Origin: Hyphomonas sp. Mor2
GTDB lineage: Bacteria > Pseudomonadota > Alphaproteobacteria > Caulobacterales > Hyphomonadaceae
DNA: 64,000 nucleotides
Direction of reading: 5' to 3'
Assembly: GCF_001854405.1 (NCBI RefSeq)
Contig: NZ_CP017718.1
Location: 1,240,001 to 1,304,000 of the forward strand
The notes under the pieces: model-generated
What the model saw: only the letters and a program-made list of their open reading frames with translations
Told to the model about the DNA's origin: nothing
Database searches by the model: none
Program-made: the position numbers and the translations under genes
Shown: in pieces, positions 1-64,000 of the stretch
How the letters are laid out: the number at the start of each line of letters is the position of its first letter
How positions within the stretch are numbered: the first letter of the stretch is position 1

Positions 1-1
1 G

Positions 2-601
2 TGCGGCCTGCTGGCGGGATTTGAACTGGTCTGCGCGGTCAATGAGAACAAAACGCTGGCAACCCTTCTGGAAGAGGGCGTGATGCAACGCGAGCAGGCT
101 GTTGCGACGCCGAGCCCGGCCATGGACATCTCCGTCCCGAGCAATTTTGAGCGTCTCTTCTTTGAAGTTGCCGGGCGCGATGGCGACGTGGTGCGACGGA
201 CTTATGAGCAGTATCGTCAATCGAGTTCCGCGATTTTGCCCGATTCAGTTCGCGGCCCGTTAGGATGTACCGGCTTTACTTCAAACGTGATCAGCAATGG
301 AGACACCCTGGCTGAAATGCGGACGTTCAAGGATCAGACCGGCGCACTTATCTGCCCGCACACAGCTGTGGGTACGGCAGCAAACCGTCGCCTGTCAGAG
401 ACCGACGCGACGACCGTGATCCTGTCCACCGCGCATGCCGCCAAGTTTCCGGAGACGGTGCTGGAGGCAACCGGAGAGGACGCGCCTCTGCCAAAACGAT
501 GTGAACAATTATTGTCGCGCGGCGAGGTATACGAGTGCGTCCCGAATGATCCAAAATTGATCAAGGATCAGATCCGCGGACATATGACCGCTGAGGCGTA
601 A
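2..601 (+). CDS. thrC: Threonine synthase, C-terminal part (partial)
   Basis: This reading frame is open from the window edge and ends at TAA 599-601, so the 5' part lies outside. Threonine synthase is a PLP enzyme that converts O-phosphohomoserine to threonine in the cytoplasm. The visible 199 residues match the C-terminal half of the family: an N-E-N-K stretch, then AMDISVPSNFERLFFE (the conserved substrate/PLP-domain segment), and near the end VILSTAHAAKFPE, which is very characteristic. The PLP lysine is not in view. The next gene starts 3 bases downstream on the same strand, so the two may be cotranscribed. The family call is confident; start and full length cannot be seen. Confidence 0.93.
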   Translation, partial: CGLLAGFELVCAVNENKTLATLLEEGVMQREQAVATPSPAMDISVPSNFERLFFEVAGRDGDVVRRTYEQYRQSSSAILPDSVRGPLGCTGFTSNVISNGDTLAEMRTFKDQTGALICPHTAVGTAANRRLSETDATTVILSTAHAAKFPETVLEATGEDAPLPKRCEQLLSRGEVYECVPNDPKLIKDQIRGHMTAEA

Positions 602-604
602 AAT

Positions 605-1606
605 ATGAGCGTACCAATTGGCGAATGGCAGTGGAACAAAAGCACCCAGCGACTAACTTTGTCGCTGGTGCCGCCATCGCTTGAACGGCTCCTGTCCGGC
701 GATTGGGCGCTCGACGATCTCAGCAATGTGTTAGATGGCCTGAGCCGTCAGCGCCTTCGCAACGGGCTGGAAACCCCAAATGGCGATGTCGCGCTGGAAC
801 TGGTCACGGCAGAGGGTAGTATTGTCCATCTCGCGGGCGGCGCCGTAGATGATTACTGGTCACGCGGCGTGATCCTCTCCGTTGGCGAAGCCACGGGCGA
901 AGCCGAAGACTCCGTGGTTGAGCTGCTTCCTCATTTTCAGCCTATTCTCTGCCTTCGCAGTCACCGGGTCGAGGGCTTCGAAGCCCTGGCGCGTTGGGAA
1001 GGGCAGGAAGGCGGGCACACGCCCGTCGGCGATACGCAAGGACTGGCGTCCTCGATGCTGATCCACGCGGCTGAGTCCCTGGTCAGCTTTCGCAAGGTGG
1101 CCCGCAATCCGAATCTGTTTGTCCAGGTCAATATTACCAGCCTCGATCTCGAGGATGGAGAATTGGTGGATCTGATCTCCGCGCTGCAGAGTGGGCACAG
1201 GCTGGCGCCGGGCTCGATCCGTCTGGAACTGACGGAACAGGATGCGCTGCGCGATACGCAGCAGACGCTGAACAGGCTGCATGACCTGAAGGCCGCCGGC
1301 GCAGGTATTGTGCTCGATGATTTTGGCTCAGGTCATTCCTCTTTCCAATGGTTGGCGGATCTGCCTGCAGACGCGTTGAAAGTGGATGCGTCGCTGATCA
1401 AGCAGCTCAGCAATCCTCGGGTCGAGACGATTCTCGAAGCCCTGACATTGATGGCTCGCCGTCTCGGCATGACCTCCACGGCAGAAGGCGTGGAAGACAA
1501 GGCGATGATGCCGCTTCTGCGCACACTGGGCTTTGATCATGCGCAAGGATTTGCGCTTGGTCGACCGATGTCGGCGAACAAGGCCGAAGCCTTTCTAAAC
1601 GCCTAG
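605..1606 (+). CDS. EAL-domain cyclic-di-GMP phosphodiesterase
   Basis: A 333-residue cytoplasmic protein. Residues 1-100 form a small N-terminal region of uncertain fold (possibly PAS-like). Residues 105-333 are an EAL domain, which hydrolyses the second messenger c-di-GMP to pGpG. The residues needed for metal binding and catalysis appear intact: E126 of the EAL motif (FEALARW), N176 (VNIT), E208/E211 (LELTE), D238-D239 (DDFGSG), K259 (LKVD), E294 (AEGVE) and Q314 (QGF). It should therefore be active rather than a degenerate sensor. There is no GGDEF domain and no membrane segment. It follows thrC by 3 bases, and its last 12 bases overlap the 3' end of the P450 gene on the other strand. Confidence 0.92.
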   Translation: MSVPIGEWQWNKSTQRLTLSLVPPSLERLLSGDWALDDLSNVLDGLSRQRLRNGLETPNGDVALELVTAEGSIVHLAGGAVDDYWSRGVILSVGEATGEAEDSVVELLPHFQPILCLRSHRVEGFEALARWEGQEGGHTPVGDTQGLASSMLIHAAESLVSFRKVARNPNLFVQVNITSLDLEDGELVDLISALQSGHRLAPGSIRLELTEQDALRDTQQTLNRLHDLKAAGAGIVLDDFGSGHSSFQWLADLPADALKVDASLIKQLSNPRVETILEALTLMARRLGMTSTAEGVEDKAMMPLLRTLGFDHAQGFALGRPMSANKAEAFLNA

Positions 1607-2926
1607 ATCGACTTCCAGCGTCGAGATCGCGTGCACGAAGTTGCTTGGCGCGAGCGAACTCTTTCCGGTCCAGCGAATGTTCGGGAACCGGCGCAAGATG
1701 TTCTGGTAAGCCGTCTCCAACTGCATGATGGCAACACGTTTGCCGAGGCAGACATGCGGACCATTGCCAAAGGCGAGGTGCTCATTGGCGTTTACGCGTT
1801 CAATATCAAAGGCGTTCGGATTCTCGAACTTAGCCGGATCACGATTAGCGGCGGCGTAATACATCACGACCTTGTCGCCTTCGCTGAGCGCCTGTCCACC
1901 AAGCGTGGTCGACTTGGTCACGGTTCGGCGCATATAGGTGACCGGGCTCACCATTCGGATCGCTTCATTCACGAAATTCTTGAACAGGTCAGGATTGGCG
2001 ATCAGTTTCTCGCGTTGATCCATATGCTTTGAGAGCAGCTTCATCGTCCCGGAAAGGGAGTTGCGTGTCGTGTCATTCCCAGCAAACACAATGAGCAACC
2101 AGGATCCATCCAGGAACTCATCAGAAAGTAGCTCACCATCAATCTCGGCGTTTGCGATTGCGCTCAGCAGATCATTGCGTGGGTTCTTCCGGCGTTCCAG
2201 CAATTGATGGCGCCCGAAATCGAACAGGGCTTGGATCTCATTCATGAATTCCATGATCTGTTCAGGCGACAGGTTGCCGAGGCCTTCCTGCTGGGCCTGG
2301 TATTGGGCGTTTTCCAGATAGTGCATCCAATGCACCAGTTTTGGCCGGTCGGCTTCAGGAACGCCCAGGATCTCGCACAGCGTGAATAGAGGCAGCTCCG
2401 CGGAGAACATCTCCACCATGTCGACGACTGGCCCTTTGCGCTCCATTTCATCGAGCAGGGCGTTGACCTGCGCGTCGACTTTCTTCTTGAGTTCGGCCAC
2501 ATAATCCGGACGGAACCAGGCCATGTGCTCCATGCGGAGCGGCGTATGATGCGGTCGGTCGAGATTGATGAGCGAATTCAAAGAAGATGAGTGGAGCAGG
2601 GGATGGCGGGGAATCTCCGGCAGCCCATAGGACATCAGGATCCCGCCCCGCTGAGATGAGAAGGTCGCTGGATCCAGCTCGACCTGTTTGATCAGCTCAT
2701 ACTCTGTCAAAGCCCAGAAACCGCGCCCATACTCTTCCGGATGCCACATGATCGGCGCTTCGCTGCGCATCTTGTCAAAGGCCTCGAACGTGTAGCCATC
2801 ATTGCTGGAGAACACATCCGGTTCGCTTAACGCGACAGGCGGCTCCAACGCATAAATCGGCGGATTGCTGGGTGGCGCCGGCGGCGTTTCCACCTGGTAA
2901 GTGTCGGTAACGTTCTGAAAGCCCAT
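1595..2926 (-). CDS. Cytochrome P450
   Basis: A soluble bacterial-type P450 of 443 residues, a haem-thiolate monooxygenase. Hallmarks are the I-helix oxygen-activation motif FAGNDTTRNS (about residues 284-293), the K-helix ExxR (EAIR), and the haem loop FGNGPHVCLG at about 386-395 with the cysteine ligand near 393. There is no signal peptide or anchor. The start at 2926 was chosen because a GGAG-type ribosome site lies just upstream; a longer frame to 2965 lacks support. The I-helix resembles hydroxylases of alkanes, terpenes or sterol side chains (CYP153/CYP125-like), but the substrate cannot be deduced. No ferredoxin or ferredoxin reductase is adjacent, so electrons must come from a distant gene. 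Confidence 0.93.
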   Translation of the reverse strand: MGFQNVTDTYQVETPPAPPSNPPIYALEPPVALSEPDVFSSNDGYTFEAFDKMRSEAPIMWHPEEYGRGFWALTEYELIKQVELDPATFSSQRGGILMSYGLPEIPRHPLLHSSSLNSLINLDRPHHTPLRMEHMAWFRPDYVAELKKKVDAQVNALLDEMERKGPVVDMVEMFSAELPLFTLCEILGVPEADRPKLVHWMHYLENAQYQAQQEGLGNLSPEQIMEFMNEIQALFDFGRHQLLERRKNPRNDLLSAIANAEIDGELLSDEFLDGSWLLIVFAGNDTTRNSLSGTMKLLSKHMDQREKLIANPDLFKNFVNEAIRMVSPVTYMRRTVTKSTTLGGQALSEGDKVVMYYAAANRDPAKFENPNAFDIERVNANEHLAFGNGPHVCLGKRVAIMQLETAYQNILRRFPNIRWTGKSSLAPSNFVHAISTLEVDLGV

Positions 2927-3006
2927 GTGATTGCTCCTTCGCGCGAAGTGTCGCACCGACCGCACAGAGACGGGTCCGTGTCATCCAGCTCGAGGAAGAG
3001 ACTAGC

Positions 3007-3894
3007 TCAACGCTTTCGTGCGTGAAGCCGTGCCCTCGCGGGACCTTTCCGGCGCTCGCGCGCGGGTTTCTCTTCCGTCGGTAAAAGATGGCTCGGGACA
3101 AATTCCGCGAGGGCGGAACGCAGGTCCTCACCGGAGATCTCTTCAACCGCACCCGGCCGCAGATCAGCCAGTTCAAACGGCCCATATTGGACTCGGATCA
3201 GGCGATTGACCTGCAGCCCGAGATGCTCAAGCGCCTTTCGAACTTCTCGATTCTTCCCCTCACTGAGACGGACATTGATCCAGTTGTTCGATCCGGTTTC
3301 GCGCTCCAGCTCCGCTTCGATCGCCGTGTAGCGCGTCCCATCATCCAATGTGATACCGCCTTTCAGCGTATCGAGCTGGTCTTGTGTGATCTTGCCATGC
3401 GCGCGGGCCCGATAATGGCGCACGAAGCCTGTCTTGGGCAGCTCCATGGCGCGGGCTAGACCGCCATCATTGGTCAGCAGCAGGATGCCTTCCGTCGTTA
3501 AATCCAGACGGCCGATCGTAATGGTTCGTGGGAGGGACTTTGGCAGCTCTTCGAATATCGTGCGGCGCCCTTCCGGATCGGATGTCGTGGTAATGAGACC
3601 AGACGGCTTGTGGTATCGCCAGACGCGCGTTTGCTCATGTGCCTTGACCGGCTTGCCATTGACGCGGATGTCTTCGCGTCCGGTCACCTTGAAAGCGGGA
3701 GTGGTGAGTTTGCGGCCATTGATCCGCACTTCGCCGCGCTCGATCATGGCTTCTGCTTCGCGCCGAGAGGCAATACCAGCCCGGGCCAGGTATTTTGCGA
3801 TCCGTTCGCCGTCCTGCCAGTCACGATCCGGGCCGGACGTGCGCTTGCTAGGGCGGCTTTTGCGTTTTCGGTTCGTCTCACGACGGTCCGTCAT
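3007..3894 (-). CDS. rluB: 23S rRNA pseudouridine synthase, RluB/RsuA family
   Basis: A 295-residue RNA-modifying enzyme. The basic N-terminal tail (about 25 residues, many Lys/Arg) is followed by an S4 RNA-binding domain (about 30-80: LARAGIASRREAEAMIERG). The catalytic domain contains the signature GRLDLTTEGILLLTNDGG, where the aspartate is the nucleophile. A second basic tail of about 40 residues closes the protein. RluB isomerises uridine 2605 of 23S rRNA (E. coli numbering). Length and S4 domain favour RluB over RluE, while RluF or RsuA are less likely alternatives. It lies between the P450 and a small membrane-protein gene on the same strand. Confidence 0.88.
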   Translation of the reverse strand: MTDRRETNRKRKSRPSKRTSGPDRDWQDGERIAKYLARAGIASRREAEAMIERGEVRINGRKLTTPAFKVTGREDIRVNGKPVKAHEQTRVWRYHKPSGLITTTSDPEGRRTIFEELPKSLPRTITIGRLDLTTEGILLLTNDGGLARAMELPKTGFVRHYRARAHGKITQDQLDTLKGGITLDDGTRYTAIEAELERETGSNNWINVRLSEGKNREVRKALEHLGLQVNRLIRVQYGPFELADLRPGAVEEISGEDLRSALAEFVPSHLLPTEEKPARERRKGPARARLHARKR

Positions 3895-3903
3895 ATGAGG
3901 CTC

Positions 3904-4323
3904 CTATCCGGATGAGAGTCCAAAGACCGGGGCCAGAATGGCAAATCCGAGCGCCAGTTCCAAGGGGATCCAGACAGGGATCAGCCCTTTCTCACGATTT
4001 TCTTTCCCGTCCAGCAACAGTGACAGGAAACGCCCGAGACCTGCGCCGATCCATCCCATGGCCACCGGGAACAGCGCAAACACCTTGTATTGAAGCGCCA
4101 GCGCGTCTTGCAACAGAATGATCATGACCGTCAGATGGATCAGCAATAGCAAGCCGCCATAAGTGGCGCGAAACTCGGAAAAACCGCCGGGTTTCTCCGG
4201 GTCAGGATCCGCGACAAGTCGAACGACGCCTGCGGCCCATTTCGGGACGAACAAAGCGCCAAGACCAAGCGCGGCACAAAACCCGAGCGCAATGATCGAA
4301 ATGAGTTCAAGAAAGGGGGGCAT
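3904..4323 (-). CDS. Small integral membrane protein, DUF4345-like
   Basis: A 139-residue protein with four predicted membrane segments: about 7-27, 53-72, 82-100 and 117-136. A cytoplasmic or periplasmic loop carries a charged stretch (DPDPEKPGGFSEFRATYGG) that resembles the conserved motif of DUF4345 proteins. No catalytic residues are evident and no function is known. It ends 9 bases before the start of the rRNA pseudouridine synthase gene on the same strand, so the two may be cotranscribed. The family assignment is by eye and moderate. Confidence 0.7.
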   Translation of the reverse strand: MPPFLELISIIALGFCAALGLGALFVPKWAAGVVRLVADPDPEKPGGFSEFRATYGGLLLLIHLTVMIILLQDALALQYKVFALFPVAMGWIGAGLGRFLSLLLDGKENREKGLIPVWIPLELALGFAILAPVFGLSSG

Positions 4324-4383
4324 GCATGACCTCCAGGCTAGACTGCTGAAGACAATAGGGCGGGGCGCACCAATTGACAGCGT

Positions 4384-5343
4384 TTATGTGATTCCAGCGC
4401 TCTTCCAGGCATCTTTTGGCCAGCGTCGGTGTTGCCAGAACCATTGACCGGGATTGCGGCGCACTTCTTCCTCGACAAAGGCCGAGATGCGTTTGACGCA
4501 GGCGATCAGGTCCGCTTCTGCGTGCCCGGTATTGTCCGGAACGAAGGGCGGATGCACGGTCACCTGAAAGCGCGCCGGGCCGGTCCGCCGCGTCGAGATG
4601 GGGACGATCGGCACGCCGTATTTCAATGCCAATCGGGAGGGTCCCTGCGCCGTCATGGCATTGTAACCAAAAAACGGGATGGCCAGACCTTCATTGAATT
4701 TCTGATCATTCATCAACGCCACGACCCGCCCCGCACTCAGAGCGCGCATCAATTCGCGCGTTCCGGCCCCCTTTGGAGCCAGCACGCCGATGCCGTAATC
4801 ATGACGCACCTTGTTGAGGCGGCGGTCAATGAATGGATTGTTGAGCGCGCGATAGGTCACCAGACAATCCACCGGCCGTCGACAGATGGCGGCGGCCATG
4901 ACTTCCCAATTGGCGAAATGTCCTGCGACGATAACAGCGCCGCGATCGGCTTTTTCGATCGCATCCAGGTGCTCGGTGCCGACGACCTCTACGCGATCGC
5001 CGTCATAGGGATGGATCTTGGGCAAATGTGGAAGCTCGCCTGCCGTGCGGCCAACGCTTTCCCAGGCTTGTTTGGCAATCTCCGTCCGCGTTTCCTCATC
5101 CATATCCGGAAAGGCGAGCTGCAGGTTTCGGTGCACGGTCTTGTTTTGGGAGAACAAAGGCCCGATCGTCTTGAACAACCAGCCGAGAAAGTTCGAAGCG
5201 CGGTCCGCCCCCAGTGCTTTCATTGGCCACCAGTAAACAACATCCCAGGCCAGGGCTTCAAATCTCCAGCCCATGCGCTGCATGAACGTCGAACGATTGT
5301 CGATGTCCTTTGGCCGAATGTATTGTTGTGCCGCTTTAGTCAT
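4384..5343 (-). CDS. Lipid A biosynthesis acyltransferase (LpxL/HtrB family)
   Basis: A 319-residue inner-membrane-associated acyltransferase of the LpxL/LpxM/HtrB family, which adds secondary fatty acids to Kdo-lipid A precursors. The catalytic H-x4-E motif is present as GHFANWE (about residues 141-147), and later blocks LMNDQKFNEG and IPFFG fit the family. The start ATG at 5343 overlaps the 3' end of lpxK by 8 bases, so translation is probably coupled. The neighbours lpxK and waaA support a role in lipid A rather than phospholipid acylation. Which acyl chain and position are used cannot be told. Confidence 0.9.
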   Translation of the reverse strand: MTKAAQQYIRPKDIDNRSTFMQRMGWRFEALAWDVVYWWPMKALGADRASNFLGWLFKTIGPLFSQNKTVHRNLQLAFPDMDEETRTEIAKQAWESVGRTAGELPHLPKIHPYDGDRVEVVGTEHLDAIEKADRGAVIVAGHFANWEVMAAAICRRPVDCLVTYRALNNPFIDRRLNKVRHDYGIGVLAPKGAGTRELMRALSAGRVVALMNDQKFNEGLAIPFFGYNAMTAQGPSRLALKYGVPIVPISTRRTGPARFQVTVHPPFVPDNTGHAEADLIACVKRISAFVEEEVRRNPGQWFWQHRRWPKDAWKSAGIT

Positions 5344-6337
5344 GGGAGCCGGGTTTGATCACATCTGCTAGCAGTCTGTCGAGATCTTCTCTGCGCTCAA
5401 AGACCACCTCTACCGGCAGCGTGACGATGTCCTTACGCTGATCCGGAGACATACGAGCGAGATCTTTTTCCGTCGTCATCAGGCTGGCGTCATAATCCTC
5501 CGCGAGCCGGTGCAGATAGTTCAGATCGCCACTGGTGAACCTGTGATGGTCCGGGAAAGGGACAGCATCGCGCAGATCGACGTTCATGGACTTGAGGGTA
5601 TCGAAGAATTTTTCAGGACGCCCGATGCCAGCAAAGGCGACATAGGGTTTCTCGGCTGGAGCCGACGTCGCTTCGAGCGCGCCGTTAAACACAGGCAAGC
5701 CACTCGCGCCAATTTGCTCGGGAGGTTGGCCATAGCCCATCACAATGATCGCATCGGCGCGGGCCAGACCTCGCTCGACCGGTTCGCGCAAAGGCCCCTT
5801 GGGGATCACGTGCCCGTTCCCGAATCCCGCTGCGGCGTCGACGACAATGATCGAAAAATCCTTGTGCAGGCCAGGGTTCTGGTGGCCATCATCCATGATG
5901 ATGATATCGACCCCGTCATTTGACATCATCTGCCCCGTTGCGGCGCGATCCGCGCCGATCCAGGATTCCCCCGACTGGGCGAGCATGATGGGTTCGTCGC
6001 CAACGTCATCGGCGGTGTGTGTCTCCGGATCGACCTTGAGCGGACCCTTGAGTTTGCCTTTGTACCCACGACTGAGTGAAGCCACGCGCAGGTCTGTTGT
6101 CTGGGAGTAGTGATCCCGCAGCGCGGCAACAACCGGACTCTTGCCAACTCCGCCGGCAGTCAGGTTGCCGACACAAATCACGATCGGTCGAACTTTCAGG
6201 GGTTCGCCTCTGGCCACTCTGCGGTGTGTGGCTTCCGCATAAATCCAGGCGAGGGGACTCAGAAGAAACCGCAGCAAAGGCGCGGCTTCCCGTGATCGCG
6301 GGTCGACTTCTCGGGCCCAGAATCTCGGTTCTCTCAT
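5336..6337 (-). CDS. lpxK: Tetraacyldisaccharide 4'-kinase
   Basis: A 333-residue membrane-associated kinase that phosphorylates the 4' position of the lipid A disaccharide precursor using ATP. An N-terminal hydrophobic segment (about 20-38) precedes the P-loop GNLTAGGVGKSP (about residues 57-68). Later blocks DDGHQNPGL and TTEKDLARM are typical of LpxK. Its start overlaps the waaA stop by 4 bases and its end overlaps the acyltransferase start by 8 bases, so the three genes form a tightly coupled lipid A/Kdo operon read leftwards. Confidence 0.96.
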   Translation of the reverse strand: MREPRFWAREVDPRSREAAPLLRFLLSPLAWIYAEATHRRVARGEPLKVRPIVICVGNLTAGGVGKSPVVAALRDHYSQTTDLRVASLSRGYKGKLKGPLKVDPETHTADDVGDEPIMLAQSGESWIGADRAATGQMMSNDGVDIIIMDDGHQNPGLHKDFSIIVVDAAAGFGNGHVIPKGPLREPVERGLARADAIIVMGYGQPPEQIGASGLPVFNGALEATSAPAEKPYVAFAGIGRPEKFFDTLKSMNVDLRDAVPFPDHHRFTSGDLNYLHRLAEDYDASLMTTEKDLARMSPDQRKDIVTLPVEVVFERREDLDRLLADVIKPGSHD

Positions 6338-7614
6338 GACACTAACCCGGCACGCTTATGCAAGGGGTGCAGAAGGTCGAGGGTTTTCGCCATCGGGCCC
6401 AATGCATCGGCTTCCAATACTTGCGTCAATTCAGCAGAAACCGGCATTGCTGGAAAGGCCTCAGCCAGGGCGCTGGCATCCTCGACAATGCTGAAGCCCT
6501 GGTGGCCGTTCAAGCGTTCGCTCAGATCCTTGAAATTGAACAGGCTCGGGCCGGTCAGGATCGGTTTGCCGAGACGCAGCGCTTCGAGCGGGTTGTGACC
6601 TCCGACCCCCGGCGCGTGTCCGCCGCCGAGATAAACTGTATCCGCCAGCCGATACCAAAGTCCCATTTCACCCATCGTGTCGGCCAGGAGAATGTTCGTG
6701 ACGGAAGTGACGGGATCGCGTTCAGACCGCCGCGAGATCGCAAACTTGGTGCACGAGAGCAGGGCGTCCACTTCATCTCCCCGATCCGGGTGGCGCGGTG
6801 CGATAATCAGAAACGTCTCGGGCGGAAGCTGCATGTACGCATCCAGAACCAGCGCTTCTTCGCCTGCATGTGTGGACGCTGCCAAGAGCACGCTTCGAGC
6901 GCCAATCGCGGCCTGCATTTCAGTGAGTTCTAGCTCGTCAACGGCTGGCGCCGGCAGAGCCGATTTCAGGTTTCCGGGATTGGCAATGTTGGTCTCCGAC
7001 AATGCCTCGAGGCCCGTCTTTGTTTGCATGTCGGCTGCGATCAGGATGTCGAAACATTTGAAGATACGCCGGGCCGTTCTCCGCCAGCGCATCCAACCTT
7101 TGATACTGTTCTCCGTCATCCGCGCATTGATGAGGGCGCAGGGGATCGATCGGCGGTTGAGCTGAAGCAATAGATTGGGCCAGATTTCGCCCTCCGCGAA
7201 GATTGCAAGGTCCGGGTTCCAATGGTTCACGAAGCGCTTGGCCCCGCCTGGAGAATCGAGGGGCGCCATTTGCTGGACGCCCGTGATCTTCTTCAGTTCT
7301 GGATCGTCTGAAAAGGCCGTTGCCACCAGATTAGCGGCGGTTTTGGTCTGGCACGTCATCAGCACGCTGAAATCATCCAGGCCAGACCGAATGTATCGCC
7401 GGACAAGCTCCAGAAGGAGCTGGCTTTCGCCAACACTCGCCGCGTGTAGCCAGAGAAGCTTTCCGTCCGGGCGCGCAGGCAAGGTCTTGGCCCGGCGCTC
7501 ATTCAACCGTCCTTCGGCTTCTTTACCGGACCGGACGCGCGACCGAAAGAAAACGCCCAGGAAGGGCGCAATCAACAAGGTAATGGTTTTGTATAGATAC
7601 AGGCCAAGCGTCAT
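6334..7614 (-). CDS. waaA: Kdo transferase (3-deoxy-D-manno-octulosonic acid transferase)
   Basis: A 426-residue glycosyltransferase (GT30 family) that transfers Kdo from CMP-Kdo to lipid A precursor at the inner membrane. One N-terminal membrane anchor (about 1-22) is followed by the conserved LWLHAASVGE block with its catalytic-type glutamate. The C-terminal GT-B half includes YLGGGHAPGVGGHNPLEA, and FAEGEIWPNLL lies between them. It is the first gene of the waaA-lpxK-lpxL-like run. A possible 48-residue membrane peptide is encoded 45 bases upstream on the same strand. Confidence 0.96.
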   Translation of the reverse strand: MTLGLYLYKTITLLIAPFLGVFFRSRVRSGKEAEGRLNERRAKTLPARPDGKLLWLHAASVGESQLLLELVRRYIRSGLDDFSVLMTCQTKTAANLVATAFSDDPELKKITGVQQMAPLDSPGGAKRFVNHWNPDLAIFAEGEIWPNLLLQLNRRSIPCALINARMTENSIKGWMRWRRTARRIFKCFDILIAADMQTKTGLEALSETNIANPGNLKSALPAPAVDELELTEMQAAIGARSVLLAASTHAGEEALVLDAYMQLPPETFLIIAPRHPDRGDEVDALLSCTKFAISRRSERDPVTSVTNILLADTMGEMGLWYRLADTVYLGGGHAPGVGGHNPLEALRLGKPILTGPSLFNFKDLSERLNGHQGFSIVEDASALAEAFPAMPVSAELTQVLEADALGPMAKTLDLLHPLHKRAGLVS

Positions 7615-7659
7615 CGCGCTCTTATAGACCGATTGGCGGGCTTTCGCCCACCTCTAGTC

Positions 7660-7806
7660 TCAGCCAATAAAAGCGATGGCGCTGCTATTTGGCGCGTCTG
7701 CTCTGGAATCGTCTGAGTCGTTCCCATCAGGCGCAACAGAGAAACCCATCCAGGCGAGCAGGACGGCGATTGTAAAATTTCGAACAGCGACAAAGAAGCT
7801 GGTCAT
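7660..7806 (-). CDS. Possible small membrane/exported peptide (48 aa)
   Basis: A short reading frame (ATG at 7806-7804, TGA at 7662-7660) encodes 48 residues. It begins MTSFFVAVRNFTIAVLLAW, a hydrophobic signal or anchor segment, and has an acidic tail rich in Asp and Ser (DGNDSDDSRAD). A good ribosome site (GAGGGG) sits 6 bases before the ATG. It lies 45 bases upstream of waaA on the same strand and could be the first gene of the lipid A operon. No family is recognised. The combination of ribosome site, start and amphipathic layout is the only support, so it may not be real. Confidence 0.45.
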   Translation of the reverse strand: MTSFFVAVRNFTIAVLLAWMGFSVAPDGNDSDDSRADAPNSSAIAFIG

Positions 7807-7897
7807 GATAAACCCCTCGAATTATCGAATATCATTAAACCAGAATCGTCTTAACGAAAAGGGGCGTCAGCAGATAAAATTGCATTGGACCTCAAGA

Positions 7898-8275
7898 ATG
7901 AAGATCGACATCGAACATCTGCTGAACATGACGGGCGGGGATGCAAACCTGGCCGATGAGGTGCTGGAAATCTTTCGCGGTCAATCCGAAACCTGGGGGC
8001 GCATGTTGTCCGCTGATCTCGGCCAGAAGGAATGGGCGGATGCAGCACATGCGCTGAAAGGCGCAGCGCTCAGTATAGGTGCAGCAGAGTTCGCAGAAGC
8101 CTGCGCAGACGTTGAAAAACGGGGCAGGGGGGAAGCGCCAGTGTCGAGGGTCGAAGCCGCGACGCTGCTTTCGGCGCTCAAGGATGATCTCGTCCGTGTA
8201 ATCGAGGCGTGCGCCCGTGCCAGTTATGAATTGTCCAAGCCCGGCTTGAGCCGATCAAAGGATTCAAATTCATAA
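7898..8275 (+). CDS. Histidine-phosphotransfer (HPt) domain protein
   Basis: A 125-residue stand-alone HPt protein that would shuttle phosphate between a hybrid sensor kinase and response regulators. The phosphorylated histidine is H51 in AAHALKGAALSIGA, in the usual four-helix-bundle setting with small residues after it. ATG 7898 was chosen because the domain begins there; upstream in-frame starts (for example 7805) would add a non-homologous tail and would overlap the opposite-strand small peptide. The ribosome site is weak. No kinase or receiver gene is near. Its last 52 bases overlap the 3' end of the chorismate mutase gene on the other strand. Confidence 0.85.
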   Translation: MKIDIEHLLNMTGGDANLADEVLEIFRGQSETWGRMLSADLGQKEWADAAHALKGAALSIGAAEFAEACADVEKRGRGEAPVSRVEAATLLSALKDDLVRVIEACARASYELSKPGLSRSKDSNS

Positions 8276-8598
8276 GCGATGCATCGGTCAATCAGCGTGC
8301 GCCAGACCGGTTCCGCGATGGCGGGTGACAAGCCCTGACGCTCGGCCTCGGCTTTCACCTTGCTCACAACATCCTCGATCCGCGGCCGATCCAGGACAGC
8401 TTTTCGCTGACCTTTGATCCGGGCGGCAGCGTCCATGAAGGACTGTCGCTCTTCCAGAAGACCGACAAGAATTCGATCTATGCGATCCACTTCATGGCGA
8501 ACGTCCGCCATGGTTTCGGCTGTTTCGGCCGTGTGTCGCTGTTGATCGGTTTTATCCATCGATTTGAGCATCGCATCTGACCCTTGTTTATGGTCCAT
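8224..8598 (-). CDS. Chorismate mutase, AroQ type
   Basis: A 124-residue monofunctional chorismate mutase of the all-helical AroQ class, which converts chorismate to prephenate for Phe/Tyr synthesis. The family pattern is visible: R-x-E-V-D-R-I-D-R-x-L-x-x-L-L, then the conserved Lys/Arg region AARIKGQRKAV, then DRPRIEDVVSKV, and a C-terminal helix ending WRTLIDRCIAYEF. There is no exported leader and no fused dehydratase or dehydrogenase domain. Starts at 8658 or 8571 are also possible. The 3' end overlaps the convergent HPt gene by 52 bases. Confidence 0.88.
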   Translation of the reverse strand: MDHKQGSDAMLKSMDKTDQQRHTAETAETMADVRHEVDRIDRILVGLLEERQSFMDAAARIKGQRKAVLDRPRIEDVVSKVKAEAERQGLSPAIAEPVWRTLIDRCIAYEFESFDRLKPGLDNS

Positions 8599-8665
8599 AT
8601 CTAAGATCTTCCCCGACAAAAGCGATGCGGTGCTGCGACGCGCCACAAAACGGCTCAAATGAAAT

Positions 8666-8694
8666 AGGCCTTCCGAGGAGCGCTCGGAAGGCCT
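8666..8694 (-). terminator. Rho-independent terminator of sppA
   Basis: A perfect 12-bp inverted repeat (AGGCCTTCCGAG / CTCGGAAGGCCT) with a 5-base loop lies 19 bases after the sppA stop. In the minus direction it is followed by ATTTCATTTG, which is moderately T-rich. It also separates sppA from the chorismate mutase gene. Confidence 0.8.
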
Positions 8695-8713
8695 TGTTCG
8701 CAGTCAGATGTGA

Positions 8714-10510
8714 TCAGCGTTCCGTGAAGGTCGGGATGCGCGCCTGCACACGGCTGTTTCGCAGCGTTTCAGCCTCCAGCATCAGGGCCTGAATTTCAGG
8801 ATCATTGATGATTTCAGCCAGCTGTCCGATCGCCTTCAGTTCTGCCGCAGATGCCGCAGAAGACGCACCGAAGAAATTAAACCCACCTTCGATCATCGGG
8901 AAGGTCTTCACACGGATCTCCGCATCGTCTTCGATCTCTGCCAGCTCGCGCGCTTTGGAGATCGCTACGGTTAGTCCACCGAGCTCGTCGACCAGGCCGT
9001 TTTCGAGCGCATCCTCTCCGCTCCAGACCCGTCCGCGAGCCACTTCGTTGATCTGCTCTGGTGAGAAGCCACGTCCGGCCGCGACCAGGGACGTGAAGCG
9101 GTCATAGCCGCGCTGGAGCCAGGCTCGAATCATCGTGCGTTGTTCGTCGGAAAAGCCTTCGGTCGTCGAGAAGGCACCCGTGAACGGACCGCCAATCTTG
9201 ATCGACTCGGCATTGATACCGATTCGGGCGAGGCCTTCATCGATCGCCATCTTGCCACCAAAGATCCCGATGGAGCCGGTAATGGTTGTTCGATTCGCGA
9301 CGATCCAGTCGGCGCCTGTCGACACATAGTATCCGCCAGAGGCCGCAACCGACGCCATGGAAACGACAACCGGTTTTTCTTCTTCTGTCTGGATGTAATT
9401 GATCGCATGCCAGATCTGGTCAGAGGCAGTGGGCGATCCGCCCGGGCTGTCGACGCGGAAGACGACGGCTTTCACATCCTCATCTCGCCCGGCTTCGTAC
9501 AGCGCTGCAGCAATCGTGTCAGAAGCAAATCCGTTGCCCTCCTGGAACAGGCTGCCGCCTTCTTCGCCGGTCACAATCGGACCTTGGCCGCCGACAATCG
9601 CAATCACCGGTGCGCCGAACTTGGGCTCCGGCGCATTGTAAGAGGCGATATCGATCGAGATCGCTTCTTCGCCGGCTCGCTCGGTTGCCGCATCAAGGGC
9701 CTGCTCAGGCCAACCAAGTGTAGTGGCGAAGTTGAACTCGATCATCTGCTCGCCACTGATCGGGCTGGCTTCCAGGGCGGCCTGCGCTTCAGATACGGTA
9801 ATGCCGCGATCGGTTGCAATGTCGCCGAGAGAGACGTCCCAGATTGATTCTGCCAGTTCTGTCATCGCGCGGCGATGCGGTTCGGTGAACGTCTCTTCCT
9901 TGTAGACGTTTGGCGCATTCTTGTACTCGTACAGCGCCTCGATCTCCGCGGTCACAGACAGGTTGTCCAGCAAGCCTTTGAAGAACAGGGTTTCGAACGT
10001 GATACCGCTGGCAATCATGTCACTGCCGGGTTGAATCCAGATCTCGTCTGATGGCGCAATGGCGCGGTAGCCAGATGGGCCGCCGCCATAAGAGCCCTGG
10101 CTGTGTGTGATGATGAATTTGTCGGCCGCCTGGAATTTCAGGAAGGCGTCGCGATATTCTTCAGCCCGCGCCGATCCGATGCCATACTCGCTGGCGCGGA
10201 TGAACAGGCCTTTGACTTGCTCGTCATTTGCGGCAGCTTCCAGCTTGGAAATGATATCAATGAAACCGGTGCCTCCCCCGAACAGAAGTTCCGGCCCTGA
10301 GGTCGGCGCCTGATCAGCGTAAGGCACACGCAGGTCGAGCGTCAGAACAATTGGGTCACCATCTGCCTGACCCGTTTCCGGGCCAGCGGCTGACCGCATC
10401 GCGTTGCTGACGGTCATCTGGATCAGCCCTACTCCGATGAAGAAGAGAAGGAACAGTCCGACAATCGATCCGATGACGGCCCCACCCAGGGATGCAAAAA
10501 AGGTTTTCAT
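8714..10510 (-). CDS. sppA: Signal peptide peptidase SppA, 67K type
   Basis: A 598-residue membrane-bound serine protease (S49 family) that degrades cleaved signal peptides. One N-terminal membrane segment (about 10-35) anchors two tandem S49 domains facing the periplasm. The catalytic dyad is visible: Lys197 in YEYKNAP in the first half and Ser391 in ASVAASGGYY in the second, the arrangement of E. coli SppA. FRVDSPGGSP is also typical. It is a single-gene unit with a possible TTGACA promoter upstream and a strong terminator downstream. Confidence 0.95.
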   Translation of the reverse strand: MKTFFASLGGAVIGSIVGLFLLFFIGVGLIQMTVSNAMRSAAGPETGQADGDPIVLTLDLRVPYADQAPTSGPELLFGGGTGFIDIISKLEAAANDEQVKGLFIRASEYGIGSARAEEYRDAFLKFQAADKFIITHSQGSYGGGPSGYRAIAPSDEIWIQPGSDMIASGITFETLFFKGLLDNLSVTAEIEALYEYKNAPNVYKEETFTEPHRRAMTELAESIWDVSLGDIATDRGITVSEAQAALEASPISGEQMIEFNFATTLGWPEQALDAATERAGEEAISIDIASYNAPEPKFGAPVIAIVGGQGPIVTGEEGGSLFQEGNGFASDTIAAALYEAGRDEDVKAVVFRVDSPGGSPTASDQIWHAINYIQTEEEKPVVVSMASVAASGGYYVSTGADWIVANRTTITGSIGIFGGKMAIDEGLARIGINAESIKIGGPFTGAFSTTEGFSDEQRTMIRAWLQRGYDRFTSLVAAGRGFSPEQINEVARGRVWSGEDALENGLVDELGGLTVAISKARELAEIEDDAEIRVKTFPMIEGGFNFFGASSAASAAELKAIGQLAEIINDPEIQALMLEAETLRNSRVQARIPTFTER

Positions 10511-10546
10511 GGGAGAAACGCTCCGTAATGTTTCTTATCGGATAAC

Positions 10547-10575
10547 GATATGGGCGTTAAGATCGGGTTTGTCAA
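10547..10575 (-). promoter_or_regulatory. Possible sppA promoter
   Basis: On the minus strand a perfect TTGACA (10575-10570) is followed after 17 bases by CATATC (10552-10547), which is a weak match to the -10 box. It lies about 37 bases upstream of the sppA start codon. This is a prediction from spacing and the -35 box only. Confidence 0.4.
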
Positions 10576-10720
10576 AACACAAAGATCACAAACAATGTCA
10601 AAACCACGTCGTGCCAGAGAGTAGGGCAGGTGGGTTCTGGCAAAAATGCAGCTGTTTGAATTTTGTCAGGCATTTGGGTGTTGCAAGCCGAAATCGGATT
10701 GGTTATGTCCGCCGCTCAGT

Positions 10721-10795
10721 TGGGGTGTCGCCAAGTGGTAAGGCACCGGTTTTTGGTATCGGCATTCCCAGGTTCGAATCCTGGCACCCCAGCCA
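10721..10795 (+). tRNA. tRNA-Gln (anticodon TTG)
   Basis: A cloverleaf of 72 bases plus encoded CCA. The acceptor stem is TGGGGTG/CACCCCA, the D-loop region is GCCAAGTGGTAAGGC, the anticodon stem CCGGT/ATCGG encloses a loop with TTG, and the T-arm is CCCAGGTTCGAATCCTGG. TGGGG at the 5' end is typical of bacterial glutamine tRNA. Confidence 0.97.
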
Positions 10796-11201
10796 CCTTT
10801 CAAAAAATGGACACTCGCAAAGAGAGTGGAGTCCGCTGCGTGTGCGACTCGCGACTCCCCCTTGATCTATTCTCGGGATGTAATATTATTTCAAAAAGGC
10901 CTTGTAACTGCCTCAATTTTGAATGAGAGTTTGACAAGCTCCCGAGCATTTTGCAGAGGTGACCATGTATGCGAATATGACCACGGGTTAATCCCGGTCG
11001 CTGCGTAGATTAGAAAGACGGAAAGTCTCAAGGTCAAAAAACTGGGAGGAGGTGGGCGTAGCCCGGTTTCCTTTTTTTAGAACTGTGCGGGTTTGTGTGT
11101 GTAACCCCGCTAAGATCGTTTCAGCATTCTGCTGGAGCTAATGAAAAGTTTCAGCGACGTCCAAAGGCGGCGCACCATTAGGAGAGTGAGAGGCAGACTT
11201 C
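10796..11201 (+). other. Intergenic region before the Ton operon, with possible small RNA or attenuator
   Basis: There are 406 bases without a convincing gene between tRNA-Gln and the DUF3450 gene. Three hairpins stand in series: 10979-10999 (GACC..GGG/CCC..GGTC), 11016-11028 (AGAC/GTCT) and 11054-11064 (GGGC/GCCC). The last is followed by a T-tract at 11072-11078. This could be a small RNA with its terminator or an attenuator in the Ton operon leader. A TTGACA at 10931-10936 has no clear -10 partner. The short open frame in this region (about 10826-11008) has no recognisable features. Confidence 0.35.
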
Positions 11202-11990
11202 ATGAAGAATGTTCTGACACCGGCTCGCGGAGCCATTCTAGCAACCATCGTCGTCGGCTTCGCCGCGCCGTCAGTTGCTCAAGGACTGGATCGCGCGATC
11301 GCGACTGGCGAACAGGCAACCCGCCGCGCCGAACAAGTTCAGCAGCAAATTAACCAGCTCGATGATGAGCGCGCAGACATGGTCGGAGAATTCCGGACCC
11401 TGCTTCAGCGAAAGACTGCCGCTGAGCTTTACGCCAGACAGCAGGAAGCTGCCGTAGAAAGTCAGCAGCGCGAAATCGCGTCATTGACCGATCAGCTCAG
11501 CCGAGTGGACGAGATCACCTCTCAGACCGTTCCAATGCTTGAGGCCCTGATCGACGATCTGGACGCCTTCATCGATGCCGACCTGCCATTCCGCCTCGAG
11601 GCCCGCAAGGCCCGCATCCAGCGACTGCGCGAGTATCTCAGCGATCCGGCCGTTTCCGTGACCGAGCGTTATCGTCAGATCATGGACGCCTACACCGCTG
11701 AAATGGAAGTCGGTCGCAAGACGGACACCTGGAAAGAAACCATCATGGTAGACGCCGGCACCGCGAATGAGCGCGAAGTGGCTGTCGACATGGTGCTCTT
11801 CGGTCGCGTCGCTCTGGTCTACATGGATCCGACCGGTCGTTACGCCAAGCGCTTCGATCGCGAGACCGGCAGCTGGGTCGACCTCGAGAACAAGTACAAG
11901 CCCGAAATCGAAAAAGCGATTCGGATCATTCAGGGTAAGCGCACACAGGATGTGATGTACGTGCCCGCAACCAAGCTTAACGTCCAGTAA
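11202..11990 (+). CDS. DUF3450 periplasmic protein of the Ton system
   Basis: A 262-residue exported protein. A signal peptide (cleavage after about residue 26, AQ) is followed by a long coiled-coil region (about 28-110, Gln/Glu/Arg-rich) and a conserved C-terminal half (LEALIDDLDAFIDADLPF, RYRQIMDAYTAEME, LFGRVALVYMDPTG). This matches DUF3450 proteins, which are regularly encoded just before TtpC/ExbB2 in Vibrio-type TonB2 systems. The exact role is unknown; it probably works with the periplasmic part of TtpC. It is the first gene of an operon of at least six, and the next gene begins 26 bases downstream. Confidence 0.88.
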   Translation: MKNVLTPARGAILATIVVGFAAPSVAQGLDRAIATGEQATRRAEQVQQQINQLDDERADMVGEFRTLLQRKTAAELYARQQEAAVESQQREIASLTDQLSRVDEITSQTVPMLEALIDDLDAFIDADLPFRLEARKARIQRLREYLSDPAVSVTERYRQIMDAYTAEMEVGRKTDTWKETIMVDAGTANEREVAVDMVLFGRVALVYMDPTGRYAKRFDRETGSWVDLENKYKPEIEKAIRIIQGKRTQDVMYVPATKLNVQ

Positions 11991-12016
11991 GCCCAATGGA
12001 GTTGAGGAAAGAACAC

Positions 12017-13408
12017 ATGAAACCGTTCACAAAATCACTTAAAACCATTGGGGTCGCGGTAGCCTTTGCTGCCACGTCAATGGCCGCCTCTGCGCCAGCT
12101 GTTGCGCAGTCTCTTGCCGATATTCTGGCCCGCGTTCAGCAGGACAGTCAGGAACTCTCGACTGAAAACGAGCAGCGCCTGAACGACTTCCGCCGGGCAA
12201 CGTCCGAGCAGGAAGCCCAAATGGCTCAGGCACGTTCTGAACTGAACGCAGCGAATGCCCGCGGTAACGCGCTCAGCGCCCAGTTCGACGCCTATCAGGC
12301 CGAGATCGACACACTGGCAACCGAGCTTGATATTCAGGCCGGTGACTTTGCCCAGCTTGTTGGTGAATTCCGCGCTGTTGTCGGTGAAGTTCAGCCGCTG
12401 ATGCGTGAGAGCCTCGCCAGCTTCGAATATCCTGGCCGCTACGAAGGTCTGTCCGAAGTTGCTGAAGCCACGACGCTTCCAACCCGCGAAGAACTCGACC
12501 GTCTTCCGAAGGCGATCCTTCAGGAAATGATTGCTCAGTCGGAAGTGAAAACCTTCATGTCGCCTGTTTCCATGGGCGGCGATGACGAGTCTGTCGAAGA
12601 CGTCGCTGTCACTCGTGTCGGTACGTTCATCGCAGCGACTGACAATGATGCTGGCTTCGTGACAATCGAATCCGCTGGTGATGGCAGCTACTTCCTGCAG
12701 AAGCTTCAGCGTCAGCCAGGTGGTCGTTTCCGCAGCGCGTTCAAGTCGCTCATCAATGCTGATGAAGGCCGCACGCTGACAGTTCCATTCGACCCGAACC
12801 GTGGTGAGCTGTTCAAGATTGAAGGCGACAAGCCGAGCCTCGGCGAACGCGTCAATCAGGGCGGTATCGTTGGTTACATCGTTCTTGGCCTTCTGGTCAT
12901 CGGTCTGACCGTCGCCCTGTTCAAGATCATCACCCTGTTCTTCATGGGCAATGCCATTCGCTCTACTGCGAAAACGAAGCAAGCTGGCGACGGTAACCCG
13001 CTCGCTCGCGTCTTCGAAGCCTATGAGACCAACAAGAATGCCGACCTCGAAACTCTCGAACTGAAGCTCGACGAGCAGATCCTTCGCGAGTCTCCGAAAA
13101 TCGAGCGCTACAATGACATCGTCAAAGTGCTGGCCGCTGTGGCTCCACTGATGGGTCTGCTCGGTACGGTTATCGGTATGATCATTACCTTTACCGCGAT
13201 TACAAACTTCGGTGCCGGTGATCCGAAACTGATGGCTGGCGGTATTTCAGTTGCGCTTATGACCACAGTGCTTGGTCTGGTGGCTGCGATCCCACTTCTG
13301 CTGACCCACGCTCTGGCGGCTGCCATGGCGCGCGGGAACCAGCAGATCCTGGATGAGCAAGCGGCTGGCCTCGTGGCCGAGCGTGCAGAACGCGGAGGGG
13401 TGGCGTAA
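12017..13408 (+). CDS. TtpC-like proton channel (MotA/TolQ/ExbB family, long form)
   Basis: A 463-residue inner-membrane protein. A signal sequence (to about VAQ) and a long periplasmic coiled-coil N-terminal half (about 30-265) precede an ExbB/TolQ core with three membrane segments (about 280-310, 380-405 and 420-445). The core includes APLMGLLGTVIGMIITF, the conserved proton-channel helix. This long form is TtpC/ExbB2, an accessory energiser that joins ExbB, ExbD and TonB. ATG 12017 has an AGGAAAG ribosome site; the upstream ATG 11996 would only extend the leader. Codon choice is visibly richer in T-ending codons (GTT, GGT, CGT) than in neighbouring metabolic genes, suggesting high expression. 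Confidence 0.9.
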   Translation: MKPFTKSLKTIGVAVAFAATSMAASAPAVAQSLADILARVQQDSQELSTENEQRLNDFRRATSEQEAQMAQARSELNAANARGNALSAQFDAYQAEIDTLATELDIQAGDFAQLVGEFRAVVGEVQPLMRESLASFEYPGRYEGLSEVAEATTLPTREELDRLPKAILQEMIAQSEVKTFMSPVSMGGDDESVEDVAVTRVGTFIAATDNDAGFVTIESAGDGSYFLQKLQRQPGGRFRSAFKSLINADEGRTLTVPFDPNRGELFKIEGDKPSLGERVNQGGIVGYIVLGLLVIGLTVALFKIITLFFMGNAIRSTAKTKQAGDGNPLARVFEAYETNKNADLETLELKLDEQILRESPKIERYNDIVKVLAAVAPLMGLLGTVIGMIITFTAITNFGAGDPKLMAGGISVALMTTVLGLVAAIPLLLTHALAAAMARGNQQILDEQAAGLVAERAERGGVA

Positions 13409-13437
13409 GCCGCCTCTGAGATCGGGAGCCCAGACAT

Positions 13438-13950
13438 ATGTTGGGAATGACCGAACTTCAGGAGTTCTTGGCCCGCGGGGGACCAGTGCTTCTATGGATT
13501 ATGGGCGCCACATTCGTGATGTGGGCCCTGATCCTGGAGCGCCTGTTCTACTTCCGCATCGCCCACAACTCCGTCGCAGAGGAGGCTTTGTCGGAGTGGC
13601 GCTCGCGCTCTGATCACAAGTCCAAATACGCCCACTGGGTCAAAGACAAGCTGGTCTCAGAGGTCCGACAGAAGGCACAGGCGAATGTCTCATTCGCCAA
13701 GGCCATGGTCGCCCTCGCACCACTGCTGGGTCTGCTTGGCACAGTGACCGGCATGGTCACCGTGTTTGACAACATGGCGATCACTGACGGTGCAGATGCC
13801 AAAGCCCTGTCGCGAGGCGTGTCGCAAGCCACGATCCCGACCATGGCCGGCATGGTGGCCTCGATTTCAGGAATTCCGTTTGCCACGGGTATGGACAAGA
13901 AAGTCCGCCGCCTGGTGCAAAAGGTCGAAGACCAGATGGAGATTTACTGA
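13438..13950 (+). CDS. exbB: ExbB proton channel subunit
   Basis: A 170-residue inner-membrane protein of the MotA/TolQ/ExbB family. It has three membrane segments (about 14-34, 85-110 and 125-150) with the conserved [25 protein letters not shown] helix split around the channel threonines. Paired with ExbD it converts proton motive force into movement of TonB. It is the short partner of the long TtpC just upstream. Its stop codon overlaps the exbD start by one base (TGATG), so translation is coupled. Confidence 0.93.
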
Positions 13951-14354
13951 TGAGAGGTCGCGCCAGTCGCCCATCTGAAGAGGCCCATGTCGATCTGACA
14001 CCCATGCTCGACGTGGTCTTCATTCTGCTGATCTTCTTCATCGTCACCTCGACCTTTATTCAGGAAGAGGCGCTCGGTGCAGAACCGCCGCCACCGCAAA
14101 CGAATGCGCCAAGTAACCCGGCGCCTGCGATCATCGTCTATATCGACGAAACCGACCAGATTCGGGTCAATCGCAAGCTCACGGACATCTCGGCCGTACG
14201 GGGTGGCATGGAGCGTGCCCGCGCGGAGAACCCGGAGAGTGCCTTGATCATTCAAGCGCATCCTCAGGCCCGCACCGGCACCATCATTGAAGTGCGTGAT
14301 ATCGCTTATGACGCACAAATGGAGCGGGTGAACATCGTCCGTTCCGCAGGGTAG
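13950..14354 (+). CDS. exbD: ExbD/TolR family protein 1
   Basis: A 134-residue protein with a short cytoplasmic tail, one membrane helix (about 20-42) and a periplasmic domain. The helix begins [15 protein letters not shown], containing the conserved aspartate that carries protons through the ExbB channel. A Pro-rich linker ([14 protein letters not shown]) leads to the periplasmic ExbD/TolR fold. It starts inside the exbB stop codon. A second exbD follows 12 bases later. Confidence 0.93.
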
Positions 14355-14366
14355 AGGAGGCTAGAT

Positions 14367-14777
14367 ATGGCTCGCAAAATGCGCGCAGCGGCAGAGAGTG
14401 CCGAAGATGATGTCAACCTCACGCCAATGCTTGATGTGGTCTTCATCCTGCTCATCTTCTTCATCGTTACGGCTCAGTTCATCCGTGAACCTGGCGTCGA
14501 AATCGATCGTGTGGAGGTCAACAATAAAGAGCGTCAAAACCCGCTCGGTATTCTGATCGCGATCGACTCGAACAGCGAGATCTACATGAACAAGCAGGTC
14601 GTCTCGATGTCGGAAGTGGGCTTTCGTATTCGCGAACTTCGCGAAGACAACCCAAAAGGTCGACTTGTTGTACAGGCAGATGCTGACGCACAAGCCGGGG
14701 TGCTGATCGATCTCATGGAGATCGTCAACGAAATCGATGGCCTGGGGCGCGTGCCGCTCTCGGTGGTCAATAATTAG
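14367..14777 (+). CDS. exbD: ExbD/TolR family protein 2
   Basis: A 136-residue paralogue of the preceding ExbD with the same [15 protein letters not shown] helix and conserved aspartate (about residue 26), but no Pro-rich linker. Paired exbD genes behind ttpC/exbB are common in this type of Ton operon, and the two may form a heterodimer in the motor. A ribosome site (GGAGG) lies before ATG 14367. The tonB gene begins 9 bases after its stop. Confidence 0.92.
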   Translation: MARKMRAAAESAEDDVNLTPMLDVVFILLIFFIVTAQFIREPGVEIDRVEVNNKERQNPLGILIAIDSNSEIYMNKQVVSMSEVGFRIRELREDNPKGRLVVQADADAQAGVLIDLMEIVNEIDGLGRVPLSVVNN

Positions 14778-14786
14778 GAGGATCTC

Positions 14787-15413
14787 ATGTTTGCAAATCC
14801 GCTAATTCGCCTCGCAATTGGATTGCCGGTCGCTTTGATCGTGACCCTGGGTCTGTTTCACATCATGCGGATCGTGATCAGCAATGATTTCGAAGAGCCG
14901 GAAAACCTGACCGAGTACAATCTCGAAAGCATCACGCCTGAAGCCCAGGAAGAAAACGTGACGCGTCGGGCACGCAGCAAGCCGCGCAAGCTCAACAATG
15001 CTGACAAGCCGCCGCCACCTCCAAAGCTGACGGCCAGCAAGAATGACATCGATCTGCCGACGCCAAACATTCAGGGCGCACCACCCAGTGAATTGCCGCC
15101 GACCCGGCTGAACTCACTGGCGATCGATCCGGTGGCTATCTCTGACCGGGATGCCCAGCCGATCCGTCCACCGGTCCCGACTTATCCAAGCCGGGCCGCA
15201 GAGCGCGGCATTGAAGGATCCTGTGACGTCCGCTTCGATGTGGACACACGCGGCAAGCCTTACAATGTCGAGGCCGATTGCACGGACCGTGTCTTCAAGC
15301 GGGAAGCCGAACGCGCAGTGAGCCGCGTGGAATTCGCGCCGAAGATCATTCGCGGTCAGGCCGCGGAACGTCGCAACGTGGTCTATCCACTCGAGTTCAC
15401 GCTCGCGGACTAA
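14787..15413 (+). CDS. tonB: TonB energy transducer 1
   Basis: A 208-residue protein with one N-terminal membrane helix (about 7-29), a Pro/Lys-rich periplasmic region (DKPPPPPKLTA and RPPVPTYP) and a C-terminal TonB domain (about 125-208, AERGIEGSCDVRFDV then VEFAPKI and VVYPLEFTL). It contacts the TonB box of outer-membrane receptors. Two cysteines, C146 and C165, sit on what should be adjacent strands and could form a disulfide; the same pair occurs in the second TonB downstream. It is the last gene before a clear terminator. Confidence 0.93.
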   Translation: MFANPLIRLAIGLPVALIVTLGLFHIMRIVISNDFEEPENLTEYNLESITPEAQEENVTRRARSKPRKLNNADKPPPPPKLTASKNDIDLPTPNIQGAPPSELPPTRLNSLAIDPVAISDRDAQPIRPPVPTYPSRAAERGIEGSCDVRFDVDTRGKPYNVEADCTDRVFKREAERAVSRVEFAPKIIRGQAAERRNVVYPLEFTLAD

Positions 15414-15436
15414 GCGTCGATCATTTCAAACAGGGC

Positions 15437-15468
15437 AGGGGAGGTCTTAGGATCTCCCCTTTCTTTTT
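15437..15468 (+). terminator. Rho-independent terminator of the Ton operon
   Basis: A 10-bp stem (AGGGGAGGTC / GATCTCCCCT, one G-T pair) with a 4-base loop TTAG is followed by TTCTTTTT. It lies 24 bases after the tonB stop and separates that operon from the second tonB. Confidence 0.9.
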
Positions 15469-15471
15469 GGC

Positions 15472-15500
15472 TTGACAATGTAACTTAATTACATACTGTA
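15472..15500 (+). promoter_or_regulatory. Possible promoter and operator of the second tonB
   Basis: TTGACA at 15472-15477 directly follows the terminator T-tract. The 17 bases after it form a perfect inverted repeat, ATGTAA-CTTAA-TTACAT (15478-15494), which fills the spacer between -35 and -10. The -10 region (about 15494-15500, TACTGTA) is a poor match. The layout suggests a regulator that blocks polymerase. A further TGTAAC...TAACAT stretch lies at 15498-15511. Confidence 0.45.
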
Positions 15501-15535
15501 ACAACATAACATCCCAAAGCGATAGGAGGGCGCTC

Positions 15536-16198
15536 ATGAGTACGAGGATTCAAACCGGTCAAACACACCGACTGATGCGGGCCCGAGCAAAACGTCTCGG
15601 CGCCGTCGCGCTGCCAGCTGGACTCATGACGGTCGGATTGTTCATGGGAATGAAGAGCCTGATCGCAGTCGATGATTTTTCGCCGCCAGAACAAACGGTC
15701 TACGATCTGCCGGCTTATATGGAGGCGAAGAAAGTGGAGGATCCCGAGACTCTCGACATCAAACCCACGCGACCCGATCCGATAGACCCGCCGCCGCGTC
15801 CGCCAGAGCTGGTAAAAGACATCAAGCTCGTCGACGGACCACAGTCTGATTATAGCGGGGCCGTGCCGGCCAATTATGGGGAGGCAGAGTTCAAGCCGCT
15901 GCTGCCTGATCGCGTGAGCGCCATCAGCATTCGCGACCTGCAACCGATCACGCCGCCTGTGCCCATCTATCCTCGCCGCGCTATTGAACAGGGACTTGAA
16001 GGGGATTGCGACGTGTATCTCGGCGTTTCAACGCGTGGCGACCCCTTCAATGTGCAGGCAGAGTGCACCCATCACGTGTTTGAAAGTGCTGCCAGAAAAG
16101 CGGTTCAGAAGGTCAAATTTGCGCCCCAAATCCGTGGTGGACTGCCGGTTACTGTGACAGGTGTGGTCTACCCCCTTGAGTTCCGAATGGAACCATAA
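15536..16198 (+). CDS. tonB: TonB energy transducer 2
   Basis: A 220-residue TonB paralogue. A basic N-terminus leads to one membrane helix (about 20-42), a Pro-rich spacer (TRPDPIDPPPRPPEL) and a C-terminal TonB domain (about 140-220) including PVPIYPRRAIEQGLEGDC and GVVYPLEFRME. Cysteines C158 and C177 have the same 19-residue spacing as in TonB 1. It has its own promoter region after the Ton operon terminator, so it may serve a subset of receptors or different conditions. A good ribosome site (AGGAGG) lies at 15525-15530. Confidence 0.92.
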   Translation: MSTRIQTGQTHRLMRARAKRLGAVALPAGLMTVGLFMGMKSLIAVDDFSPPEQTVYDLPAYMEAKKVEDPETLDIKPTRPDPIDPPPRPPELVKDIKLVDGPQSDYSGAVPANYGEAEFKPLLPDRVSAISIRDLQPITPPVPIYPRRAIEQGLEGDCDVYLGVSTRGDPFNVQAECTHHVFESAARKAVQKVKFAPQIRGGLPVTVTGVVYPLEFRMEP

Positions 16199-16320
16199 GA
16201 GACTGAAGGTGTAAAAGTCTGGGAAAATGCTTCAACTTATCGATTGAAGCGCTTGAAATCGGAGAGAACTTCCGGTTCAAAGGAGTTCAACCGCCAAACA
16301 GGCGGAGAGGAGTGAAAAGT

Positions 16321-17700
16321 ATGATCAAGAATATCATGAAAAGTGCAGCCACTGTTGCCGTCATGGTCGCCATCGGGAGTGGTGTCGCGAATGCGCAGGC
16401 TTGTGAAGAAACGCAGTTCAGCTCGGCCAATGCCGAGAATTACCTGACTGCGGAAACCGAGCTTTTGGTCAATGACAATCCGCAAGCCGCTCTGGTCGCT
16501 CTGAACGCTCTGCGGGCGCAGGAACTGAACTGCTACGAAGAAGGCGCTGCGCTGCGTCTCGGCGCGGCGATCAAGATTGAGAATGGCGACTATAATGGCG
16601 CCGTCACGGACCTCCTCATCGCTATTGATCGCGGTTATATTCCAGACACCGAGAAGAAGACCACCTATTACAATATCTCCCAGATCTACCTCTCGACCGA
16701 CAATAAAGTAAAAGCGCTCGAGTTTTTCGATAAGTGGATGGCCGAAGGCGGCGTGCCGGATCGAAACCAGAAATGGACCCTCGCGGTGCTATACCAACAG
16801 ATGGACCGCTTCCCGGAAGCCCTGGTCTGGGCTGAGCAAGTTCTGCAGGCCGATGGTCCAGGCGCTGAGCGTCAGGTCTATGACTTCCTGATCTTCCTCT
16901 ATGACAAGACCGGCAATCGCGCGAAAAAGGCAGAGCTTCTTGAGCTGCTGCTGGAGCGTGACCCAACTGATACGCAGCTCTGGCAAGCCATTGCTGGCGA
17001 ATATTTCCAGGCCGGTGAAGACCGCAAAGCCTTTGAGGTTCAGAAGGCCATGTATCTCGGCGGCATGCTGACCACCGAAGACGAACTGATGCGGATCGTC
17101 AATTTCTACAACACGTTTGACGTGCCTTATGTGGCCGCAAAAACGTTGGAAAAAGAAATCAATGCCGGTCGCATTTCAAAATCATATGAGCGCCTCGAAC
17201 TGCTCGCAAACCTGTATCAGGTGGCCCGCGAATTCGACCGCGCGATCCCGGTGATTGAAGAAGCCGCTGAACTGGCGCCTGATGGCAAGATGTATGAGCG
17301 TCTTGGCCGGTCTTACAGCGAGCTCCAGGAATGGGCCGAAGCTGAGGATGCATTGATCAAGGCGATCAACAAAGGCGGCCTCCAGAACGCGGGCCTTGCC
17401 TGGGTCCTCGTAGGTCAGTCTCGTTACGAGCGCGATGATCGCTCTGGCGCCCGGGATGCGTTCCGCAGTGCCAACAATCGCGGTGGCCGCGGCTGGCTCG
17501 ACTTCATGCGCGCGGAAGACAATACCGCCATCGCTCTGGCCCGCTTCGAGATCTTCAACAAAGTGAGCGATTTCAAGAAGGAAAAAGAGCGTTGCAAGGA
17601 CCTCGAAGTTATCGGGAATGCGCCTGAAACGTGCCAGACCGTCGACGAGCGTTTGGCCGCTGCTGAAGAGGAATTGGCCGAGTTTGATCGCAACACCTGA
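16321..17700 (+). CDS. TPR-repeat exported protein of the Ton locus
   Basis: A 459-residue protein with a signal peptide (cleavage near NAQA, about residue 26) and many TPR-like helix pairs throughout (for example EALVWAEQVL, RAIPVIEEAAELAPDG and EWAEAEDALIKA). TPR proteins (TtpB/TtpA-like) often accompany TtpC-type Ton systems and are thought to scaffold the complex in the periplasm; that role here is inference from position. ATG 16321 has a GGAGAGGAG ribosome site; a GTG at 16312 is the alternative. Cysteine pairs occur near both ends. A strong terminator follows. Confidence 0.82.
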   Translation: MIKNIMKSAATVAVMVAIGSGVANAQACEETQFSSANAENYLTAETELLVNDNPQAALVALNALRAQELNCYEEGAALRLGAAIKIENGDYNGAVTDLLIAIDRGYIPDTEKKTTYYNISQIYLSTDNKVKALEFFDKWMAEGGVPDRNQKWTLAVLYQQMDRFPEALVWAEQVLQADGPGAERQVYDFLIFLYDKTGNRAKKAELLELLLERDPTDTQLWQAIAGEYFQAGEDRKAFEVQKAMYLGGMLTTEDELMRIVNFYNTFDVPYVAAKTLEKEINAGRISKSYERLELLANLYQVAREFDRAIPVIEEAAELAPDGKMYERLGRSYSELQEWAEAEDALIKAINKGGLQNAGLAWVLVGQSRYERDDRSGARDAFRSANNRGGRGWLDFMRAEDNTAIALARFEIFNKVSDFKKEKERCKDLEVIGNAPETCQTVDERLAAAEEELAEFDRNT

Positions 17701-17722
17701 TCCAACTCCAATCTCAATCTCC

Positions 17723-17757
17723 AGCCCCGGGCTTAGCGGTCCGGGGCTTGTTGTTTT
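17723..17757 (+). terminator. Rho-independent terminator after the TPR gene
   Basis: An 8-bp perfect stem (AGCCCCGG / CCGGGGCT) with a 10-base loop is followed by TGTTGTTTT. It lies 22 bases after the stop codon. The next gene starts only about 10-25 bases after the T-tract. Confidence 0.88.
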
Positions 17758-17781
17758 AGTGAAAGCGTGAAACCAAGACGA

Positions 17782-19038
17782 ATGGTCGAACTCAGTCAAA
17801 AAACCTCTGAAGACGAAGCGGTTTGTGAGCGCGTCTCGGACCTTCAGGAATCGATGCAGGCCCGAACATTCAATTGGGCCGAAATCAATACGGGCAGCTG
17901 GAATCGGGCGGGTCTTGATGTCCTCGCCCCGCAAATGGCGGATGCGTTCAGTGCGCTCCAGGCTGACATCGAGCTGATCGCGACGGACCCTTTTGAAAAA
18001 GTCTCGAACAATGGCGAGGTCGAAGCATTTGAAACCGGACCAGTGATCCGCATCTCGTCGCGCCCGGACGCGGACATGCAAGTCATCATGAGCGGTCACT
18101 ATGACACTGTGTTTCCTCCCGAGACGTTCGACACCATTACCGACATGGGTGATGGCAAGTTCAATGGTCCGGGACTCGCTGACATGAAAGGCGGTTTGTC
18201 TGTCATGCTGGGCGCTTTGCAAGCGTTCGAGGCTGGCCCGTTGCACGACAAGCTTGGCTATCAAATCGTCATTACACCGGATGAAGAAACCGGTAACTTT
18301 GCCAGTGCGCCATTCCTGACCGAAGCGGCACAATCCGGGGCGATGATTGGTATGACCTACGAGCCTTGCATGGACACCGGCGCGATGTCGGGAGGCCGCA
18401 AAGGATCGGCGGTCTTCGATATTGTCCTACACGGGCGCTCGGCACACGCCGGCCGCGCCAAGGAAGACGGGCGCAGCGCGCTGGAAGCGGCCGCCGCCAT
18501 GGTGGTTCGTCTCGAGCAACTGAACGGTGTGCGAGAGGGTGTGACGTTCAATGTCGGTTCGATCGATGGCGGCAGCGCCGTCAATATCGTTCCGGATCTA
18601 GCAATTGTGCGGTTTGGCGCCCGCGCGCCTGACGCTGAGGCTGCGGCCTGGGCCACGCGCGAGGTTGAAAAATTACTCGAAGAAGCGCTTGGACGTGATG
18701 GCATTTCCGGTCATGTACATGGCGGCTTCTATCGTCCGCCCAAGCCACGAAATGCGGCGCAGGACGCTTTGTTCAACGCCGTGTCAGAGACCGGCAAGGC
18801 GATTGGTCTTGAGCTTGAATTCGTCGATACGGGCGGTGTCTGTGAGGGGAACAATATCTTTGCTGCGGGGGTTCCAAACGTGGATACGCTCGGGGTCATG
18901 GGTGGACGCATTCATTCAAGCGAAGAATATGTGATCATGTCGAGTTTTGTCGAGCGCGCACAGCTCTCGGCTTTGCTGCTGAATCGGATTGCGGACGGGC
19001 GGCTGGACGCTCGAAAAATCAAGGCGTTGATGGGATGA
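17782..19038 (+). CDS. M20-family metallohydrolase of the arginine succinylation cluster
   Basis: A 418-residue cytoplasmic zinc hydrolase of the M20/carboxypeptidase G2 type. Metal ligands are visible in order: the H and D of SGHYDTVFP (about 95-103), the D of GPGLADMKGG, the adjacent glutamates of TPDEETG, a further Asp/Glu region, and the late histidine in GGRIHSSEEY. A dimerisation insert (GRSAHAG) lies between. It overlaps astA by 4 bases and heads the ast genes, so it may take the role of AstE (succinylglutamate desuccinylase), which is absent here; that is inference. A GTG at 17767 is an alternative start. The preceding terminator lies very close. Confidence 0.82.
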   Translation: MVELSQKTSEDEAVCERVSDLQESMQARTFNWAEINTGSWNRAGLDVLAPQMADAFSALQADIELIATDPFEKVSNNGEVEAFETGPVIRISSRPDADMQVIMSGHYDTVFPPETFDTITDMGDGKFNGPGLADMKGGLSVMLGALQAFEAGPLHDKLGYQIVITPDEETGNFASAPFLTEAAQSGAMIGMTYEPCMDTGAMSGGRKGSAVFDIVLHGRSAHAGRAKEDGRSALEAAAAMVVRLEQLNGVREGVTFNVGSIDGGSAVNIVPDLAIVRFGARAPDAEAAAWATREVEKLLEEALGRDGISGHVHGGFYRPPKPRNAAQDALFNAVSETGKAIGLELEFVDTGGVCEGNNIFAAGVPNVDTLGVMGGRIHSSEEYVIMSSFVERAQLSALLLNRIADGRLDARKIKALMG

Positions 19039-20057
19039 AGTCTCCATATGTAATGCGGCCCGCGGAGCTGTCGGATTTCGACGCGCTCCGTTCGATGGCT
19101 GTGGAATCGGGCCCGGGATTTACCTCGCTGCCAGTGGATGAGGACATCCTGCGCAAGCGTTTGTTGAAATCCGTCGACTCGTTCGCGGGGCGGCTCGAGC
19201 AACCCGAACTCGGCAAGTATCTGATGATGCTGGAAAATGTGGAGACCGGCGAGATTGGTGGCTGTAGTGCCGTCAAATGCGGCGTCGGGATCAATTCTCC
19301 ATTCTTCAATTACCGGATCATCACGCTTGCGCAGGCCAGCCAGGAAGCCGATCGCCGTTTTGATATGGATGCGCTTATCCTGACGAATGAGTTTGTCGGT
19401 TGTACCGAAGTCGGCACCTTGTTCCTCCGGCCAGAGCATCGGGGCGCCGGGGTTGGGCGCTTGCTCGCACAATCGCGCTATTTGCTGATTTCGACGCGGC
19501 CAGAATGGTTTGGCGAAAAAATCATCGCAGAGCTGCGCGGGGTCGTGTCGCATGATGGTGAGACCCCGTTCTGGGAATGCCTGGGCCGCCAATTCTTCCG
19601 GATGTCGTTTCCGGAAGCCGACTATCTGTCTGCCACGACGGACAATCAGTTCATTCTCGACCTGATGCCCAAATACCCGATCTATGTAGACCTTTTACCG
19701 AACGAAGCCCGCGAAGTGATCGGGCGTTGCCATGCCGATGGCGTGCCCGCGTTCAAGCTGCTTGAATGGGAAGGATTTGAGTTCGAGCGCGTGGTCGACA
19801 TTTTCGATGGCGGTCCGATCATGCAAGCTTCGCGCGACATGATCCGTACCTCACGTGACAGCCGGGTTATGGAGCTGGAAATCGGTGACGCGACCGGTCA
19901 GACCGGGATCGCGGCCCGTATGGACACCGAAAATTACCGCGCTTGCCTGATCGAAGGCGCTGCCATGGGCGAGAACCGGTTCATGACGACGCAGGAAACG
20001 CTGGACAAACTTAAACTGAAACGAGGCGACAAAGCCCGAATCTGGCTCAGGAGCTAA
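19035..20057 (+). CDS. astA: Arginine N-succinyltransferase
   Basis: A 340-residue acyltransferase that starts the AST pathway by moving succinyl from succinyl-CoA to the alpha-amino group of arginine. Typical AstA segments are visible: VMRPAELSDFDALRSMA at the start, FTSLP, FLRPEHRGAGVGRLLAQSRY (acetyltransferase-like core, about 133-152) and GVVSHDGETPFWE. ATG 19035 overlaps the hydrolase stop by 4 bases, and astD follows 1 base after its stop, so the operon is tightly packed. Confidence 0.95.
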   Translation: MKSPYVMRPAELSDFDALRSMAVESGPGFTSLPVDEDILRKRLLKSVDSFAGRLEQPELGKYLMMLENVETGEIGGCSAVKCGVGINSPFFNYRIITLAQASQEADRRFDMDALILTNEFVGCTEVGTLFLRPEHRGAGVGRLLAQSRYLLISTRPEWFGEKIIAELRGVVSHDGETPFWECLGRQFFRMSFPEADYLSATTDNQFILDLMPKYPIYVDLLPNEAREVIGRCHADGVPAFKLLEWEGFEFERVVDIFDGGPIMQASRDMIRTSRDSRVMELEIGDATGQTGIAARMDTENYRACLIEGAAMGENRFMTTQETLDKLKLKRGDKARIWLRS

Positions 20058-20058
20058 T

Positions 20059-21513
20059 ATGGCCAAGAGTGTCTATATCAATGGGCGCTGGAGTGACGGC
20101 GCAGATGACTGGTTTGAAAAGACCAATCCTGCCACCGGCGAAACAAGCTGGGATGGACAGGCGAGCAGTCCGGAGCAGGTCGTTGAGGCCACCCGCGCTG
20201 CGCGTGAAGCTCAATCCGATTGGGCCCGCCGCCCGCAACATGACCGCACCACCACCCTGGAGCGTTACGCGGAAGAAATCGCCAAACGGTCTGATGAAAT
20301 TGCGACAGCGATCAGCAATGACATGGGCAAGGTGTCCTGGGACGCGAAAGCTGAAGCAGGCGCCATGGCTGGCAAGATCGCGATTTCAATCAAGGCGCAG
20401 GTTGAGCGGGCGGGAACCTCCTATGCTGAAGCCGCTTTCGGCTCGATGCATCTCACACATCGCCCGCACGGCGTGATGGCGGTCTTCGGGCCATTCAACT
20501 TTCCGGGCCATTTGCCGAACGGACATATCGTGCCAGCCTTGTTGGCCGGAAACACATGCGTTTTCAAACCGTCCGAACTGGCGCCATCCGTCGCGCACAT
20601 CATTGCCGATGCCTTCGCCGAAGCCGGATTACCGGAAGGCGTACTCAATATTGTCCAGGGCGGCCGTGAAACCGGCGCTGCACTGCTGGATGGCGACATC
20701 AATGGCCTGCTATTCACCGGATCGGCACAGACGGGGCTGTTCTTTCACAAACACTTTGCCGGCCGCCCCGAAGTCATCCTGGCGCTGGAAATGGGCGGCA
20801 ATAATCCGCTCATTATCTGGGATCCGGCAGAAGTGGACTCTGCCGCTGACATCGCGGCGCAATCGGCCTTCCTCACCACTGGACAAAGATGTTCCTGCGC
20901 CCGCCGCGTCATTCTGCCAAAGGGCAAATGGGGCGACCAGGTCGTTGAGGCGATCGTGGAGCGCGCGAAGAAGCTGAAAATCGGGGACGCAACCGAAGAC
21001 GAGGTCTTCATGGGGCCGCTCGTGTCCGAGCAGGCGGCCCAGAACGCTACCGACTTTCAGATGATGCTGTCCAAGAAAGGCGGCAAGTCTCTGCGCCGAT
21101 TGAAGCGCATGGATCGAGGCGGCGGCTTCGTCACCGCGGGCGTCATCGACGTCACGGACGCGAACGATATTCCGGATGAAGAACTGTTCGGACCCTTGAT
21201 GCAGATCATCCGTGTGGATGATTTTGATGAAGCGATCGCACGCGGCAATGACACGCGTTATGGGCTTTCCGGCGGGCTTGTCAGCGATGATGACGCGCTC
21301 TGGCTACGCGCGCATGCCGAGATGAAGGCCGGGATCCTGAATCGGAACCGGCCGACAGCCGGGGCGAGCGGGGCAATGCCTTTTGGCGGGCCAGGCCTGT
21401 CAGGAAACTTCCGTCCCGGGGCGTACTATGCGGCCGACTATTGCGCCTGGCCGCAGGCGAGTCAGGTGTCGGATGAAGCGACAAGACTTGGCGCAATCGG
21501 ATTCCCGAAGTAG
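20059..21513 (+). CDS. astD: Succinylglutamate-semialdehyde dehydrogenase
   Basis: A 484-residue NAD-dependent aldehyde dehydrogenase that oxidises N-succinylglutamate semialdehyde to N-succinylglutamate, the fourth AST step. It has the catalytic cysteine in TTGQRCSCARR (about residue 280), the general base glutamate in ALEMGGNNPL (about 245), and the FGPFNFPGHLPNG block typical of AstD. It lies between astA and astB, which supports AstD over other aldehyde dehydrogenases. Confidence 0.95.
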   Translation: MAKSVYINGRWSDGADDWFEKTNPATGETSWDGQASSPEQVVEATRAAREAQSDWARRPQHDRTTTLERYAEEIAKRSDEIATAISNDMGKVSWDAKAEAGAMAGKIAISIKAQVERAGTSYAEAAFGSMHLTHRPHGVMAVFGPFNFPGHLPNGHIVPALLAGNTCVFKPSELAPSVAHIIADAFAEAGLPEGVLNIVQGGRETGAALLDGDINGLLFTGSAQTGLFFHKHFAGRPEVILALEMGGNNPLIIWDPAEVDSAADIAAQSAFLTTGQRCSCARRVILPKGKWGDQVVEAIVERAKKLKIGDATEDEVFMGPLVSEQAAQNATDFQMMLSKKGGKSLRRLKRMDRGGGFVTAGVIDVTDANDIPDEELFGPLMQIIRVDDFDEAIARGNDTRYGLSGGLVSDDDALWLRAHAEMKAGILNRNRPTAGASGAMPFGGPGLSGNFRPGAYYAADYCAWPQASQVSDEATRLGAIGFPK

Positions 21514-21624
21514 AGAGCCAGATTCCAATTCAGCCGCGCCCTGAGCCTGTTGAGACGCGCGGCTGACCCAATCCGTTCGGGCGTCAAGGATACGCCCTTC
21601 AACAGGCACAAGGCAGGGGTTCCC

Positions 21625-22953
21625 ATGTCTTCAACTGAAACTCTGGAAGTGAATTTCGACGGCCTGATCGGGCCAAGCCACAATTATGGCGGCATGTCAG
21701 ACGGCAATCTGGCCAGTCAGACAAATGCCGGCGATGTCTCCAATCCGCGCGAGGCGGCGCTGCAAGGCCTCGAAAAGATGCGCATGCTGGTACGTGCCGG
21801 GTTTGTGCAAGGCGTGCTGCCGCCGCTGGAACGCCCGAATATCGGGTTCTTGGTCGATGCGGGCTATCATGGGTCTGACGCGCAAATCATAGAGGCGACG
21901 GCCAAGTCCGCCCCGCAGCTCTTGAGAGCGGCGTATTCCGCGAGTTCGATGTGGACCGCCAATGCCGCAACCATTTCGCCCTCTGCTGATACGCAAGACG
22001 GGCGTCTTCACCTGACGGCCGCGAATCTGTCGTCCATGCTGCATCGCTCAATTGAGCATCCGGAGACGACCGCATCGCTGGCGTCCATTTTCGATAGTGA
22101 AGCACATTTCAGCGTGCACGCTGCGCTGCCAATGCATGCAGATTTCTCTGACGAAGGCGCCGCCAATCATGTGCGGTTGAGCGCCCAGCACGGCGGTGCA
22201 GGGGTCGAGCTGTTCGTTTATGGCCGCGAAGCAGGTGAAAGCGTGGCAGGCTTCCCGGCGCGTCAGACACGGCTGGCCAGCCAGTCGATCATTCGATCGC
22301 ACGGTCTGGGGGCTTCGAGCGCCGTTCTAGCCCGCCAATCTGCCACCGCGATCAATGCCGGTGCCTTCCACAATGACGTCGTCTGTGTCGGCACGCTCGA
22401 TACCTTGTTCTTCCATGAGCACGCGTTCGAGGACACAGACGGAACACTGAGCGCGCTGCGGGCCGCTGCAAAAGGCTTGTTCGATTTGAAGCCCGTCATG
22501 GTGCCGGATGCAGAGGTGCCGCTCTCCGATGCGATCAAATCTTATCTATTCAACTCGCAACTTCTGAAGTGGCCTGGCGAGGATCGACTGGTCTTGCTGG
22601 CGCCGAAGGAAACCGAGGAAACCGAAACCACGCGCGCTTATTGCGAGCGCCTGGTTCAAGGCAACGGTCCGATTGGCCGGGTTCAATATGTTGATGTGCG
22701 CCAGTCCATGCGCAATGGCGGTGGCCCCGCTTGCCTGCGTCTGCGGGTCGTGATGACGCCGGAAGAGCGCGCCGCCTGTCATCAGGGCGTGTTGCTTGAT
22801 GAGGCGAAGATTGATCAGCTTCAAGAGGTTGTTCGCCGCACCTATCGCGACCGTCTAAGCGCCGCAGACCTTACAGATCCGTCCTTCGTGAATGAATGCC
22901 TGACAGCCCGCGAAGGCTTGCTCAAGGTGCTTGATCTGGAGCAACTGATCTAG
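21625..22953 (+). CDS. astB: N-succinylarginine dihydrolase
   Basis: A 442-residue enzyme of the guanidine-modifying (GME) superfamily that converts N-succinylarginine to succinylornithine with release of CO2 and two ammonia. It opens with [15 protein letters not shown], the most conserved block of AstB, and later has [19 protein letters not shown] and [14 protein letters not shown], which contain the His and Cys of the active site. ATG 21625 was chosen (AGGGGT before it); upstream in-frame codons to 21550 add no homologous residues. AstC is not encoded in the window. The stop TAG shares a base with the GTG of tgt. Confidence 0.95.
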
Positions 22954-24098
22954 TGGCCACATTCGACTTCACGATACACGCCACCGAAGGCGCGGCGCGC
23001 ACCGGGGTTCTGAAAACACCGCGAGGTGAGATCCAGACGCCCGCCTTTATGCCAGTCGGGACGGCCGGCACGGTCAAGGCGCTGTACATGGATCAGGTCA
23101 AACAGACCGGCGCGGACATCATCCTGGGGAACACGTATCATCTGATGCTGCGACCCGGCGCCGAGCGCGTGAAGCGCCTGGGCGGCCTGCATGCATTCTC
23201 CAAATGGACAGGTCCGATGCTCACCGATAGCGGCGGCTTTCAGGTCTGGTCGCTCTCGCAGCTCAGAAAGATGGATCCGGATGGCGTCACGTTTCGCAGT
23301 CACATTGACGGCTCTGAACATCGCCTGACGCCAGCCCGGAGCATCGAGATCCAGGCCGATCTGCTCGGCGCCGACATTTCGATGCAATTGGATGAGTGCA
23401 CCGACTATCCATGCACACATGAAGAGGCTGAGGCCTCGATGAAGCTGTCCCTCGACTGGGGCGCACGTTCGCTGGAGGCGTTTGGTGATCGCGACACCCA
23501 GACCCTGTTCGGAATTGTCCAGGGTTCGAATTACCCGGATCTACGCGAAGCCTCAGCAAGAGCAGTCGCAGCGCAGGGGTTTGGCGGTATCGCGCTAGGC
23601 GGCCTCGCGGTCGGTGAAGGCCATGAGCAGATGTGCCGGACCATCGATATGACCGTCCCACATCTTCCAACAGCGTTTCCGCGATACGTCATGGGCGTCG
23701 GCAAGCCGATTGATCTGGTAGAAGCGGTGGCGCGAGGGATCGACATGTTTGACTGCGTTCTACCCACGCGCGCCGGTCGCCACGGCCAGGCCTGGACCTG
23801 GGAGGGTCCCATCAATCTCAAGAATGCGCGTTTTGCCGAAGACGACGCGCCTCTGGATGCCGCCGTACCGTGCCCGGCGAGCCAGGATTATTCGCGCGCG
23901 TATCTGCATCATCTGATCCGCTCGGGCGAATATCTCGGCTCAATGGTGCTCAGTTGGCACAATATTGCATTCTTTCAGGCCTTGATGCAGCGGATGCGCG
24001 ACGCCATCGCTGATGGCACATTTGATGAGTTGCGCACCGAACTGTCGACACGCTGGGCGCAGACAAAATCAAAACCCAGAACCGAGTCAGCAACCTAG
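22953..24098 (+). CDS. tgt: tRNA-guanine transglycosylase (queuine tRNA-ribosyltransferase), with degenerate zinc site
   Basis: A 381-residue TIM-barrel enzyme that exchanges guanine 34 for preQ1 in tRNAs for Asp, Asn, His and Tyr. The catalytic aspartates are present in [18 protein letters not shown] (about residues 90-107) and [15 protein letters not shown] (about 262-276). The zinc site is unusual: the family C-x-C-x-x-C-x26-H pattern reads V305-P-C307-P-A-S310, with H336 conserved, so two of three cysteines are missing. It starts with GTG inside the astB stop codon, so its expression is tied to the ast operon. Confidence 0.94.
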
Positions 24099-24682
24099 CG
24101 AAACACGATTTTCGATTCTTCTTCTTCCGGGGGGAGGGGTGCCGCGGGATACTCGCAGCCTTTGGCGAGGCCAATGCCTTTCAGGAAGGTCCGGCGATGC
24201 GACCCACGCTCATAGGCTTTGCGAACCTTGGTGGCATGACTGTTGGCGCCCGTGACGGTACGGACAATTCCGCGATATGGGATGAGGCCGGACGCACCAG
24301 ATGCGACCGTGTCCAGGAAGGCCGTCGATGCGCCATCGGCGGCGCGATCACTCAGACCTTTCTTATCCGGCGGCGGAATATCCCAGTCCCGGCCGAGCAA
24401 GGCATCCAGTTCCAGAACTTCTTCGGCAATCTTCTCACAGCTCGTTTCCACTGAAACCAGATATGGATTTTTGATTTCCTTGAATTTTTCCGGAATTTTT
24501 GCGCGTTTCAGGTTCACGTCCTCGAGTGGAGACAAGGCGGCATCGCCGAACCCGTCCTGGGTTTTCTCCAACGCCCGTTCCGTAGCGCCTGGTTCAGTCT
24601 CCGTTTCCGGTTCCTGAGGCGCGCTGGTCGCGCAAGCGGCACTTAGAAGAAGAAGCGAGAGGGCAAATGGAGCATGTTTCAT
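24095..24682 (-). CDS. Hypothetical lipoprotein
   Basis: A 195-residue protein. It has a lipoprotein signal ([17 protein letters not shown], lipobox SAAC with Cys at about 17), a Pro/Glu/Thr-rich linker (about 20-45) and a soluble domain with one further pair of cysteines. ATG 24682 is preferred to the frame start at 24727 because the signal peptide begins there. The 3' end overlaps the convergent tgt gene by 4 bases. I do not recognise a family. The segment [21 protein letters not shown] may be the conserved core. Confidence 0.72.
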
Positions 24683-24796
24683 ATCCTGATTTTGCGGTCT
24701 CTCGCGCAGGCTGACAAGAATGTTCATACAGGGCTGTTTTCAGCAGCAAAAACCGTTGACCACAGGCAGGCACTCAACTATGTGGGCCGTTCGGAT

Positions 24797-24872
24797 GCGC
24801 CCATAGCTCAGTTGGTAGAGCAACTGACTTTTAATCAGTAGGTCACAGGTTCGAATCCTGTTGGGCGTACCA
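24797..24872 (+). tRNA. tRNA-Lys (anticodon TTT)
   Basis: A 73-base cloverleaf plus encoded CCA. The acceptor stem is GCGCCCA/TGGGCGT, the D-arm is GCTCAGTTGGTAGAGC, the anticodon stem CTGA/TCAG encloses CTTTTAA with anticodon TTT, and the T-arm is ACAGGTTCGAATCCTGT. Confidence 0.97.
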
Positions 24873-25257
24873 TCTGGCTCAGATCTTCCGCCTCATTCGC
24901 ATAAACGCCTGATATGTATGAAGATCCAAGCGCACAATATTTCCCATAATGTAGATTATCGAATTTATTCCTCAGAGAGCCCCGTGCGCATTGATGTGTG
25001 AAATCAGACGCTAAATCGCTCAGCCTGGGCGCTGCATGCGAAACCAGTTTTGGTCCATTGAGACCGATACCGCCCCCCTCTTCTCAATTCCTTCTGAAAC
25101 GCACGTTGGTAAGAGCCTGTTAAGAGATGAAACCGGGCTTCACGCAGTCCGTTTCTCACAGCAATGCAGACGTTCGCGTAACGGTAAGGCCGTAAAGCCT
25201 GATCAAATTGTTCAATCGCCCTAGTCGTGCGCCGCCCGGTGGATTAAATCCAGAGGC
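24873..25257 (+). other. Intergenic region with no recognisable feature
   Basis: There are 385 bases between tRNA-Lys and the XdhC-MobA gene. I see no convincing gene, strong hairpin or riboswitch here. The short open frame (25036-25224) has no ribosome site or protein features. It probably holds the promoter of the molybdenum-cofactor/Sox run. Confidence 0.5.
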
Positions 25258-26811
25258 ATGGTGACAGCGACCAGCCTTTCCAGTGAACACCCGGAGGACG
25301 TCCTCGGACATCTGTCCAGTTGGTTGGAGTCAGGCCAAAACGGCGCTCTTGTGTTTATAACGGCGACCGAAGGCGGCGCTGTCCGGGCCCCCGGCGCACT
25401 GCTGGCCGTCAGCGAAAAAGCCAGCCTGGGATACATCTCTGGAGGTTGCATCGACGCCGACGTCACGCTGCAGGCCCGAACCGCGTTAGAAAATGGAACA
25501 CCACGCTCGCTTCGCTATGGCGCTGGATCGCCCTTTGTTGATCTGCCTTTGCCTTGCGGCGGCTCAATTGAGGTCTTTATCGCCCCAAACCCGGACCCTG
25601 AAACAATTCAAAAGGCCCATCTGCTCCTCGCAAGCAGACAAGAGATCGAGTTGATCGCGCGTCCAGATGGAACCGTTGCGATAGCGAGCGAGACCGAGCG
25701 ACCCGTGGGTGAGGATCATGTCTTCGTCTACCGCCCCAAACTTCGGCTTCGCATTGCCGGACGCGGTGCGGACGCTCTGGCCCTCGCCCGTATCGGTGAA
25801 TCGGCGGGCTACGCCACGCAGCTGCAGCTGGTCGATGAAGAAGATATAGAGGATGCGCGCGGCGCCGGACTGTCCGCGGTGCAACAACTGGTTTCTCCGA
25901 CGGACCTTCCGGCGGCGAATGACGATGCGTGGACAGCGTTTGTGCTCCTCTTCCATGATCAGGACTGGGAGGTTCCACTGCTTCGCCAGGCGCTGGACGG
26001 CCCGGCTTTCTATATAGGCGCCGTCGGGAGTGCGCGGACCCACGCCAATCGTTGTGCCGCCCTGCGGGCCGCCGGGTGTGCGGATAACGATGTCGCGTTT
26101 GTGCGCGGGCCGATTGGTCTCGTGCCGTCGCTCCGGGATGCGTCTATGCTGGCTGTGTCCACACTTGCTGAAATTGTCGGCGCATTCCCGGCCCGTTCGT
26201 CGAGCCGACGGCCGCGAACGGCATTGCTCATGCTCGCCGCGGGCGCCTCCAGCCGATTTGAGGCCGGTGACAAACTCCTCGCGGAGCTCGACCATCTGAG
26301 TATCCTTGAACGCGCGGCAACACATGTGCCGGATGATCCAGATCTAACCAAAATCGCCGTGGTTCCGTCTGGTCCGACTGAGCGCAAGGCGGTGCTCGAC
26401 CGCCTCGGCTGGCAAACCCTGGAAAATCCGCGCGCTGACCTCGGACAGTCCACGTCTCTCGCGCTGGGCATAGAAGCGATTGAGACAGATGCCAGAATAG
26501 ATCAGGTAATCGTCCTGCTTGCCGATATGCCCTTCGTCCCCGCCTCGCACATTGATAATCTGAGGCTCAGTGCAGACATTCCCAGCACGTCCTGCGTGAT
26601 GTCCGAAAGCAATGATGTTCTATCGCCGCCCGCCTTGTTCAAACGGCAGCACTTTGAGGCGCTGAGATCGCTCGAGGGAGATCGCGGCGCCAAAGCGGTC
26701 TTTCTGGCCATCGAGCATGGCAATGCGACAATCGCTTTGACGCCGGAACAGGCGGCAGATATCGATGTGACCGCCGACCTGGTGCGCGCCAAGGAGACCG
26801 TTCATGCCTGA
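25258..26811 (+). CDS. XdhC-MobA fusion: Mo-hydroxylase maturation factor
   Basis: A 517-residue two-domain protein. Residues 1-315 are XdhC/CoxI-like: the N-terminal block has [13 protein letters not shown] and the [11 protein letters not shown] loop, and the Rossmann part has [20 protein letters not shown]. Residues 320-517 form a MobA/MocA-type nucleotidyltransferase with [21 protein letters not shown] (the GTP/CTP loop, shortened here) and LLADMPFVP. XdhC inserts and sulfurates the cofactor; MocA attaches cytosine to molybdopterin. The fusion would join cofactor finishing and delivery, matching the Mo hydroxylase downstream. It overlaps moaA by 8 bases. Confidence 0.88.
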
Positions 26812-27835
26812 TGGGCTGGCCAAGACAGAGACTGCCCCGTTGGTCGATCAATTCGGTCGCCAGGTGACGTATCTACGTCTGTCGGTCACCGATCGTTGCG
26901 ATTTGCGCTGCACCTATTGCATGGCGGAGCGGATGCAGTTTCTGCCGAAACCGGAATTGCTCACCATTGAAGAGCTGGATCGAGTTGCGTCAGCATTCAT
27001 TCGGCGCGGTGTGCAGAAAATCCGGATCACTGGCGGCGAACCCCTGGTGCGGCGCGGCATGCCGGAGCTGATCGAGCGACTGGGCGGCTATCTCGGGCAT
27101 GGATTGGACGAACTCACCTTGACCACGAACGGGACGCTGTTGGAGCAATTCGCCGAGCTGCTGGTCAAGAATGGCGTGAAACGCATTAATGTCTCGCTGG
27201 ACTCGCTGGATCCCACGGGGTTCGAGAAGATCACACGCCGTGGCAAGCTCGACAGGGTCCTGGCGGGCATCGATGCGGCGCTTGAGGCGGGACTGAAGAT
27301 CAAAATCAATACGGTCGCCCTGAAGCATGAGAATCTCTCCGAGATTCCTGAAATGATTGAATGGGCGCACTCTAAAAGCATGGATCTCACGCTGATCGAG
27401 GTCATGCCGCTTGGCGACACCGGTGAGGATCGAATCGATCAGTACATTCCTCTGCCCATGGTGCGTGATCAGTTGGAAGCGCGCTGGCAATTGGAGGACC
27501 TTCCGGCGGCTGACAGAAATGCCGGTCCATCGCGCTATGCTCGGATCGCGGAAACCGGCGGCAAGCTCGGCTTTATCACGCCGCTCACAAACAATTTCTG
27601 TGCGGGATGCAATCGTGTGCGCGTCACCTGTACCGGTCGGATCTATATGTGCCTGGGACAGGATGACCATATCGATCTGCGCGCTGCAATCCGTGAGTCA
27701 GACGACCCCGATGCCGCGCTGAACGCTTGTCTTGACCGCGCATTGTTCAAGAAGCCAGAGCGCCATGAATTCAACATCAAGGATCGTGGCGAGGCCCCTG
27801 CCCTGCCACGGCACATGTCGGTGACCGGTGGATAA
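26804..27835 (+). CDS. moaA: GTP 3',8-cyclase MoaA
   Basis: A 343-residue radical SAM enzyme that carries out the first step of molybdenum cofactor synthesis, GTP to 3',8-cyclo-GTP. The N-terminal cluster motif is [15 protein letters not shown] (CxxxCxxC, about residues 24-38). The C-terminal cluster that binds GTP is [18 protein letters not shown] (about 267-284), and the essential Gly-Gly end is present (VTGG). The start overlaps the XdhC-MobA gene by 8 bases and the stop overlaps moaD by 1. Confidence 0.97.
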
Positions 27836-28083
27836 TGGCGAAGATTCTGTATTTCGGTCGCCTGAGCGACATTACCGGTGCAGCTGAGGAAGTCCTGTCC
27901 TTACCGGACACAGTGGCCACCGCCGGTGAGCTGCGAACGTTTCTGGATCTGAAGTTTGAGGCCAATGGCGCCTTGCTGGAACCGACCGTCCGTATCGCCG
28001 TCAACAATGAGCTCTGTTTCGACACGGAATCGATCGCCGATTCGGATGAGATCGCCTTCATGCCACCGGTCGGAGGCGGTTAG
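27835..28083 (+). CDS. moaD: Molybdopterin synthase small subunit MoaD
   Basis: An 82-residue ubiquitin-like sulfur carrier. The C-terminus PPVGGG ends in the Gly-Gly that is adenylated and thiocarboxylated before sulfur transfer to cyclic pyranopterin. The start shares one base with the moaA stop (TAATG) and the stop directly abuts moaE. Confidence 0.95.
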   Translation: MAKILYFGRLSDITGAAEEVLSLPDTVATAGELRTFLDLKFEANGALLEPTVRIAVNNELCFDTESIADSDEIAFMPPVGGG

Positions 28084-28545
28084 ATGCTGAACCTAACGGA
28101 GGACTCCCTCGACGCGAGTGCGCTCTTGCAGGCGTTTGAACACTCGGCTCAAGGCGCCGGTGCGATTGTCAGCTTCTCAGGCCTTGTTCGCCCGGAAGCG
28201 ACCGGCGGTGAGGTGCAGGGTCTCTTCCTGCAGGCCTATTCGCCGATGACTGAGAATGGCATCCAGACGGCAATCGATGACGCCAAATCACGATGGCCGC
28301 TGTCGGAGGTCATGGTCGCCCACCGGATCGGCGAAATGAAACCCGGAGATACGATCGTCTTTGTTGCGACAGCGTCAAAGCATCGACGCGCCGCGTTCGA
28401 GGCTGCCGACTTCCTGATGGATTACCTGAAGACCAAAGCGGTGTTCTGGAAACGCGAATCTACTGACCGCGGCGATGCCTGGATCGAGCCTCGCGAGGAA
28501 GATTATTCAGACGCAGATCGCTGGGTCGAAAAGGTCCGGTCGTGA
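28084..28545 (+). CDS. moaE: Molybdopterin synthase catalytic subunit MoaE
   Basis: A 153-residue subunit that works with MoaD to add two sulfurs to cyclic pyranopterin. Typical segments are GAIVSFSGLVRPEATG near the start, HRIGEMKPGDTIVFVAT (about 80-96), HRRAAFEAADFLMDYLKTKA with the catalytic lysines, and FWKRES. It begins immediately after moaD. moaC, moeA and moeB are not in the window. Confidence 0.95.
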   Translation: MLNLTEDSLDASALLQAFEHSAQGAGAIVSFSGLVRPEATGGEVQGLFLQAYSPMTENGIQTAIDDAKSRWPLSEVMVAHRIGEMKPGDTIVFVATASKHRRAAFEAADFLMDYLKTKAVFWKRESTDRGDAWIEPREEDYSDADRWVEKVRS

Positions 28546-28689
28546 CGTAAACCATCGATTGTGATCACGTTCGTCGATTTTCTTTGAGTCTGACCTTTAC
28601 TCGATGAATGATTGGATCATTATTCAAGGTACTGCGTGAAGGAGAGACCTATAGGGGTCCCCGCGTCCAGGTGCTGGAGGATGCACAGA

Positions 28690-29142
28690 ATGGCCACACT
28701 CAAGATCAATGGCAAAACCGTAACAGTGGATGCGTCTGACGACACGCCGCTGCTTTGGGTTATCAGGGAACAGGTCGGACTTACCGGAGCAAAATATGGC
28801 TGCGGGATTGCCCAGTGCGGCACCTGCACGATCCATGTTGATGGCAGCCCGGTCAGATCTTGCGTTTATCCTGTCGGCGCCCTGACGGGTGAGGAAGAAA
28901 TCACGACCATCGAGGGTCTGTCCGAGGATGCGAGCCACCCGGTTCAGGAAGCCTGGGCAGAGCTCGATATCCCGCAATGCGGATACTGCCAGCCAGGCAT
29001 GATCATGGCCGTCGCCGGCATGCTCAACGATAATCCAAATCCGAGTGATGAGGATATTGATGCTGAGATCACCAATATCTGTCGATGCGGCACCCTGGCG
29101 CGCGTGCGCAAGGGCATCAAGCTCGCCGTCGAAAAATCGTAA
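28690..29142 (+). CDS. Mo hydroxylase iron-sulfur subunit (IorA/CoxS type)
   Basis: A 150-residue protein with two [2Fe-2S] domains, passing electrons from the molybdenum subunit. The plant-type ferredoxin cysteines are in CGIAQCGTCTIHVDG (about 42-56). The four-helix domain has CGYCQPG (about 100-106) and CRCG (about 137-140). ATG 28690 was chosen since GGAGG lies at the right distance; ATG 28681 is too near it. The large subunit follows 11 bases later. The substrate may be an N-heterocycle or aldehyde and cannot be told from sequence. Confidence 0.93.
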   Translation: MATLKINGKTVTVDASDDTPLLWVIREQVGLTGAKYGCGIAQCGTCTIHVDGSPVRSCVYPVGALTGEEEITTIEGLSEDASHPVQEAWAELDIPQCGYCQPGMIMAVAGMLNDNPNPSDEDIDAEITNICRCGTLARVRKGIKLAVEKS

Positions 29143-29153
29143 GGGAGACGAAA

Positions 29154-31391
29154 ATGGCTGATACAGGATTACTTTCCCGCCGCGGTTTCATCCTAGGCAC
29201 CGGCGCGACCGGACTGACCATTGGAATTCTCGCAAGCTGTTCTCCAGGAGATCCTGGACCGACCGAAGCGCATACGTCTGGCGTAGATGAAGTAAACGCC
29301 TGGGTGCATATCGATCGCGATGATACAGTCACGGTCCGGATCGCCCGCTCAGAAATGGGACAAGGCACTTTGACCGGGCTCGCGCAACTCGTTGCAGAAG
29401 AGCTTGATGCCGATTGGGACAAGGTCACAACCGTTTATCCGACGCCGGGCGAAAACCTCGCGCGCGAACGCGTCTGGAGGGATTACTCCACGGGTGGGTC
29501 TCAAGGCATTCGCGGCTCGCAGGATTATGTCCGCGAAGGCGCCGCTGCTGCCAAGGCGATGCTGATTGAGGCCGCCGCGAATGAGTGGGAAGTGCCGGTT
29601 TCAGAATGTACTTCTGAAAACAGCGTCATCACGCACGGCCCATCGGGTCGCACGACGACTTATGGCGCGGTCGCAGAGGCAGCCTCACAACTCGCGCCGC
29701 CCATCGAAGTGACCGTCAAGGATCCGAGCGAATGGAAAATCATTGGCCAGCCGAAAAAACGCCTCGACACGGCTGACAAGCTGACGGGGGCGCAAGTCTA
29801 TGGGGCTGATATCAGCCTGGACGACATCCTCAAGGACACTGATGCGACCCCTGACAAACTGCTGAATGCCTCCATTCGGCAGTCTCCCAAGATCGGAGCA
29901 ACGGTCGCATCCTTTGATGCCTCCGCCGTCGAGAACATGCCGGGCGTGCAGAAAGTGGTCGCGCTCAAGAATCCCTTCGGCGAAGGCAACAATGCTGTTG
30001 CCGTCATCGCTGACACCTGGTGGCAGGCGAACACAGCGCTCGATGCCCTTCCAATTGAATGGGAAGGCGGCGTCGATTTCTCAACCGAGGCGTTCGAAGC
30101 CGAACTTGATGATGGATTGACCGCCGAGGAGGCCTTTGTCGGGAATGGCGGCGGCGATCTGGCGACGGCCTTCGCTGAAGCCGATCAGATCATCGAAGCC
30201 ACCTACAATATGCCGTTCCAGAACCATGCCTGTATGGAACCGATGAATACGACAGCCCTCTATACCGAGGAACGGTGTGAAGTCTGGTGTCCGACACAGA
30301 ACGGAGAAGCAGCCTTGGCGGCTGTCTCCGAGGCGTCTGGCTTGGATATCGCCAATTGCGAAGTCTACAAGGTTCACCTCGGTGGCGGTTTTGGGCGCCG
30401 GGGCGCGCCAGATTACGTCCAGCAGGCGGTTATGCTGGCCATGGAAGTGCCCGGTACACCGGTGAAGCTACTTTGGACCCGCGAAGAAGACATGAAGCAC
30501 GGATTCTTCCACCCGACGACAAAGGGACGGATGCGCGGATCGCTGGACGCCGATGGCAATCTGACAGGGATTCATGTGCGCATCTCAGGCCAATCCATCC
30601 TGGCAGCATTGATTCCTCAAGCGCTTCAGAACGGCGTCGACTTTGCGACCTTCCAGGGCTTGCTTCCATCCGGGGTGGATCCACGCGTAGAAGATCAGGT
30701 TCTCAAATATTCATTTGATAACTTCCTGGTCGATCACGCGATGCGGAATCCGCCTGTGCGACCAGGCTTCTGGCGCGGCGTGAACCTGAACCAGAACGCG
30801 ATTTATCTGGAATGCTTCATGGATGAACTGGCGCATGCCGCTGGGCGCGATCCACTGGAATTCCGTCTCGCGCATCTTCAGAACAGCCCGGAAGCAGCTG
30901 CCGTGCTGCAAGCGGTGGCTGATCGCTCGGGCTGGGGTCAGGATGACGGCAAGCATCGCGGGCTCTGCGTCATGTATGGCTTCGGCGCCTATGTTGCGGC
31001 CTGTTCTGAGGTCACGGTTGATGATGATGGCAATCTCTCGATCGATCGCATCGTTGCGGCGACGGATCCCGGTTACGCCGTGAACCCACAGCAAATCGAA
31101 GCGCAGGTTGAGGGCTCTTTCGTCTATGGTCTGTCAGCCATGCTGTTCGGCGTGATCACCTTCGTCGATGGCGTCGCCCAAGAGTCGAACTTTGACACGT
31201 TCAACTCGATGCGGATCGCCGACATGCCTGAGGTCGAAACCATTATCATGCCGTCCGGCGGATTCTGGGGCGGCGTTGGGGAGCCGACCATCGCAGTGGC
31301 CGCCCCTTCGGTGATGAACGCAATTTTCGCCGCAACCGGCAAACGGGTTCGTCAGTTGCCGATCAAGGATCAGAATCTGCGAGATGCCTGA
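29154..31391 (+). CDS. Mo hydroxylase molybdopterin-binding subunit (IorB type)
   Basis: A 745-residue large subunit of the xanthine oxidase family, similar to isoquinoline 1-oxidoreductase beta. The N-terminus has a Tat signal (SRRGFILGTGATG) followed by a lipobox-like ILASC, suggesting an exported, membrane-anchored enzyme. The catalytic glutamate motif GGVGEPTIAVAAP stands near the C-terminus (about 710-722), and GGGFGRRGAPDY is the cofactor-binding block. No FAD subunit is nearby, as in other IorAB-type enzymes that pass electrons to cytochrome c. A cytochrome c gene overlaps its end by 8 bases, which fits that idea. Confidence 0.93.
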   Translation: MADTGLLSRRGFILGTGATGLTIGILASCSPGDPGPTEAHTSGVDEVNAWVHIDRDDTVTVRIARSEMGQGTLTGLAQLVAEELDADWDKVTTVYPTPGENLARERVWRDYSTGGSQGIRGSQDYVREGAAAAKAMLIEAAANEWEVPVSECTSENSVITHGPSGRTTTYGAVAEAASQLAPPIEVTVKDPSEWKIIGQPKKRLDTADKLTGAQVYGADISLDDILKDTDATPDKLLNASIRQSPKIGATVASFDASAVENMPGVQKVVALKNPFGEGNNAVAVIADTWWQANTALDALPIEWEGGVDFSTEAFEAELDDGLTAEEAFVGNGGGDLATAFAEADQIIEATYNMPFQNHACMEPMNTTALYTEERCEVWCPTQNGEAALAAVSEASGLDIANCEVYKVHLGGGFGRRGAPDYVQQAVMLAMEVPGTPVKLLWTREEDMKHGFFHPTTKGRMRGSLDADGNLTGIHVRISGQSILAALIPQALQNGVDFATFQGLLPSGVDPRVEDQVLKYSFDNFLVDHAMRNPPVRPGFWRGVNLNQNAIYLECFMDELAHAAGRDPLEFRLAHLQNSPEAAAVLQAVADRSGWGQDDGKHRGLCVMYGFGAYVAACSEVTVDDDGNLSIDRIVAATDPGYAVNPQQIEAQVEGSFVYGLSAMLFGVITFVDGVAQESNFDTFNSMRIADMPEVETIIMPSGGFWGGVGEPTIAVAAPSVMNAIFAATGKRVRQLPIKDQNLRDA

Positions 31392-31731
31392 TCCTCGTCC
31401 TTTCGCCGCCGCGATCCTGATCAGTCTGTTCGGGATGGCGGCGTGCGACAGCGGCACGTCCCCTGCTGAGACGTCGAATGGCGATGACATCGCGCAGCTG
31501 ACCAACGCCTCGACTGCGCTCGCCATGGCGTGCGGGGGATGTCATTCGGCGCAAAGCGACGCCATGGTCTCACTGGAGGGATACGGCGAGACAGCGATGC
31601 GCGACGCGCTCTTGCGGTATCGATCTGAAACCGAAGGCACCACGGTCATGCATCGCCTGGCGCGCGGATACACGGACCAGGACATCGATCTGCTTGCCAG
31701 GCACTTCAGCCAAGAAGAGGACGGGGAATGA
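31384..31731 (+). CDS. Monohaem cytochrome c lipoprotein (FccA/SoxE-like)
   Basis: A 115-residue exported cytochrome c with one haem-binding site, ACGGCH (about residues 50-55). The leader ends in a lipobox (FGMAAC), so the protein is probably a lipoprotein. The distal part, GTTVMHRLARGYTDQDI, gives a methionine ligand and matches the cytochrome subunit of flavocytochrome c sulfide dehydrogenase. It sits between the Mo hydroxylase and the flavoprotein, overlapping both (8 and 4 bases), and could accept electrons from either. Confidence 0.85.
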   Translation: MPDPRPFAAAILISLFGMAACDSGTSPAETSNGDDIAQLTNASTALAMACGGCHSAQSDAMVSLEGYGETAMRDALLRYRSETEGTTVMHRLARGYTDQDIDLLARHFSQEEDGE

Positions 31732-32999
31732 CGCAATTCGATCGTCGCTTCATGCTCAAGGCGCTCGGCCTTGGCGGCGCATCGCTGGCCCTGCCCGTCC
31801 CGGCTTTCGCGCGCGCGACGGCAAAGATTGTCATTATCGGTGGCGGGTTTGGCGGCGCCAGCGCAGCGCGCATGCTGGCAACGCTGTTACCGTCTTCCAG
31901 CATTACACTGGTCGAAGCCAATGCGCGCTATACAGCCTGTCCGTTCAGCAATCTCGTGCTCGGGACAGATCGCGCGTTAAGCGACCAGGAATTCGGCTAT
32001 GGCGGGCTCACGCAGCTGGGCGTAACCGTCGTGACCGACACGGCGACGGATGTGGACCCCATTTCACGCACCGTGACGCTGCAGAATGCAGATGATCTCA
32101 CCTTTGACCGCCTCATTCTCTCACCCGGCATTGATATGCGCTGGAATGCACTGGAAGGGTATGATGAAGCGGCAGCGCAAGTCTACCCGCATGCCTGGAA
32201 AGCCGGTCCGCAAACCGCCTTGCTGCGCCAGAAGCTCGACGCTCTGGAAGATGGTCAAACCGTGATCATGAGCGTTCCAACTGCCCCGTTCCGATGTCCA
32301 CCGGGGCCGTATGAGCGCGCGAGCATGATCGCGCACTACCTGAAGACCCGAAAACCGCGATCCAAACTCATTGTGCTGGATGCCAAGGACAGTTTTTCGA
32401 AAATGGCGCTGTTTCAGGAAGCCTGGGCGGAGCATTATCCTGATCATCTGGAATGGCGCGGCGCCAGTGATGATGGGACCGTTGCGCGAGTTTCAGCGAG
32501 CTTCGGCGAGGTTGAAACAGATTTCGAGACATTCTCGGCCGGCGCCACCAACGTGATTCCACCTCAAAAAGTCGGGTTCATTGCCGACCGCGCGGGCGTC
32601 AGTGACGCCACCGGCTGGTGCCCGATCGAACCCCTGGCGTTCGAGTCCGTGTTGCAAGCAAATGTGCATGTGATCGGCGACGCAACGATCGCTGCGCCGA
32701 TGCCAAAATCGGCCTTCTCAGCCAATCTTCAGGCCAAGATTTGCGCACTCGGTGTGGCCCGGCTGGTGTCCGGTCTGGGGCCGGAACCCACCGTGCTTGC
32801 CAATACATGTTTCTCCTTCACCACGCCTGATGAAGCCATTTCGATCGCTGGCGTGTATTCGAACGCAGACGGCCAACTCGCCAGTATCTCAGGCGCCGGA
32901 GGGGTCAGTCCGCTTGGGGCCGATCTATCGATCCGCATGCAGGAAGCCGCACAGGCCAGGTCCTGGTTCAATACGATCACGCAGGAGGCGTTTGGCTAA
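31728..32999 (+). CDS. soxF: Flavocytochrome c sulfide dehydrogenase flavoprotein (FccB/SoxF)
   Basis: A 423-residue exported FAD protein. A Tat signal (DRRFMLKALGLGG) is followed by the dinucleotide fold IVIIGGGFGGASAAR (about 34-48). The flavin cysteine region (YTACPFSN, about 68-75) and the redox cysteine pair (FRCPPGPYERAS, about 188-199, and a late NTCFSF) are those of sulfide dehydrogenases that oxidise sulfide to polysulfide. The preceding cytochrome supplies the haem subunit. The stop shares a base with soxX. Confidence 0.9.
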   Translation: MTQFDRRFMLKALGLGGASLALPVPAFARATAKIVIIGGGFGGASAARMLATLLPSSSITLVEANARYTACPFSNLVLGTDRALSDQEFGYGGLTQLGVTVVTDTATDVDPISRTVTLQNADDLTFDRLILSPGIDMRWNALEGYDEAAAQVYPHAWKAGPQTALLRQKLDALEDGQTVIMSVPTAPFRCPPGPYERASMIAHYLKTRKPRSKLIVLDAKDSFSKMALFQEAWAEHYPDHLEWRGASDDGTVARVSASFGEVETDFETFSAGATNVIPPQKVGFIADRAGVSDATGWCPIEPLAFESVLQANVHVIGDATIAAPMPKSAFSANLQAKICALGVARLVSGLGPEPTVLANTCFSFTTPDEAISIAGVYSNADGQLASISGAGGVSPLGADLSIRMQEAAQARSWFNTITQEAFG

Positions 33000-33442
33000 T
33001 GCGTATGGCACTCGTGGCCAGCCTCTGTCTCAGCGCCTGCGGTGTCAGCGAGCCGTCGTTGATCTCGCCAGATCAGATCACCGGCGACGCCATTAACGCG
33101 CCCCTCTCAGACATCCCGGGTGATGCCGTTCGCGGGAAGCAGGTATTTGCTGATCGCGAGGCAGGACACTGCATCCTCTGTCATGCCGTCGCCGGTTTGG
33201 ATGCGGAGTTTCAAGGAAATGTCGGTCCGGACCTCTCCACAGTGGGCGACCGCTTGAGCGCCGGTCAGCTTCGCCTTCGGATCGTGGATTATCAAATTGT
33301 GAGCCCCGGCACCCTGATGCCCTCCTATTATCGAAAACATGACCTACATCAGGTGGGAGACGCCTATTCTGAGGCCACGATTTTGTCAGCTCAGGATATT
33401 GAGGATATTGTCTCTTATCTTGAGCTGCGAAAAGGCGATTGA
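32999..33442 (+). CDS. soxX: SoxX monohaem cytochrome c
   Basis: A 147-residue exported cytochrome, small partner of SoxA in the complex that joins thiosulfate to SoxY. The haem site is CILCH (about residues 58-62), and the distal Met ligand lies in TLMPSYY (about 102-108). Conserved blocks NVGPDLSTVGDR and ILSAQDIEDIVSYLELR fit SoxX. The very short leader ends in a lipobox (LSAC), which is unusual for a protein normally soluble in the periplasm. It begins in the stop codon of the flavoprotein gene. Confidence 0.9.
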   Translation: MRMALVASLCLSACGVSEPSLISPDQITGDAINAPLSDIPGDAVRGKQVFADREAGHCILCHAVAGLDAEFQGNVGPDLSTVGDRLSAGQLRLRIVDYQIVSPGTLMPSYYRKHDLHQVGDAYSEATILSAQDIEDIVSYLELRKGD

Positions 33443-33447
33443 AACCG

Positions 33448-33912
33448 ATGCGCAAGGGCTTGCCAGACCTTAATCGAAGACACCTGCTGACGGCAGGCGC
33501 AGGCGCCGTAATGATCGCCGCATCGCCCTTGCGTAGCTTTGCGGCGCAAGCTGATCTTGAGCGCGCGCGCCGAGAGCTGTTTGGCGATCGCCCCGTTACG
33601 GAGGGCCGTGTCAGTCTGAAATTGCCGCCGATTGCAGAGAACGGGTTCTCGGTCCCTCTGAGCGTGGATATCGACAGTCCGATGACGGCGGACGATTACG
33701 TCAAGCGCGTCGCCATCCTGTCACCGAGAAACCCCCTGCCCCTGATCGCGCAGTATCATTTTTCACCCCAATCGGGCTGCGCCAGCGTTGAGGCCCGCAT
33801 TCGCATGTCAGGCACGCAAACCATTCAGGCGATTGCGGAAATGAGTGATGGTACGCTGTGGTCCGGTAGCCAGGAAACCGTTGTCACGCTCGCCGCGTGC
33901 GTGGTTCTGTGA
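33448..33912 (+). CDS. soxY: SoxY sulfur carrier with atypical C-terminus
   Basis: A 154-residue exported carrier subunit that bears pathway intermediates on a C-terminal cysteine. A Tat signal (NRRHLLTAGAGA) precedes an immunoglobulin-like domain (about 50-150). In nearly all known SoxY the end is Gly-Gly-Cys-Gly-Gly; here it is VTLAACVVL, so the cysteine remains but all flanking glycines are replaced and three residues follow it. No alternative frame gives the usual motif. ATG 33448 is preferred; a TTG at 33439 would overlap soxX. Confidence 0.88.
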   Translation: MRKGLPDLNRRHLLTAGAGAVMIAASPLRSFAAQADLERARRELFGDRPVTEGRVSLKLPPIAENGFSVPLSVDIDSPMTADDYVKRVAILSPRNPLPLIAQYHFSPQSGCASVEARIRMSGTQTIQAIAEMSDGTLWSGSQETVVTLAACVVL

Positions 33913-33922
33913 GGAGAGGCGC

Positions 33923-34243
33923 ATGACCAGTATCCGACTTGCCGTTCCTGAGACCGCCTCCGTCGGCGAAGTGATCGAGGTGAAGGCTCTGATCCGCCAC
34001 CCAATGGAAAGCGGTCACCGGCGCGGCTCCCGCGGGGAGGTGATTCCGCGAGATATCATTACCCGCTTCGAGTGCAAATATGCGGGCAATGTTGTCTTCG
34101 CCGCGGATTTCCATCCAGGGATTGCCGCCAACCCCTTGATCACGTTTTACGTCAAGGCGTCGCAAAGCGGTAATCTCGCGTTTGAGTGGATCGATCAGCA
34201 CGGCGAAAGCTGGTCAGACACTGCAACGCTCAAAGTCACATGA
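33923..34243 (+). CDS. soxZ: SoxZ sulfur-carrier partner
   Basis: A 106-residue protein without signal peptide; SoxZ normally leaves the cell bound to Tat-exported SoxY. Conserved SoxZ segments are VKALIRHPMESGHRR, IPRDIITRFECKYAG and NPLITFYVKASQSG. A strong ribosome site (AGGAGAGG) precedes ATG 33923. Its end overlaps soxA by 4 bases (ATGA). Confidence 0.93.
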   Translation: MTSIRLAVPETASVGEVIEVKALIRHPMESGHRRGSRGEVIPRDIITRFECKYAGNVVFAADFHPGIAANPLITFYVKASQSGNLAFEWIDQHGESWSDTATLKVT

Positions 34244-35019
34244 GGCGCCGCGCCGTAATTGCAGGCACCGCTCTGATCTGCGCCTGCAGCGCACCATCTG
34301 AAGACGTGATTGCAGTCGAATTGGCCCCAGATCAGATCGTCTCTGGTACGGACTTCCTGACCCCTGAAACGCGTGCTCTACAGGCGGATGACTTCGCCAA
34401 TCCAGGTTTTCTCTGGGTCGATCGCGGTGATCAGCTCTTCTCGGAAGCGATCGATACCGGTCCTGCCTGCATCTCTTGTCATGCAGATGGACTGGTCGGC
34501 CTCGCGGCGACTTACCCGGCCTATGATGCGGAGACCAGATCTGTGCTCAACATTGAGGGCCGCATCAATCAGTGCCGCACGAAGCATCAAGGGGCGTCCA
34601 GCCTCGCCTATGAAAGCGACGAGTTGCTGTCTCTGACGGCTTTCGTCTCTCATCAGTCGCGAGGTGTGCCGATTTCAGTAGATCCATCCGGCCCGGCCGC
34701 GTCTGTCTATGAAGACGGCGAGCGTTACTTCCAAACCCGTCGCGGGCAGTTCAATCTGTCTTGTCAGCAATGCCATACGGAAAATTGGGGCAAGCGCCTG
34801 CGCGGCGATACGCTCAGCCAGGGACATGGCAATGGCTTTCCGGCCTATCGCCTGGAATGGCAATCCATGGGCTCGCTGCAAAGACGCCTGCGGGATTGCG
34901 ATACCGGCGTTCGCGCAGAACCCCTGCCCTATGGCGACCCGCTCTATATTGCTGTTGAACTCTATCTCGCCGCCCGCTCCAACGGACTGGAGATGGAAAG
35001 CCCTGCCGTCCGCCGATAA
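34240..35019 (+). CDS. soxA: SoxA dihaem cytochrome c
   Basis: A 259-residue exported cytochrome that, with SoxX, couples thiosulfate to SoxY. Two haem sites are present, CISCH (about 78-82) and CQQCH (about 173-177), making this the dihaem form. The active-site cysteine that carries the persulfide is in RRLRDCDTG (about 225), and GRINQCR and GNGFPAYRLEW are also family blocks. The leader LICACS could be a lipobox. It is the last gene of the run; no soxB or soxCD follows, because a bidirectional terminator and a gene of opposite strand come next. Confidence 0.93.
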   Translation: MRRRAVIAGTALICACSAPSEDVIAVELAPDQIVSGTDFLTPETRALQADDFANPGFLWVDRGDQLFSEAIDTGPACISCHADGLVGLAATYPAYDAETRSVLNIEGRINQCRTKHQGASSLAYESDELLSLTAFVSHQSRGVPISVDPSGPAASVYEDGERYFQTRRGQFNLSCQQCHTENWGKRLRGDTLSQGHGNGFPAYRLEWQSMGSLQRRLRDCDTGVRAEPLPYGDPLYIAVELYLAARSNGLEMESPAVRR

Positions 35020-35055
35020 AAAAATGGCGGGCCCGAAAGCCCGCCATTCTTATTG
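35017..35055. terminator. Bidirectional terminator between soxA and a TonB receptor
   Basis: A 10-bp perfect stem (AATGGCGGGC / GCCCGCCATT, 35023-35032 and 35039-35048) with a 6-base loop. It is preceded by an A-tract and followed by CTTATTGATTTT, so it can stop transcription in both directions. Confidence 0.9.
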
Positions 35056-35070
35056 ATTTTCAGGTCGTTC

Positions 35071-38000
35071 TTAGAACGATGCCTTAACGCCAACGGTCCA
35101 CAGACGGCCGAGTGTCTCATAGGCACTTGGGAATGTGTTACCGAAGTTACGGGCAGTCGAACCAGCGCCGTTACCAACAATCGGAGGCTCTTCGTCGAAG
35201 AGGTTCCGGATGTTCGCAGACAGTACAACGTTCTCGTTGATGTCCCAGCTGCCTGACAGGTCGAAGCGATGCTGAGCATCGATGGTTTCGAACGCGTCAA
35301 ACGTACCAGCACGCTGAGAGTCCTGAATGTCGACTTCACCGAAGTACCGCCACAGCAGAGACGCCGTGTACGGGCCTTTGCGCCATGTGGTGCGCTGGTT
35401 GAAGCGAAGCTCAGGGGTTGGCTGACAGTCATTACCGAAACGACCCAGGCAGTCGATCACCGGAGTGGTGCTCGAAGACTGGCTTTCGTTTGCGGTCTGA
35501 AGTGTCGCGAAGAAGCCAACGCTCAGTTCACCGACTTCGCCCAGATCCCAGTCAGTGTCGACGCTGAAGTCAACGCCTTCTGCCAGACGGTAGTCGAGGT
35601 TGGTGGTGAACAGGTTCACACCGGCGCCTGAAGTCGCGAGCGTACCACTGATACGGTTGATCTTGGCACATTCAGTGATGTCGCCACCGATATAGCAGTT
35701 GTCCAGAACTTCTTGCGGGCTGAACTCACCGATCTCGTCAGTGATCTCGATTTCATAGTAATCGAGGGTCACGAGACCAGAGGTCATGTTGCCGAAAGTT
35801 GGTGTCTGCCAAGTCATACCGATGGTGAACGTGTCACCGGTTTCTGGCTCAGGCAGAGCGTTCGGGTCGGTCCCTTCAAACGTGTTGATCTGGCTCGACA
35901 CGATATCTGGAACGATACCGATCAGCGGCGTGATCACACCGGTAGAGTTACACAGTGTTTGCAGCTGAGGGTTCGCAGCCAGTGCCGATGCGATCAGGCT
36001 TGCCTGAACCGTACCGGTGCCGTCCTGGAACGCTGGGTTACCGTTAGAGCATGGGTCGAAGCTTGCGTCTTCGAGGCCAGTCACGACAGGGCTACCCAGT
36101 TCACCAATGTTTGGTGCACGAACAGCGCGCTGTTGCATGACGCGGAACCGAAGTCCGTCAACGACTTCCCAGTTCAAACCGGCTTTCCAGGTTTCGTTGT
36201 TACCGAACGAAGAATAGTCAGCAGCACGGAAACCAAGTTCCAGCTCGAGGTTCTGAGCAAATTCCATGTCGGTTACGAGTGGAACGAAGGCTTCACCGAA
36301 GAACTCGGTCACGTCGAACGAAGAAGAAATCGGCAGAACAGTACCACCGGCACCACCCAGACAGCTGGTTGGCGGCTCTTTCAAACACTCGTCCGGCGTA
36401 GAAGAACCGATCTCTTCACGATACTCTGCACCGATCGACAGCGAAACAGGGTTTGCTGCAGTTGGGAGCTTCAGGCTTTCGACTGGGCCAAACGCAACTG
36501 CACTGAAGATGTTCTGCTCATAGTCAGACTTCAGGATACCGGTCGCACTGTTCGCAGCCGCCATGGCTGGCGTGATTGACCCGAAACCGGTCGAGAACAA
36601 GTCGATCGGTACACACCCTGCGACGGCTGACGTGGCACCAGGTGCAAGACATTGTGTGGCGTCCGTCGTGTTCAGAGCGTCTGCGAAAGCAGATACGTTC
36701 GTGTATCCGGCGCGGACTTCTGTCCGGTCAGCTTCAGCGTGGGAATAGTACACGTCATAGTCCCAATCGCCCCACAGATCGCCGCGGAGACCGGCAACGA
36801 ACTGGAAGTTGTTGGAATCATAATTGGTTGAACGTGTACCAAGCTCGAGCGTACGACGGCGAACCGGCGCAGTGATCGAGTCGTTCAGGTCGAATACACC
36901 GTTGCTGTTCAGATCGTTGACCCCAGCATCCGCAAACGTCACCAGCGGGTTGGCCGCGAGGAACGTGTTGATGTTGTTGACGATCGTGTTCCGAGCATTG
37001 TCGGACAGGAACGGGTTCTGCAGTGGAATTTCGAAGCGGTTGCCGAACACGCCTGAAGGCGCAACCTGCTGGCGAACATTGATCGCAGCGAAGTTTGCAC
37101 GGGCATAGGCTTCGAAGTGGTTGTTGATCTCATATCGACCGGTCGCCATCGTGACAAAACGCTCTTGCGGCGTTTGCAGATAGTTGAACGGGCTGAAGTT
37201 AAAGCGAGAGCAACGTGGGCCAACGGTACCATCGTTCAGGAACTGAATGGTGCCGCTGAGCAGGTCAATCGCGGTTGGCATGGATGTTGTGGAACCAACA
37301 CCGGTAGAGGCGAGAGTCGCGTTTGGCGCGTCACAGTTAGCAGGTGGGCTGGCAGGCGCGCCGCCAGCGTTCGGGCCGTTTGCGGTCGAAACACCAAACT
37401 CCGAATAGTCACGGTCGCCCAGCAGAACGCCTTTACGATCCGTGAAGTCCAGAGCCAGAGTGACGTTACCGCGACCATTGTCCAGGTTCGCACCGAGCAA
37501 TGTCGACAGGCTGTAGACTTCTGAGTCGCCCCAGAGTTCGCCGTCGCCCTGCTCAGAGAAGCGGTAGCGTGATGCAACTTCGACACCTTCGAAATCGTCT
37601 CTCAGAATGAAGTTGACCGCACCGGCCATCGCGTCAGAACCGTAAACGGCAGACGCACCACCGGTGACCACGTCGATCCGATCCAGCATGATCACTGGGA
37701 TCGCGGAAATGTCGACTTCACCGTCGGTGTCGAATGGAACCATACGCTTACCGTCGACCAGGACGAGTGTCCGCTGGTCGCCGAGGCCGCGCAGGTCAAC
37801 AGATGTCGCACCGGCTGTACCGTTATTGACGTTTTCGTTGTCGCCAGGCAGCGCCACAGGCAGGTCACGGAACAGGCGCTCGACTTCGACCGTTTGGGTC
37901 AGTTCGAATTCTTCCTGTCCAAGTGTGGTGATCGGGCTCGAAGACACGATCCCTGGCGCCTGAATGCGCGTACCGGTGATGATCACCGTATCCTGACGCA

Positions 38001-38124
38001 GGTCATCCGCGTCAATCGCGGAAACAGGAGTCGCAGACTCCGTCTCCTGAGCCATGGCAGGCACGGCATAGAGACCGAATGAAGCACCGGCGATAATCGA
38101 CGACGCAAACAAGCGGCTTTTCAT
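35071..38124 (-). CDS. TonB-dependent receptor, large type (receptor 1)
   Basis: A 1017-residue outer-membrane receptor. The signal peptide ends near PAMAQE (about residue 25). The TonB box is DTVIITGTR (about 43-51). A plug domain follows (SSSPITTLGQEEFE, then VVTGGASAVYGSDAMAGAVNFI), and the 22-strand barrel ends with GVKASF, with a terminal Phe. It resembles the proteobacterial receptors that end with NLFDEEPPIV plus a short strand; the substrate is unknown (sugar, peptide or other). ATG 38124 has a GAGAGGG ribosome site; longer frames lack a leader. Codon use looks optimised for high expression. The upstream region has nested inverted repeats. Confidence 0.92.
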   Translation of the reverse strand: MKSRLFASSIIAGASFGLYAVPAMAQETESATPVSAIDADDLRQDTVIITGTRIQAPGIVSSSPITTLGQEEFELTQTVEVERLFRDLPVALPGDNENVNNGTAGATSVDLRGLGDQRTLVLVDGKRMVPFDTDGEVDISAIPVIMLDRIDVVTGGASAVYGSDAMAGAVNFILRDDFEGVEVASRYRFSEQGDGELWGDSEVYSLSTLLGANLDNGRGNVTLALDFTDRKGVLLGDRDYSEFGVSTANGPNAGGAPASPPANCDAPNATLASTGVGSTTSMPTAIDLLSGTIQFLNDGTVGPRCSRFNFSPFNYLQTPQERFVTMATGRYEINNHFEAYARANFAAINVRQQVAPSGVFGNRFEIPLQNPFLSDNARNTIVNNINTFLAANPLVTFADAGVNDLNSNGVFDLNDSITAPVRRRTLELGTRSTNYDSNNFQFVAGLRGDLWGDWDYDVYYSHAEADRTEVRAGYTNVSAFADALNTTDATQCLAPGATSAVAGCVPIDLFSTGFGSITPAMAAANSATGILKSDYEQNIFSAVAFGPVESLKLPTAANPVSLSIGAEYREEIGSSTPDECLKEPPTSCLGGAGGTVLPISSSFDVTEFFGEAFVPLVTDMEFAQNLELELGFRAADYSSFGNNETWKAGLNWEVVDGLRFRVMQQRAVRAPNIGELGSPVVTGLEDASFDPCSNGNPAFQDGTGTVQASLIASALAANPQLQTLCNSTGVITPLIGIVPDIVSSQINTFEGTDPNALPEPETGDTFTIGMTWQTPTFGNMTSGLVTLDYYEIEITDEIGEFSPQEVLDNCYIGGDITECAKINRISGTLATSGAGVNLFTTNLDYRLAEGVDFSVDTDWDLGEVGELSVGFFATLQTANESQSSSTTPVIDCLGRFGNDCQPTPELRFNQRTTWRKGPYTASLLWRYFGEVDIQDSQRAGTFDAFETIDAQHRFDLSGSWDINENVVLSANIRNLFDEEPPIVGNGAGSTARNFGNTFPSAYETLGRLWTVGVKASF

Positions 38125-38586
38125 TGAATTCCCTCTCACAGTGGAACCTCCGAATGATTGTGATAATTTGCTCAAATACTCGAGCGGCTCGGATTTACCC
38201 GGTCCGAGATTTGGAGACGCTAGGCGAGTGTTCACATTTTCGTCAACATTCCCGCATGTGAGACACTCGGAAAACGATTATACTGTGACTTATTGGCCTC
38301 ACATTTTCTTGGAAACCAGACATTACGCAAATTCTGACCGCATTCGGTTGGTATCCGGGAATAAAACTCCAAGATTTTCTTGCCTCGAGGGAAATCTGCA
38401 ATTCCCGGCACAACTGACCCACTTTATTAGTGCAACGCTCTGAATGCGTTGCGAGATCTACAGCGCCAATCTGAATGCAACATGCAGATAGCCATTGCTT
38501 TTGCCATCTGTTCAGCCTTCTCATGATCTCATAGGTTCAGGTGTGCTCAATCGATGCGAACGAAATAGCCGTGAAAGTATAGTGTC
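38125..38586. promoter_or_regulatory. Regulatory region of receptor 1 with nested inverted repeats
   Basis: This 462-base gap separates receptor 1 from a small exported protein gene. On the minus strand a perfect TATAAT lies at 38282-38277. A TGTGA-N10-TCACA repeat (38284-38303) lies over its -35 side. A larger repeat with 12-base arms (CGAGTGTTCACA at 38225-38236, TGTGA-G-ACACTCG at 38257-38269, one extra base) lies just downstream, and a hairpin CTCGGA-N9-TCCGAG (38188-38208) follows in the leader. A separate repeat GCAACGC/GCGTTGC is at 38432-38452. I found no gene here; a short open frame near 38141-38443 has no support. Confidence 0.45.
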
Positions 38587-39114
38587 ATGAAAGTCTTGTA
38601 TGTGTCCCTGGTCGTGTTTGGTCTGACAGCCCCGGTTGCCGCGGCCCAGGAAGAGCCGCCGATTTCGACTCAAGCAATCTATGCGTGTGCCGAGATCGCT
38701 GACGATGCCCAACGCCTGGCTTGTTATGACGAGACTGTCGGCCGGTTCGAAGCGGCTGAGGCGGCCGGCGAAGTGACCACGATCAGCAAGTCTGAAGTCG
38801 AGGAGATCAAGAAGGACTCATTCGGCTTCGCCCTGCCCTCCATTCCGCGCATCGTGATGCCGAAATTTGGGGATGGCGACGAGAATCAGATCGAAACGGT
38901 CACGATCGCCGTCTCGGATGTCGAGCGTCTGCGCTATGACAATCTCCGTGTGACCCTCGATAACGGCCAGATCTGGGAACAGACAGACGGCAAACGCGTC
39001 CAGTTCTCGAAACGGGTCGGCGTCAAGGAGGCGGAAATCACCCGCGCCGCCTTTGGCAGCTACAAGATGAAACTCGACAACGGCGTCAGCTTCCGCGTGA
39101 AACGGCTACGCTAG
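38587..39114 (+). CDS. Hypothetical exported protein
   Basis: A 175-residue protein with a signal peptide (cleavage at about 20, AAAQ). An N-terminal cysteine pair stands in YACAEIADDAQRLACYDETVGRF (given in parts: ACAEIADD and RLACYDETV), a motif seen in several exported proteobacterial proteins. It is followed by a charged helix (about 55-75) and a beta-rich C-terminal domain (NLRVTLDNGQIWEQ and YKMKLDNGVSFRVKR). I do not recognise a named family or function. It lies between the two large TonB receptors but on the opposite strand, with a bidirectional terminator after it. Confidence 0.75.
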   Translation: MKVLYVSLVVFGLTAPVAAAQEEPPISTQAIYACAEIADDAQRLACYDETVGRFEAAEAAGEVTTISKSEVEEIKKDSFGFALPSIPRIVMPKFGDGDENQIETVTIAVSDVERLRYDNLRVTLDNGQIWEQTDGKRVQFSKRVGVKEAEITRAAFGSYKMKLDNGVSFRVKRLR

Positions 39115-39124
39115 GCACGTGAAA

Positions 39125-39155
39125 AAAACGGCGACCCAAATGGGGTCGCCGTTTT
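39125..39155. terminator. Bidirectional terminator between the small exported protein and receptor 2
   Basis: A 13-bp perfect stem (AAAACGGCGACCC / GGGTCGCCGTTTT) with a 5-base loop is flanked by A's on the left and T's on the right, so it fits termination from both strands. Confidence 0.92.
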
Positions 39156-39177
39156 CGTTCAGTACTTAAGTTCAGTA

Positions 39178-42100
39178 CTAGAAGCTCAACTTCGCACCAA
39201 CAAAGACAAAGCGGCCCGCCGCTTCATAGACCCCAGCGACCGTATTTCCTTCAATGTTCGCCGTCGGACTAGGACCGAATTGAGGGACAATTGGTGGATC
39301 ATTGTCCAGCACATTGTTGACGCCCGCCCGGAGCTCCACGAATTCATTGACGTCCCAGAAAGCGGCCACGTCAAAATAGTGCTCTCCATCCAGCTTGGAC
39401 GATACCGTATCGATTCCAGCTTCCGCGAACGTTGTGGTTTCGCCGGTCACCGGGTCGATCGCGCTCAGACGCTCAACCGACGAAAGAAAGCGCCACAACA
39501 GATTCGCGCGAACATCCCAGGGCGATTGGTATGCGACCGATACATTGTGAGCGTACTCATATGTCGGGTTCTCGCAGCTCTGATCATAATAACCAACGCA
39601 ATCATATGGCTCGATGCCATCGCGCTCGCTGGTTTCGTTCTCCAGCTGATAGTTTGCGTTATAGTTCAGAGCGACCTGCCCCCACCGATCCAGGTCATGG
39701 CTGTAACCGACGGCGAGATCGATCCCTGAGACATTCAAGAAACCCGTATTAATCGTGCTCGTGTCAATCGCCGCCTGGGCGCGAGGGACTTGGGTGAGCG
39801 ATCCGTCGGTGCCACGATTGATCAGGCTACAGAATTCTTCTTCACCCGTTTCCAAGCAGTTGCTCAGCGTGAACGAGGCTGGCGTAGATCCAATACGGTC
39901 GTTCAACTCGATTTGGTAGTAATCTAGGGAAATCAGGAGATCAGGTATCTGCGCGGGTTGGTAGACAAATCCAAGCGTAATGGTGTCCGCTTCTTCCGGA
40001 GACAAATCTGGGCTCCCGCTGGTTATGATGTTCAACTGACCAGAGTCGGGTGGGATCGCACCGTATTGAGCCTCGCTTACACCCGATCTTGCGCACTGCT
40101 CGAACGTCGCCGTGGGCGCGTCATCAGTCCCCGCGAAACCGGAACAAGGATCGGACAGGCTGCTCAGATTTGTGTTCTGCGGGTTGAACAATTCGAACAC
40201 GTTTGGGGCACGCGTTGCGCGCTGATATTGAGCGCGGAAACGGATCTGGTCGTTCGGTGCCCAGGTCGCACCGACAGAATAGGTATCGACCGAGAAATCA
40301 CCGCCTTCGACTGCGTTCAGAATGTCCACAGACTCGTAACTGGAATTGCGGATAGCCGCGGACAAACCAACTTCCTCCGCGAAATTCATGCCCTGAATGA
40401 GGGGCAATTGGACCTCCGCAAAGTACTCGATCAGGTCCGTCTCACCATTGGTTGGCAGAACGGCGCCGCCAGAGCCGACAAGACCGCCGCTTTGATTGGT
40501 GCCATCAGCCTGTGCTGAGATACCGTCACGACGATACTCGACACCCACCAGGACGTTCGGACCATCTTCCGCCCATGGCGTGGAGATGCCGTAATTGCTG
40601 AGGTCCGTCTGGGTGGTCGCGCCATAAACAAATTGTTCGATCGAGCCAGTTGTCAGAGTTGGCGTGTCGACATAGGCCGCAAGACCCGGATCAACTTCCG
40701 CCCCGACCACGTAGGCCGAAACAAATGGAATACAGTTCGGATCCGTACCATCCAGGAACGACCGACAAACCGGATTTCCGTTGCCATCATCAACGATGTC
40801 CAGAGCGCGGGAAAGATTGACGGATGTCACCTGGTTGGTCTGGATCCGATCAAGCTCTGTTTGGGCGACCTGTCCGAACACGTCCCAGTCAATGTGGTCC
40901 ATGACGGTGCCGCGCAGTCCACCGACAAAACGGAAGTTGGTCAGCGTGCGCGTATCGGTCCGGCCGCCACCTTCGACGAATCGACGTCGAACTTCAGCCT
41001 GAACCAGGCCATCGCCTGCGACGCCACCGGTGCTGGTTTCGATGTCTCGGGTATAGAAGCCTGTATCTGCATCGATCACACCGCAGAAAGCTGCAAGCTG
41101 CTCTGCTGTGAATAACGGATTGTCGCAATTCACTTGATTGATGGAACTACCAAACGCCGCCGAAGGTGCGATCACTTGAGGTGACGTTGACTTGGAAAAG
41201 CCGAACTCCGCATACGCTTCAACGTCCGGCGTGATCTCATAATGGCCCAGGAATCCGGCGTTAAATCGCTCGGTCGCGCGACGAATAGGGTTTTGAGGGT
41301 TAAAGTTGAACGGGTTGTTGAATCCAGACGATAAGGAGTTGTCGCTGTTCAGTGAGTACGCGCCACTCGTAATTGCGGCACCATCGCTATCCGTCAGGAT
41401 TGTGCCATCTGCATTGTAGACGGGAACAGCATCCGCAATAGCTCCGCCTACTGGAATGGCGGGGGATAGCAAGAATGTCGTTGGAAATGGTCCCTGATTT
41501 GATCCCAGACAGGATGGGACGCCACCACTTTCATTTAACGCACAACGCGAAAAGTCTCGTTCACCCTGATCGATGCCCTCATTCTCCGTGTAACGGAAAT
41601 ATACGGTCGCGTTTCCGCGACCATCATCCAGATTGCTCCCCATTACCAAGGACAAGTCGTATGTATCATTTGTGGAATGGTATCCATCCAAGGTGTCTTC
41701 ACCGATGTCGGCGAGGGCAGCCTGAGAAGCGCTGTCCGAATTGTTGAACTGGTTGAAACCATACTGGAGATCCGCTTCAACACCTTCAAAGTCCGATTTC
41801 ATGATAAAGTTGACCACACCGGCGACCGCATCGGACCCGTAAACAGCAGATGCACCGCCAGTCACGATTTCGACGCGCTCGACGAGTGGCGCAGGAACCA
41901 AGTTCACGTCGCTGGCGTATCCGCCTGAAAGGGGGGACCCTGGCGGCAAACGCTTACCATTTGCGAGAACCAATGTCCGCGTGGCCCCCAGGCCACGAAG
42001 ATCAACAGTCGACGTCCCGTTCGCGCCATTCGCGAAGGATGAGTTCTGGCTCAGCGATCCGACATTTGTCTGCGGCAACGCATTGATCAAATCAATCGTA

Positions 42101-42324
42101 TCAACGGTGCCGCGGGCTTCAAACAGCTCAGCATCCACTGTCGTGATCGGACTGGATGAAGAAATGTTAGAGTTCACGATCCGCGACCCTGTCACAATCA
42201 CCGTATCCTGCCGCGCCTCTTCCTCTGCATCCTGTGCCAGCGCGAGCTGACCGACGCCGAGCCCCGTGAGTCCCGCGATTATCGTCGTCTGCAGCGCGCA
42301 GCGACGAAGACTTGTCTTTTGCAT
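39178..42324 (-). CDS. TonB-dependent receptor, large type (receptor 2)
   Basis: A 1048-residue outer-membrane receptor paralogous to receptor 1. The signal peptide ends near LALAQD (about residue 31). The TonB box is DTVIVTGSR (about 40-48), the plug holds SSSPITTVDAELFEARG and VTGGASAVYGSDAVAGVVNFI, and the barrel ends VGAKLSF with a terminal Phe. Both receptors share a late NVLDNDPPIV-type segment. ATG 42324 opens the signal peptide. The substrate is not known. Its codon use looks less biased than that of receptor 1. The leader contains two strong tandem hairpins. Confidence 0.92.
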   Translation of the reverse strand: MQKTSLRRCALQTTIIAGLTGLGVGQLALAQDAEEEARQDTVIVTGSRIVNSNISSSSPITTVDAELFEARGTVDTIDLINALPQTNVGSLSQNSSFANGANGTSTVDLRGLGATRTLVLANGKRLPPGSPLSGGYASDVNLVPAPLVERVEIVTGGASAVYGSDAVAGVVNFIMKSDFEGVEADLQYGFNQFNNSDSASQAALADIGEDTLDGYHSTNDTYDLSLVMGSNLDDGRGNATVYFRYTENEGIDQGERDFSRCALNESGGVPSCLGSNQGPFPTTFLLSPAIPVGGAIADAVPVYNADGTILTDSDGAAITSGAYSLNSDNSLSSGFNNPFNFNPQNPIRRATERFNAGFLGHYEITPDVEAYAEFGFSKSTSPQVIAPSAAFGSSINQVNCDNPLFTAEQLAAFCGVIDADTGFYTRDIETSTGGVAGDGLVQAEVRRRFVEGGGRTDTRTLTNFRFVGGLRGTVMDHIDWDVFGQVAQTELDRIQTNQVTSVNLSRALDIVDDGNGNPVCRSFLDGTDPNCIPFVSAYVVGAEVDPGLAAYVDTPTLTTGSIEQFVYGATTQTDLSNYGISTPWAEDGPNVLVGVEYRRDGISAQADGTNQSGGLVGSGGAVLPTNGETDLIEYFAEVQLPLIQGMNFAEEVGLSAAIRNSSYESVDILNAVEGGDFSVDTYSVGATWAPNDQIRFRAQYQRATRAPNVFELFNPQNTNLSSLSDPCSGFAGTDDAPTATFEQCARSGVSEAQYGAIPPDSGQLNIITSGSPDLSPEEADTITLGFVYQPAQIPDLLISLDYYQIELNDRIGSTPASFTLSNCLETGEEEFCSLINRGTDGSLTQVPRAQAAIDTSTINTGFLNVSGIDLAVGYSHDLDRWGQVALNYNANYQLENETSERDGIEPYDCVGYYDQSCENPTYEYAHNVSVAYQSPWDVRANLLWRFLSSVERLSAIDPVTGETTTFAEAGIDTVSSKLDGEHYFDVAAFWDVNEFVELRAGVNNVLDNDPPIVPQFGPSPTANIEGNTVAGVYEAAGRFVFVGAKLSF

Positions 42325-42345
42325 GTTCTCTCTCTCAATTTTTTC

Positions 42346-42400
42346 AAGACCGACCCACACGGTCTTTTGCGGCGCCGCGGGCTCTCACCCCCGTGGCGCC
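42346..42400 (-). promoter_or_regulatory. Tandem hairpins in the leader of receptor 2
   Basis: Two stems stand 21-76 bases upstream of the start codon. The first is AAGACCG-ACCCACA-CGGTCTT (42346-42366). The second has 11-base arms with one mismatch (GGCGCCGCGGG at 42371-42381, CCCGTGGCGCC at 42390-42400). Neither is followed by a T-tract in the minus direction, so they are not terminators. They could control translation or mRNA stability. Confidence 0.45.
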
Positions 42401-42526
42401 TGGAGAGAAAATTTTGGATTTCAGGGCAGAAGTCTTTGTCTACGCGTCTCGATATTTGCAATCACAACCAACAGTGCACGTTCTTTTTTTATTGTTGTAA
42501 TTCTGCCATAAATCAAACTCTCGCCT

Positions 42527-43906
42527 TTAATAGGCGAGTTCTTTGAAGACTTTACTTGTATCCCTGCCCCAGTCTTCATAATAGGCGCGCAACAGCTCCT
42601 CAGCCGGGGTCTGGCCGGTGGCGAGTGTGTGATCCAGTTCCTGCAGGAATCCGGTTTCATCGTCCCCCGATACGGACAGCTTGGCCCGGCGCCGCAGCCC
42701 GCCACGCGCGATTTCAAGAACATCCTTGCCCAGCGCCTGCAGGGTGCGCCCGCCGGGAACCGGGGCTTTTAGTCCGATCGTACGGACGGTCTGTCGCAAG
42801 GCTTCGCGATCGCCCTCCGTCCAATCCTTGACCAGGGTCCAGGCCTCGTCGAGCGCGGTCTCGTCGTAGAGGAGGCCCGTCCAGAAGGCTGAAAAGGCAC
42901 ACAGCCGCGACCACGGGCCCGAATCACTGCCGCGCATTTCCAGGAAACGCTTCAGACGCACTTCCGGAAAGATGGTCGAGAGATGGTCCTCAAAATCATC
43001 AATTGCCGGTTTCTCACCCGGCAATATGGGCAGTTTCCCGTCCATGAAATCGCGGAAACTCAGGCCAGATGCGTCCAGATACTTTCCGCCGCGTCGGACA
43101 AAATACATCGGTACATCAAGGGCATAGTCCACATATCGCTCAAACCCGAAGCCGTCCTCGAAGACGAAAGGAAGCATGCCTGTGCGATCCGGGTCGGTGT
43201 CGGTCCAGATTTGTGATCGATAGGACAGAAACCCGTTCGGGCGCCCCTCCAGGAAGGGCGAGTTGGCGAACAGCGCTGTGCCGAGGGGTTGCAGCGCCAG
43301 AGACACCCGAAACTTCTTCACCATGTCGGCTTCGGAGCCATAATCGAGATTGCTCTGGACCGTGCAGGTGCGGAACATCATCTGGCGGCCGAGTCGCCCG
43401 ACCTTCTCCATGTAAGCGCGCATGATCTTGTAGCGGCCCTTGGGCATGATCGGCGTTTCTTCCATCGACCAGATCGGGCTGGCGCCGAGGCCGATAAAGC
43501 CGATGCCGAGCGGCTCAGCGATTTCACGCACTTCATTGAGATGTTGTCCCACCTCATTGCAGGTCTCGTGAATATGTTCGAGCGGCGCGCCGGAGAGTTC
43601 AAACTGACCGCCAGGTTCGAGGCTGACGCTGGCGCCATGCTTCTTGAGGCCGATCAGATAGCCATTCTCTTCAATCGGTGCCCAGTCAAATCGATCCCGC
43701 AATCCTTCCAGCATCGCCTTGATCGAGGCCTCGCCGTCGTAAGGGAGCGGTTTCAGGCCATCCCAGGTAAACCCGAACTTTTCATGCTCGGTGCCGATCC
43801 GCCAGTCTGCCTTCGGCTTGCTGCCGGCTTCGAACCATTCGACCAGCTCGGTCTTGCCGGACAAGCGCGGTGCATTTTCGTCAATGTCTGTCGTCGGAGT
43901 CGTCAC
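42527..43906 (-). CDS. gshA: Glutamate-cysteine ligase (class II, plant/alphaproteobacterial type)
   Basis: A 459-residue cytoplasmic enzyme that makes gamma-glutamylcysteine, the first step of glutathione synthesis. Blocks such as WRIGTEHEKFGF (about residues 35-46), QFELSGAPLEHIHETCNEV and MRTCTVQSNLDYGSE-like FRTCTVQSNLDYGSE are characteristic of this class. The start is GTG at 43906 with an AGGAG ribosome site. A small hairpin (CTCGCCT/AGGCGAG, 42520-42538) overlaps the stop codon and could act as its terminator. rsmE lies 23 bases upstream on the same strand, so they probably form an operon. Confidence 0.95.
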   Translation of the reverse strand: MTTPTTDIDENAPRLSGKTELVEWFEAGSKPKADWRIGTEHEKFGFTWDGLKPLPYDGEASIKAMLEGLRDRFDWAPIEENGYLIGLKKHGASVSLEPGGQFELSGAPLEHIHETCNEVGQHLNEVREIAEPLGIGFIGLGASPIWSMEETPIMPKGRYKIMRAYMEKVGRLGRQMMFRTCTVQSNLDYGSEADMVKKFRVSLALQPLGTALFANSPFLEGRPNGFLSYRSQIWTDTDPDRTGMLPFVFEDGFGFERYVDYALDVPMYFVRRGGKYLDASGLSFRDFMDGKLPILPGEKPAIDDFEDHLSTIFPEVRLKRFLEMRGSDSGPWSRLCAFSAFWTGLLYDETALDEAWTLVKDWTEGDREALRQTVRTIGLKAPVPGGRTLQALGKDVLEIARGGLRRRAKLSVSGDDETGFLQELDHTLATGQTPAEELLRAYYEDWGRDTSKVFKELAY

Positions 43907-43929
43907 GCTCCTGCCCTCCCGGCAAAATA

Positions 43930-44679
43930 CTATGCTTCAGGCAGATAGGGTGCCTGTCGCCAATCTCCAACCATGGATTGCCAAAGCGTAAGCGCTGACA
44001 CAACCGCTGTCTCTGCGCGAAGGATGCGCGGCCCCAGCGTAATTGGGATCACGAATTCGAGAGCATGCAGCATTTCGCGCTCTTTCGGCGAAAAGCCACC
44101 TTCCGGGCCAATCAGGATCCCGGCGGGTTTATCGGACAATTGATTCGCACGATCGCGGAGCGGCGCCGCCTCCCCACCCTCATCACAATAGATAAGCGGC
44201 GTCGCGCGATCCCATCCGGCGAGCACCTTGGGCAGCGGACTTGCTTCGCTAATGGCCGGGAGGTCCATTCTCTCTGTCTGCTCTGCAGCCTCGATGGCCA
44301 ATAATCGCATCCGATCCGTCCGGACCCGCTGGCTTTGCGTGTAGTCTGTGAGGATGGGCTGCAATGCAGAGACGCCGAGTTCGGTGGCTTTCTCAACGAT
44401 AAAGTCCGTGCGGGCCTTTTTTACGGGCGCAAACAAGAGAGTCAGATCCGGGCCTGCGGCTTGCTCACGAGTCTTGCTGTCAGGCGTCAACACAGCGGTC
44501 TTGCGATCAATCGACAGACTGCAACGCCATTCCCCGTCCACGCCATTGAATACGCGCACCTGCGCCCCTTCTGTCAGGCGCATCACGCGCAGCAAATACT
44601 TGCTTTGCGCATCCGGCAAGGACACGGGACGGCCTTGCTGAAGCGGTGTATCTACGAACAGTCGGGCAATGTGGCTCAT
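43930..44679 (-). CDS. rsmE: 16S rRNA m3U1498 methyltransferase RsmE
   Basis: A 249-residue SPOUT-class methyltransferase that methylates U1498 of 16S rRNA. The N-terminal PUA-like domain (LLRVMRLTEGAQVRVFNG) is followed by the trefoil-knot domain with LLFAPVKKARTDFIVEKATELGV in parts (APVKKARTDFIVEKATELG) and IGPEGGFSPKERE, the SAM-binding loop. ATG 44679 was taken as the start because RsmE proteins open with a short MSHIARLFV-like strand. It is divergent from ubiA with 74 bases between. Confidence 0.95.
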   Translation of the reverse strand: MSHIARLFVDTPLQQGRPVSLPDAQSKYLLRVMRLTEGAQVRVFNGVDGEWRCSLSIDRKTAVLTPDSKTREQAAGPDLTLLFAPVKKARTDFIVEKATELGVSALQPILTDYTQSQRVRTDRMRLLAIEAAEQTERMDLPAISEASPLPKVLAGWDRATPLIYCDEGGEAAPLRDRANQLSDKPAGILIGPEGGFSPKEREMLHALEFVIPITLGPRILRAETAVVSALTLWQSMVGDWRQAPYLPEA

Positions 44680-44753
44680 GTCCCGCTCTATAGGCCTCCA
44701 AGCGCGACGCGTTAAGCCATGGCGCAGCAATTAAAAATCGCTATAGAGGGCGC

Positions 44754-45695
44754 ATGAGCGAGTTTGATTCTGAAGACGACAAGCCGCGCAGCGTGCCGCT
44801 CGACAGCGCGCTGCCGACCTGGTTGCAGCAATTACCGGATCAGAGCCGCCCCTATGCGGCACTGGCCCGCTGGGATCGTCCCGTAGGGATCTGGCTGCTC
44901 TTGCTGCCCTGCTGGATCGGTCTGGCGCTGATGCGCGTTCCGGCGGGATTCCAATGGATGGATCTGTTGTGGATCATCCTGTTCGCAATCGGCGCTGTCG
45001 CCATGCGCGGCGCTGGCTGCACCTGGAATGATATTCGCGATCGCGACATTGATGGGGAAGTGGTGAGAACCGCTGCGAGGCCCTTACCTGCGGGCGATGT
45101 CACGCTATCAGAAGCCTATATCTTCCTCGCCGGTCAATTGGCCGTGGGCTTCCTGGTCTGGCTCTTCCTGCCCTTTGATGCGAAGATTGTCGCCCTACTC
45201 GCTATACCGCTGGTGGCGGCCTATCCGTATATGAAGCGCATCACCTGGTGGCCGCAGGCCTGGCTCGGTTTCACGTTCAATTTCGGGGCTCTGGTCGGTG
45301 CAGCCACAGCAACGAGCGTCACCGGCGCGACCGTTGTCCTGTACCTGGGCTTGGTCTGCTGGACCGTCGCTTATGACACCATCTATGCCATGCAAGACCG
45401 CGAGGATGACGCGCTTGTTGGGGTGAAATCGACGGCGAGATTGTTCGGCGACAAAGTGCTGACCGGCGTGTTTGTCTTCCACATGGCAGCCACCGCTTTG
45501 ATCTTCCTTGGCGCCTATTTCGCGGGCGCTGGACGCATCGGTGCTTTGTTGGCACTCGCTTTCCTGGGGCATGGCATCTGGCAGGTCTCGGCCTTGTCGA
45601 AGAATCGCGACGCGAACGCTCTGGCCATGTTCAAATCGAACGTCTGGGCGGGCGCAATCGTTCTCGCAGGCCTGACGATCGCAGCCTTGCTCTAG
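44754..45695 (+). CDS. ubiA: 4-hydroxybenzoate polyprenyltransferase
   Basis: A 313-residue polytopic inner-membrane enzyme that prenylates 4-hydroxybenzoate in ubiquinone synthesis. Both aspartate-rich motifs that bind the prenyl diphosphate-magnesium are visible: NDIRDRDIDGEV (about 93-104) and YAMQDREDDALVG (about 211-223). About eight hydrophobic helices fill the rest. It is the first of a run of four plus-strand genes. Confidence 0.95.
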   Translation: MSEFDSEDDKPRSVPLDSALPTWLQQLPDQSRPYAALARWDRPVGIWLLLLPCWIGLALMRVPAGFQWMDLLWIILFAIGAVAMRGAGCTWNDIRDRDIDGEVVRTAARPLPAGDVTLSEAYIFLAGQLAVGFLVWLFLPFDAKIVALLAIPLVAAYPYMKRITWWPQAWLGFTFNFGALVGAATATSVTGATVVLYLGLVCWTVAYDTIYAMQDREDDALVGVKSTARLFGDKVLTGVFVFHMAATALIFLGAYFAGAGRIGALLALAFLGHGIWQVSALSKNRDANALAMFKSNVWAGAIVLAGLTIAALL

Positions 45696-45738
45696 GACAA
45701 GCTTGTCTGCCCTTGGGAAAGGGCTGTATTATCCCCGA

Positions 45739-46695
45739 ATGGCCGCCGCAAAACGAATCCGTCCGCTAGATCTTTTCAGCCGCGAAGAATGGGAGCATGT
45801 CTCCCGTCGCTCCGACTTGCTCGGACTTGGCATGGTGGTTCATTGCTGGGCTGTCATCGCCCTCGCCATGGCAGCAGCGATCTGGCAGCCTTGGCTGATT
45901 ATCATCGCTGTCCCGATCATCGGTGCTCGGCAGTTGGGTCTTGCGGTTCTGATGCACGAGGCCGCCCATGGCGGACTGTCACAAAACTCGGCGCTGAACC
46001 ACTTTTTCGGACATTGGCTCTCCGGAGCCCCCATTGGGGGCAGCCTCAAAGCCTATCGACCGTATCACCTGCAGCATCATAAGTATGCGCAACAGCCGGA
46101 AGATCCGGATCTGGTGCTCTCCGCCCCCTTCCCGATCACTCAGACATCGCTTCGTCGCAAGATCATCCGGGACCTGACCGGGCAAACCTTTTACAAGCAA
46201 CGCCTGAACCAGTTCTCAAATGCGCTTGGTCTGAAAATCCGTGAAGGCGTCAATGTCGCCAATCGAATGCAGGCTGCCCGTGAAGCCGTGGTGCCGCATT
46301 TGATCACCAATGGCCTGTTCTTTCTTGTGCTCACCCTGCTGGGTCACTGGTGGGCCTTTTTCGTGCTCTGGCTCCTTCCGATGGCGACGTGGAACATGAT
46401 GGTGACGCGTCTGCGCAATATTGCCGAACATGCGGTTGTGCCCGATCACAATGACCCGATGCGCCATGCCCGGACCACACATGCCAGCCTTCTGGAGCGG
46501 ATCTTCATCGCGCCCTACTGGGTCAATTATCATTGCGAACATCACATGTTCATGCACCTCCCTTTCTACCGATTGGCTGAAGCCCACAGGCTTCTCGACA
46601 AGAAGGGCATCACCGAGCAGATGGAAGTGCAACACGGCTATTGGGGTGTACTCAAATCCGCAGCCAGCAAACCAGAACCCGTGGCCGCCGCATGA
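45739..46695 (+). CDS. Fatty acid desaturase family protein
   Basis: A 318-residue membrane protein with the three histidine boxes of membrane di-iron desaturases and hydroxylases: HEAAHGG (about 75-81), HLQHHKY (about 112-118) and HCEHHMFMHLP (about 264-274). Four membrane helices lie between them. The substrate may be an acyl lipid, sterol-like compound or carotenoid and is not known. ATG 45739 is preferred over a TTG at 45703. It starts 43 bases after ubiA and overlaps the next gene by 4 bases. Confidence 0.88.
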   Translation: MAAAKRIRPLDLFSREEWEHVSRRSDLLGLGMVVHCWAVIALAMAAAIWQPWLIIIAVPIIGARQLGLAVLMHEAAHGGLSQNSALNHFFGHWLSGAPIGGSLKAYRPYHLQHHKYAQQPEDPDLVLSAPFPITQTSLRRKIIRDLTGQTFYKQRLNQFSNALGLKIREGVNVANRMQAAREAVVPHLITNGLFFLVLTLLGHWWAFFVLWLLPMATWNMMVTRLRNIAEHAVVPDHNDPMRHARTTHASLLERIFIAPYWVNYHCEHHMFMHLPFYRLAEAHRLLDKKGITEQMEVQHGYWGVLKSAASKPEPVAAA

Positions 46696-47075
46696 GCGCG
46701 CAAACGCCTCCGGCAAAGAACGTCCTCGGCGGCGCGCTCGCCTCCTGCAGTCATGAACCACTGACCGGGTTCTTTCGCGACGGCTGCTGCAATACCGGCC
46801 CCATGGATCACGGCCTGCACACTGTATGTGTGACCGTCACAGCCGAGTTCCTGCAATACAGCTTCAATCGCGGAAACGATCTGATCACGCCGCGTCCCGA
46901 GTTCCGTTTCCCCGGCCTGAAACCCGGCGATAAGTGGTGCCTGTGCGCCTCACGCTGGGAAGAAGCCCGGCTCATGGGTGTGGCCCCACCAGTGGTTCTG
47001 GACGCCACGCATCACAAGACACTCTCCATTGTCGATCTTGCCCATCTCAAAGCGCACGCAGAAAAGGTTTCCTAG
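46692..47075 (+). CDS. DUF2237 family protein
   Basis: A 127-residue protein with the features of DUF2237: KNVLGGALASCSHEPLTGFFRDG at the start (read KNVLGGALASC, then GFFRDGCCNTG) and HTVCVTVTAEFLQYS, FPGLKPGDKWCLCASRW and VVLDATHHKTL later. Five cysteines are conserved-looking. The function is unknown. It overlaps the desaturase stop by 4 bases (ATGA), and a DsbA-like gene follows 2 bases later. Confidence 0.85.
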   Translation: MSAQTPPAKNVLGGALASCSHEPLTGFFRDGCCNTGPMDHGLHTVCVTVTAEFLQYSFNRGNDLITPRPEFRFPGLKPGDKWCLCASRWEEARLMGVAPPVVLDATHHKTLSIVDLAHLKAHAEKVS

Positions 47076-47077
47076 CC

Positions 47078-47749
47078 ATGACCCTTCACATCGAAATGGT
47101 TTCCGACCTCGTCTGCCCCTGGTGTTGGGTCGGACTGCGGCGTCTCAAAGGTGCGATCGCGCAGGTGCCTGAACTTGATGTCGAAGTCCTGTTTCGCCCG
47201 TTCGAGCTGGATCCGAGCGTTCCACCCGGCGGAACCGACTACAAAGCCTATATGAAAGCCCGATTTGGGTCAGACCAGAATCGCGAGCGATCCAACCAGA
47301 TGCGCGACGCCCTTATTCAGTTCGGTGAGGCAGAAGGCATTCCATTCGATTTCGATCGCATTTCCTGGCGCCCGAACAGTTTCAATGCTCATCGCGTCGT
47401 GCACTGGGCCCAGGGGCAGTCGCTCGGCATGGAAGCGAAAGAGGCCTTGTTCGAGGCCTTTTTCTCCAAAGGTCTGGATATTGGTGACCATGAGGTGCTG
47501 GTGACCCTTGCGTCAGAGATCGGGCTTGATCCGAACATCGTCTCTGACCTGCTGACCAGCGAAGCGGATGTGGACACCGTACGCAATGAACAGAACCTGT
47601 TCCGACAGATGGGCGTATCCGGCGTGCCGACCTTTATTGCATTGCGTCAAATTGCTGTTCAGGGAGCAGAAAGCTCGGACAAGCTGGCGCGGTTCCTGAA
47701 AACCGCCGCGGCGCAGATGCCACAGGAACGGCCCCTGGAAGGCGCTTAG
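47078..47749 (+). CDS. DsbA-family (FrnE-like) thiol oxidoreductase
   Basis: A 223-residue cytoplasmic protein of the DsbA/FrnE family. The active-site motif is CPWC (residues 14-17, in DLVCPWCWVGLRR) and the thioredoxin cis-proline loop is GVSGVPTFI near the end. It has no signal peptide. FrnE-like proteins act as cytosolic disulfide isomerases or polyketide isomerases; the exact substrate is unknown. Its 3' end overlaps the convergent ABC transporter gene by 4 bases. Confidence 0.9.
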   Translation: MTLHIEMVSDLVCPWCWVGLRRLKGAIAQVPELDVEVLFRPFELDPSVPPGGTDYKAYMKARFGSDQNRERSNQMRDALIQFGEAEGIPFDFDRISWRPNSFNAHRVVHWAQGQSLGMEAKEALFEAFFSKGLDIGDHEVLVTLASEIGLDPNIVSDLLTSEADVDTVRNEQNLFRQMGVSGVPTFIALRQIAVQGAESSDKLARFLKTAAAQMPQERPLEGA

Positions 47750-49572
47750 CTGAGCTGCAACTCGACGAGTTTGCGATAGACGCCGTCCGCGGCCATCAGG
47801 TCGTCATGCGTGCCTGTTTCGACCACCCGTCCATCATCGACGACGATAATCCGGTCCGCAGCTCTCACCGTTGAGAGCCGGTGAGCGATAATCAGCGTCG
47901 TGCGATCGGCGGCAAATTCAGCCAATGCGGCCTGCACTTTCGCTTCGCTTTCTGCATCCAACGCCGAGGTGGCCTCGTCCAGCATCAGGATCGGTGCATC
48001 ACGCAGGATGGCCCGTGCCAGAGCCACGCGCTGACGTTGGCCGCCGGACAGGTTGCGTCCCATCTCTCCGGCCGCTGCGGCATAGCCTCCCGGAAGATCG
48101 AGGATAAATTCATGCGCATTTGCGGCTTTCGCGGCCGCTTCAATGTCACCGGCATCGGCCCCCAGACGCCCCAACGCGATATTGGAGGCGATTGTGTCAT
48201 CAAACAGAGCCGTATCCTGCGAGACGAGCGCGATCGCGCCCCTCAGGGCATTGGAATCGAGATCGCGGACATCATGTCCCTCGACGCTTACTTGTCCCGA
48301 ACTGGCGTCATAGAGGCGAAGAACGAGATTGAAGATGGTCGACTTGCCTGCCCCGCTGGGTCCGACAATCGCGACGGTTTCTCCGGGTGCGGTCTCGAAA
48401 CTCAAACCTTTCAACGCCTCGGTCCCGTCCGGGTAGGAGAAATGGACGTCGTCGAAGGCGATCCGGCCGGAGACCTGATCCAACTCGTGGGCAGTCGGCT
48501 TGTCGGTCACCGTCGCCGGGGCGTCGATAATGTCATAGACGCGATCCGCCGCTGCCGCGCCTTCCTGCGCTACGGCCGTGATCGAGCCGAGCGCCCGCAC
48601 CTCCGGTGAAGCCACGCCGATCAAGGCGATGATGGCGAGCAGATCGCCCAGCGTGTTGGTGCCATCCGCAATGCGGAACGAAACGAAGCCAAGCAGGGCC
48701 GCTATTGCGATGCCGCCGACCACTTCCAGCACCGGGTCGACTGCGGCGCGTTGGGACAAGACGCGCAAGAACAGGCGTGAGCGCTCGGCGAAGCCGGTTT
48801 TGCCGCGCTCTTTCTGATAATCCTCGAGGCCATAGGCTTTGACAACGCGGGCAGATTGCAGCCCCTCGGACACTAATGCCGTGACCTCGCCAATCTGGTG
48901 CTGAGCCTTCTTGGAACGTGCCCGGATGGAGTTCCCAAGCGCGATCACGGGGCCGAGTGCGAGTGGGTAGACGACGAGAATGATCACGGCGAGCTGCCAA
49001 TCGACGATGATCAGGACCACCAGAACACCGATTATCGTCACCAGGCTTTTGGTGAAATTGTTTGCGAAACGAAGCGCCGCATCCCGGATCGCGTTGACAT
49101 CATTGATGAAACGGGAAACGAACCCGCCTGAATTGTCGCCTGACACGCGCGCATAATCGCCATCTGTCAATGCATCGAACTGGACACTCTGAATCGAGAC
49201 CAGGCCGCGTTGGACGCCTGTATTGTTGAGCATGTTCATGGCGTACATGGACAAGGCCCGCACCGCCGTCAGGCCGATAATCGCGTAAATCCCGAACCAG
49301 ATCCAACCACTGCTCGCGGTCAGGCCGACGCTCTTCGCGATCGACTGAACAGAGTCGCAGGCATCGCCTGTCCCACCTTCGATCTGGCATTGTATCGAGT
49401 TGCCGACATAGCCCAGCACACCGCCATAGCCGACGGCGCTGATCGAAGTCAGAACAGCAAAGATCGTCCCGGCGATGAACCAGTTTCGGTGCGGCCAGAA
49501 GTGTTTGCCCAACAAACGGGCGAGAGACCGCCGATTGCGTTCTTTGTCAGGCTTAGACGTGATGGTGGTCAC
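47746..49572 (-). CDS. ABC exporter (MsbA-like, membrane and ATPase domains fused)
   Basis: A 608-residue half-transporter. An N-terminal six-helix domain (about 25-330) contains a periplasmic loop with two cysteines (QCQIEGGTGDACD). The ATPase domain has Walker A GPSGAGKST (about 400-408), signature LSGGQRQRVALARA and Walker B PILMLDEATSALD. The start is uncertain: GTG 49572 gives the N-terminus MTTITSKPDKERNRRSLARL and overlaps the preceding gene by 20 bases. Position after cysQ-DUF4170 and pmbA, genes often near lipid A genes in alphaproteobacteria, suggests lipid A or lipid export; drug export is possible. Confidence 0.88.
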   Translation of the reverse strand: MTTITSKPDKERNRRSLARLLGKHFWPHRNWFIAGTIFAVLTSISAVGYGGVLGYVGNSIQCQIEGGTGDACDSVQSIAKSVGLTASSGWIWFGIYAIIGLTAVRALSMYAMNMLNNTGVQRGLVSIQSVQFDALTDGDYARVSGDNSGGFVSRFINDVNAIRDAALRFANNFTKSLVTIIGVLVVLIIVDWQLAVIILVVYPLALGPVIALGNSIRARSKKAQHQIGEVTALVSEGLQSARVVKAYGLEDYQKERGKTGFAERSRLFLRVLSQRAAVDPVLEVVGGIAIAALLGFVSFRIADGTNTLGDLLAIIALIGVASPEVRALGSITAVAQEGAAAADRVYDIIDAPATVTDKPTAHELDQVSGRIAFDDVHFSYPDGTEALKGLSFETAPGETVAIVGPSGAGKSTIFNLVLRLYDASSGQVSVEGHDVRDLDSNALRGAIALVSQDTALFDDTIASNIALGRLGADAGDIEAAAKAANAHEFILDLPGGYAAAAGEMGRNLSGGQRQRVALARAILRDAPILMLDEATSALDAESEAKVQAALAEFAADRTTLIIAHRLSTVRAADRIIVVDDGRVVETGTHDDLMAADGVYRKLVELQLS

Positions 49573-50662
49573 CGGTTTCAGGATCGAGCAGCTTGTGCGC
49601 ATGCAGGATGAAATAACGCGTCTCGGCGCTGTCGACCGTACGCTGTGCAGCGCCTTTCCAGGCGTCATACGCGTCCTTGTAGCTCGCGAACGCGCCGACA
49701 AAGTCGATCTTGGACAAATCTTCGAACTGAACGTCGGTGACGTCTTTCAATTCACCTCCAATGACGAGGTGCAGGAGTTGTTTGGTCGTTGCAGTATCGC
49801 CCATGGTTTGGCGCTCCGTCCTATCTGTCGGTTCATAGGGGCGCACGGTCCAGTTTGGATCTGGGAGCCTCACGCCTTTGACTCGCGCTGATAACAGGGA
49901 ATGCAGGGCCTTTCCAGCCGCTAGCAGACTTCTTTGTGCAGGTTCCCCGCGATTGAACAGATAGGGTTCGCCAAGATGGGTCGTCGCGATCCCGCCTGCC
50001 TCTTCGACCATCAACGTTCCAGCTGCGAGATCCCAATCGGACTTGCGCCACAAGGTCAAAGCCGCATCAGCCTTGCCGGCAGCGACCCAACACATCCGGA
50101 TCAGCGTCGCATTGGGCTTGGGTTCCACCAGATCCACCTCCGGCCAAGGCTCCGCCCAGGCTGGATGGGTCAGCATGCCTCTATTGGTGATCAGACGCGC
50201 GCCTTCTTCGCGATCATAGGACGTGACTTGTAGGCGTTCCCCATTCAGCGCTGCTCCGCCGCCGCGTACAGCTGTATAGGTCTCGCCAAGCATCGGCGCA
50301 TTGACGACGGCGGCTCGAGGCTGGCCGCGCTCGAGAACCCCGAGGCCGATGCACCAATAGGGTTGCTGCTTCATGAACGCGCGCGTGCCGTCGATCGGAT
50401 CGACAATCCAGGTGCGTTCAGCGGTGAGCGTATCATTGTCGAGCACGGTTTCCTCTGACAGCCAGCCATAGTCGGGCCGCGCCGCCAGAAGTCGCTCCTG
50501 GATCAGATTATTGACGGCCAGATCCGCCTCAGTGACCGGATTTCCTTTGGATTTATCCCAGAAGCGCACATCAGAACGCTCAAAATAGTCGATCGCCAAC
50601 TGCCCCGCTTCATGAGCGACCGATCTCAGGGTTTCGAGATCTTCGCGGTCGACATCACTCAC
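49553..50662 (-). CDS. Inositol monophosphatase/CysQ-like phosphatase fused to DUF4170
   Basis: A 369-residue protein with two parts. Residues 1-275 are a magnesium-dependent phosphatase of the inositol monophosphatase family, similar to 3'(2'),5'-bisphosphate nucleotidase: NPVTEADLAVN, the metal-binding WIVDPIDGTRAF, and SDWDLAAGTLMVEEAGG. Residues about 288-369 are a DUF4170 domain (LHLVIGGELKDV and RYFILHAHKLLDPETG). These are usually separate adjacent genes; here the frame runs through. An internal ATG at the DUF4170 start could also be used. Starts TTG 50668 and GTG 50662 are both possible, overlapping the pmbA stop. Confidence 0.88.
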   Translation of the reverse strand: MSDVDREDLETLRSVAHEAGQLAIDYFERSDVRFWDKSKGNPVTEADLAVNNLIQERLLAARPDYGWLSEETVLDNDTLTAERTWIVDPIDGTRAFMKQQPYWCIGLGVLERGQPRAAVVNAPMLGETYTAVRGGGAALNGERLQVTSYDREEGARLITNRGMLTHPAWAEPWPEVDLVEPKPNATLIRMCWVAAGKADAALTLWRKSDWDLAAGTLMVEEAGGIATTHLGEPYLFNRGEPAQRSLLAAGKALHSLLSARVKGVRLPDPNWTVRPYEPTDRTERQTMGDTATTKQLLHLVIGGELKDVTDVQFEDLSKIDFVGAFASYKDAYDAWKGAAQRTVDSAETRYFILHAHKLLDPETGDHHHV

Positions 50663-52001
50663 CGGCAATCGACATGTCCTCTATCAACAAGGAAGGGGCA
50701 TCGCGCGAGCCGCGAAACTCGAGGTCAGATGCCGGGACCAGGCGGGCAAACATGCCGGGCAGATCGCCGGCGATCGTCACTTCAGACACCGGATACTGGA
50801 TCTCTCCATCCTCGAACCAGAACCCGGCCACGCCGACGGAGTAGTCCCCCGTATTCGGATTGATGGACGGGCCGAACATATCGGCGACCAGCAGCCCCTT
50901 GCCAACGCCGCGCATCAGCTCTGCCGGGCTTTGCGACCCCGCTTCAATATAGGCGTTGGACACGCCAACACCGGGGGTGGAGCCAAATCCACCGCTGGCA
51001 TGACCATTTGGCGCCATCTCCAACTGCTTGGCAGACGCCCCATTCAACAGCCAACGGGTGAGCACACCGTCATCAATGAGATTGCGACGCGCGACAGCGC
51101 GCCCTTCCCCATCATGCGCCCGGCTACCCATGCCACGGAGCCGGAATGGATCATCGATGAGATTGACGCCATCCGCGAACACTTTCTCGCCAAGCGAGTC
51201 CTTCAGGAAGGACACACCCCGCGCCACGCTGGGCCCGCTAATCGCGGACAAGAACGCCCCGATCAGGCTGCCCGCGACCCGTCGATCATAGATCACCGCG
51301 CCTGTCTGTGTTTTGACTTTGCGAGAGCCGAGACGCGCTACGGTGCGTTCCCCAGCGATCCGGCCAATCTCTTCTGCCGATGGACGGTCTTCCAGACGCC
51401 GAACGGAACGGCTTTCATAGTCCCGCTCCATTGCCCCGTTCTTCTCGGCAATAGCGGCCAGGCCCAGCCCTGTAGAGCCGCTGACGCGGTGCGAAGTAAA
51501 GCCATTGGTCGCCGCGACCCAGCGCTCGCTGGTGCTCCAGCCATTGCCGCATCCGGACACTTGTTGAACGCCGGAAACGGCGAGTGCGGCGGCTTCTGCC
51601 TCGAGCGCATCTTTCTCCAGAATATCAGATGAAATCTCGCCATCACCGGAGACATCAAGCTCAGGCAAGTCGGTGACCAGATCCTGCTGAGGTGCAAGAC
51701 CGCAATAAGGGTCTTCCGGAACGACTTTTGCCATCGCCACGCAGCGCTCTGCCAGCGTGGTAAGACCCTCTGCCGAGATATCGGATCCGGACACCGAGGC
51801 TTGCCGTTGCCCAAACAGGCAACGCAAGGACACCCCTTGTGATTCAGACCGTTCGATCCCTTCCAGCTTGCCATCGCGTACTTCCACGCTGACGCCGTCA
51901 GAATGACCATAAGAGGCATCTGCGCCGGTGGCGCCGGCCTTCTCGCAGGTATCGAGCAATTTAGAGAGAATGGATTCGGGAGAAAGCTGGTCTGTTGTCA
52001 T
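50655..52001 (-). CDS. pmbA: TldD/PmbA family protein, PmbA type
   Basis: A 448-residue cytoplasmic protein of the U62 family. PmbA (TldE) pairs with TldD to process peptides such as microcin B17 or to act on CcdA. The central block [19 protein letters not shown] and the later [30 protein letters not shown] and [13 protein letters not shown] fit PmbA. It lacks the metal-binding HExxxH of TldD, so it is probably the non-catalytic partner. No tldD is in the window. The end overlaps the start of the phosphatase gene by 8 bases. Confidence 0.92.
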
Positions 52002-52093
52002 GCGCCTCATTTAGAGAGCGCCCTTCTGCTTGCCTAGTCCCTGTCTGCGGCCATGAACTTGACGGCGCAGGGGATCAGACGCAAATCGCGCGG

Positions 52094-53509
52094 ATGAGCG
52101 AAATGAAACCGATCCACATCATTGGCGGCGGCATGGCCGGGTCTGAAGCCGCCTGGCAAGCCGCGAACATGGGCGTGCCAGTCATCCTGCACGAAATGCG
52201 CGGCGTGAAAGGCACGGATGCGCACCAGACGGACAAATTGGCCGAACTGGTCTGTTCCAATTCCTTTCGATCGGATGATCATGAGCTGAACGCCGTCGGC
52301 GTCCTGCATGAAGAAATGCGCCGCGCCAATGGCATCATCATCCCAACCGCCGACAAGCACCAGGTTCCGGCAGGCAGCGCGCTTGCCGTGGATCGTGAGG
52401 GATTTGCAGAAGCTGTGACGGCGCAGTTGGAAGCGCATCCCCTCGTCACGATCAAACGAGAAGAGATCGCCGGGCTGCCACCAGAAGATTGGGACAGCGT
52501 CATCATCGCCACGGGGCCGCTCACCTCCATTCCGCTTGCTGAAGCGATCCGCGCCCATACCGGCGAAGAAGATCTGGCTTTTTTTGATGCGATTGCCCCG
52601 ATCGTCTATCTCGACAGTATCGATATGGACAAAGCCTGGCGACAGTCCCGCTATGACAAGCCTGGCCCGCACGGCGATACCGCCGCATACATCAACTGCC
52701 CATTGGATGAGGACCAGTACAATGCCTTCATCGACTCGTTGATTGAGGGCGAAAAGACCGAATTCAAGGATTGGGAAAAAGACACCCCCTATTTCGAAGG
52801 CTGCCTGCCAATCGAAGTCATGGCTGAGCGCGGCCGCGAAACGCTCCGCTTTGGACCGATGAAACCCGTCGGGCTGACAAATCCGCACAATCCGGAGGTC
52901 AAAGCCCATGCCATTGTTCAGCTGCGACAGGACAATGCCCTTGGCACGTTGTGGAACATGGTCGGGTTCCAGACCAAGCTCAAATACGGGGCTCAATCAG
53001 AGATTTTTCGCGCCATTCCAGGCCTGGAATCGGCGCAATTCGCTCGCCTTGGCGGGATTCACCGCAATACATTCCTGAATTCTCCGAAGCTTCTGGATGC
53101 GCGTCTACGCCTGAAATCCATGCCCCGCATTCGCTTTGCGGGACAGGTGACGGGCGTTGAGGGTTATGTCGAGAGCGCCGCGATGGGGCTCTTGGCTGGT
53201 CGGTTTGCGGCGGCTGAACGCCTGGGAAAAGATCTTGCCAATCCGCCTGAAACCACGGCGCTCGGGGCATTGGTGAAACACATCACCGGTGGTCACCTTG
53301 AAGGCAAGGCAAGTTTCCAGCCCATGAACATCAATTTCGGCCTGTTTCCCCCGGCCGATCCGGACAGTGTCCCGACCAAGGATCCTGAAACCGGTAAACG
53401 CCTGCGCGGCAAGGATAAAGGCCGGGCCAAGAAACGAGTCCAGGCTGCACGCGCGCTCCGGGAGGTTGATCAGTGGCTACGGGCACAAAGCCCCATGGTC
53501 GCGACCTGA
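52094..53509 (+). CDS. trmFO: Methylene-THF-tRNA (uracil-5-)-methyltransferase TrmFO
   Basis: A 471-residue flavoprotein that forms ribothymidine at position 54 in the tRNA T-loop with methylene-tetrahydrofolate as carbon source. The FAD fold starts at [15 protein letters not shown] (about residues 6-20), followed by [21 protein letters not shown] in parts ([10 protein letters not shown]) with a catalytic cysteine region, and [12 protein letters not shown]. The C-terminal [10 protein letters not shown] is typical. The start at 52094 or 52103 is possible. It is divergent from pmbA. Confidence 0.95.
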
Positions 53510-53525
53510 CACCAAGACATATATC

Positions 53526-54143
53526 TTAGGTCGCTCCTCTTTTCTCGAAAAAGAACGGTAGGATAAGACGCGAGTCTTCAGGCGTTGTGCCAAATGATAT
53601 CCCGGCATCGTGCCATAAATACCCGCGGAAAATGGCCAGCCTATTGAATCGCATCGGAATCATCATCCGACGTTCCCATTTGTCGTGGTCATAGCCATCA
53701 TTCTGCAAGATCTCACGAACGGCAGTTTCTGTATTGCGGTAGCCCGCAGCCTGAGCCTGTCCCGGAAACGCTGGCGCCATTTCCAGACCGGTGGGTTTGT
53801 GGCGATAAAAATGCGTCCCCTCCTGACAGTGTTCGTCCAGGGTCAGATAAATGATCGCGGACCAGTGGCAGGTATCGATATGCACGTCTGCGCCGCTCTT
53901 ATCTCCCGCAAACGCAAGTCGCGGTATACCAAATGAGGTGCCTTTGGTTTGCGGTACCAGGGGTTCGTGCACAATCTGGCTGATCATTTGCGCAATATCC
54001 GGAAACCTCAATGCCTGCGCGGCATTGCGTCCTGGATAGATTTCACCTTCTCTGCGCGGCAGAAAATCAAGGCTCAGCGCCGCCTCGCGAACGCGGAGCG
54101 GTTCCGGTAGAAAATCGTCAATGACGATATGTGTCAGATGCAT
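53526..54143 (-). CDS. DUF6445-like protein, possible 2-oxoglutarate/iron oxygenase fold
   Basis: A 205-residue soluble protein. It contains an HxD-type segment (ADVHIDTCHWSAIIYL, about 88-103) and a later YLWHDAGISFGTTPEDSRLILP with a histidine followed at distance by an arginine, the order expected for a 2-oxoglutarate and Fe(II) oxygenase (His, Asp, His, Arg). It resembles DUF6445, which is often found near tryptophan halogenase and TonB receptor genes. The substrate is unknown. The start is unclear: ATG 54143 opens the domain, while ATG 54164 has a purine-rich stretch just before it. Confidence 0.7.
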   Translation of the reverse strand: MHLTHIVIDDFLPEPLRVREAALSLDFLPRREGEIYPGRNAAQALRFPDIAQMISQIVHEPLVPQTKGTSFGIPRLAFAGDKSGADVHIDTCHWSAIIYLTLDEHCQEGTHFYRHKPTGLEMAPAFPGQAQAAGYRNTETAVREILQNDGYDHDKWERRMMIPMRFNRLAIFRGYLWHDAGISFGTTPEDSRLILPFFFEKRGAT

Positions 54144-54235
54144 AGCGCGACCCGTGCTAAACATCTCTCCCCGCTGCTTACCTAACAGGCGTGTGCTGTG
54201 AAACAAGCTCCTTTTGCGTTTGCCATAGGCAGTTT

Positions 54236-55021
54236 ATGAGAGGTGTGGTGATTTTGCCGAATATCCCTGAGCTTTGGCGTTCTGAGCTATCTCGACCGGT
54301 TGCGAATGACCACAAATACACACGGGGGCATTCGGTCATCATCGGCGCCAGTAACTATACAGGTGCGACACGGCTTGCAGCCGCCGCCTGTTCGCGAATC
54401 GGCAGCGGACTGGTGACGGTGCTGAGCCCGGATCAAGCGCCGGTGTATCGCATGACCTTGCCAGCCGACATCATGGTGCGCGAAGGCTCATTGGCCGAAA
54501 TCAATCGCCCGTCCGTCATACTGGCGGGTCCCGGGGGATGCGATAATGCGGCAGCTGAGGCGATCCGAGAGTCCGATCCCAACCTCGGAGTCATATTGGA
54601 TGCGGATGCTATACGCCTTAGCGGGGCGCTGCGTCACAAAACCCGGATCGCGACTCCTCATGTCGGGGAGTTTCACAAATATTTCGGTGACTTGCCCTCT
54701 GATCCGGCTCCGAAACTGCGGGAGATTGCCAAGGCGCAGGGGGTCACGCTTGTTTTGAAAGGCGCCAAAACGTTCATCGCCGCGCCCGATGGGCGCTTGG
54801 CGGAGAACACACATGCCTCGCCCTACCTTGCCAAAGCCGGTAGCGGCGACATCCTGGCGGGCATGATTACCGGTTTGGTCGCGCAAGGCATGCCCGCCTT
54901 CGAGGCGGCATGTGCGGGCGTCTGGATGCACGGGGATGCAAGTTTGCGAGTGGGGCCTGGCCTCATTCCGCAGGACCTGATCGCCGAATTTCAAAACGTT
55001 CTGCGTGAATTGTTAGCCTAA
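54236..55021 (+). CDS. nnrD: ADP-dependent NAD(P)H-hydrate dehydratase
   Basis: A 261-residue metabolite-repair enzyme (carbohydrate kinase-like fold) that restores NAD(P)H from its hydrated form using ADP. Visible family blocks are HKYTRGHSVIIGAS (about 24-37), IGSGLVTVLSPD, ATPHVGEF and the nucleotide-binding AGSGDILAGMITGL (about 216-229). In many bacteria it is fused after an epimerase (NnrE/YjeF_N) domain; that domain is missing here. The 3' end overlaps the convergent GST gene by 9 bases. Confidence 0.92.
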   Translation: MRGVVILPNIPELWRSELSRPVANDHKYTRGHSVIIGASNYTGATRLAAAACSRIGSGLVTVLSPDQAPVYRMTLPADIMVREGSLAEINRPSVILAGPGGCDNAAAEAIRESDPNLGVILDADAIRLSGALRHKTRIATPHVGEFHKYFGDLPSDPAPKLREIAKAQGVTLVLKGAKTFIAAPDGRLAENTHASPYLAKAGSGDILAGMITGLVAQGMPAFEAACAGVWMHGDASLRVGPGLIPQDLIAEFQNVLRELLA

Positions 55022-55621
55022 ACGATTCACGACATTGCCGAAATGACGGCCAATATTGTCGTAGTCTTCTTGCGGCTTCCAGCGCATGACACCGCAGAAT
55101 CCGCAGGTCAGGAACAAGGTGATGTCTGCGATCGAGAATCGATCTGCTGCGATCCAGTCTTTCCCGGCCAGGTGTTGATCGAGCCGTTCGACGAATTTCT
55201 TTGCGCTCTTCTCGGCTTTGGCGGCAGCATCCGGCAATTGCGGGTTCTCCAGGGGCGCCATGACCGGATGCCCATTCCGAAACCAGGTCGCGAACTGAGC
55301 CATCATCATGAACTCGACCCGTCGATCCCACATCTCGATGAGGCCCTTCTCAAGCGCGTCATTTCCCATCAGGTTCGGGTCCGGGAACGTGTGTTCGAAA
55401 AAGCTGCAAATCGCCCGACTTTCAGTAATCGTCGTGCCATCGTCGAGGACTAGCACAGGCACTTGTGAGAACGGTGAGAGCTCGCGGTATTCAGGCTGCT
55501 TGTGCTCGCCTTTCATGATCGAAATCTCGACAATTTCGACTGCATCCAGCTTGCCCTTGGCCTTCAGGAAATTGTAAGTCCGTTCCGGATTGACGGCCTG
55601 GGGAGAGTGATAAAGTTTCAT
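55013..55621 (-). CDS. Glutathione S-transferase family protein
   Basis: A 202-residue cytosolic GST. An N-terminal thioredoxin-like domain (about 1-80) opens with KLYHSPQAVNPERTYNFLK and has the glutathione-binding VPVLVLDDGTTITESRAI (cis-Pro and Glu-Ser). The helical C-terminal domain includes YFVERLDQHLAGKDW-like KFVERLDQHLAGKDWIAADR and FSIADITLFL. It lies 24 bases downstream of a TonB receptor on the same strand. The specific substrate is unknown. Confidence 0.92.
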   Translation of the reverse strand: MKLYHSPQAVNPERTYNFLKAKGKLDAVEIVEISIMKGEHKQPEYRELSPFSQVPVLVLDDGTTITESRAICSFFEHTFPDPNLMGNDALEKGLIEMWDRRVEFMMMAQFATWFRNGHPVMAPLENPQLPDAAAKAEKSAKKFVERLDQHLAGKDWIAADRFSIADITLFLTCGFCGVMRWKPQEDYDNIGRHFGNVVNRLG

Positions 55622-55645
55622 CGTTAGTCCTGCCTTTTTCCTGAT

Positions 55646-57772
55646 TTATTTGAATGTTTTTCGAATTCCGAGGGTCACGTTGAGAGGCTCTCCCGGAAAG
55701 AAACGCTCATCGCCGAAGGCAAAGTCCGCTCGATCGGCATAAGTTTCATCGGTGAGATTACGAACGATAATAAAGGCCTCAAGGGCTTCACTGACTGCAA
55801 AATTTCCGCGCAGATTTGTCACCAGGTGCCCCGGATAATCCTGAGTATTGGCAGCGTTGGTGAAATACTCACCGACATAATCGGCAGACAGTTGCAGGCT
55901 GACATCATCGTTCGGCATCCAGGTGAGCGCCAGATTGGCGAGCCATTCCGGGGCGGTATCGATCTGATTGCCGTCCCGAATAATCTCATTTCCCGCCTCG
56001 CCAATCCGGTTGAACGTATAAGTCTGATCCGACCAGCTGACCGTGCCGCCGAGTGTGAGTTGATCGCTCAGGATCCAGTTTGCGGCGAGTTCAACGCCCT
56101 GATGTCGCGTCGAACCATCGGTGACATTGAGGCCATCAGAATCCCGAAAGAAGAAATTGTCCTTGTCAGCCGTGTAAGCCGCCAGGTCGAAGACCAGATC
56201 ACCGTCCGATAGCGCCCCACGCAGGCCCAACTCGAAACTGTCCAGCGTTTCCACTTCGGCCTCAGCCGTACCCTGACGCGACTGCAGGCGGTACAGGTCA
56301 CTCGCCTGCGGCGCACGACTCCCCCGCGCATAATTGGCGTAGACATCGAGTGTGCTGGACACCTCATAGACCAGACCAAGCTTTGGCGTGACGAAGTCGA
56401 AATCATCGGTTCGATCTGCGGGCACGTTAAACCGCCCATTCACGCCAACCGGCGCATCTGTGTCATAATCGTAAGTGTGCACCTCACCGCGCAGACCGCC
56501 AAACAAGGTCAGCTGATCAGACACTGCCAAGTCAATCTCGCCCCAAAGCGCGCCAACCTGCGTCTCTACTGTGTAGTCATAGTGCACCCCGACCGGAAAA
56601 CGTGTGTCGCCCGGAAAGAACCCAAAGGGCGCAGGTTGAGTTTCCTCCAGATACCCACTGGCCAGGTCGATATCTAGCCCCGCGCGCCACGTCAAAACCT
56701 CACTCGCTTGGCGTTCAAACCGGGTCATGATGCCAATCGCGCTGTGCCCGTTCTCTTCGAAGCCGCGATACGGCAGGAAGTGCTGACGAAAATCCATGTA
56801 CTGCGTGCGGGCGAACGGCGTGATCGAGAGTGTGCCGCCATATTGCTCGCGCTCAAGCCGGACAGCGCCCCGGGCCGCCCAGGCGTCTCGATAGGCGAGT
56901 GGATCATCATTCGCCTTTGCGATGTCTCGATCTTCATAGGCATCGGGGCCTTGTATGAAGTCCGCCGTCTCCTGTTCGAGATAGTTGGCTGAGCCCCATG
57001 CAGTGACATTCCAGCCCTGGAAGACCGTCTCAATAACGCCCGAGCCCTTGAGCTGGAATAAGCCGGTATCATCGCGCCAACCGACATCCTTTTGCGCGGA
57101 CAAGGAGGCGCGGCCGAGATACCCCTGATCGAAAATCAGATCTGTTTTGTAACGCCCGAGCGAGCCGTACGAGGCATTCACCTGCTTCAGCGCCTCGCCG
57201 CCTGGATCGGCCAGAATCACATTGATCAGGCCATGGACCGCGTTTGAGCCATATTTCGCAGACCCGGGGCCGCGAACGACTTCGATGGCTTCCGCCGTCT
57301 CATGATGCGGTTCCAGCAGACTGTTTACGTTTCCAAACGCCGGTGAGCGCGTTGGCACCCCATTCTCGAGGATCAGAAAACTGCCCTGCCCCGCTCCACC
57401 GGTCAGCACCGGGGACCGGATGGCGATCAAGTGCTCTTGTCCGGAATTGGTGTGGATGTTCACGCCAGGCAGCGTATTCAGGATTTCCGCGGGATGATCC
57501 GCAGAAATGCTCGTAATTGTATCGGCATCAATAATCGATACCGAGCCAGCGCCCAATGGGTTGCGGTCACCATAGGTCACGATCGTGGACAGCACACGAT
57601 TGGTCCGGCTGGGACAGAATGGAGACGACTCTTCCGCTGAAAGTCCGCGCGCTTCCAGACAGGCTATCCGGTCAGCTTCTACATCCCGTTGCGCCTCTTC
57701 ATAGGCGAACTGGGCCAGTGCCGGGCCGCTCAGAGACAGGCTGGCGGCGACCAGCCAAGAGGTACGTTTCAT
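55646..57772 (-). CDS. TonB-dependent receptor linked to a nucleoside carrier
   Basis: A 708-residue outer-membrane receptor. The signal peptide ends near PALAQF (about residue 21). The plug has ITSISADHPAEILNTLPGV, the receptor motif EAIEVVRGPGSAKYGSNAVHGLINVI, and the barrel closes at LNVTLGIRKTFK. A pair of cysteines lies in the mature N-terminus (ADRIACLEARGL and SPFCPSR). It starts 9 bases after the CNT nucleoside carrier gene, so both are probably one operon, and nucleosides are a reasonable guess for its cargo. That assignment is inference from context. Confidence 0.9.
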   Translation of the reverse strand: MKRTSWLVAASLSLSGPALAQFAYEEAQRDVEADRIACLEARGLSAEESSPFCPSRTNRVLSTIVTYGDRNPLGAGSVSIIDADTITSISADHPAEILNTLPGVNIHTNSGQEHLIAIRSPVLTGGAGQGSFLILENGVPTRSPAFGNVNSLLEPHHETAEAIEVVRGPGSAKYGSNAVHGLINVILADPGGEALKQVNASYGSLGRYKTDLIFDQGYLGRASLSAQKDVGWRDDTGLFQLKGSGVIETVFQGWNVTAWGSANYLEQETADFIQGPDAYEDRDIAKANDDPLAYRDAWAARGAVRLEREQYGGTLSITPFARTQYMDFRQHFLPYRGFEENGHSAIGIMTRFERQASEVLTWRAGLDIDLASGYLEETQPAPFGFFPGDTRFPVGVHYDYTVETQVGALWGEIDLAVSDQLTLFGGLRGEVHTYDYDTDAPVGVNGRFNVPADRTDDFDFVTPKLGLVYEVSSTLDVYANYARGSRAPQASDLYRLQSRQGTAEAEVETLDSFELGLRGALSDGDLVFDLAAYTADKDNFFFRDSDGLNVTDGSTRHQGVELAANWILSDQLTLGGTVSWSDQTYTFNRIGEAGNEIIRDGNQIDTAPEWLANLALTWMPNDDVSLQLSADYVGEYFTNAANTQDYPGHLVTNLRGNFAVSEALEAFIIVRNLTDETYADRADFAFGDERFFPGEPLNVTLGIRKTFK

Positions 57773-57781
57773 GTGGTGTAC

Positions 57782-59080
57782 TTAACTCCCGAAGAACAGG
57801 TTTGCAGGCAGCGCCCCCACAACCGCACCGGACAGACAGGTGGCCAGTGTCCCCGCGACCAGGGTTTTCCAGGCCAGCTCCAGAAAAGTGGTTCGGCGTT
57901 GCGGCTCGATAATCGACAACCCGCCGATCAGAATGCCGATCGACCCGAAATTGGCGAATCCGCAAATCGCGTGCGCAGTGATCATGGTCGACCGCTCTGA
58001 TAGGCCCTCTCCGCCCTCTCCTGCCAGTTGCAGGAAGGCGACAAACTCTGTGAGGACGGTCTTGATCCCGATCAGAGAGCCCGATTGCGCCGCTTCTGCC
58101 ATCGGCACGCCGACCATGTACATGATGGGGGCGAAGACCCAGCCTAGGACCCGCTCGATCGATAAGGGGGCGCCCCTGACGTCTGGCAGGGCGCCCAGCG
58201 CGGCATTGGCGAGATAGAGCAAGGCAAAAGCCGCAATCAGCATGGTGACGATATTGGCGAGGATTTTCAGTCCGTCCGACGCTCCGGTCGCGAAGGCGTC
58301 CATGGTCGATTCATATTCGAAGTCCGGCTCATGCGCGCGCAGTTTGGAGTCGACCGACTCCGGCACCATGACGAGCGCCAATGCGACCGCAGCGGGCGCA
58401 GCGATGAGCGAGGCCGCCAGCAGCTGCCCCAGGGCATTGGGCAGAACGTCTTTCAGGAACACGCCATACAACACGAGAACGCTGCCCGCGACCGTGGCAA
58501 AACCAGCGACCATGAGAATAAAAATCTCGGACCGCGACATGCCCTTCAGATAGGGTTTCACCAGCACTGGCGCTTCTGTCATGCCCATGAACACGTTGGC
58601 CGAGACGGCGAGTGAGGTCGCACCGCCGAGGCCCATGAATCGACGAAAAATGGATGCGAACCCTTTCGTCACCCAACGCAGTATGTGCCAATGCCATAAA
58701 ATGGCGGACAGAGCGGCAACAACGATAATCAGCGGTAGCAGTTGAACCGCGAAGATTACGCCGGTGTCTTCCGGTGGGAGCTGTGTTCTTTCGAATGCGA
58801 TCCAGTTGTCTGAGTTTCCAACCAGTTTCCCAAAAACAAATTCAGTTCCGTAGCGCGTGGCGGAAATAAGTTGATCTACGACCAGATTGGCCTTGAACAA
58901 TACCTCATCCCTGACAAATGGGATGCCAAACAAAATAAGGGCGAAAGCAAACTGGATCCCGACGGCTCCCAGGACGATCTTCCAGGGAAAGGCTTTCTTG
59001 TTTTCCGACAGGCCCCAGGCAATCGCGAAAATCATCGCTATACCAATAAACGCTCTCGCATTGTCCCAGCCCCATTCCAT
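57782..59080 (-). CDS. CNT-family nucleoside carrier (NupC type)
   Basis: A 432-residue inner-membrane carrier of the concentrative nucleoside transporter family with about ten hydrophobic helices. Typical segments are FIGIAMIFAIAWGLSENKKAF near the start (in part IGIAMIFAIAWGLSEN), NVFMGMTEAPVLVKPYL (substrate-binding loop, about 164-180) and ICGFANFGSIGILIGGLS (about 387-404). CNT carriers move nucleosides with protons or sodium. It heads a leftward operon with the TonB receptor and perhaps GST. Confidence 0.94.
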   Translation of the reverse strand: MEWGWDNARAFIGIAMIFAIAWGLSENKKAFPWKIVLGAVGIQFAFALILFGIPFVRDEVLFKANLVVDQLISATRYGTEFVFGKLVGNSDNWIAFERTQLPPEDTGVIFAVQLLPLIIVVAALSAILWHWHILRWVTKGFASIFRRFMGLGGATSLAVSANVFMGMTEAPVLVKPYLKGMSRSEIFILMVAGFATVAGSVLVLYGVFLKDVLPNALGQLLAASLIAAPAAVALALVMVPESVDSKLRAHEPDFEYESTMDAFATGASDGLKILANIVTMLIAAFALLYLANAALGALPDVRGAPLSIERVLGWVFAPIMYMVGVPMAEAAQSGSLIGIKTVLTEFVAFLQLAGEGGEGLSERSTMITAHAICGFANFGSIGILIGGLSIIEPQRRTTFLELAWKTLVAGTLATCLSGAVVGALPANLFFGS

Positions 59081-59121
59081 CAGCAGATCCTCACTTGGTC
59101 ATTTCCCTGAGAAAGGACTAA

Positions 59122-59140
59122 CCCGCTCTTTCGGAGCGGG
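59122..59140 (-). terminator. Possible terminator of the VOC gene
   Basis: A 7-bp stem (CCCGCTC / GAGCGGG) with a 5-base loop lies 25 bases after the stop of the VOC gene. In the minus direction it is followed by TTAGTCCTTTCTC, which is only moderately T-rich. Confidence 0.6.
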
Positions 59141-59165
59141 CCAGCCTTGTTGTCAGCATTGTGAC

Positions 59166-59534
59166 CTAGCCGAGTTTGCAGACGCAGATCTTATGGCCAT
59201 CCAGGTCGCGGAAATAGGCGCCATAAAAGCCGGGCACGCGTTGTCCTGGCTCACCATCGCCCGTCGCCCCCAGTTCAAGGGCTTTGGCATAGGCACGGTC
59301 GACCGTTTCCGTGTCTGCGACGCCCAAGGCGGGCATGACGCCATTGCCGCAGGTCGCTGTTTGTTCGTCATAGGGTCCGCCGACCGCCAGCATGGATTGC
59401 CCCTGCCCAGCGCTGTAAAAGTATAGGCGACCGTTATCAAACACCCGCTTCGCACCGATTTCGGGCATCCAGGCGTCATAGAACGCCGTGGCTTTTTCAG
59501 TATCGTTTGATCCAAGGGTGACATAGGCAAGCAT
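59166..59534 (-). CDS. VOC (glyoxalase/bleomycin-resistance) family protein
   Basis: A 122-residue cytoplasmic protein with two beta-alpha-beta-beta-beta units: MLAYVTLGSNDTEKATAFYDAWM at the start (in part LGSNDTEKATAFYDA) and VDRAYAKALELGATG with YFRDLDGHKICV at the end. VOC proteins bind a metal with His/Glu residues and act as isomerases or resistance proteins; the substrate is unknown. ATG 59534 (GGAG upstream) or ATG 59573 (GAGGGG upstream) are both possible starts. Confidence 0.85.
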   Translation of the reverse strand: MLAYVTLGSNDTEKATAFYDAWMPEIGAKRVFDNGRLYFYSAGQGQSMLAVGGPYDEQTATCGNGVMPALGVADTETVDRAYAKALELGATGDGEPGQRVPGFYGAYFRDLDGHKICVCKLG

Positions 59535-59687
59535 GGGAGTCTCCGTCTTCGGTTTGTGCGAGTTAGGCATCATGCCTTCCCCTCTGTGACAAGAGGTAAC
59601 GCAGCGTCGGCGCTTGACGTTTACGTCAGCGGATGGTGCAAGGCGTTCGCACTCGCACAATGCGTATAAGTTTTAGGAGACACACCC

Positions 59688-60602
59688 ATGTCCATTCGTT
59701 TTGATGATCGCGTCGCTATTGTAACCGGCGCCGGTGGCGGCCTCGGCAAGCAACACGCCCTGGAGCTCGCGCGTCGTGGCGCAAAAGTCGTGGTAAATGA
59801 CCTTGGTGGCTCAATGGACGGCACCGGCGGCAACTCTGCAGCCGCCGAGGAAGTCGTGTCTGAAATCAAGGCCTTAGGCGGCGAAGCGATCGCGAATGGC
59901 TCTTCTGTCGCAGACGATGCCGGCGTCAAAAAAATGATCGATGACACGATGAACGCCTTTGGCCGCATCGACATCATTATCGCGAATGCCGGAATTCTGC
60001 GCGATCGTTCCTTCTCAAAGATGACGACCGAGGACATCAATCTGGTGCTGGATGTCCACCTGCGCGGCTCATTCAAGCCGATTCACGCGGCCTGGAACAT
60101 CATGAAAGAGCAGAATTACGGCCGCATCGTCGTGACAACCTCTTCGACCGGGCTTTATGGCAATTTTGGTCAGGCAAACTATGGCGCTGCGAAACTCGGT
60201 GTTGTCGGCTTGATGAACACGCTGAAGATCGAAGGCGCGAAAAACAACATTAAGGTCAACACTGTATGCCCGATCGCGGCGACCCGGATGACGGAGGGCC
60301 TGATGTCTCCTGAGGCCCTCGCGCAGATAAAGCCAGAATTCGTGACGCCGGGTGTCATAAACCTGGTCAAAGAGGATGCGCCAACCGGTATGATCCTGTC
60401 AGCTGGCGCTGGCGCCTTCTCAATGGCGCAAATCGTTGAAACCAAAGGCGCTTTCGTCGGCCAGGGCGAGGCGCTGACGGCGGAAGCCGTTGCCGATAAA
60501 TGGGACCAGATCACCGACACATCCGTGCAAACGGCCTTCGACTCCGGTGCCGGTCACGGCGCCAATATTTTTGGCCGGGTCGCTGAAGCAGCCAAGGCCT
60601 GA
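59688..60602 (+). CDS. SDR oxidoreductase, 3-hydroxyacyl-CoA dehydrogenase-like (MFE-2 type)
   Basis: A 304-residue short-chain dehydrogenase. The NAD(P) motif is VTGAGGGLGKQHA (about residues 14-26) followed by VVNDLGGSMDGTGG, typical of the D-3-hydroxyacyl-CoA dehydrogenase of peroxisomal multifunctional enzyme type 2. The catalytic residues appear as Asn/Ser (TTSSTGLYGN), Tyr and Lys (YGAAKLG). It likely acts in fatty acid or steroid side-chain oxidation; no thioesterase or hydratase is adjacent. It has a TAGGAGA ribosome site and a strong terminator. Confidence 0.9.
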   Translation: MSIRFDDRVAIVTGAGGGLGKQHALELARRGAKVVVNDLGGSMDGTGGNSAAAEEVVSEIKALGGEAIANGSSVADDAGVKKMIDDTMNAFGRIDIIIANAGILRDRSFSKMTTEDINLVLDVHLRGSFKPIHAAWNIMKEQNYGRIVVTTSSTGLYGNFGQANYGAAKLGVVGLMNTLKIEGAKNNIKVNTVCPIAATRMTEGLMSPEALAQIKPEFVTPGVINLVKEDAPTGMILSAGAGAFSMAQIVETKGAFVGQGEALTAEAVADKWDQITDTSVQTAFDSGAGHGANIFGRVAEAAKA

Positions 60603-60631
60603 TTCTAGGGCAAATCATCACAAAACGTACG

Positions 60632-60670
60632 AAACCGGCGGCGGCCTATGGCCTCGCCGGTTTTTCTTTT
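60632..60670 (+). terminator. Rho-independent terminator of the SDR gene
   Basis: A 9-bp stem (AAACCGGCG / CGCCGGTTT) encloses a short inner stem (GGCC/GGCC) and is followed by TTTTTCTTTT. It lies 30 bases after the SDR stop. Confidence 0.92.
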
Positions 60671-60710
60671 CTATGCTGCAACTGGAAAAGGGACTGAAGG
60701 GGAGTACCCG

Positions 60711-61097
60711 ATGCGCGGACTATTCTTATCACTGAGCGCGGTTTTGCTGGCCGCCTGTGGTGGCGGCGACGCGCCCGAATCAGATGTCAGCGAACCTGAA
60801 GTAGTCGAAACCATTGTCGAGGAAGCGATCCCCGTGATCGATCCAACCGGCGAGGTCTGTGGCGGAATCGCGGGCCTGCAATGTCCCGCCGGGTATTTCT
60901 GTCAGCAGGAACCCGGTCAGTGCCTCGAAATTCTTGACGGCGCAGGGACATGCCAGGTCCGGCCAGAAGTCTGTACGCGAGAATATATGCCGGTCTGTGG
61001 GTGCGACGGGCAGACGTACAGCAATGCCTGTGAAGCGGCGGCTGCCGGTGCAAGCGTCGCGATTGAGGGCGAATGCGCGAGCCCGGACCTGCAATAG
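60711..61097 (+). CDS. Lipoprotein with a Kazal-type protease-inhibitor domain
   Basis: A 128-residue protein. The lipoprotein signal ends at LLAAC (Cys about residue 16) and an acidic linker (about 20-45) follows. A first Cys-rich segment (VCGGIAGLQCPAGYFC, about 49-64) precedes a Kazal-like domain with CTREYMPVCGCDGQTYSNAC (about 90-109) and a final cysteine in EGEC. Kazal domains block serine proteases. In a bacterial lipoprotein this may protect the cell surface from proteases, which is inference. A good ribosome site (AAGGGGAG) precedes it. Confidence 0.88.
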   Translation: MRGLFLSLSAVLLAACGGGDAPESDVSEPEVVETIVEEAIPVIDPTGEVCGGIAGLQCPAGYFCQQEPGQCLEILDGAGTCQVRPEVCTREYMPVCGCDGQTYSNACEAAAAGASVAIEGECASPDLQ

Positions 61098-61105
61098 ATA
61101 AATCT

Positions 61106-61759
61106 CTATAGGGTTTGAGACACGCCTTCCGAGAGAAGCGCCAGTCGATCTGGCATTTGCTCGTCAATCACATCTTTTGACTTGGATACGGTCCGCAGGA
61201 TTTGCGGACCGGAACTGGTCTCGATCGGCGTCACCAGCAATCCGTCCTTGGATAATTGTTCAATCAGCACCGCCGGAATGGTCTTGACCGCGCCGGCGAG
61301 CAAAATCCGGTCATATGGTCCATGCTCCTGCAGACCGGTGAGGCCATTGCCGTGCCGGATCGTGACATTCTTGACGGCGAGATCTTCCAGCCGCTTGCGC
61401 GATTGCTCGACCAGACGCTCGTACCGTTCGATACCGTATACATGTCGACTGATCTGGCTGAGCAGCGCCGCCGTATAGCCCGACCCGGAGCCAATCAGCA
61501 GTACCCGTTCATGTTTTCCGGGTGACACCTGTAGGGCGCGCAGAAGTTTTGCCGTCACGATGGGTCGCGGAATGCTCTGACCACAAGGAATTGGCAAAGC
61601 GCAATCTTCTGCGACCATGCTGCTGAGATTATCGCTGACAAATACGCCGCGATCGACCGTTTCCAAGGCGGTCAGCACGCCATCATCGGTGACCCCTTGC
61701 CGGCGCAGAGAAAGGACCAGGCGCGCGGCTCTTAAAGGGTCAGGAATCAGGTCGGCCAT
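61106..61759 (-). CDS. pcm: Protein-L-isoaspartate O-methyltransferase
   Basis: A 217-residue SAM-dependent methyltransferase that repairs isoaspartate in aged proteins. Family blocks are the substrate loop ALPIPCGQSIPRPIVTAKL and the SAM motif ERVLLIGSGSGYTAALLSQ (in part VLLIGSGSGYTAAL), then GIERYERLVEQSRK and GPYDRILLAGA. It overlaps surE by 13 bases; pcm and surE are neighbours in many bacteria. It is the last gene of a four-gene overlapping chain from serS. Confidence 0.95.
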   Translation of the reverse strand: MADLIPDPLRAARLVLSLRRQGVTDDGVLTALETVDRGVFVSDNLSSMVAEDCALPIPCGQSIPRPIVTAKLLRALQVSPGKHERVLLIGSGSGYTAALLSQISRHVYGIERYERLVEQSRKRLEDLAVKNVTIRHGNGLTGLQEHGPYDRILLAGAVKTIPAVLIEQLSKDGLLVTPIETSSGPQILRTVSKSKDVIDEQMPDRLALLSEGVSQTL

Positions 61760-62504
61760 GTCTCGCGCATCTCAGCGAGAAACGCGTCATGCGTCAAATC
61801 CACATGTAGTGGACTTACAGAAATGTAACCGTCATAGATCGCCCGCAAGTCCGTACCTTCGTTCGGATTTGACAGTTTTCCGCGATAACCGATCCAGTAA
61901 TAGGCGTTCCCGCGCAGATCTTCCCGGGCTTCCGTCCGAATGATTCGCTCATCGCGCAGACCCTGACTGGTATAACGGATGCCCGCCACATCTTCCGGAT
62001 CACGATCCGGAAAATTGATGTTGATGATCAGATCATCCGGCCAGCCCTTGTCGATAATCGGCTGCAATACGCGCGCGCCCCAGACCATCGGTGTTTCCCA
62101 TGGGCAGGAATGCGGGTTCTGGAAGCCTTTGGACTGGCTGAGCGCAATGCTCGGCACACCATGCTGCATGCCAAATAGAGCCGCCGCGATGGTCCCCGAA
62201 AAAGTCGTATCTTCGGCGATATTCTGACCCGCATTCACGCCGGAGAGGATGAAGTCGGGCCGGTCGGGCATCAACTCGTCCAGCGCAAGCAATACGCAAT
62301 CGCTTGGCGTGCCATTCACAGCGTAACGCTGGGGCCCAAGTTCGCGCACCCTGACAAATTCGGTCAGTGAAATCGCCCTGCCCTTGCCGGACTGCTCCAG
62401 TTCTGGCGCGACGATCCAGATATCGTCGGTCAACTGGCGGGCGATATGCTCAAGTACGTCGAGACCCGGCGCGTTGATACCGTCATCATTTGTCAGAAGA
62501 ATTC

Positions 62505-62508
<4 letters not shown>
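61747..62508 (-). CDS. surE: 5'/3'-nucleotidase SurE
   Basis: A 253-residue metal-dependent phosphatase acting on nucleoside monophosphates. The N-terminal MRILLTNDDGINAPG carries the metal-binding Asp-Asp, and later VNGTPSDCVLLALDEL, LSGVNAGQNIAEDTTFSGTI (in part SGVNAGQNIAEDT) with the Asn ligand, and IALSQ are typical. The start overlaps the upstream membrane-protein stop by 4 bases. Confidence 0.96.

Positions 62509-64000
<1,492 letters not shown>

Follow-up and report, generated by a model that had tools for sequence, protein, structure and literature searches.

The canonical Sox thiosulfate system relies on the carrier protein SoxY, which operates with SoxXA, SoxB and, in some cases, SoxCD, and which bears its carrier cysteine on an arm ending in GGCGG. 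The NCBI name SoxY_true_GGCGG (TIGR04488) suggests that curators already hold GGCGG to be the mark of a true SoxY. A disulfide-linked complex of SoxB with SoxYZ has been solved (4uwq, by title), and part of PMC5336275 suggests that the group on the carrier cysteine needs a minimal length to reach the metal ions of SoxB; taken together, these make a tight SoxB site plausible. Carriers of other kinds have also been described. According to sections of PMC11237559, the SoxYZ-S2 and SoxYZ-S4 fusion carriers (cf. TIGR04557) adjoin PQQ alcohol dehydrogenase, XoxF and formate dehydrogenase. The same survey of SoxY deleted sequences that were shorter than 140 aa or had no 'GGC', and because SoxYs without GGC were deleted its tree could not show arms of the AAC type. 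Such arms are the subject of a further profile, TIGR04487 (SoxY_para_1, 'SoxY-related AACIE arm protein'), although the term 'AACIE' was found in no paper in the literature outside subscription papers. The TIGR04487 product name appears on two plasmid records, Neorhizobium galegae CP090555.1 and Methylobacterium NZ_CP087107.1, in both of which the AACIE-arm gene lies beside genes for a 2Fe-2S protein, an FAD oxidoreductase, SoxX, SoxZ and SoxA. A molybdenum (Mo) subunit is annotated in NZ_CP087107.1, and a profile search finds one in both records.

The locus considered here lies in a stretch of 64,000 nucleotides from Hyphomonas sp. Mor2 (NZ_CP017718.1, positions 1,240,001 to 1,304,000), referred to below as the window. 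Its relevant features, in window coordinates, are the following, where FCSD stands for flavocytochrome c sulfide dehydrogenase, XDHS and XDHL for the small and large subunits of the Mo hydroxylase, and xAC for a class of arms that includes AAC.

25258..26811, + strand: fusion of XdhC/CoxI with a MobA-like NTP transferase, for Mo cofactor maturation of the xanthine-oxidase family (Pfam XdhC_CoxI, XdhC_C and NTP_transf_3)
26804..27835, + strand: MoaA, Mo cofactor biosynthesis (Pfam Radical_SAM and Mob_synth_C)
28084..28545, + strand: MoaE, Mo cofactor biosynthesis (Pfam MoaE, 1.2e-34)
28612..29142, + strand: XDHS, the smaller, [2Fe-2S]-binding subunit of a Mo hydroxylase made of two subunits, its start probably ATG 28690 by eye (Pfam Fer2 and Fer2_2; linked to xAC SoxY)
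29085..31391, + strand: XDHL, Mo-binding large subunit, likely start ATG 29154 by eye (Pfam MoCoBD_1/2; PDB sequence search)
31384..31731, + strand: small c-type cytochrome (CGGCH), lipoprotein-like by eye, overlapping the end of XDHL (sequence; synteny)
31728..32999, + strand: FCSD/SoxF-like flavoprotein (Pfam FCSD_central and FCSD-flav_bind; 5n1t, E 2.9e-118)
32999..33442, + strand: SoxX cytochrome c (TIGR04485, 73.7 against a cut-off of 61; 1h31_B)
33448..33912, + strand: SoxY carrier with AACVVL arm (PF13501; TIGR04487, 157.7 bits against a cut-off of 172; fold)
33892..33909, + strand: arm A-A-C-V-V-L, with the carrier cysteine codon at 33898-33900 (codons read)
33923..34243, + strand: SoxZ (TIGR04490, 97.7 against a cut-off of 76)
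34240..35019, + strand: SoxA with two haem motifs (CISCH and CQQCH) and haem-ligand Cys220 (TIGR04484, 220.3 against a cut-off of 110; aligned with 1h31_A)

That the reading frame at 33448 encodes a SoxY is established by its domain score (PF13501, 109.6 bits against a gathering score of 28.4, E 1.2e-31), its predicted fold, a cysteine near the C-terminus and a partner gene for SoxZ; it is the sole PF13501 match in the complete, one-contig genome of 3.63 Mb. The AlphaFold2 model adopts the SoxY fold (mean pLDDT 82, from an alignment of 19 sequences including the window's own) and finds the solved SoxY chains 2nnc and 2oxg as its best Foldseek matches; residues 151-154 fall below pLDDT 50, several alignment rows ending at or near the cysteine and the arm being poorly sampled. 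By eye, the protein carries a twin-arginine-like signal. The codons at 33892-33912 read GCC GCG TGC GTG GTT CTG TGA, that is A-A-C-V-V-L and a stop, giving the C-terminus TLAACVVL with the cysteine fourth from the end, as against third from the end in GGCGG. The original prediction, that AACVVL stands in place of GGCGG with the carrier cysteine kept, is therefore confirmed by the codons. It had also claimed that no canonical motif is concealed nearby, and neither GGC nor GGCGG occurs in any of the six frames of 33500-34300 on both strands, which rules out a hidden motif or a frameshift.

Among the NCBIfam profiles, the best match is TIGR04487, with the score under the cut-off given above. TIGR04488 reaches 107.2 bits against a cut-off of 125, and with the terminal GGCGG absent the protein falls outside the family of true SoxYs. 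The window SoxY does not reach the TIGR04487 cut-off, but same-genus proteins of genomes G140 (185.2) and G170 (182.6) lie above it, and the window SoxY shares the main xAC clade, described below, with the AAC SoxYs of G854, G870 and G973 (225-233 bits with TIGR04487). It thus has its AAC arm, clade and gene neighbours in common with above-cut-off members of TIGR04487; the arm is of the same kind, but the tail after the cysteine is VVL and not IE.

The run from 28612 to 35019 is tight and on one strand, several neighbouring genes sharing a few bases, and the Mo cofactor genes lie directly upstream (25258-28545), so that cofactor genes for such an enzyme are found next door. XDHS and XDHL have the MoCoBD domains, the 2Fe-2S subunit and the catalytic glutamate of the xanthine-oxidase family; the glutamate motif G-x-GEP reads GVGEP in the window, and the pattern occurs in 67 of 74 XDHL copies from xAC loci. 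The closest solved structure to XDHL is the large subunit of the aldehyde dehydrogenase 8gy3, from Gluconobacter (17-766 of 768 aligned, E 1.7e-77). Like the two-subunit Mo hydroxylases of this family, represented by 8gy3_C, XDHL thus aligns over nearly its full length with the glutamate kept; the window's enzyme is distinguished by its linkage to SoxXYZA. Xanthine dehydrogenase proper was rejected as an identity, the curated NCBIfam XDH models scoring far under their cut-offs and the nearest structure being an aldehyde dehydrogenase. A twin-arginine-like signal is visible by eye in XDHL (TIGR01409, 14.8 bits, slightly below the cut-off of 16.7), and to judge from this signal the Mo hydroxylase would be exported. 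The FCSD flavoprotein has the motifs CPPGPYERA and TCFS, which align with 5n1t, and, as in FCSD (5n1t, 3vrd, 1fcd) and SoxEF, it is preceded by a small cytochrome; this cytochrome matches no Pfam family and lies before FCSD in most named loci, while FCSD itself is missing from some modules.

In comparison with a canonical SoxY accompanied by SoxXA, SoxB and (SoxCD), the window retains the fold, the carrier cysteine and the genes for SoxZ, SoxX and SoxA, with the haem-ligand cysteine of SoxXA in place. This ligand cysteine and both haem motifs are present in all 70 xAC-locus SoxAs compared, among matches of at least 150 bits. In contrast to the canonical thiosulfate system, the carrier has no GGCGG, and in the genome SoxB gives no match at E<=1e-3 and SoxC none above the cut-off (best 193.4 bits against 420). 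Downstream of SoxA lie two large open reading frames on the - strand; that at 39178-42360 has TonB-dependent receptor domains, and that at 35071-38235 resembles such a receptor by eye.

The arm of the window is shared throughout the order. TIGR04487 matches 34 of 299 order genomes (E<=1e-3), 9 of them over the cut-off, and at the 30 order loci whose arms were read, the window's own included and those of G279, G215 and G130 left out of the count, every arm ends VTLAAC[VIL][VI][GLD]; a 31st, in G198 (L218), ends VTLAACVVL. A sequence error or local mutation is ruled out by VTLAAC being common to all 30, and close relatives do not carry the GGCGG that would have pointed to one. SoxB exceeds its cut-off in none of the 299 order genomes, and even at E<=1e-3 the 34 with TIGR04487 yield no match to SoxB. 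The clade with an AAC arm and without SoxB that had been foreseen is accordingly present, but its proposed status as a new subfamily does not stand, as TIGR04487 has already been named. The AAC arm has thus been conserved within a family that is known by name but apparently unstudied.

A scan of the contig collection supplied 47 named loci, 34 with AAC and 13 with GGCGG arms. The AAC loci belong to Hyphomonas, Henriciella, Ponticaulis, other Hyphomonadaceae or unplaced Alphaproteobacteria in 33 cases and to a Rhodospirillales MAG (L155) in one. XDHL accompanies 32 of the 34 and SoxB none; the two loci without the Mo subunit are L138, where the fetched DNA begins 1.6 kb upstream of SoxY, and L144. 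At the GGCGG loci these proportions are reversed, with SoxB at 12 of 13 (not L153) and a Mo hydroxylase at none.

The same division extends across the class, and the main result, read from gene content, is that the glycines flanking the carrier cysteine track SoxB. The class sample comprised 385 alphaproteobacterial genomes, with PF13501 in 102 and SoxB over its curated cut-off in 38; draft genomes in the samples may miss genes. Arms were read for 129 of the 144 listed SoxY matches together with G000 and G001, 13 weak matches (<=76.9 bits) being left out, and the 129 class SoxYs divide into 52 GGC arms, 43 xAC arms, 32 YZ fusions, one SGC and one without cysteine. Exact GGCGG ends were found in SoxB genomes in 40 of 41 cases and other GGC ends in none of 11; nine of the 43 xAC arms are in SoxB genomes, all of which also hold a SoxY with a GGC arm. 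For the 100 class genomes with arms read, all 38 with SoxB carry an exact-GGCGG SoxY and 38 of the 39 with GGCGG have SoxB, while SoxB is found in none of the 61 with only other arms. The lone GGCGG genome without SoxB over the cut-off, G646 (L078), is a draft of about 440 contigs. When independent pairs were drawn on the starred branches of the SoxY tree, five or six of seven agreed with the association of GGCGG and SoxB and none opposed it (median p 0.03).

The xAC arms have a different neighbour. At well-flanked class loci, defined as those where the DNA extends 3 kb or more both ways from SoxY, a Mo hydroxylase subunit is present at 29 of 34 xAC loci, 0 of 23 GGC loci and 0 of 22 YZ fusions; the corresponding figures are 0/34, 15/23 and 0/22 for SoxB, 26/34, 15/23 and 0/22 for SoxA, and 17/34, 5/23 and 1/22 for FCSD. 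Fisher tests of xAC against GGC loci, in which kinship is ignored, give p = 2e-11 where presence of the Mo enzyme is compared and p = 2e-8 where that of SoxB is. In a sample of the phylum, all nine fetched xAC loci have a Mo hydroxylase and none has SoxB, as against 0 and 3 of the 11 other fetched loci; four of the nine come from small genomes outside the class and are without FCSD. That the AAC SoxY has different partners is thus suggested by gene neighbourhood at the named, class and phylum loci alike. The carrier is also accompanied by a particular form of the enzyme. In 12 chosen xAC genomes, including that of the window, the XDHL closest to that of the window matches it at 56-100% identity (56-73% in the 11 others) and lies beside an xAC SoxY in 10 of these 11, the 71% copy of G388 being away from both of its SoxYs; other full-length copies in the 12 genomes are at most 40% identical, with partial segments up to 48%, and four chosen SoxB genomes without xAC have XDHL at 37-40% or none. 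In the main clade the core module, as judged from gene order, is XDHS-XDHL-SoxX-SoxY-SoxZ-SoxA, often with FCSD and without SoxB. What is new here is the genomic rule linking GGCGG to SoxB together with the Mo-hydroxylase-SoxXYZA module. Both are absent from the portions consulted of PMC11237559, PMC5336275, PMC9861301 and PMC10654063 and from the matches listed, and among the matches listed in a search of literature outside subscription papers none describes a Mo hydroxylase with SoxXYZA in its title or the start of its abstract.

Carriers without SoxB also occur in other settings. The SoxYZ fusions with GGC-SAP-like arms (L049, L054, L056, L072, L074 and others, 32 matches in the class) belong to the quinoprotein-dehydrogenase-associated type (TIGR04557); like the window SoxY they are carriers placed by carbon-compound dehydrogenases, but they differ in having Y and Z fused and an arm of the GGC-SAP type. 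At L284, L288, L290, L291, L293 and L301, and in the class at L077, L089 and L110, SoxYZ stands beside FCSD and a small cytochrome, with no SoxXA or SoxB detected in the fetched stretch and with arms such as TNGC, AAGGC, ASGC and GGCA. This arrangement suggests that FCSD loads SoxYZ directly at these loci, which would make them a further SoxB-less type of carrier.

The history of the arm was examined in a tree of 129 SoxY sequences from which the arm had been removed. The xAC label requires three changes on this tree. With groups named after the first tree had been seen, a single origin of all 64 xAC arms is rejected (p-AU 1e-4), and a main xAC clade of 57 that includes the window is not (p-AU 0.24). 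By these sequence trees, then, the arm has changed at least twice. A second xAC group, clade B, consists of GAC-S, GAC-GG and L195, and its members hold the other module genes less regularly: at well-flanked loci, the Mo hydroxylase is found at 24 of 25 in the main clade and 5 of 9 in clade B, and SoxA at 23 of 25 and 3 of 9. For the independent pairs of xAC and XDH, only one starred pair was available, too few to support the link between them, for which the evidence comes mainly from a single clade. Support for the main Sox-linked clade is 99 in a quick XDHL tree; outside it fall the XDHLs of L201 and L196, both of clade B, that of L204, and at L127 and L139 the outer of the two tandem copies (a second XDHL tree leaves out L204, L241, L243 and L245). 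From these positions, the link to the Mo enzyme may have arisen more than once. The Henriciella loci L127 and L139 have tandem XDHS-XDHL pairs upstream of their Sox genes, the outer XDHL being of the other clade, with L201 of group B.

The partnership of Mo hydroxylase and carrier is not strict. Relatives of XDHL at 56-59% identity occur on plasmids of Methylosinus trichosporium, Sinorhizobium meliloti, S. fredii and Rhizobium sp. 007 (L297-L300), with no Sox genes within about 7 kb; three of them were placed in the second XDHL tree, also a quick one, and fall within the Sox-linked clade. These relatives indicate that the Mo enzyme can probably do its work with no carrier, at least in those bacteria. 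The Methylosinus copy adjoins an arylsulfatase and a multihaem cytochrome.

On balance, we consider it rather probable that the window SoxY is not a damaged canonical SoxY and instead is the carrier of a SoxB-independent Sox module, loaded by SoxXA and serving FCSD and/or the Mo hydroxylase. Such a module is supported by the counts of GGCGG with SoxB and of xAC with the Mo enzyme, by the XDHL identities, by the SoxA motifs and by the Mo cofactor genes upstream. More generally, the xAC carriers, which mostly lie beside a Mo enzyme instead of SoxB, probably serve a different sulfur pathway, as far as gene neighbourhoods can tell. In the mechanism that we propose, SoxXA would conjugate a thiol or sulfide-derived sulfur onto the AAC cysteine in the usual manner. 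With no unloading by SoxB, the glycine-flanked tip that fits SoxB would be free of selection and could have given way to AAC and a short tail. SoxY would give its load to FCSD or receive it from there, at loci that have one, and would probably hand it on to the Mo hydroxylase.

Our first choice among the versions of the mechanism, held at well short of even confidence, is the oxidation of organosulfur compounds, in which the Mo enzyme would oxidise the carbon part (at the carbonyl level) and SoxXA/SoxYZ with FCSD would take the sulfur. A second Sox pathway, which we regard as less likely than not, might then be envisaged, in which SoxXA loads organosulfur or sulfane groups on AAC SoxYZ for delivery to the exported Mo hydroxylase instead of SoxB/SoxCD, FCSD is an optional outlet, and GGCGG is a docking tag for SoxB, such that the arm tells which enzyme is served. 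To our knowledge, xanthine-oxidase-family enzymes act on sp2 carbon and not on S-linked sp3 carbon, which counts against the best explanation. It is further weakened by the Sox-free XDHL relatives, the losses in clade B, the single starred pair, the presence of FCSD at only 17 of 34 loci and the want of a link to methanethiol oxidase; this last candidate was dropped after PF05694 was found in 2 of 15 xAC genomes and 1 of 4 GGC-only genomes.

Ranked next, and in our estimation unlikely, is that the locus handles sulfide only: FCSD would oxidise sulfide and load SoxYZ with the assistance of SoxXA, and the Mo hydroxylase would be an aldehyde dehydrogenase with no part in this, an accidental neighbour found in the same operon because both feed c-type cytochromes. 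The occurrence of FCSD at half of the well-flanked xAC loci, its position next to SoxYZ at several loci that have neither SoxB nor SoxXA, and the existence of the Mo enzyme without Sox neighbours are all in keeping with this. However, xAC carriers at well-flanked loci are accompanied more regularly by the Mo enzyme than by FCSD (29/34 against 17/34), and four f217 xAC modules (L279-L282), L283 and many class loci have kept it with FCSD absent.

Two readings appear less probable still. The carrier might maintain the Mo enzyme without bringing it substrate, a SoxY persulfide made by SoxXA or FCSD serving to re-sulfurate the sulfido ligand of the exported hydroxylase. The enzyme beside the carrier belongs to the xanthine-oxidase family, XdhC-type maturation and Mo cofactor genes lie in the window, and the clade B SoxYs of L201 and L196 stand beside Mo hydroxylases of other clades, as would be expected of a general service factor; activity in this family requires the sulfido ligand, according to part of PMC3877041. 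Rhizobial members of the enzyme subfamily, however, have no Sox genes nearby. Sulfuration of Mo enzymes normally takes place in the cytoplasm with export afterwards, and we know of no precedent for re-sulfuration of a Mo cofactor by SoxY, both of which count against this proposal and leave it improbable. About equally improbable is a truncated thiosulfate oxidation, in which thiosulfate would remain the substrate of the module and the role of SoxB would fall to another hydrolase. Family scores show SoxX, SoxA and SoxZ to be intact, the SoxA motifs are kept, and a passage of PMC11237559 offers a precedent in Sulfurimonas CVO, where SoxH stood in for SoxB. Yet the loss of GGCGG accompanies the absence of SoxB, and coarse clustering of the reading frames of 44 xAC loci yields no labelled common family besides the Sox, Mo and FCSD genes, a clustering whose largest cluster merges 596 frames and whose next unlabelled ones, of 74 and 22 and possibly reverse-strand shadow frames, could hide a shared hydrolase, which might equally be encoded elsewhere in the genome. 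Decay of the motif after loss of SoxB, with SoxY drifting to a pseudogene, would suit a genome without SoxB but is very improbable, given that VTLAAC is invariant at the order loci read, that SoxA has preserved its ligand and haem motifs and that distant Alphaproteobacteria, as well as four genomes outside the class, have xAC arms with these same gene neighbours.

Sox genes, soxY among them, are commonly taken as a sign of thiosulfate oxidation in genome and metagenome surveys. If SoxB goes only with GGCGG, and xAC arms mostly with a Mo hydroxylase, many of the 'sox-positive' Alphaproteobacteria, along with some other Proteobacteria, would be without the thiosulfate-hydrolysing step and would run something else, and the sequence of the arm provides a simple test by which each SoxY can be assigned to a pathway. 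Organisms that carry the module, and in which its substrate can be sought, are found in Hyphomonas, Henriciella, Ponticaulis, Methylobacterium and Neorhizobium. Should the reading as a second pathway be true, a terminal GGCGG would not be a general feature of SoxY.
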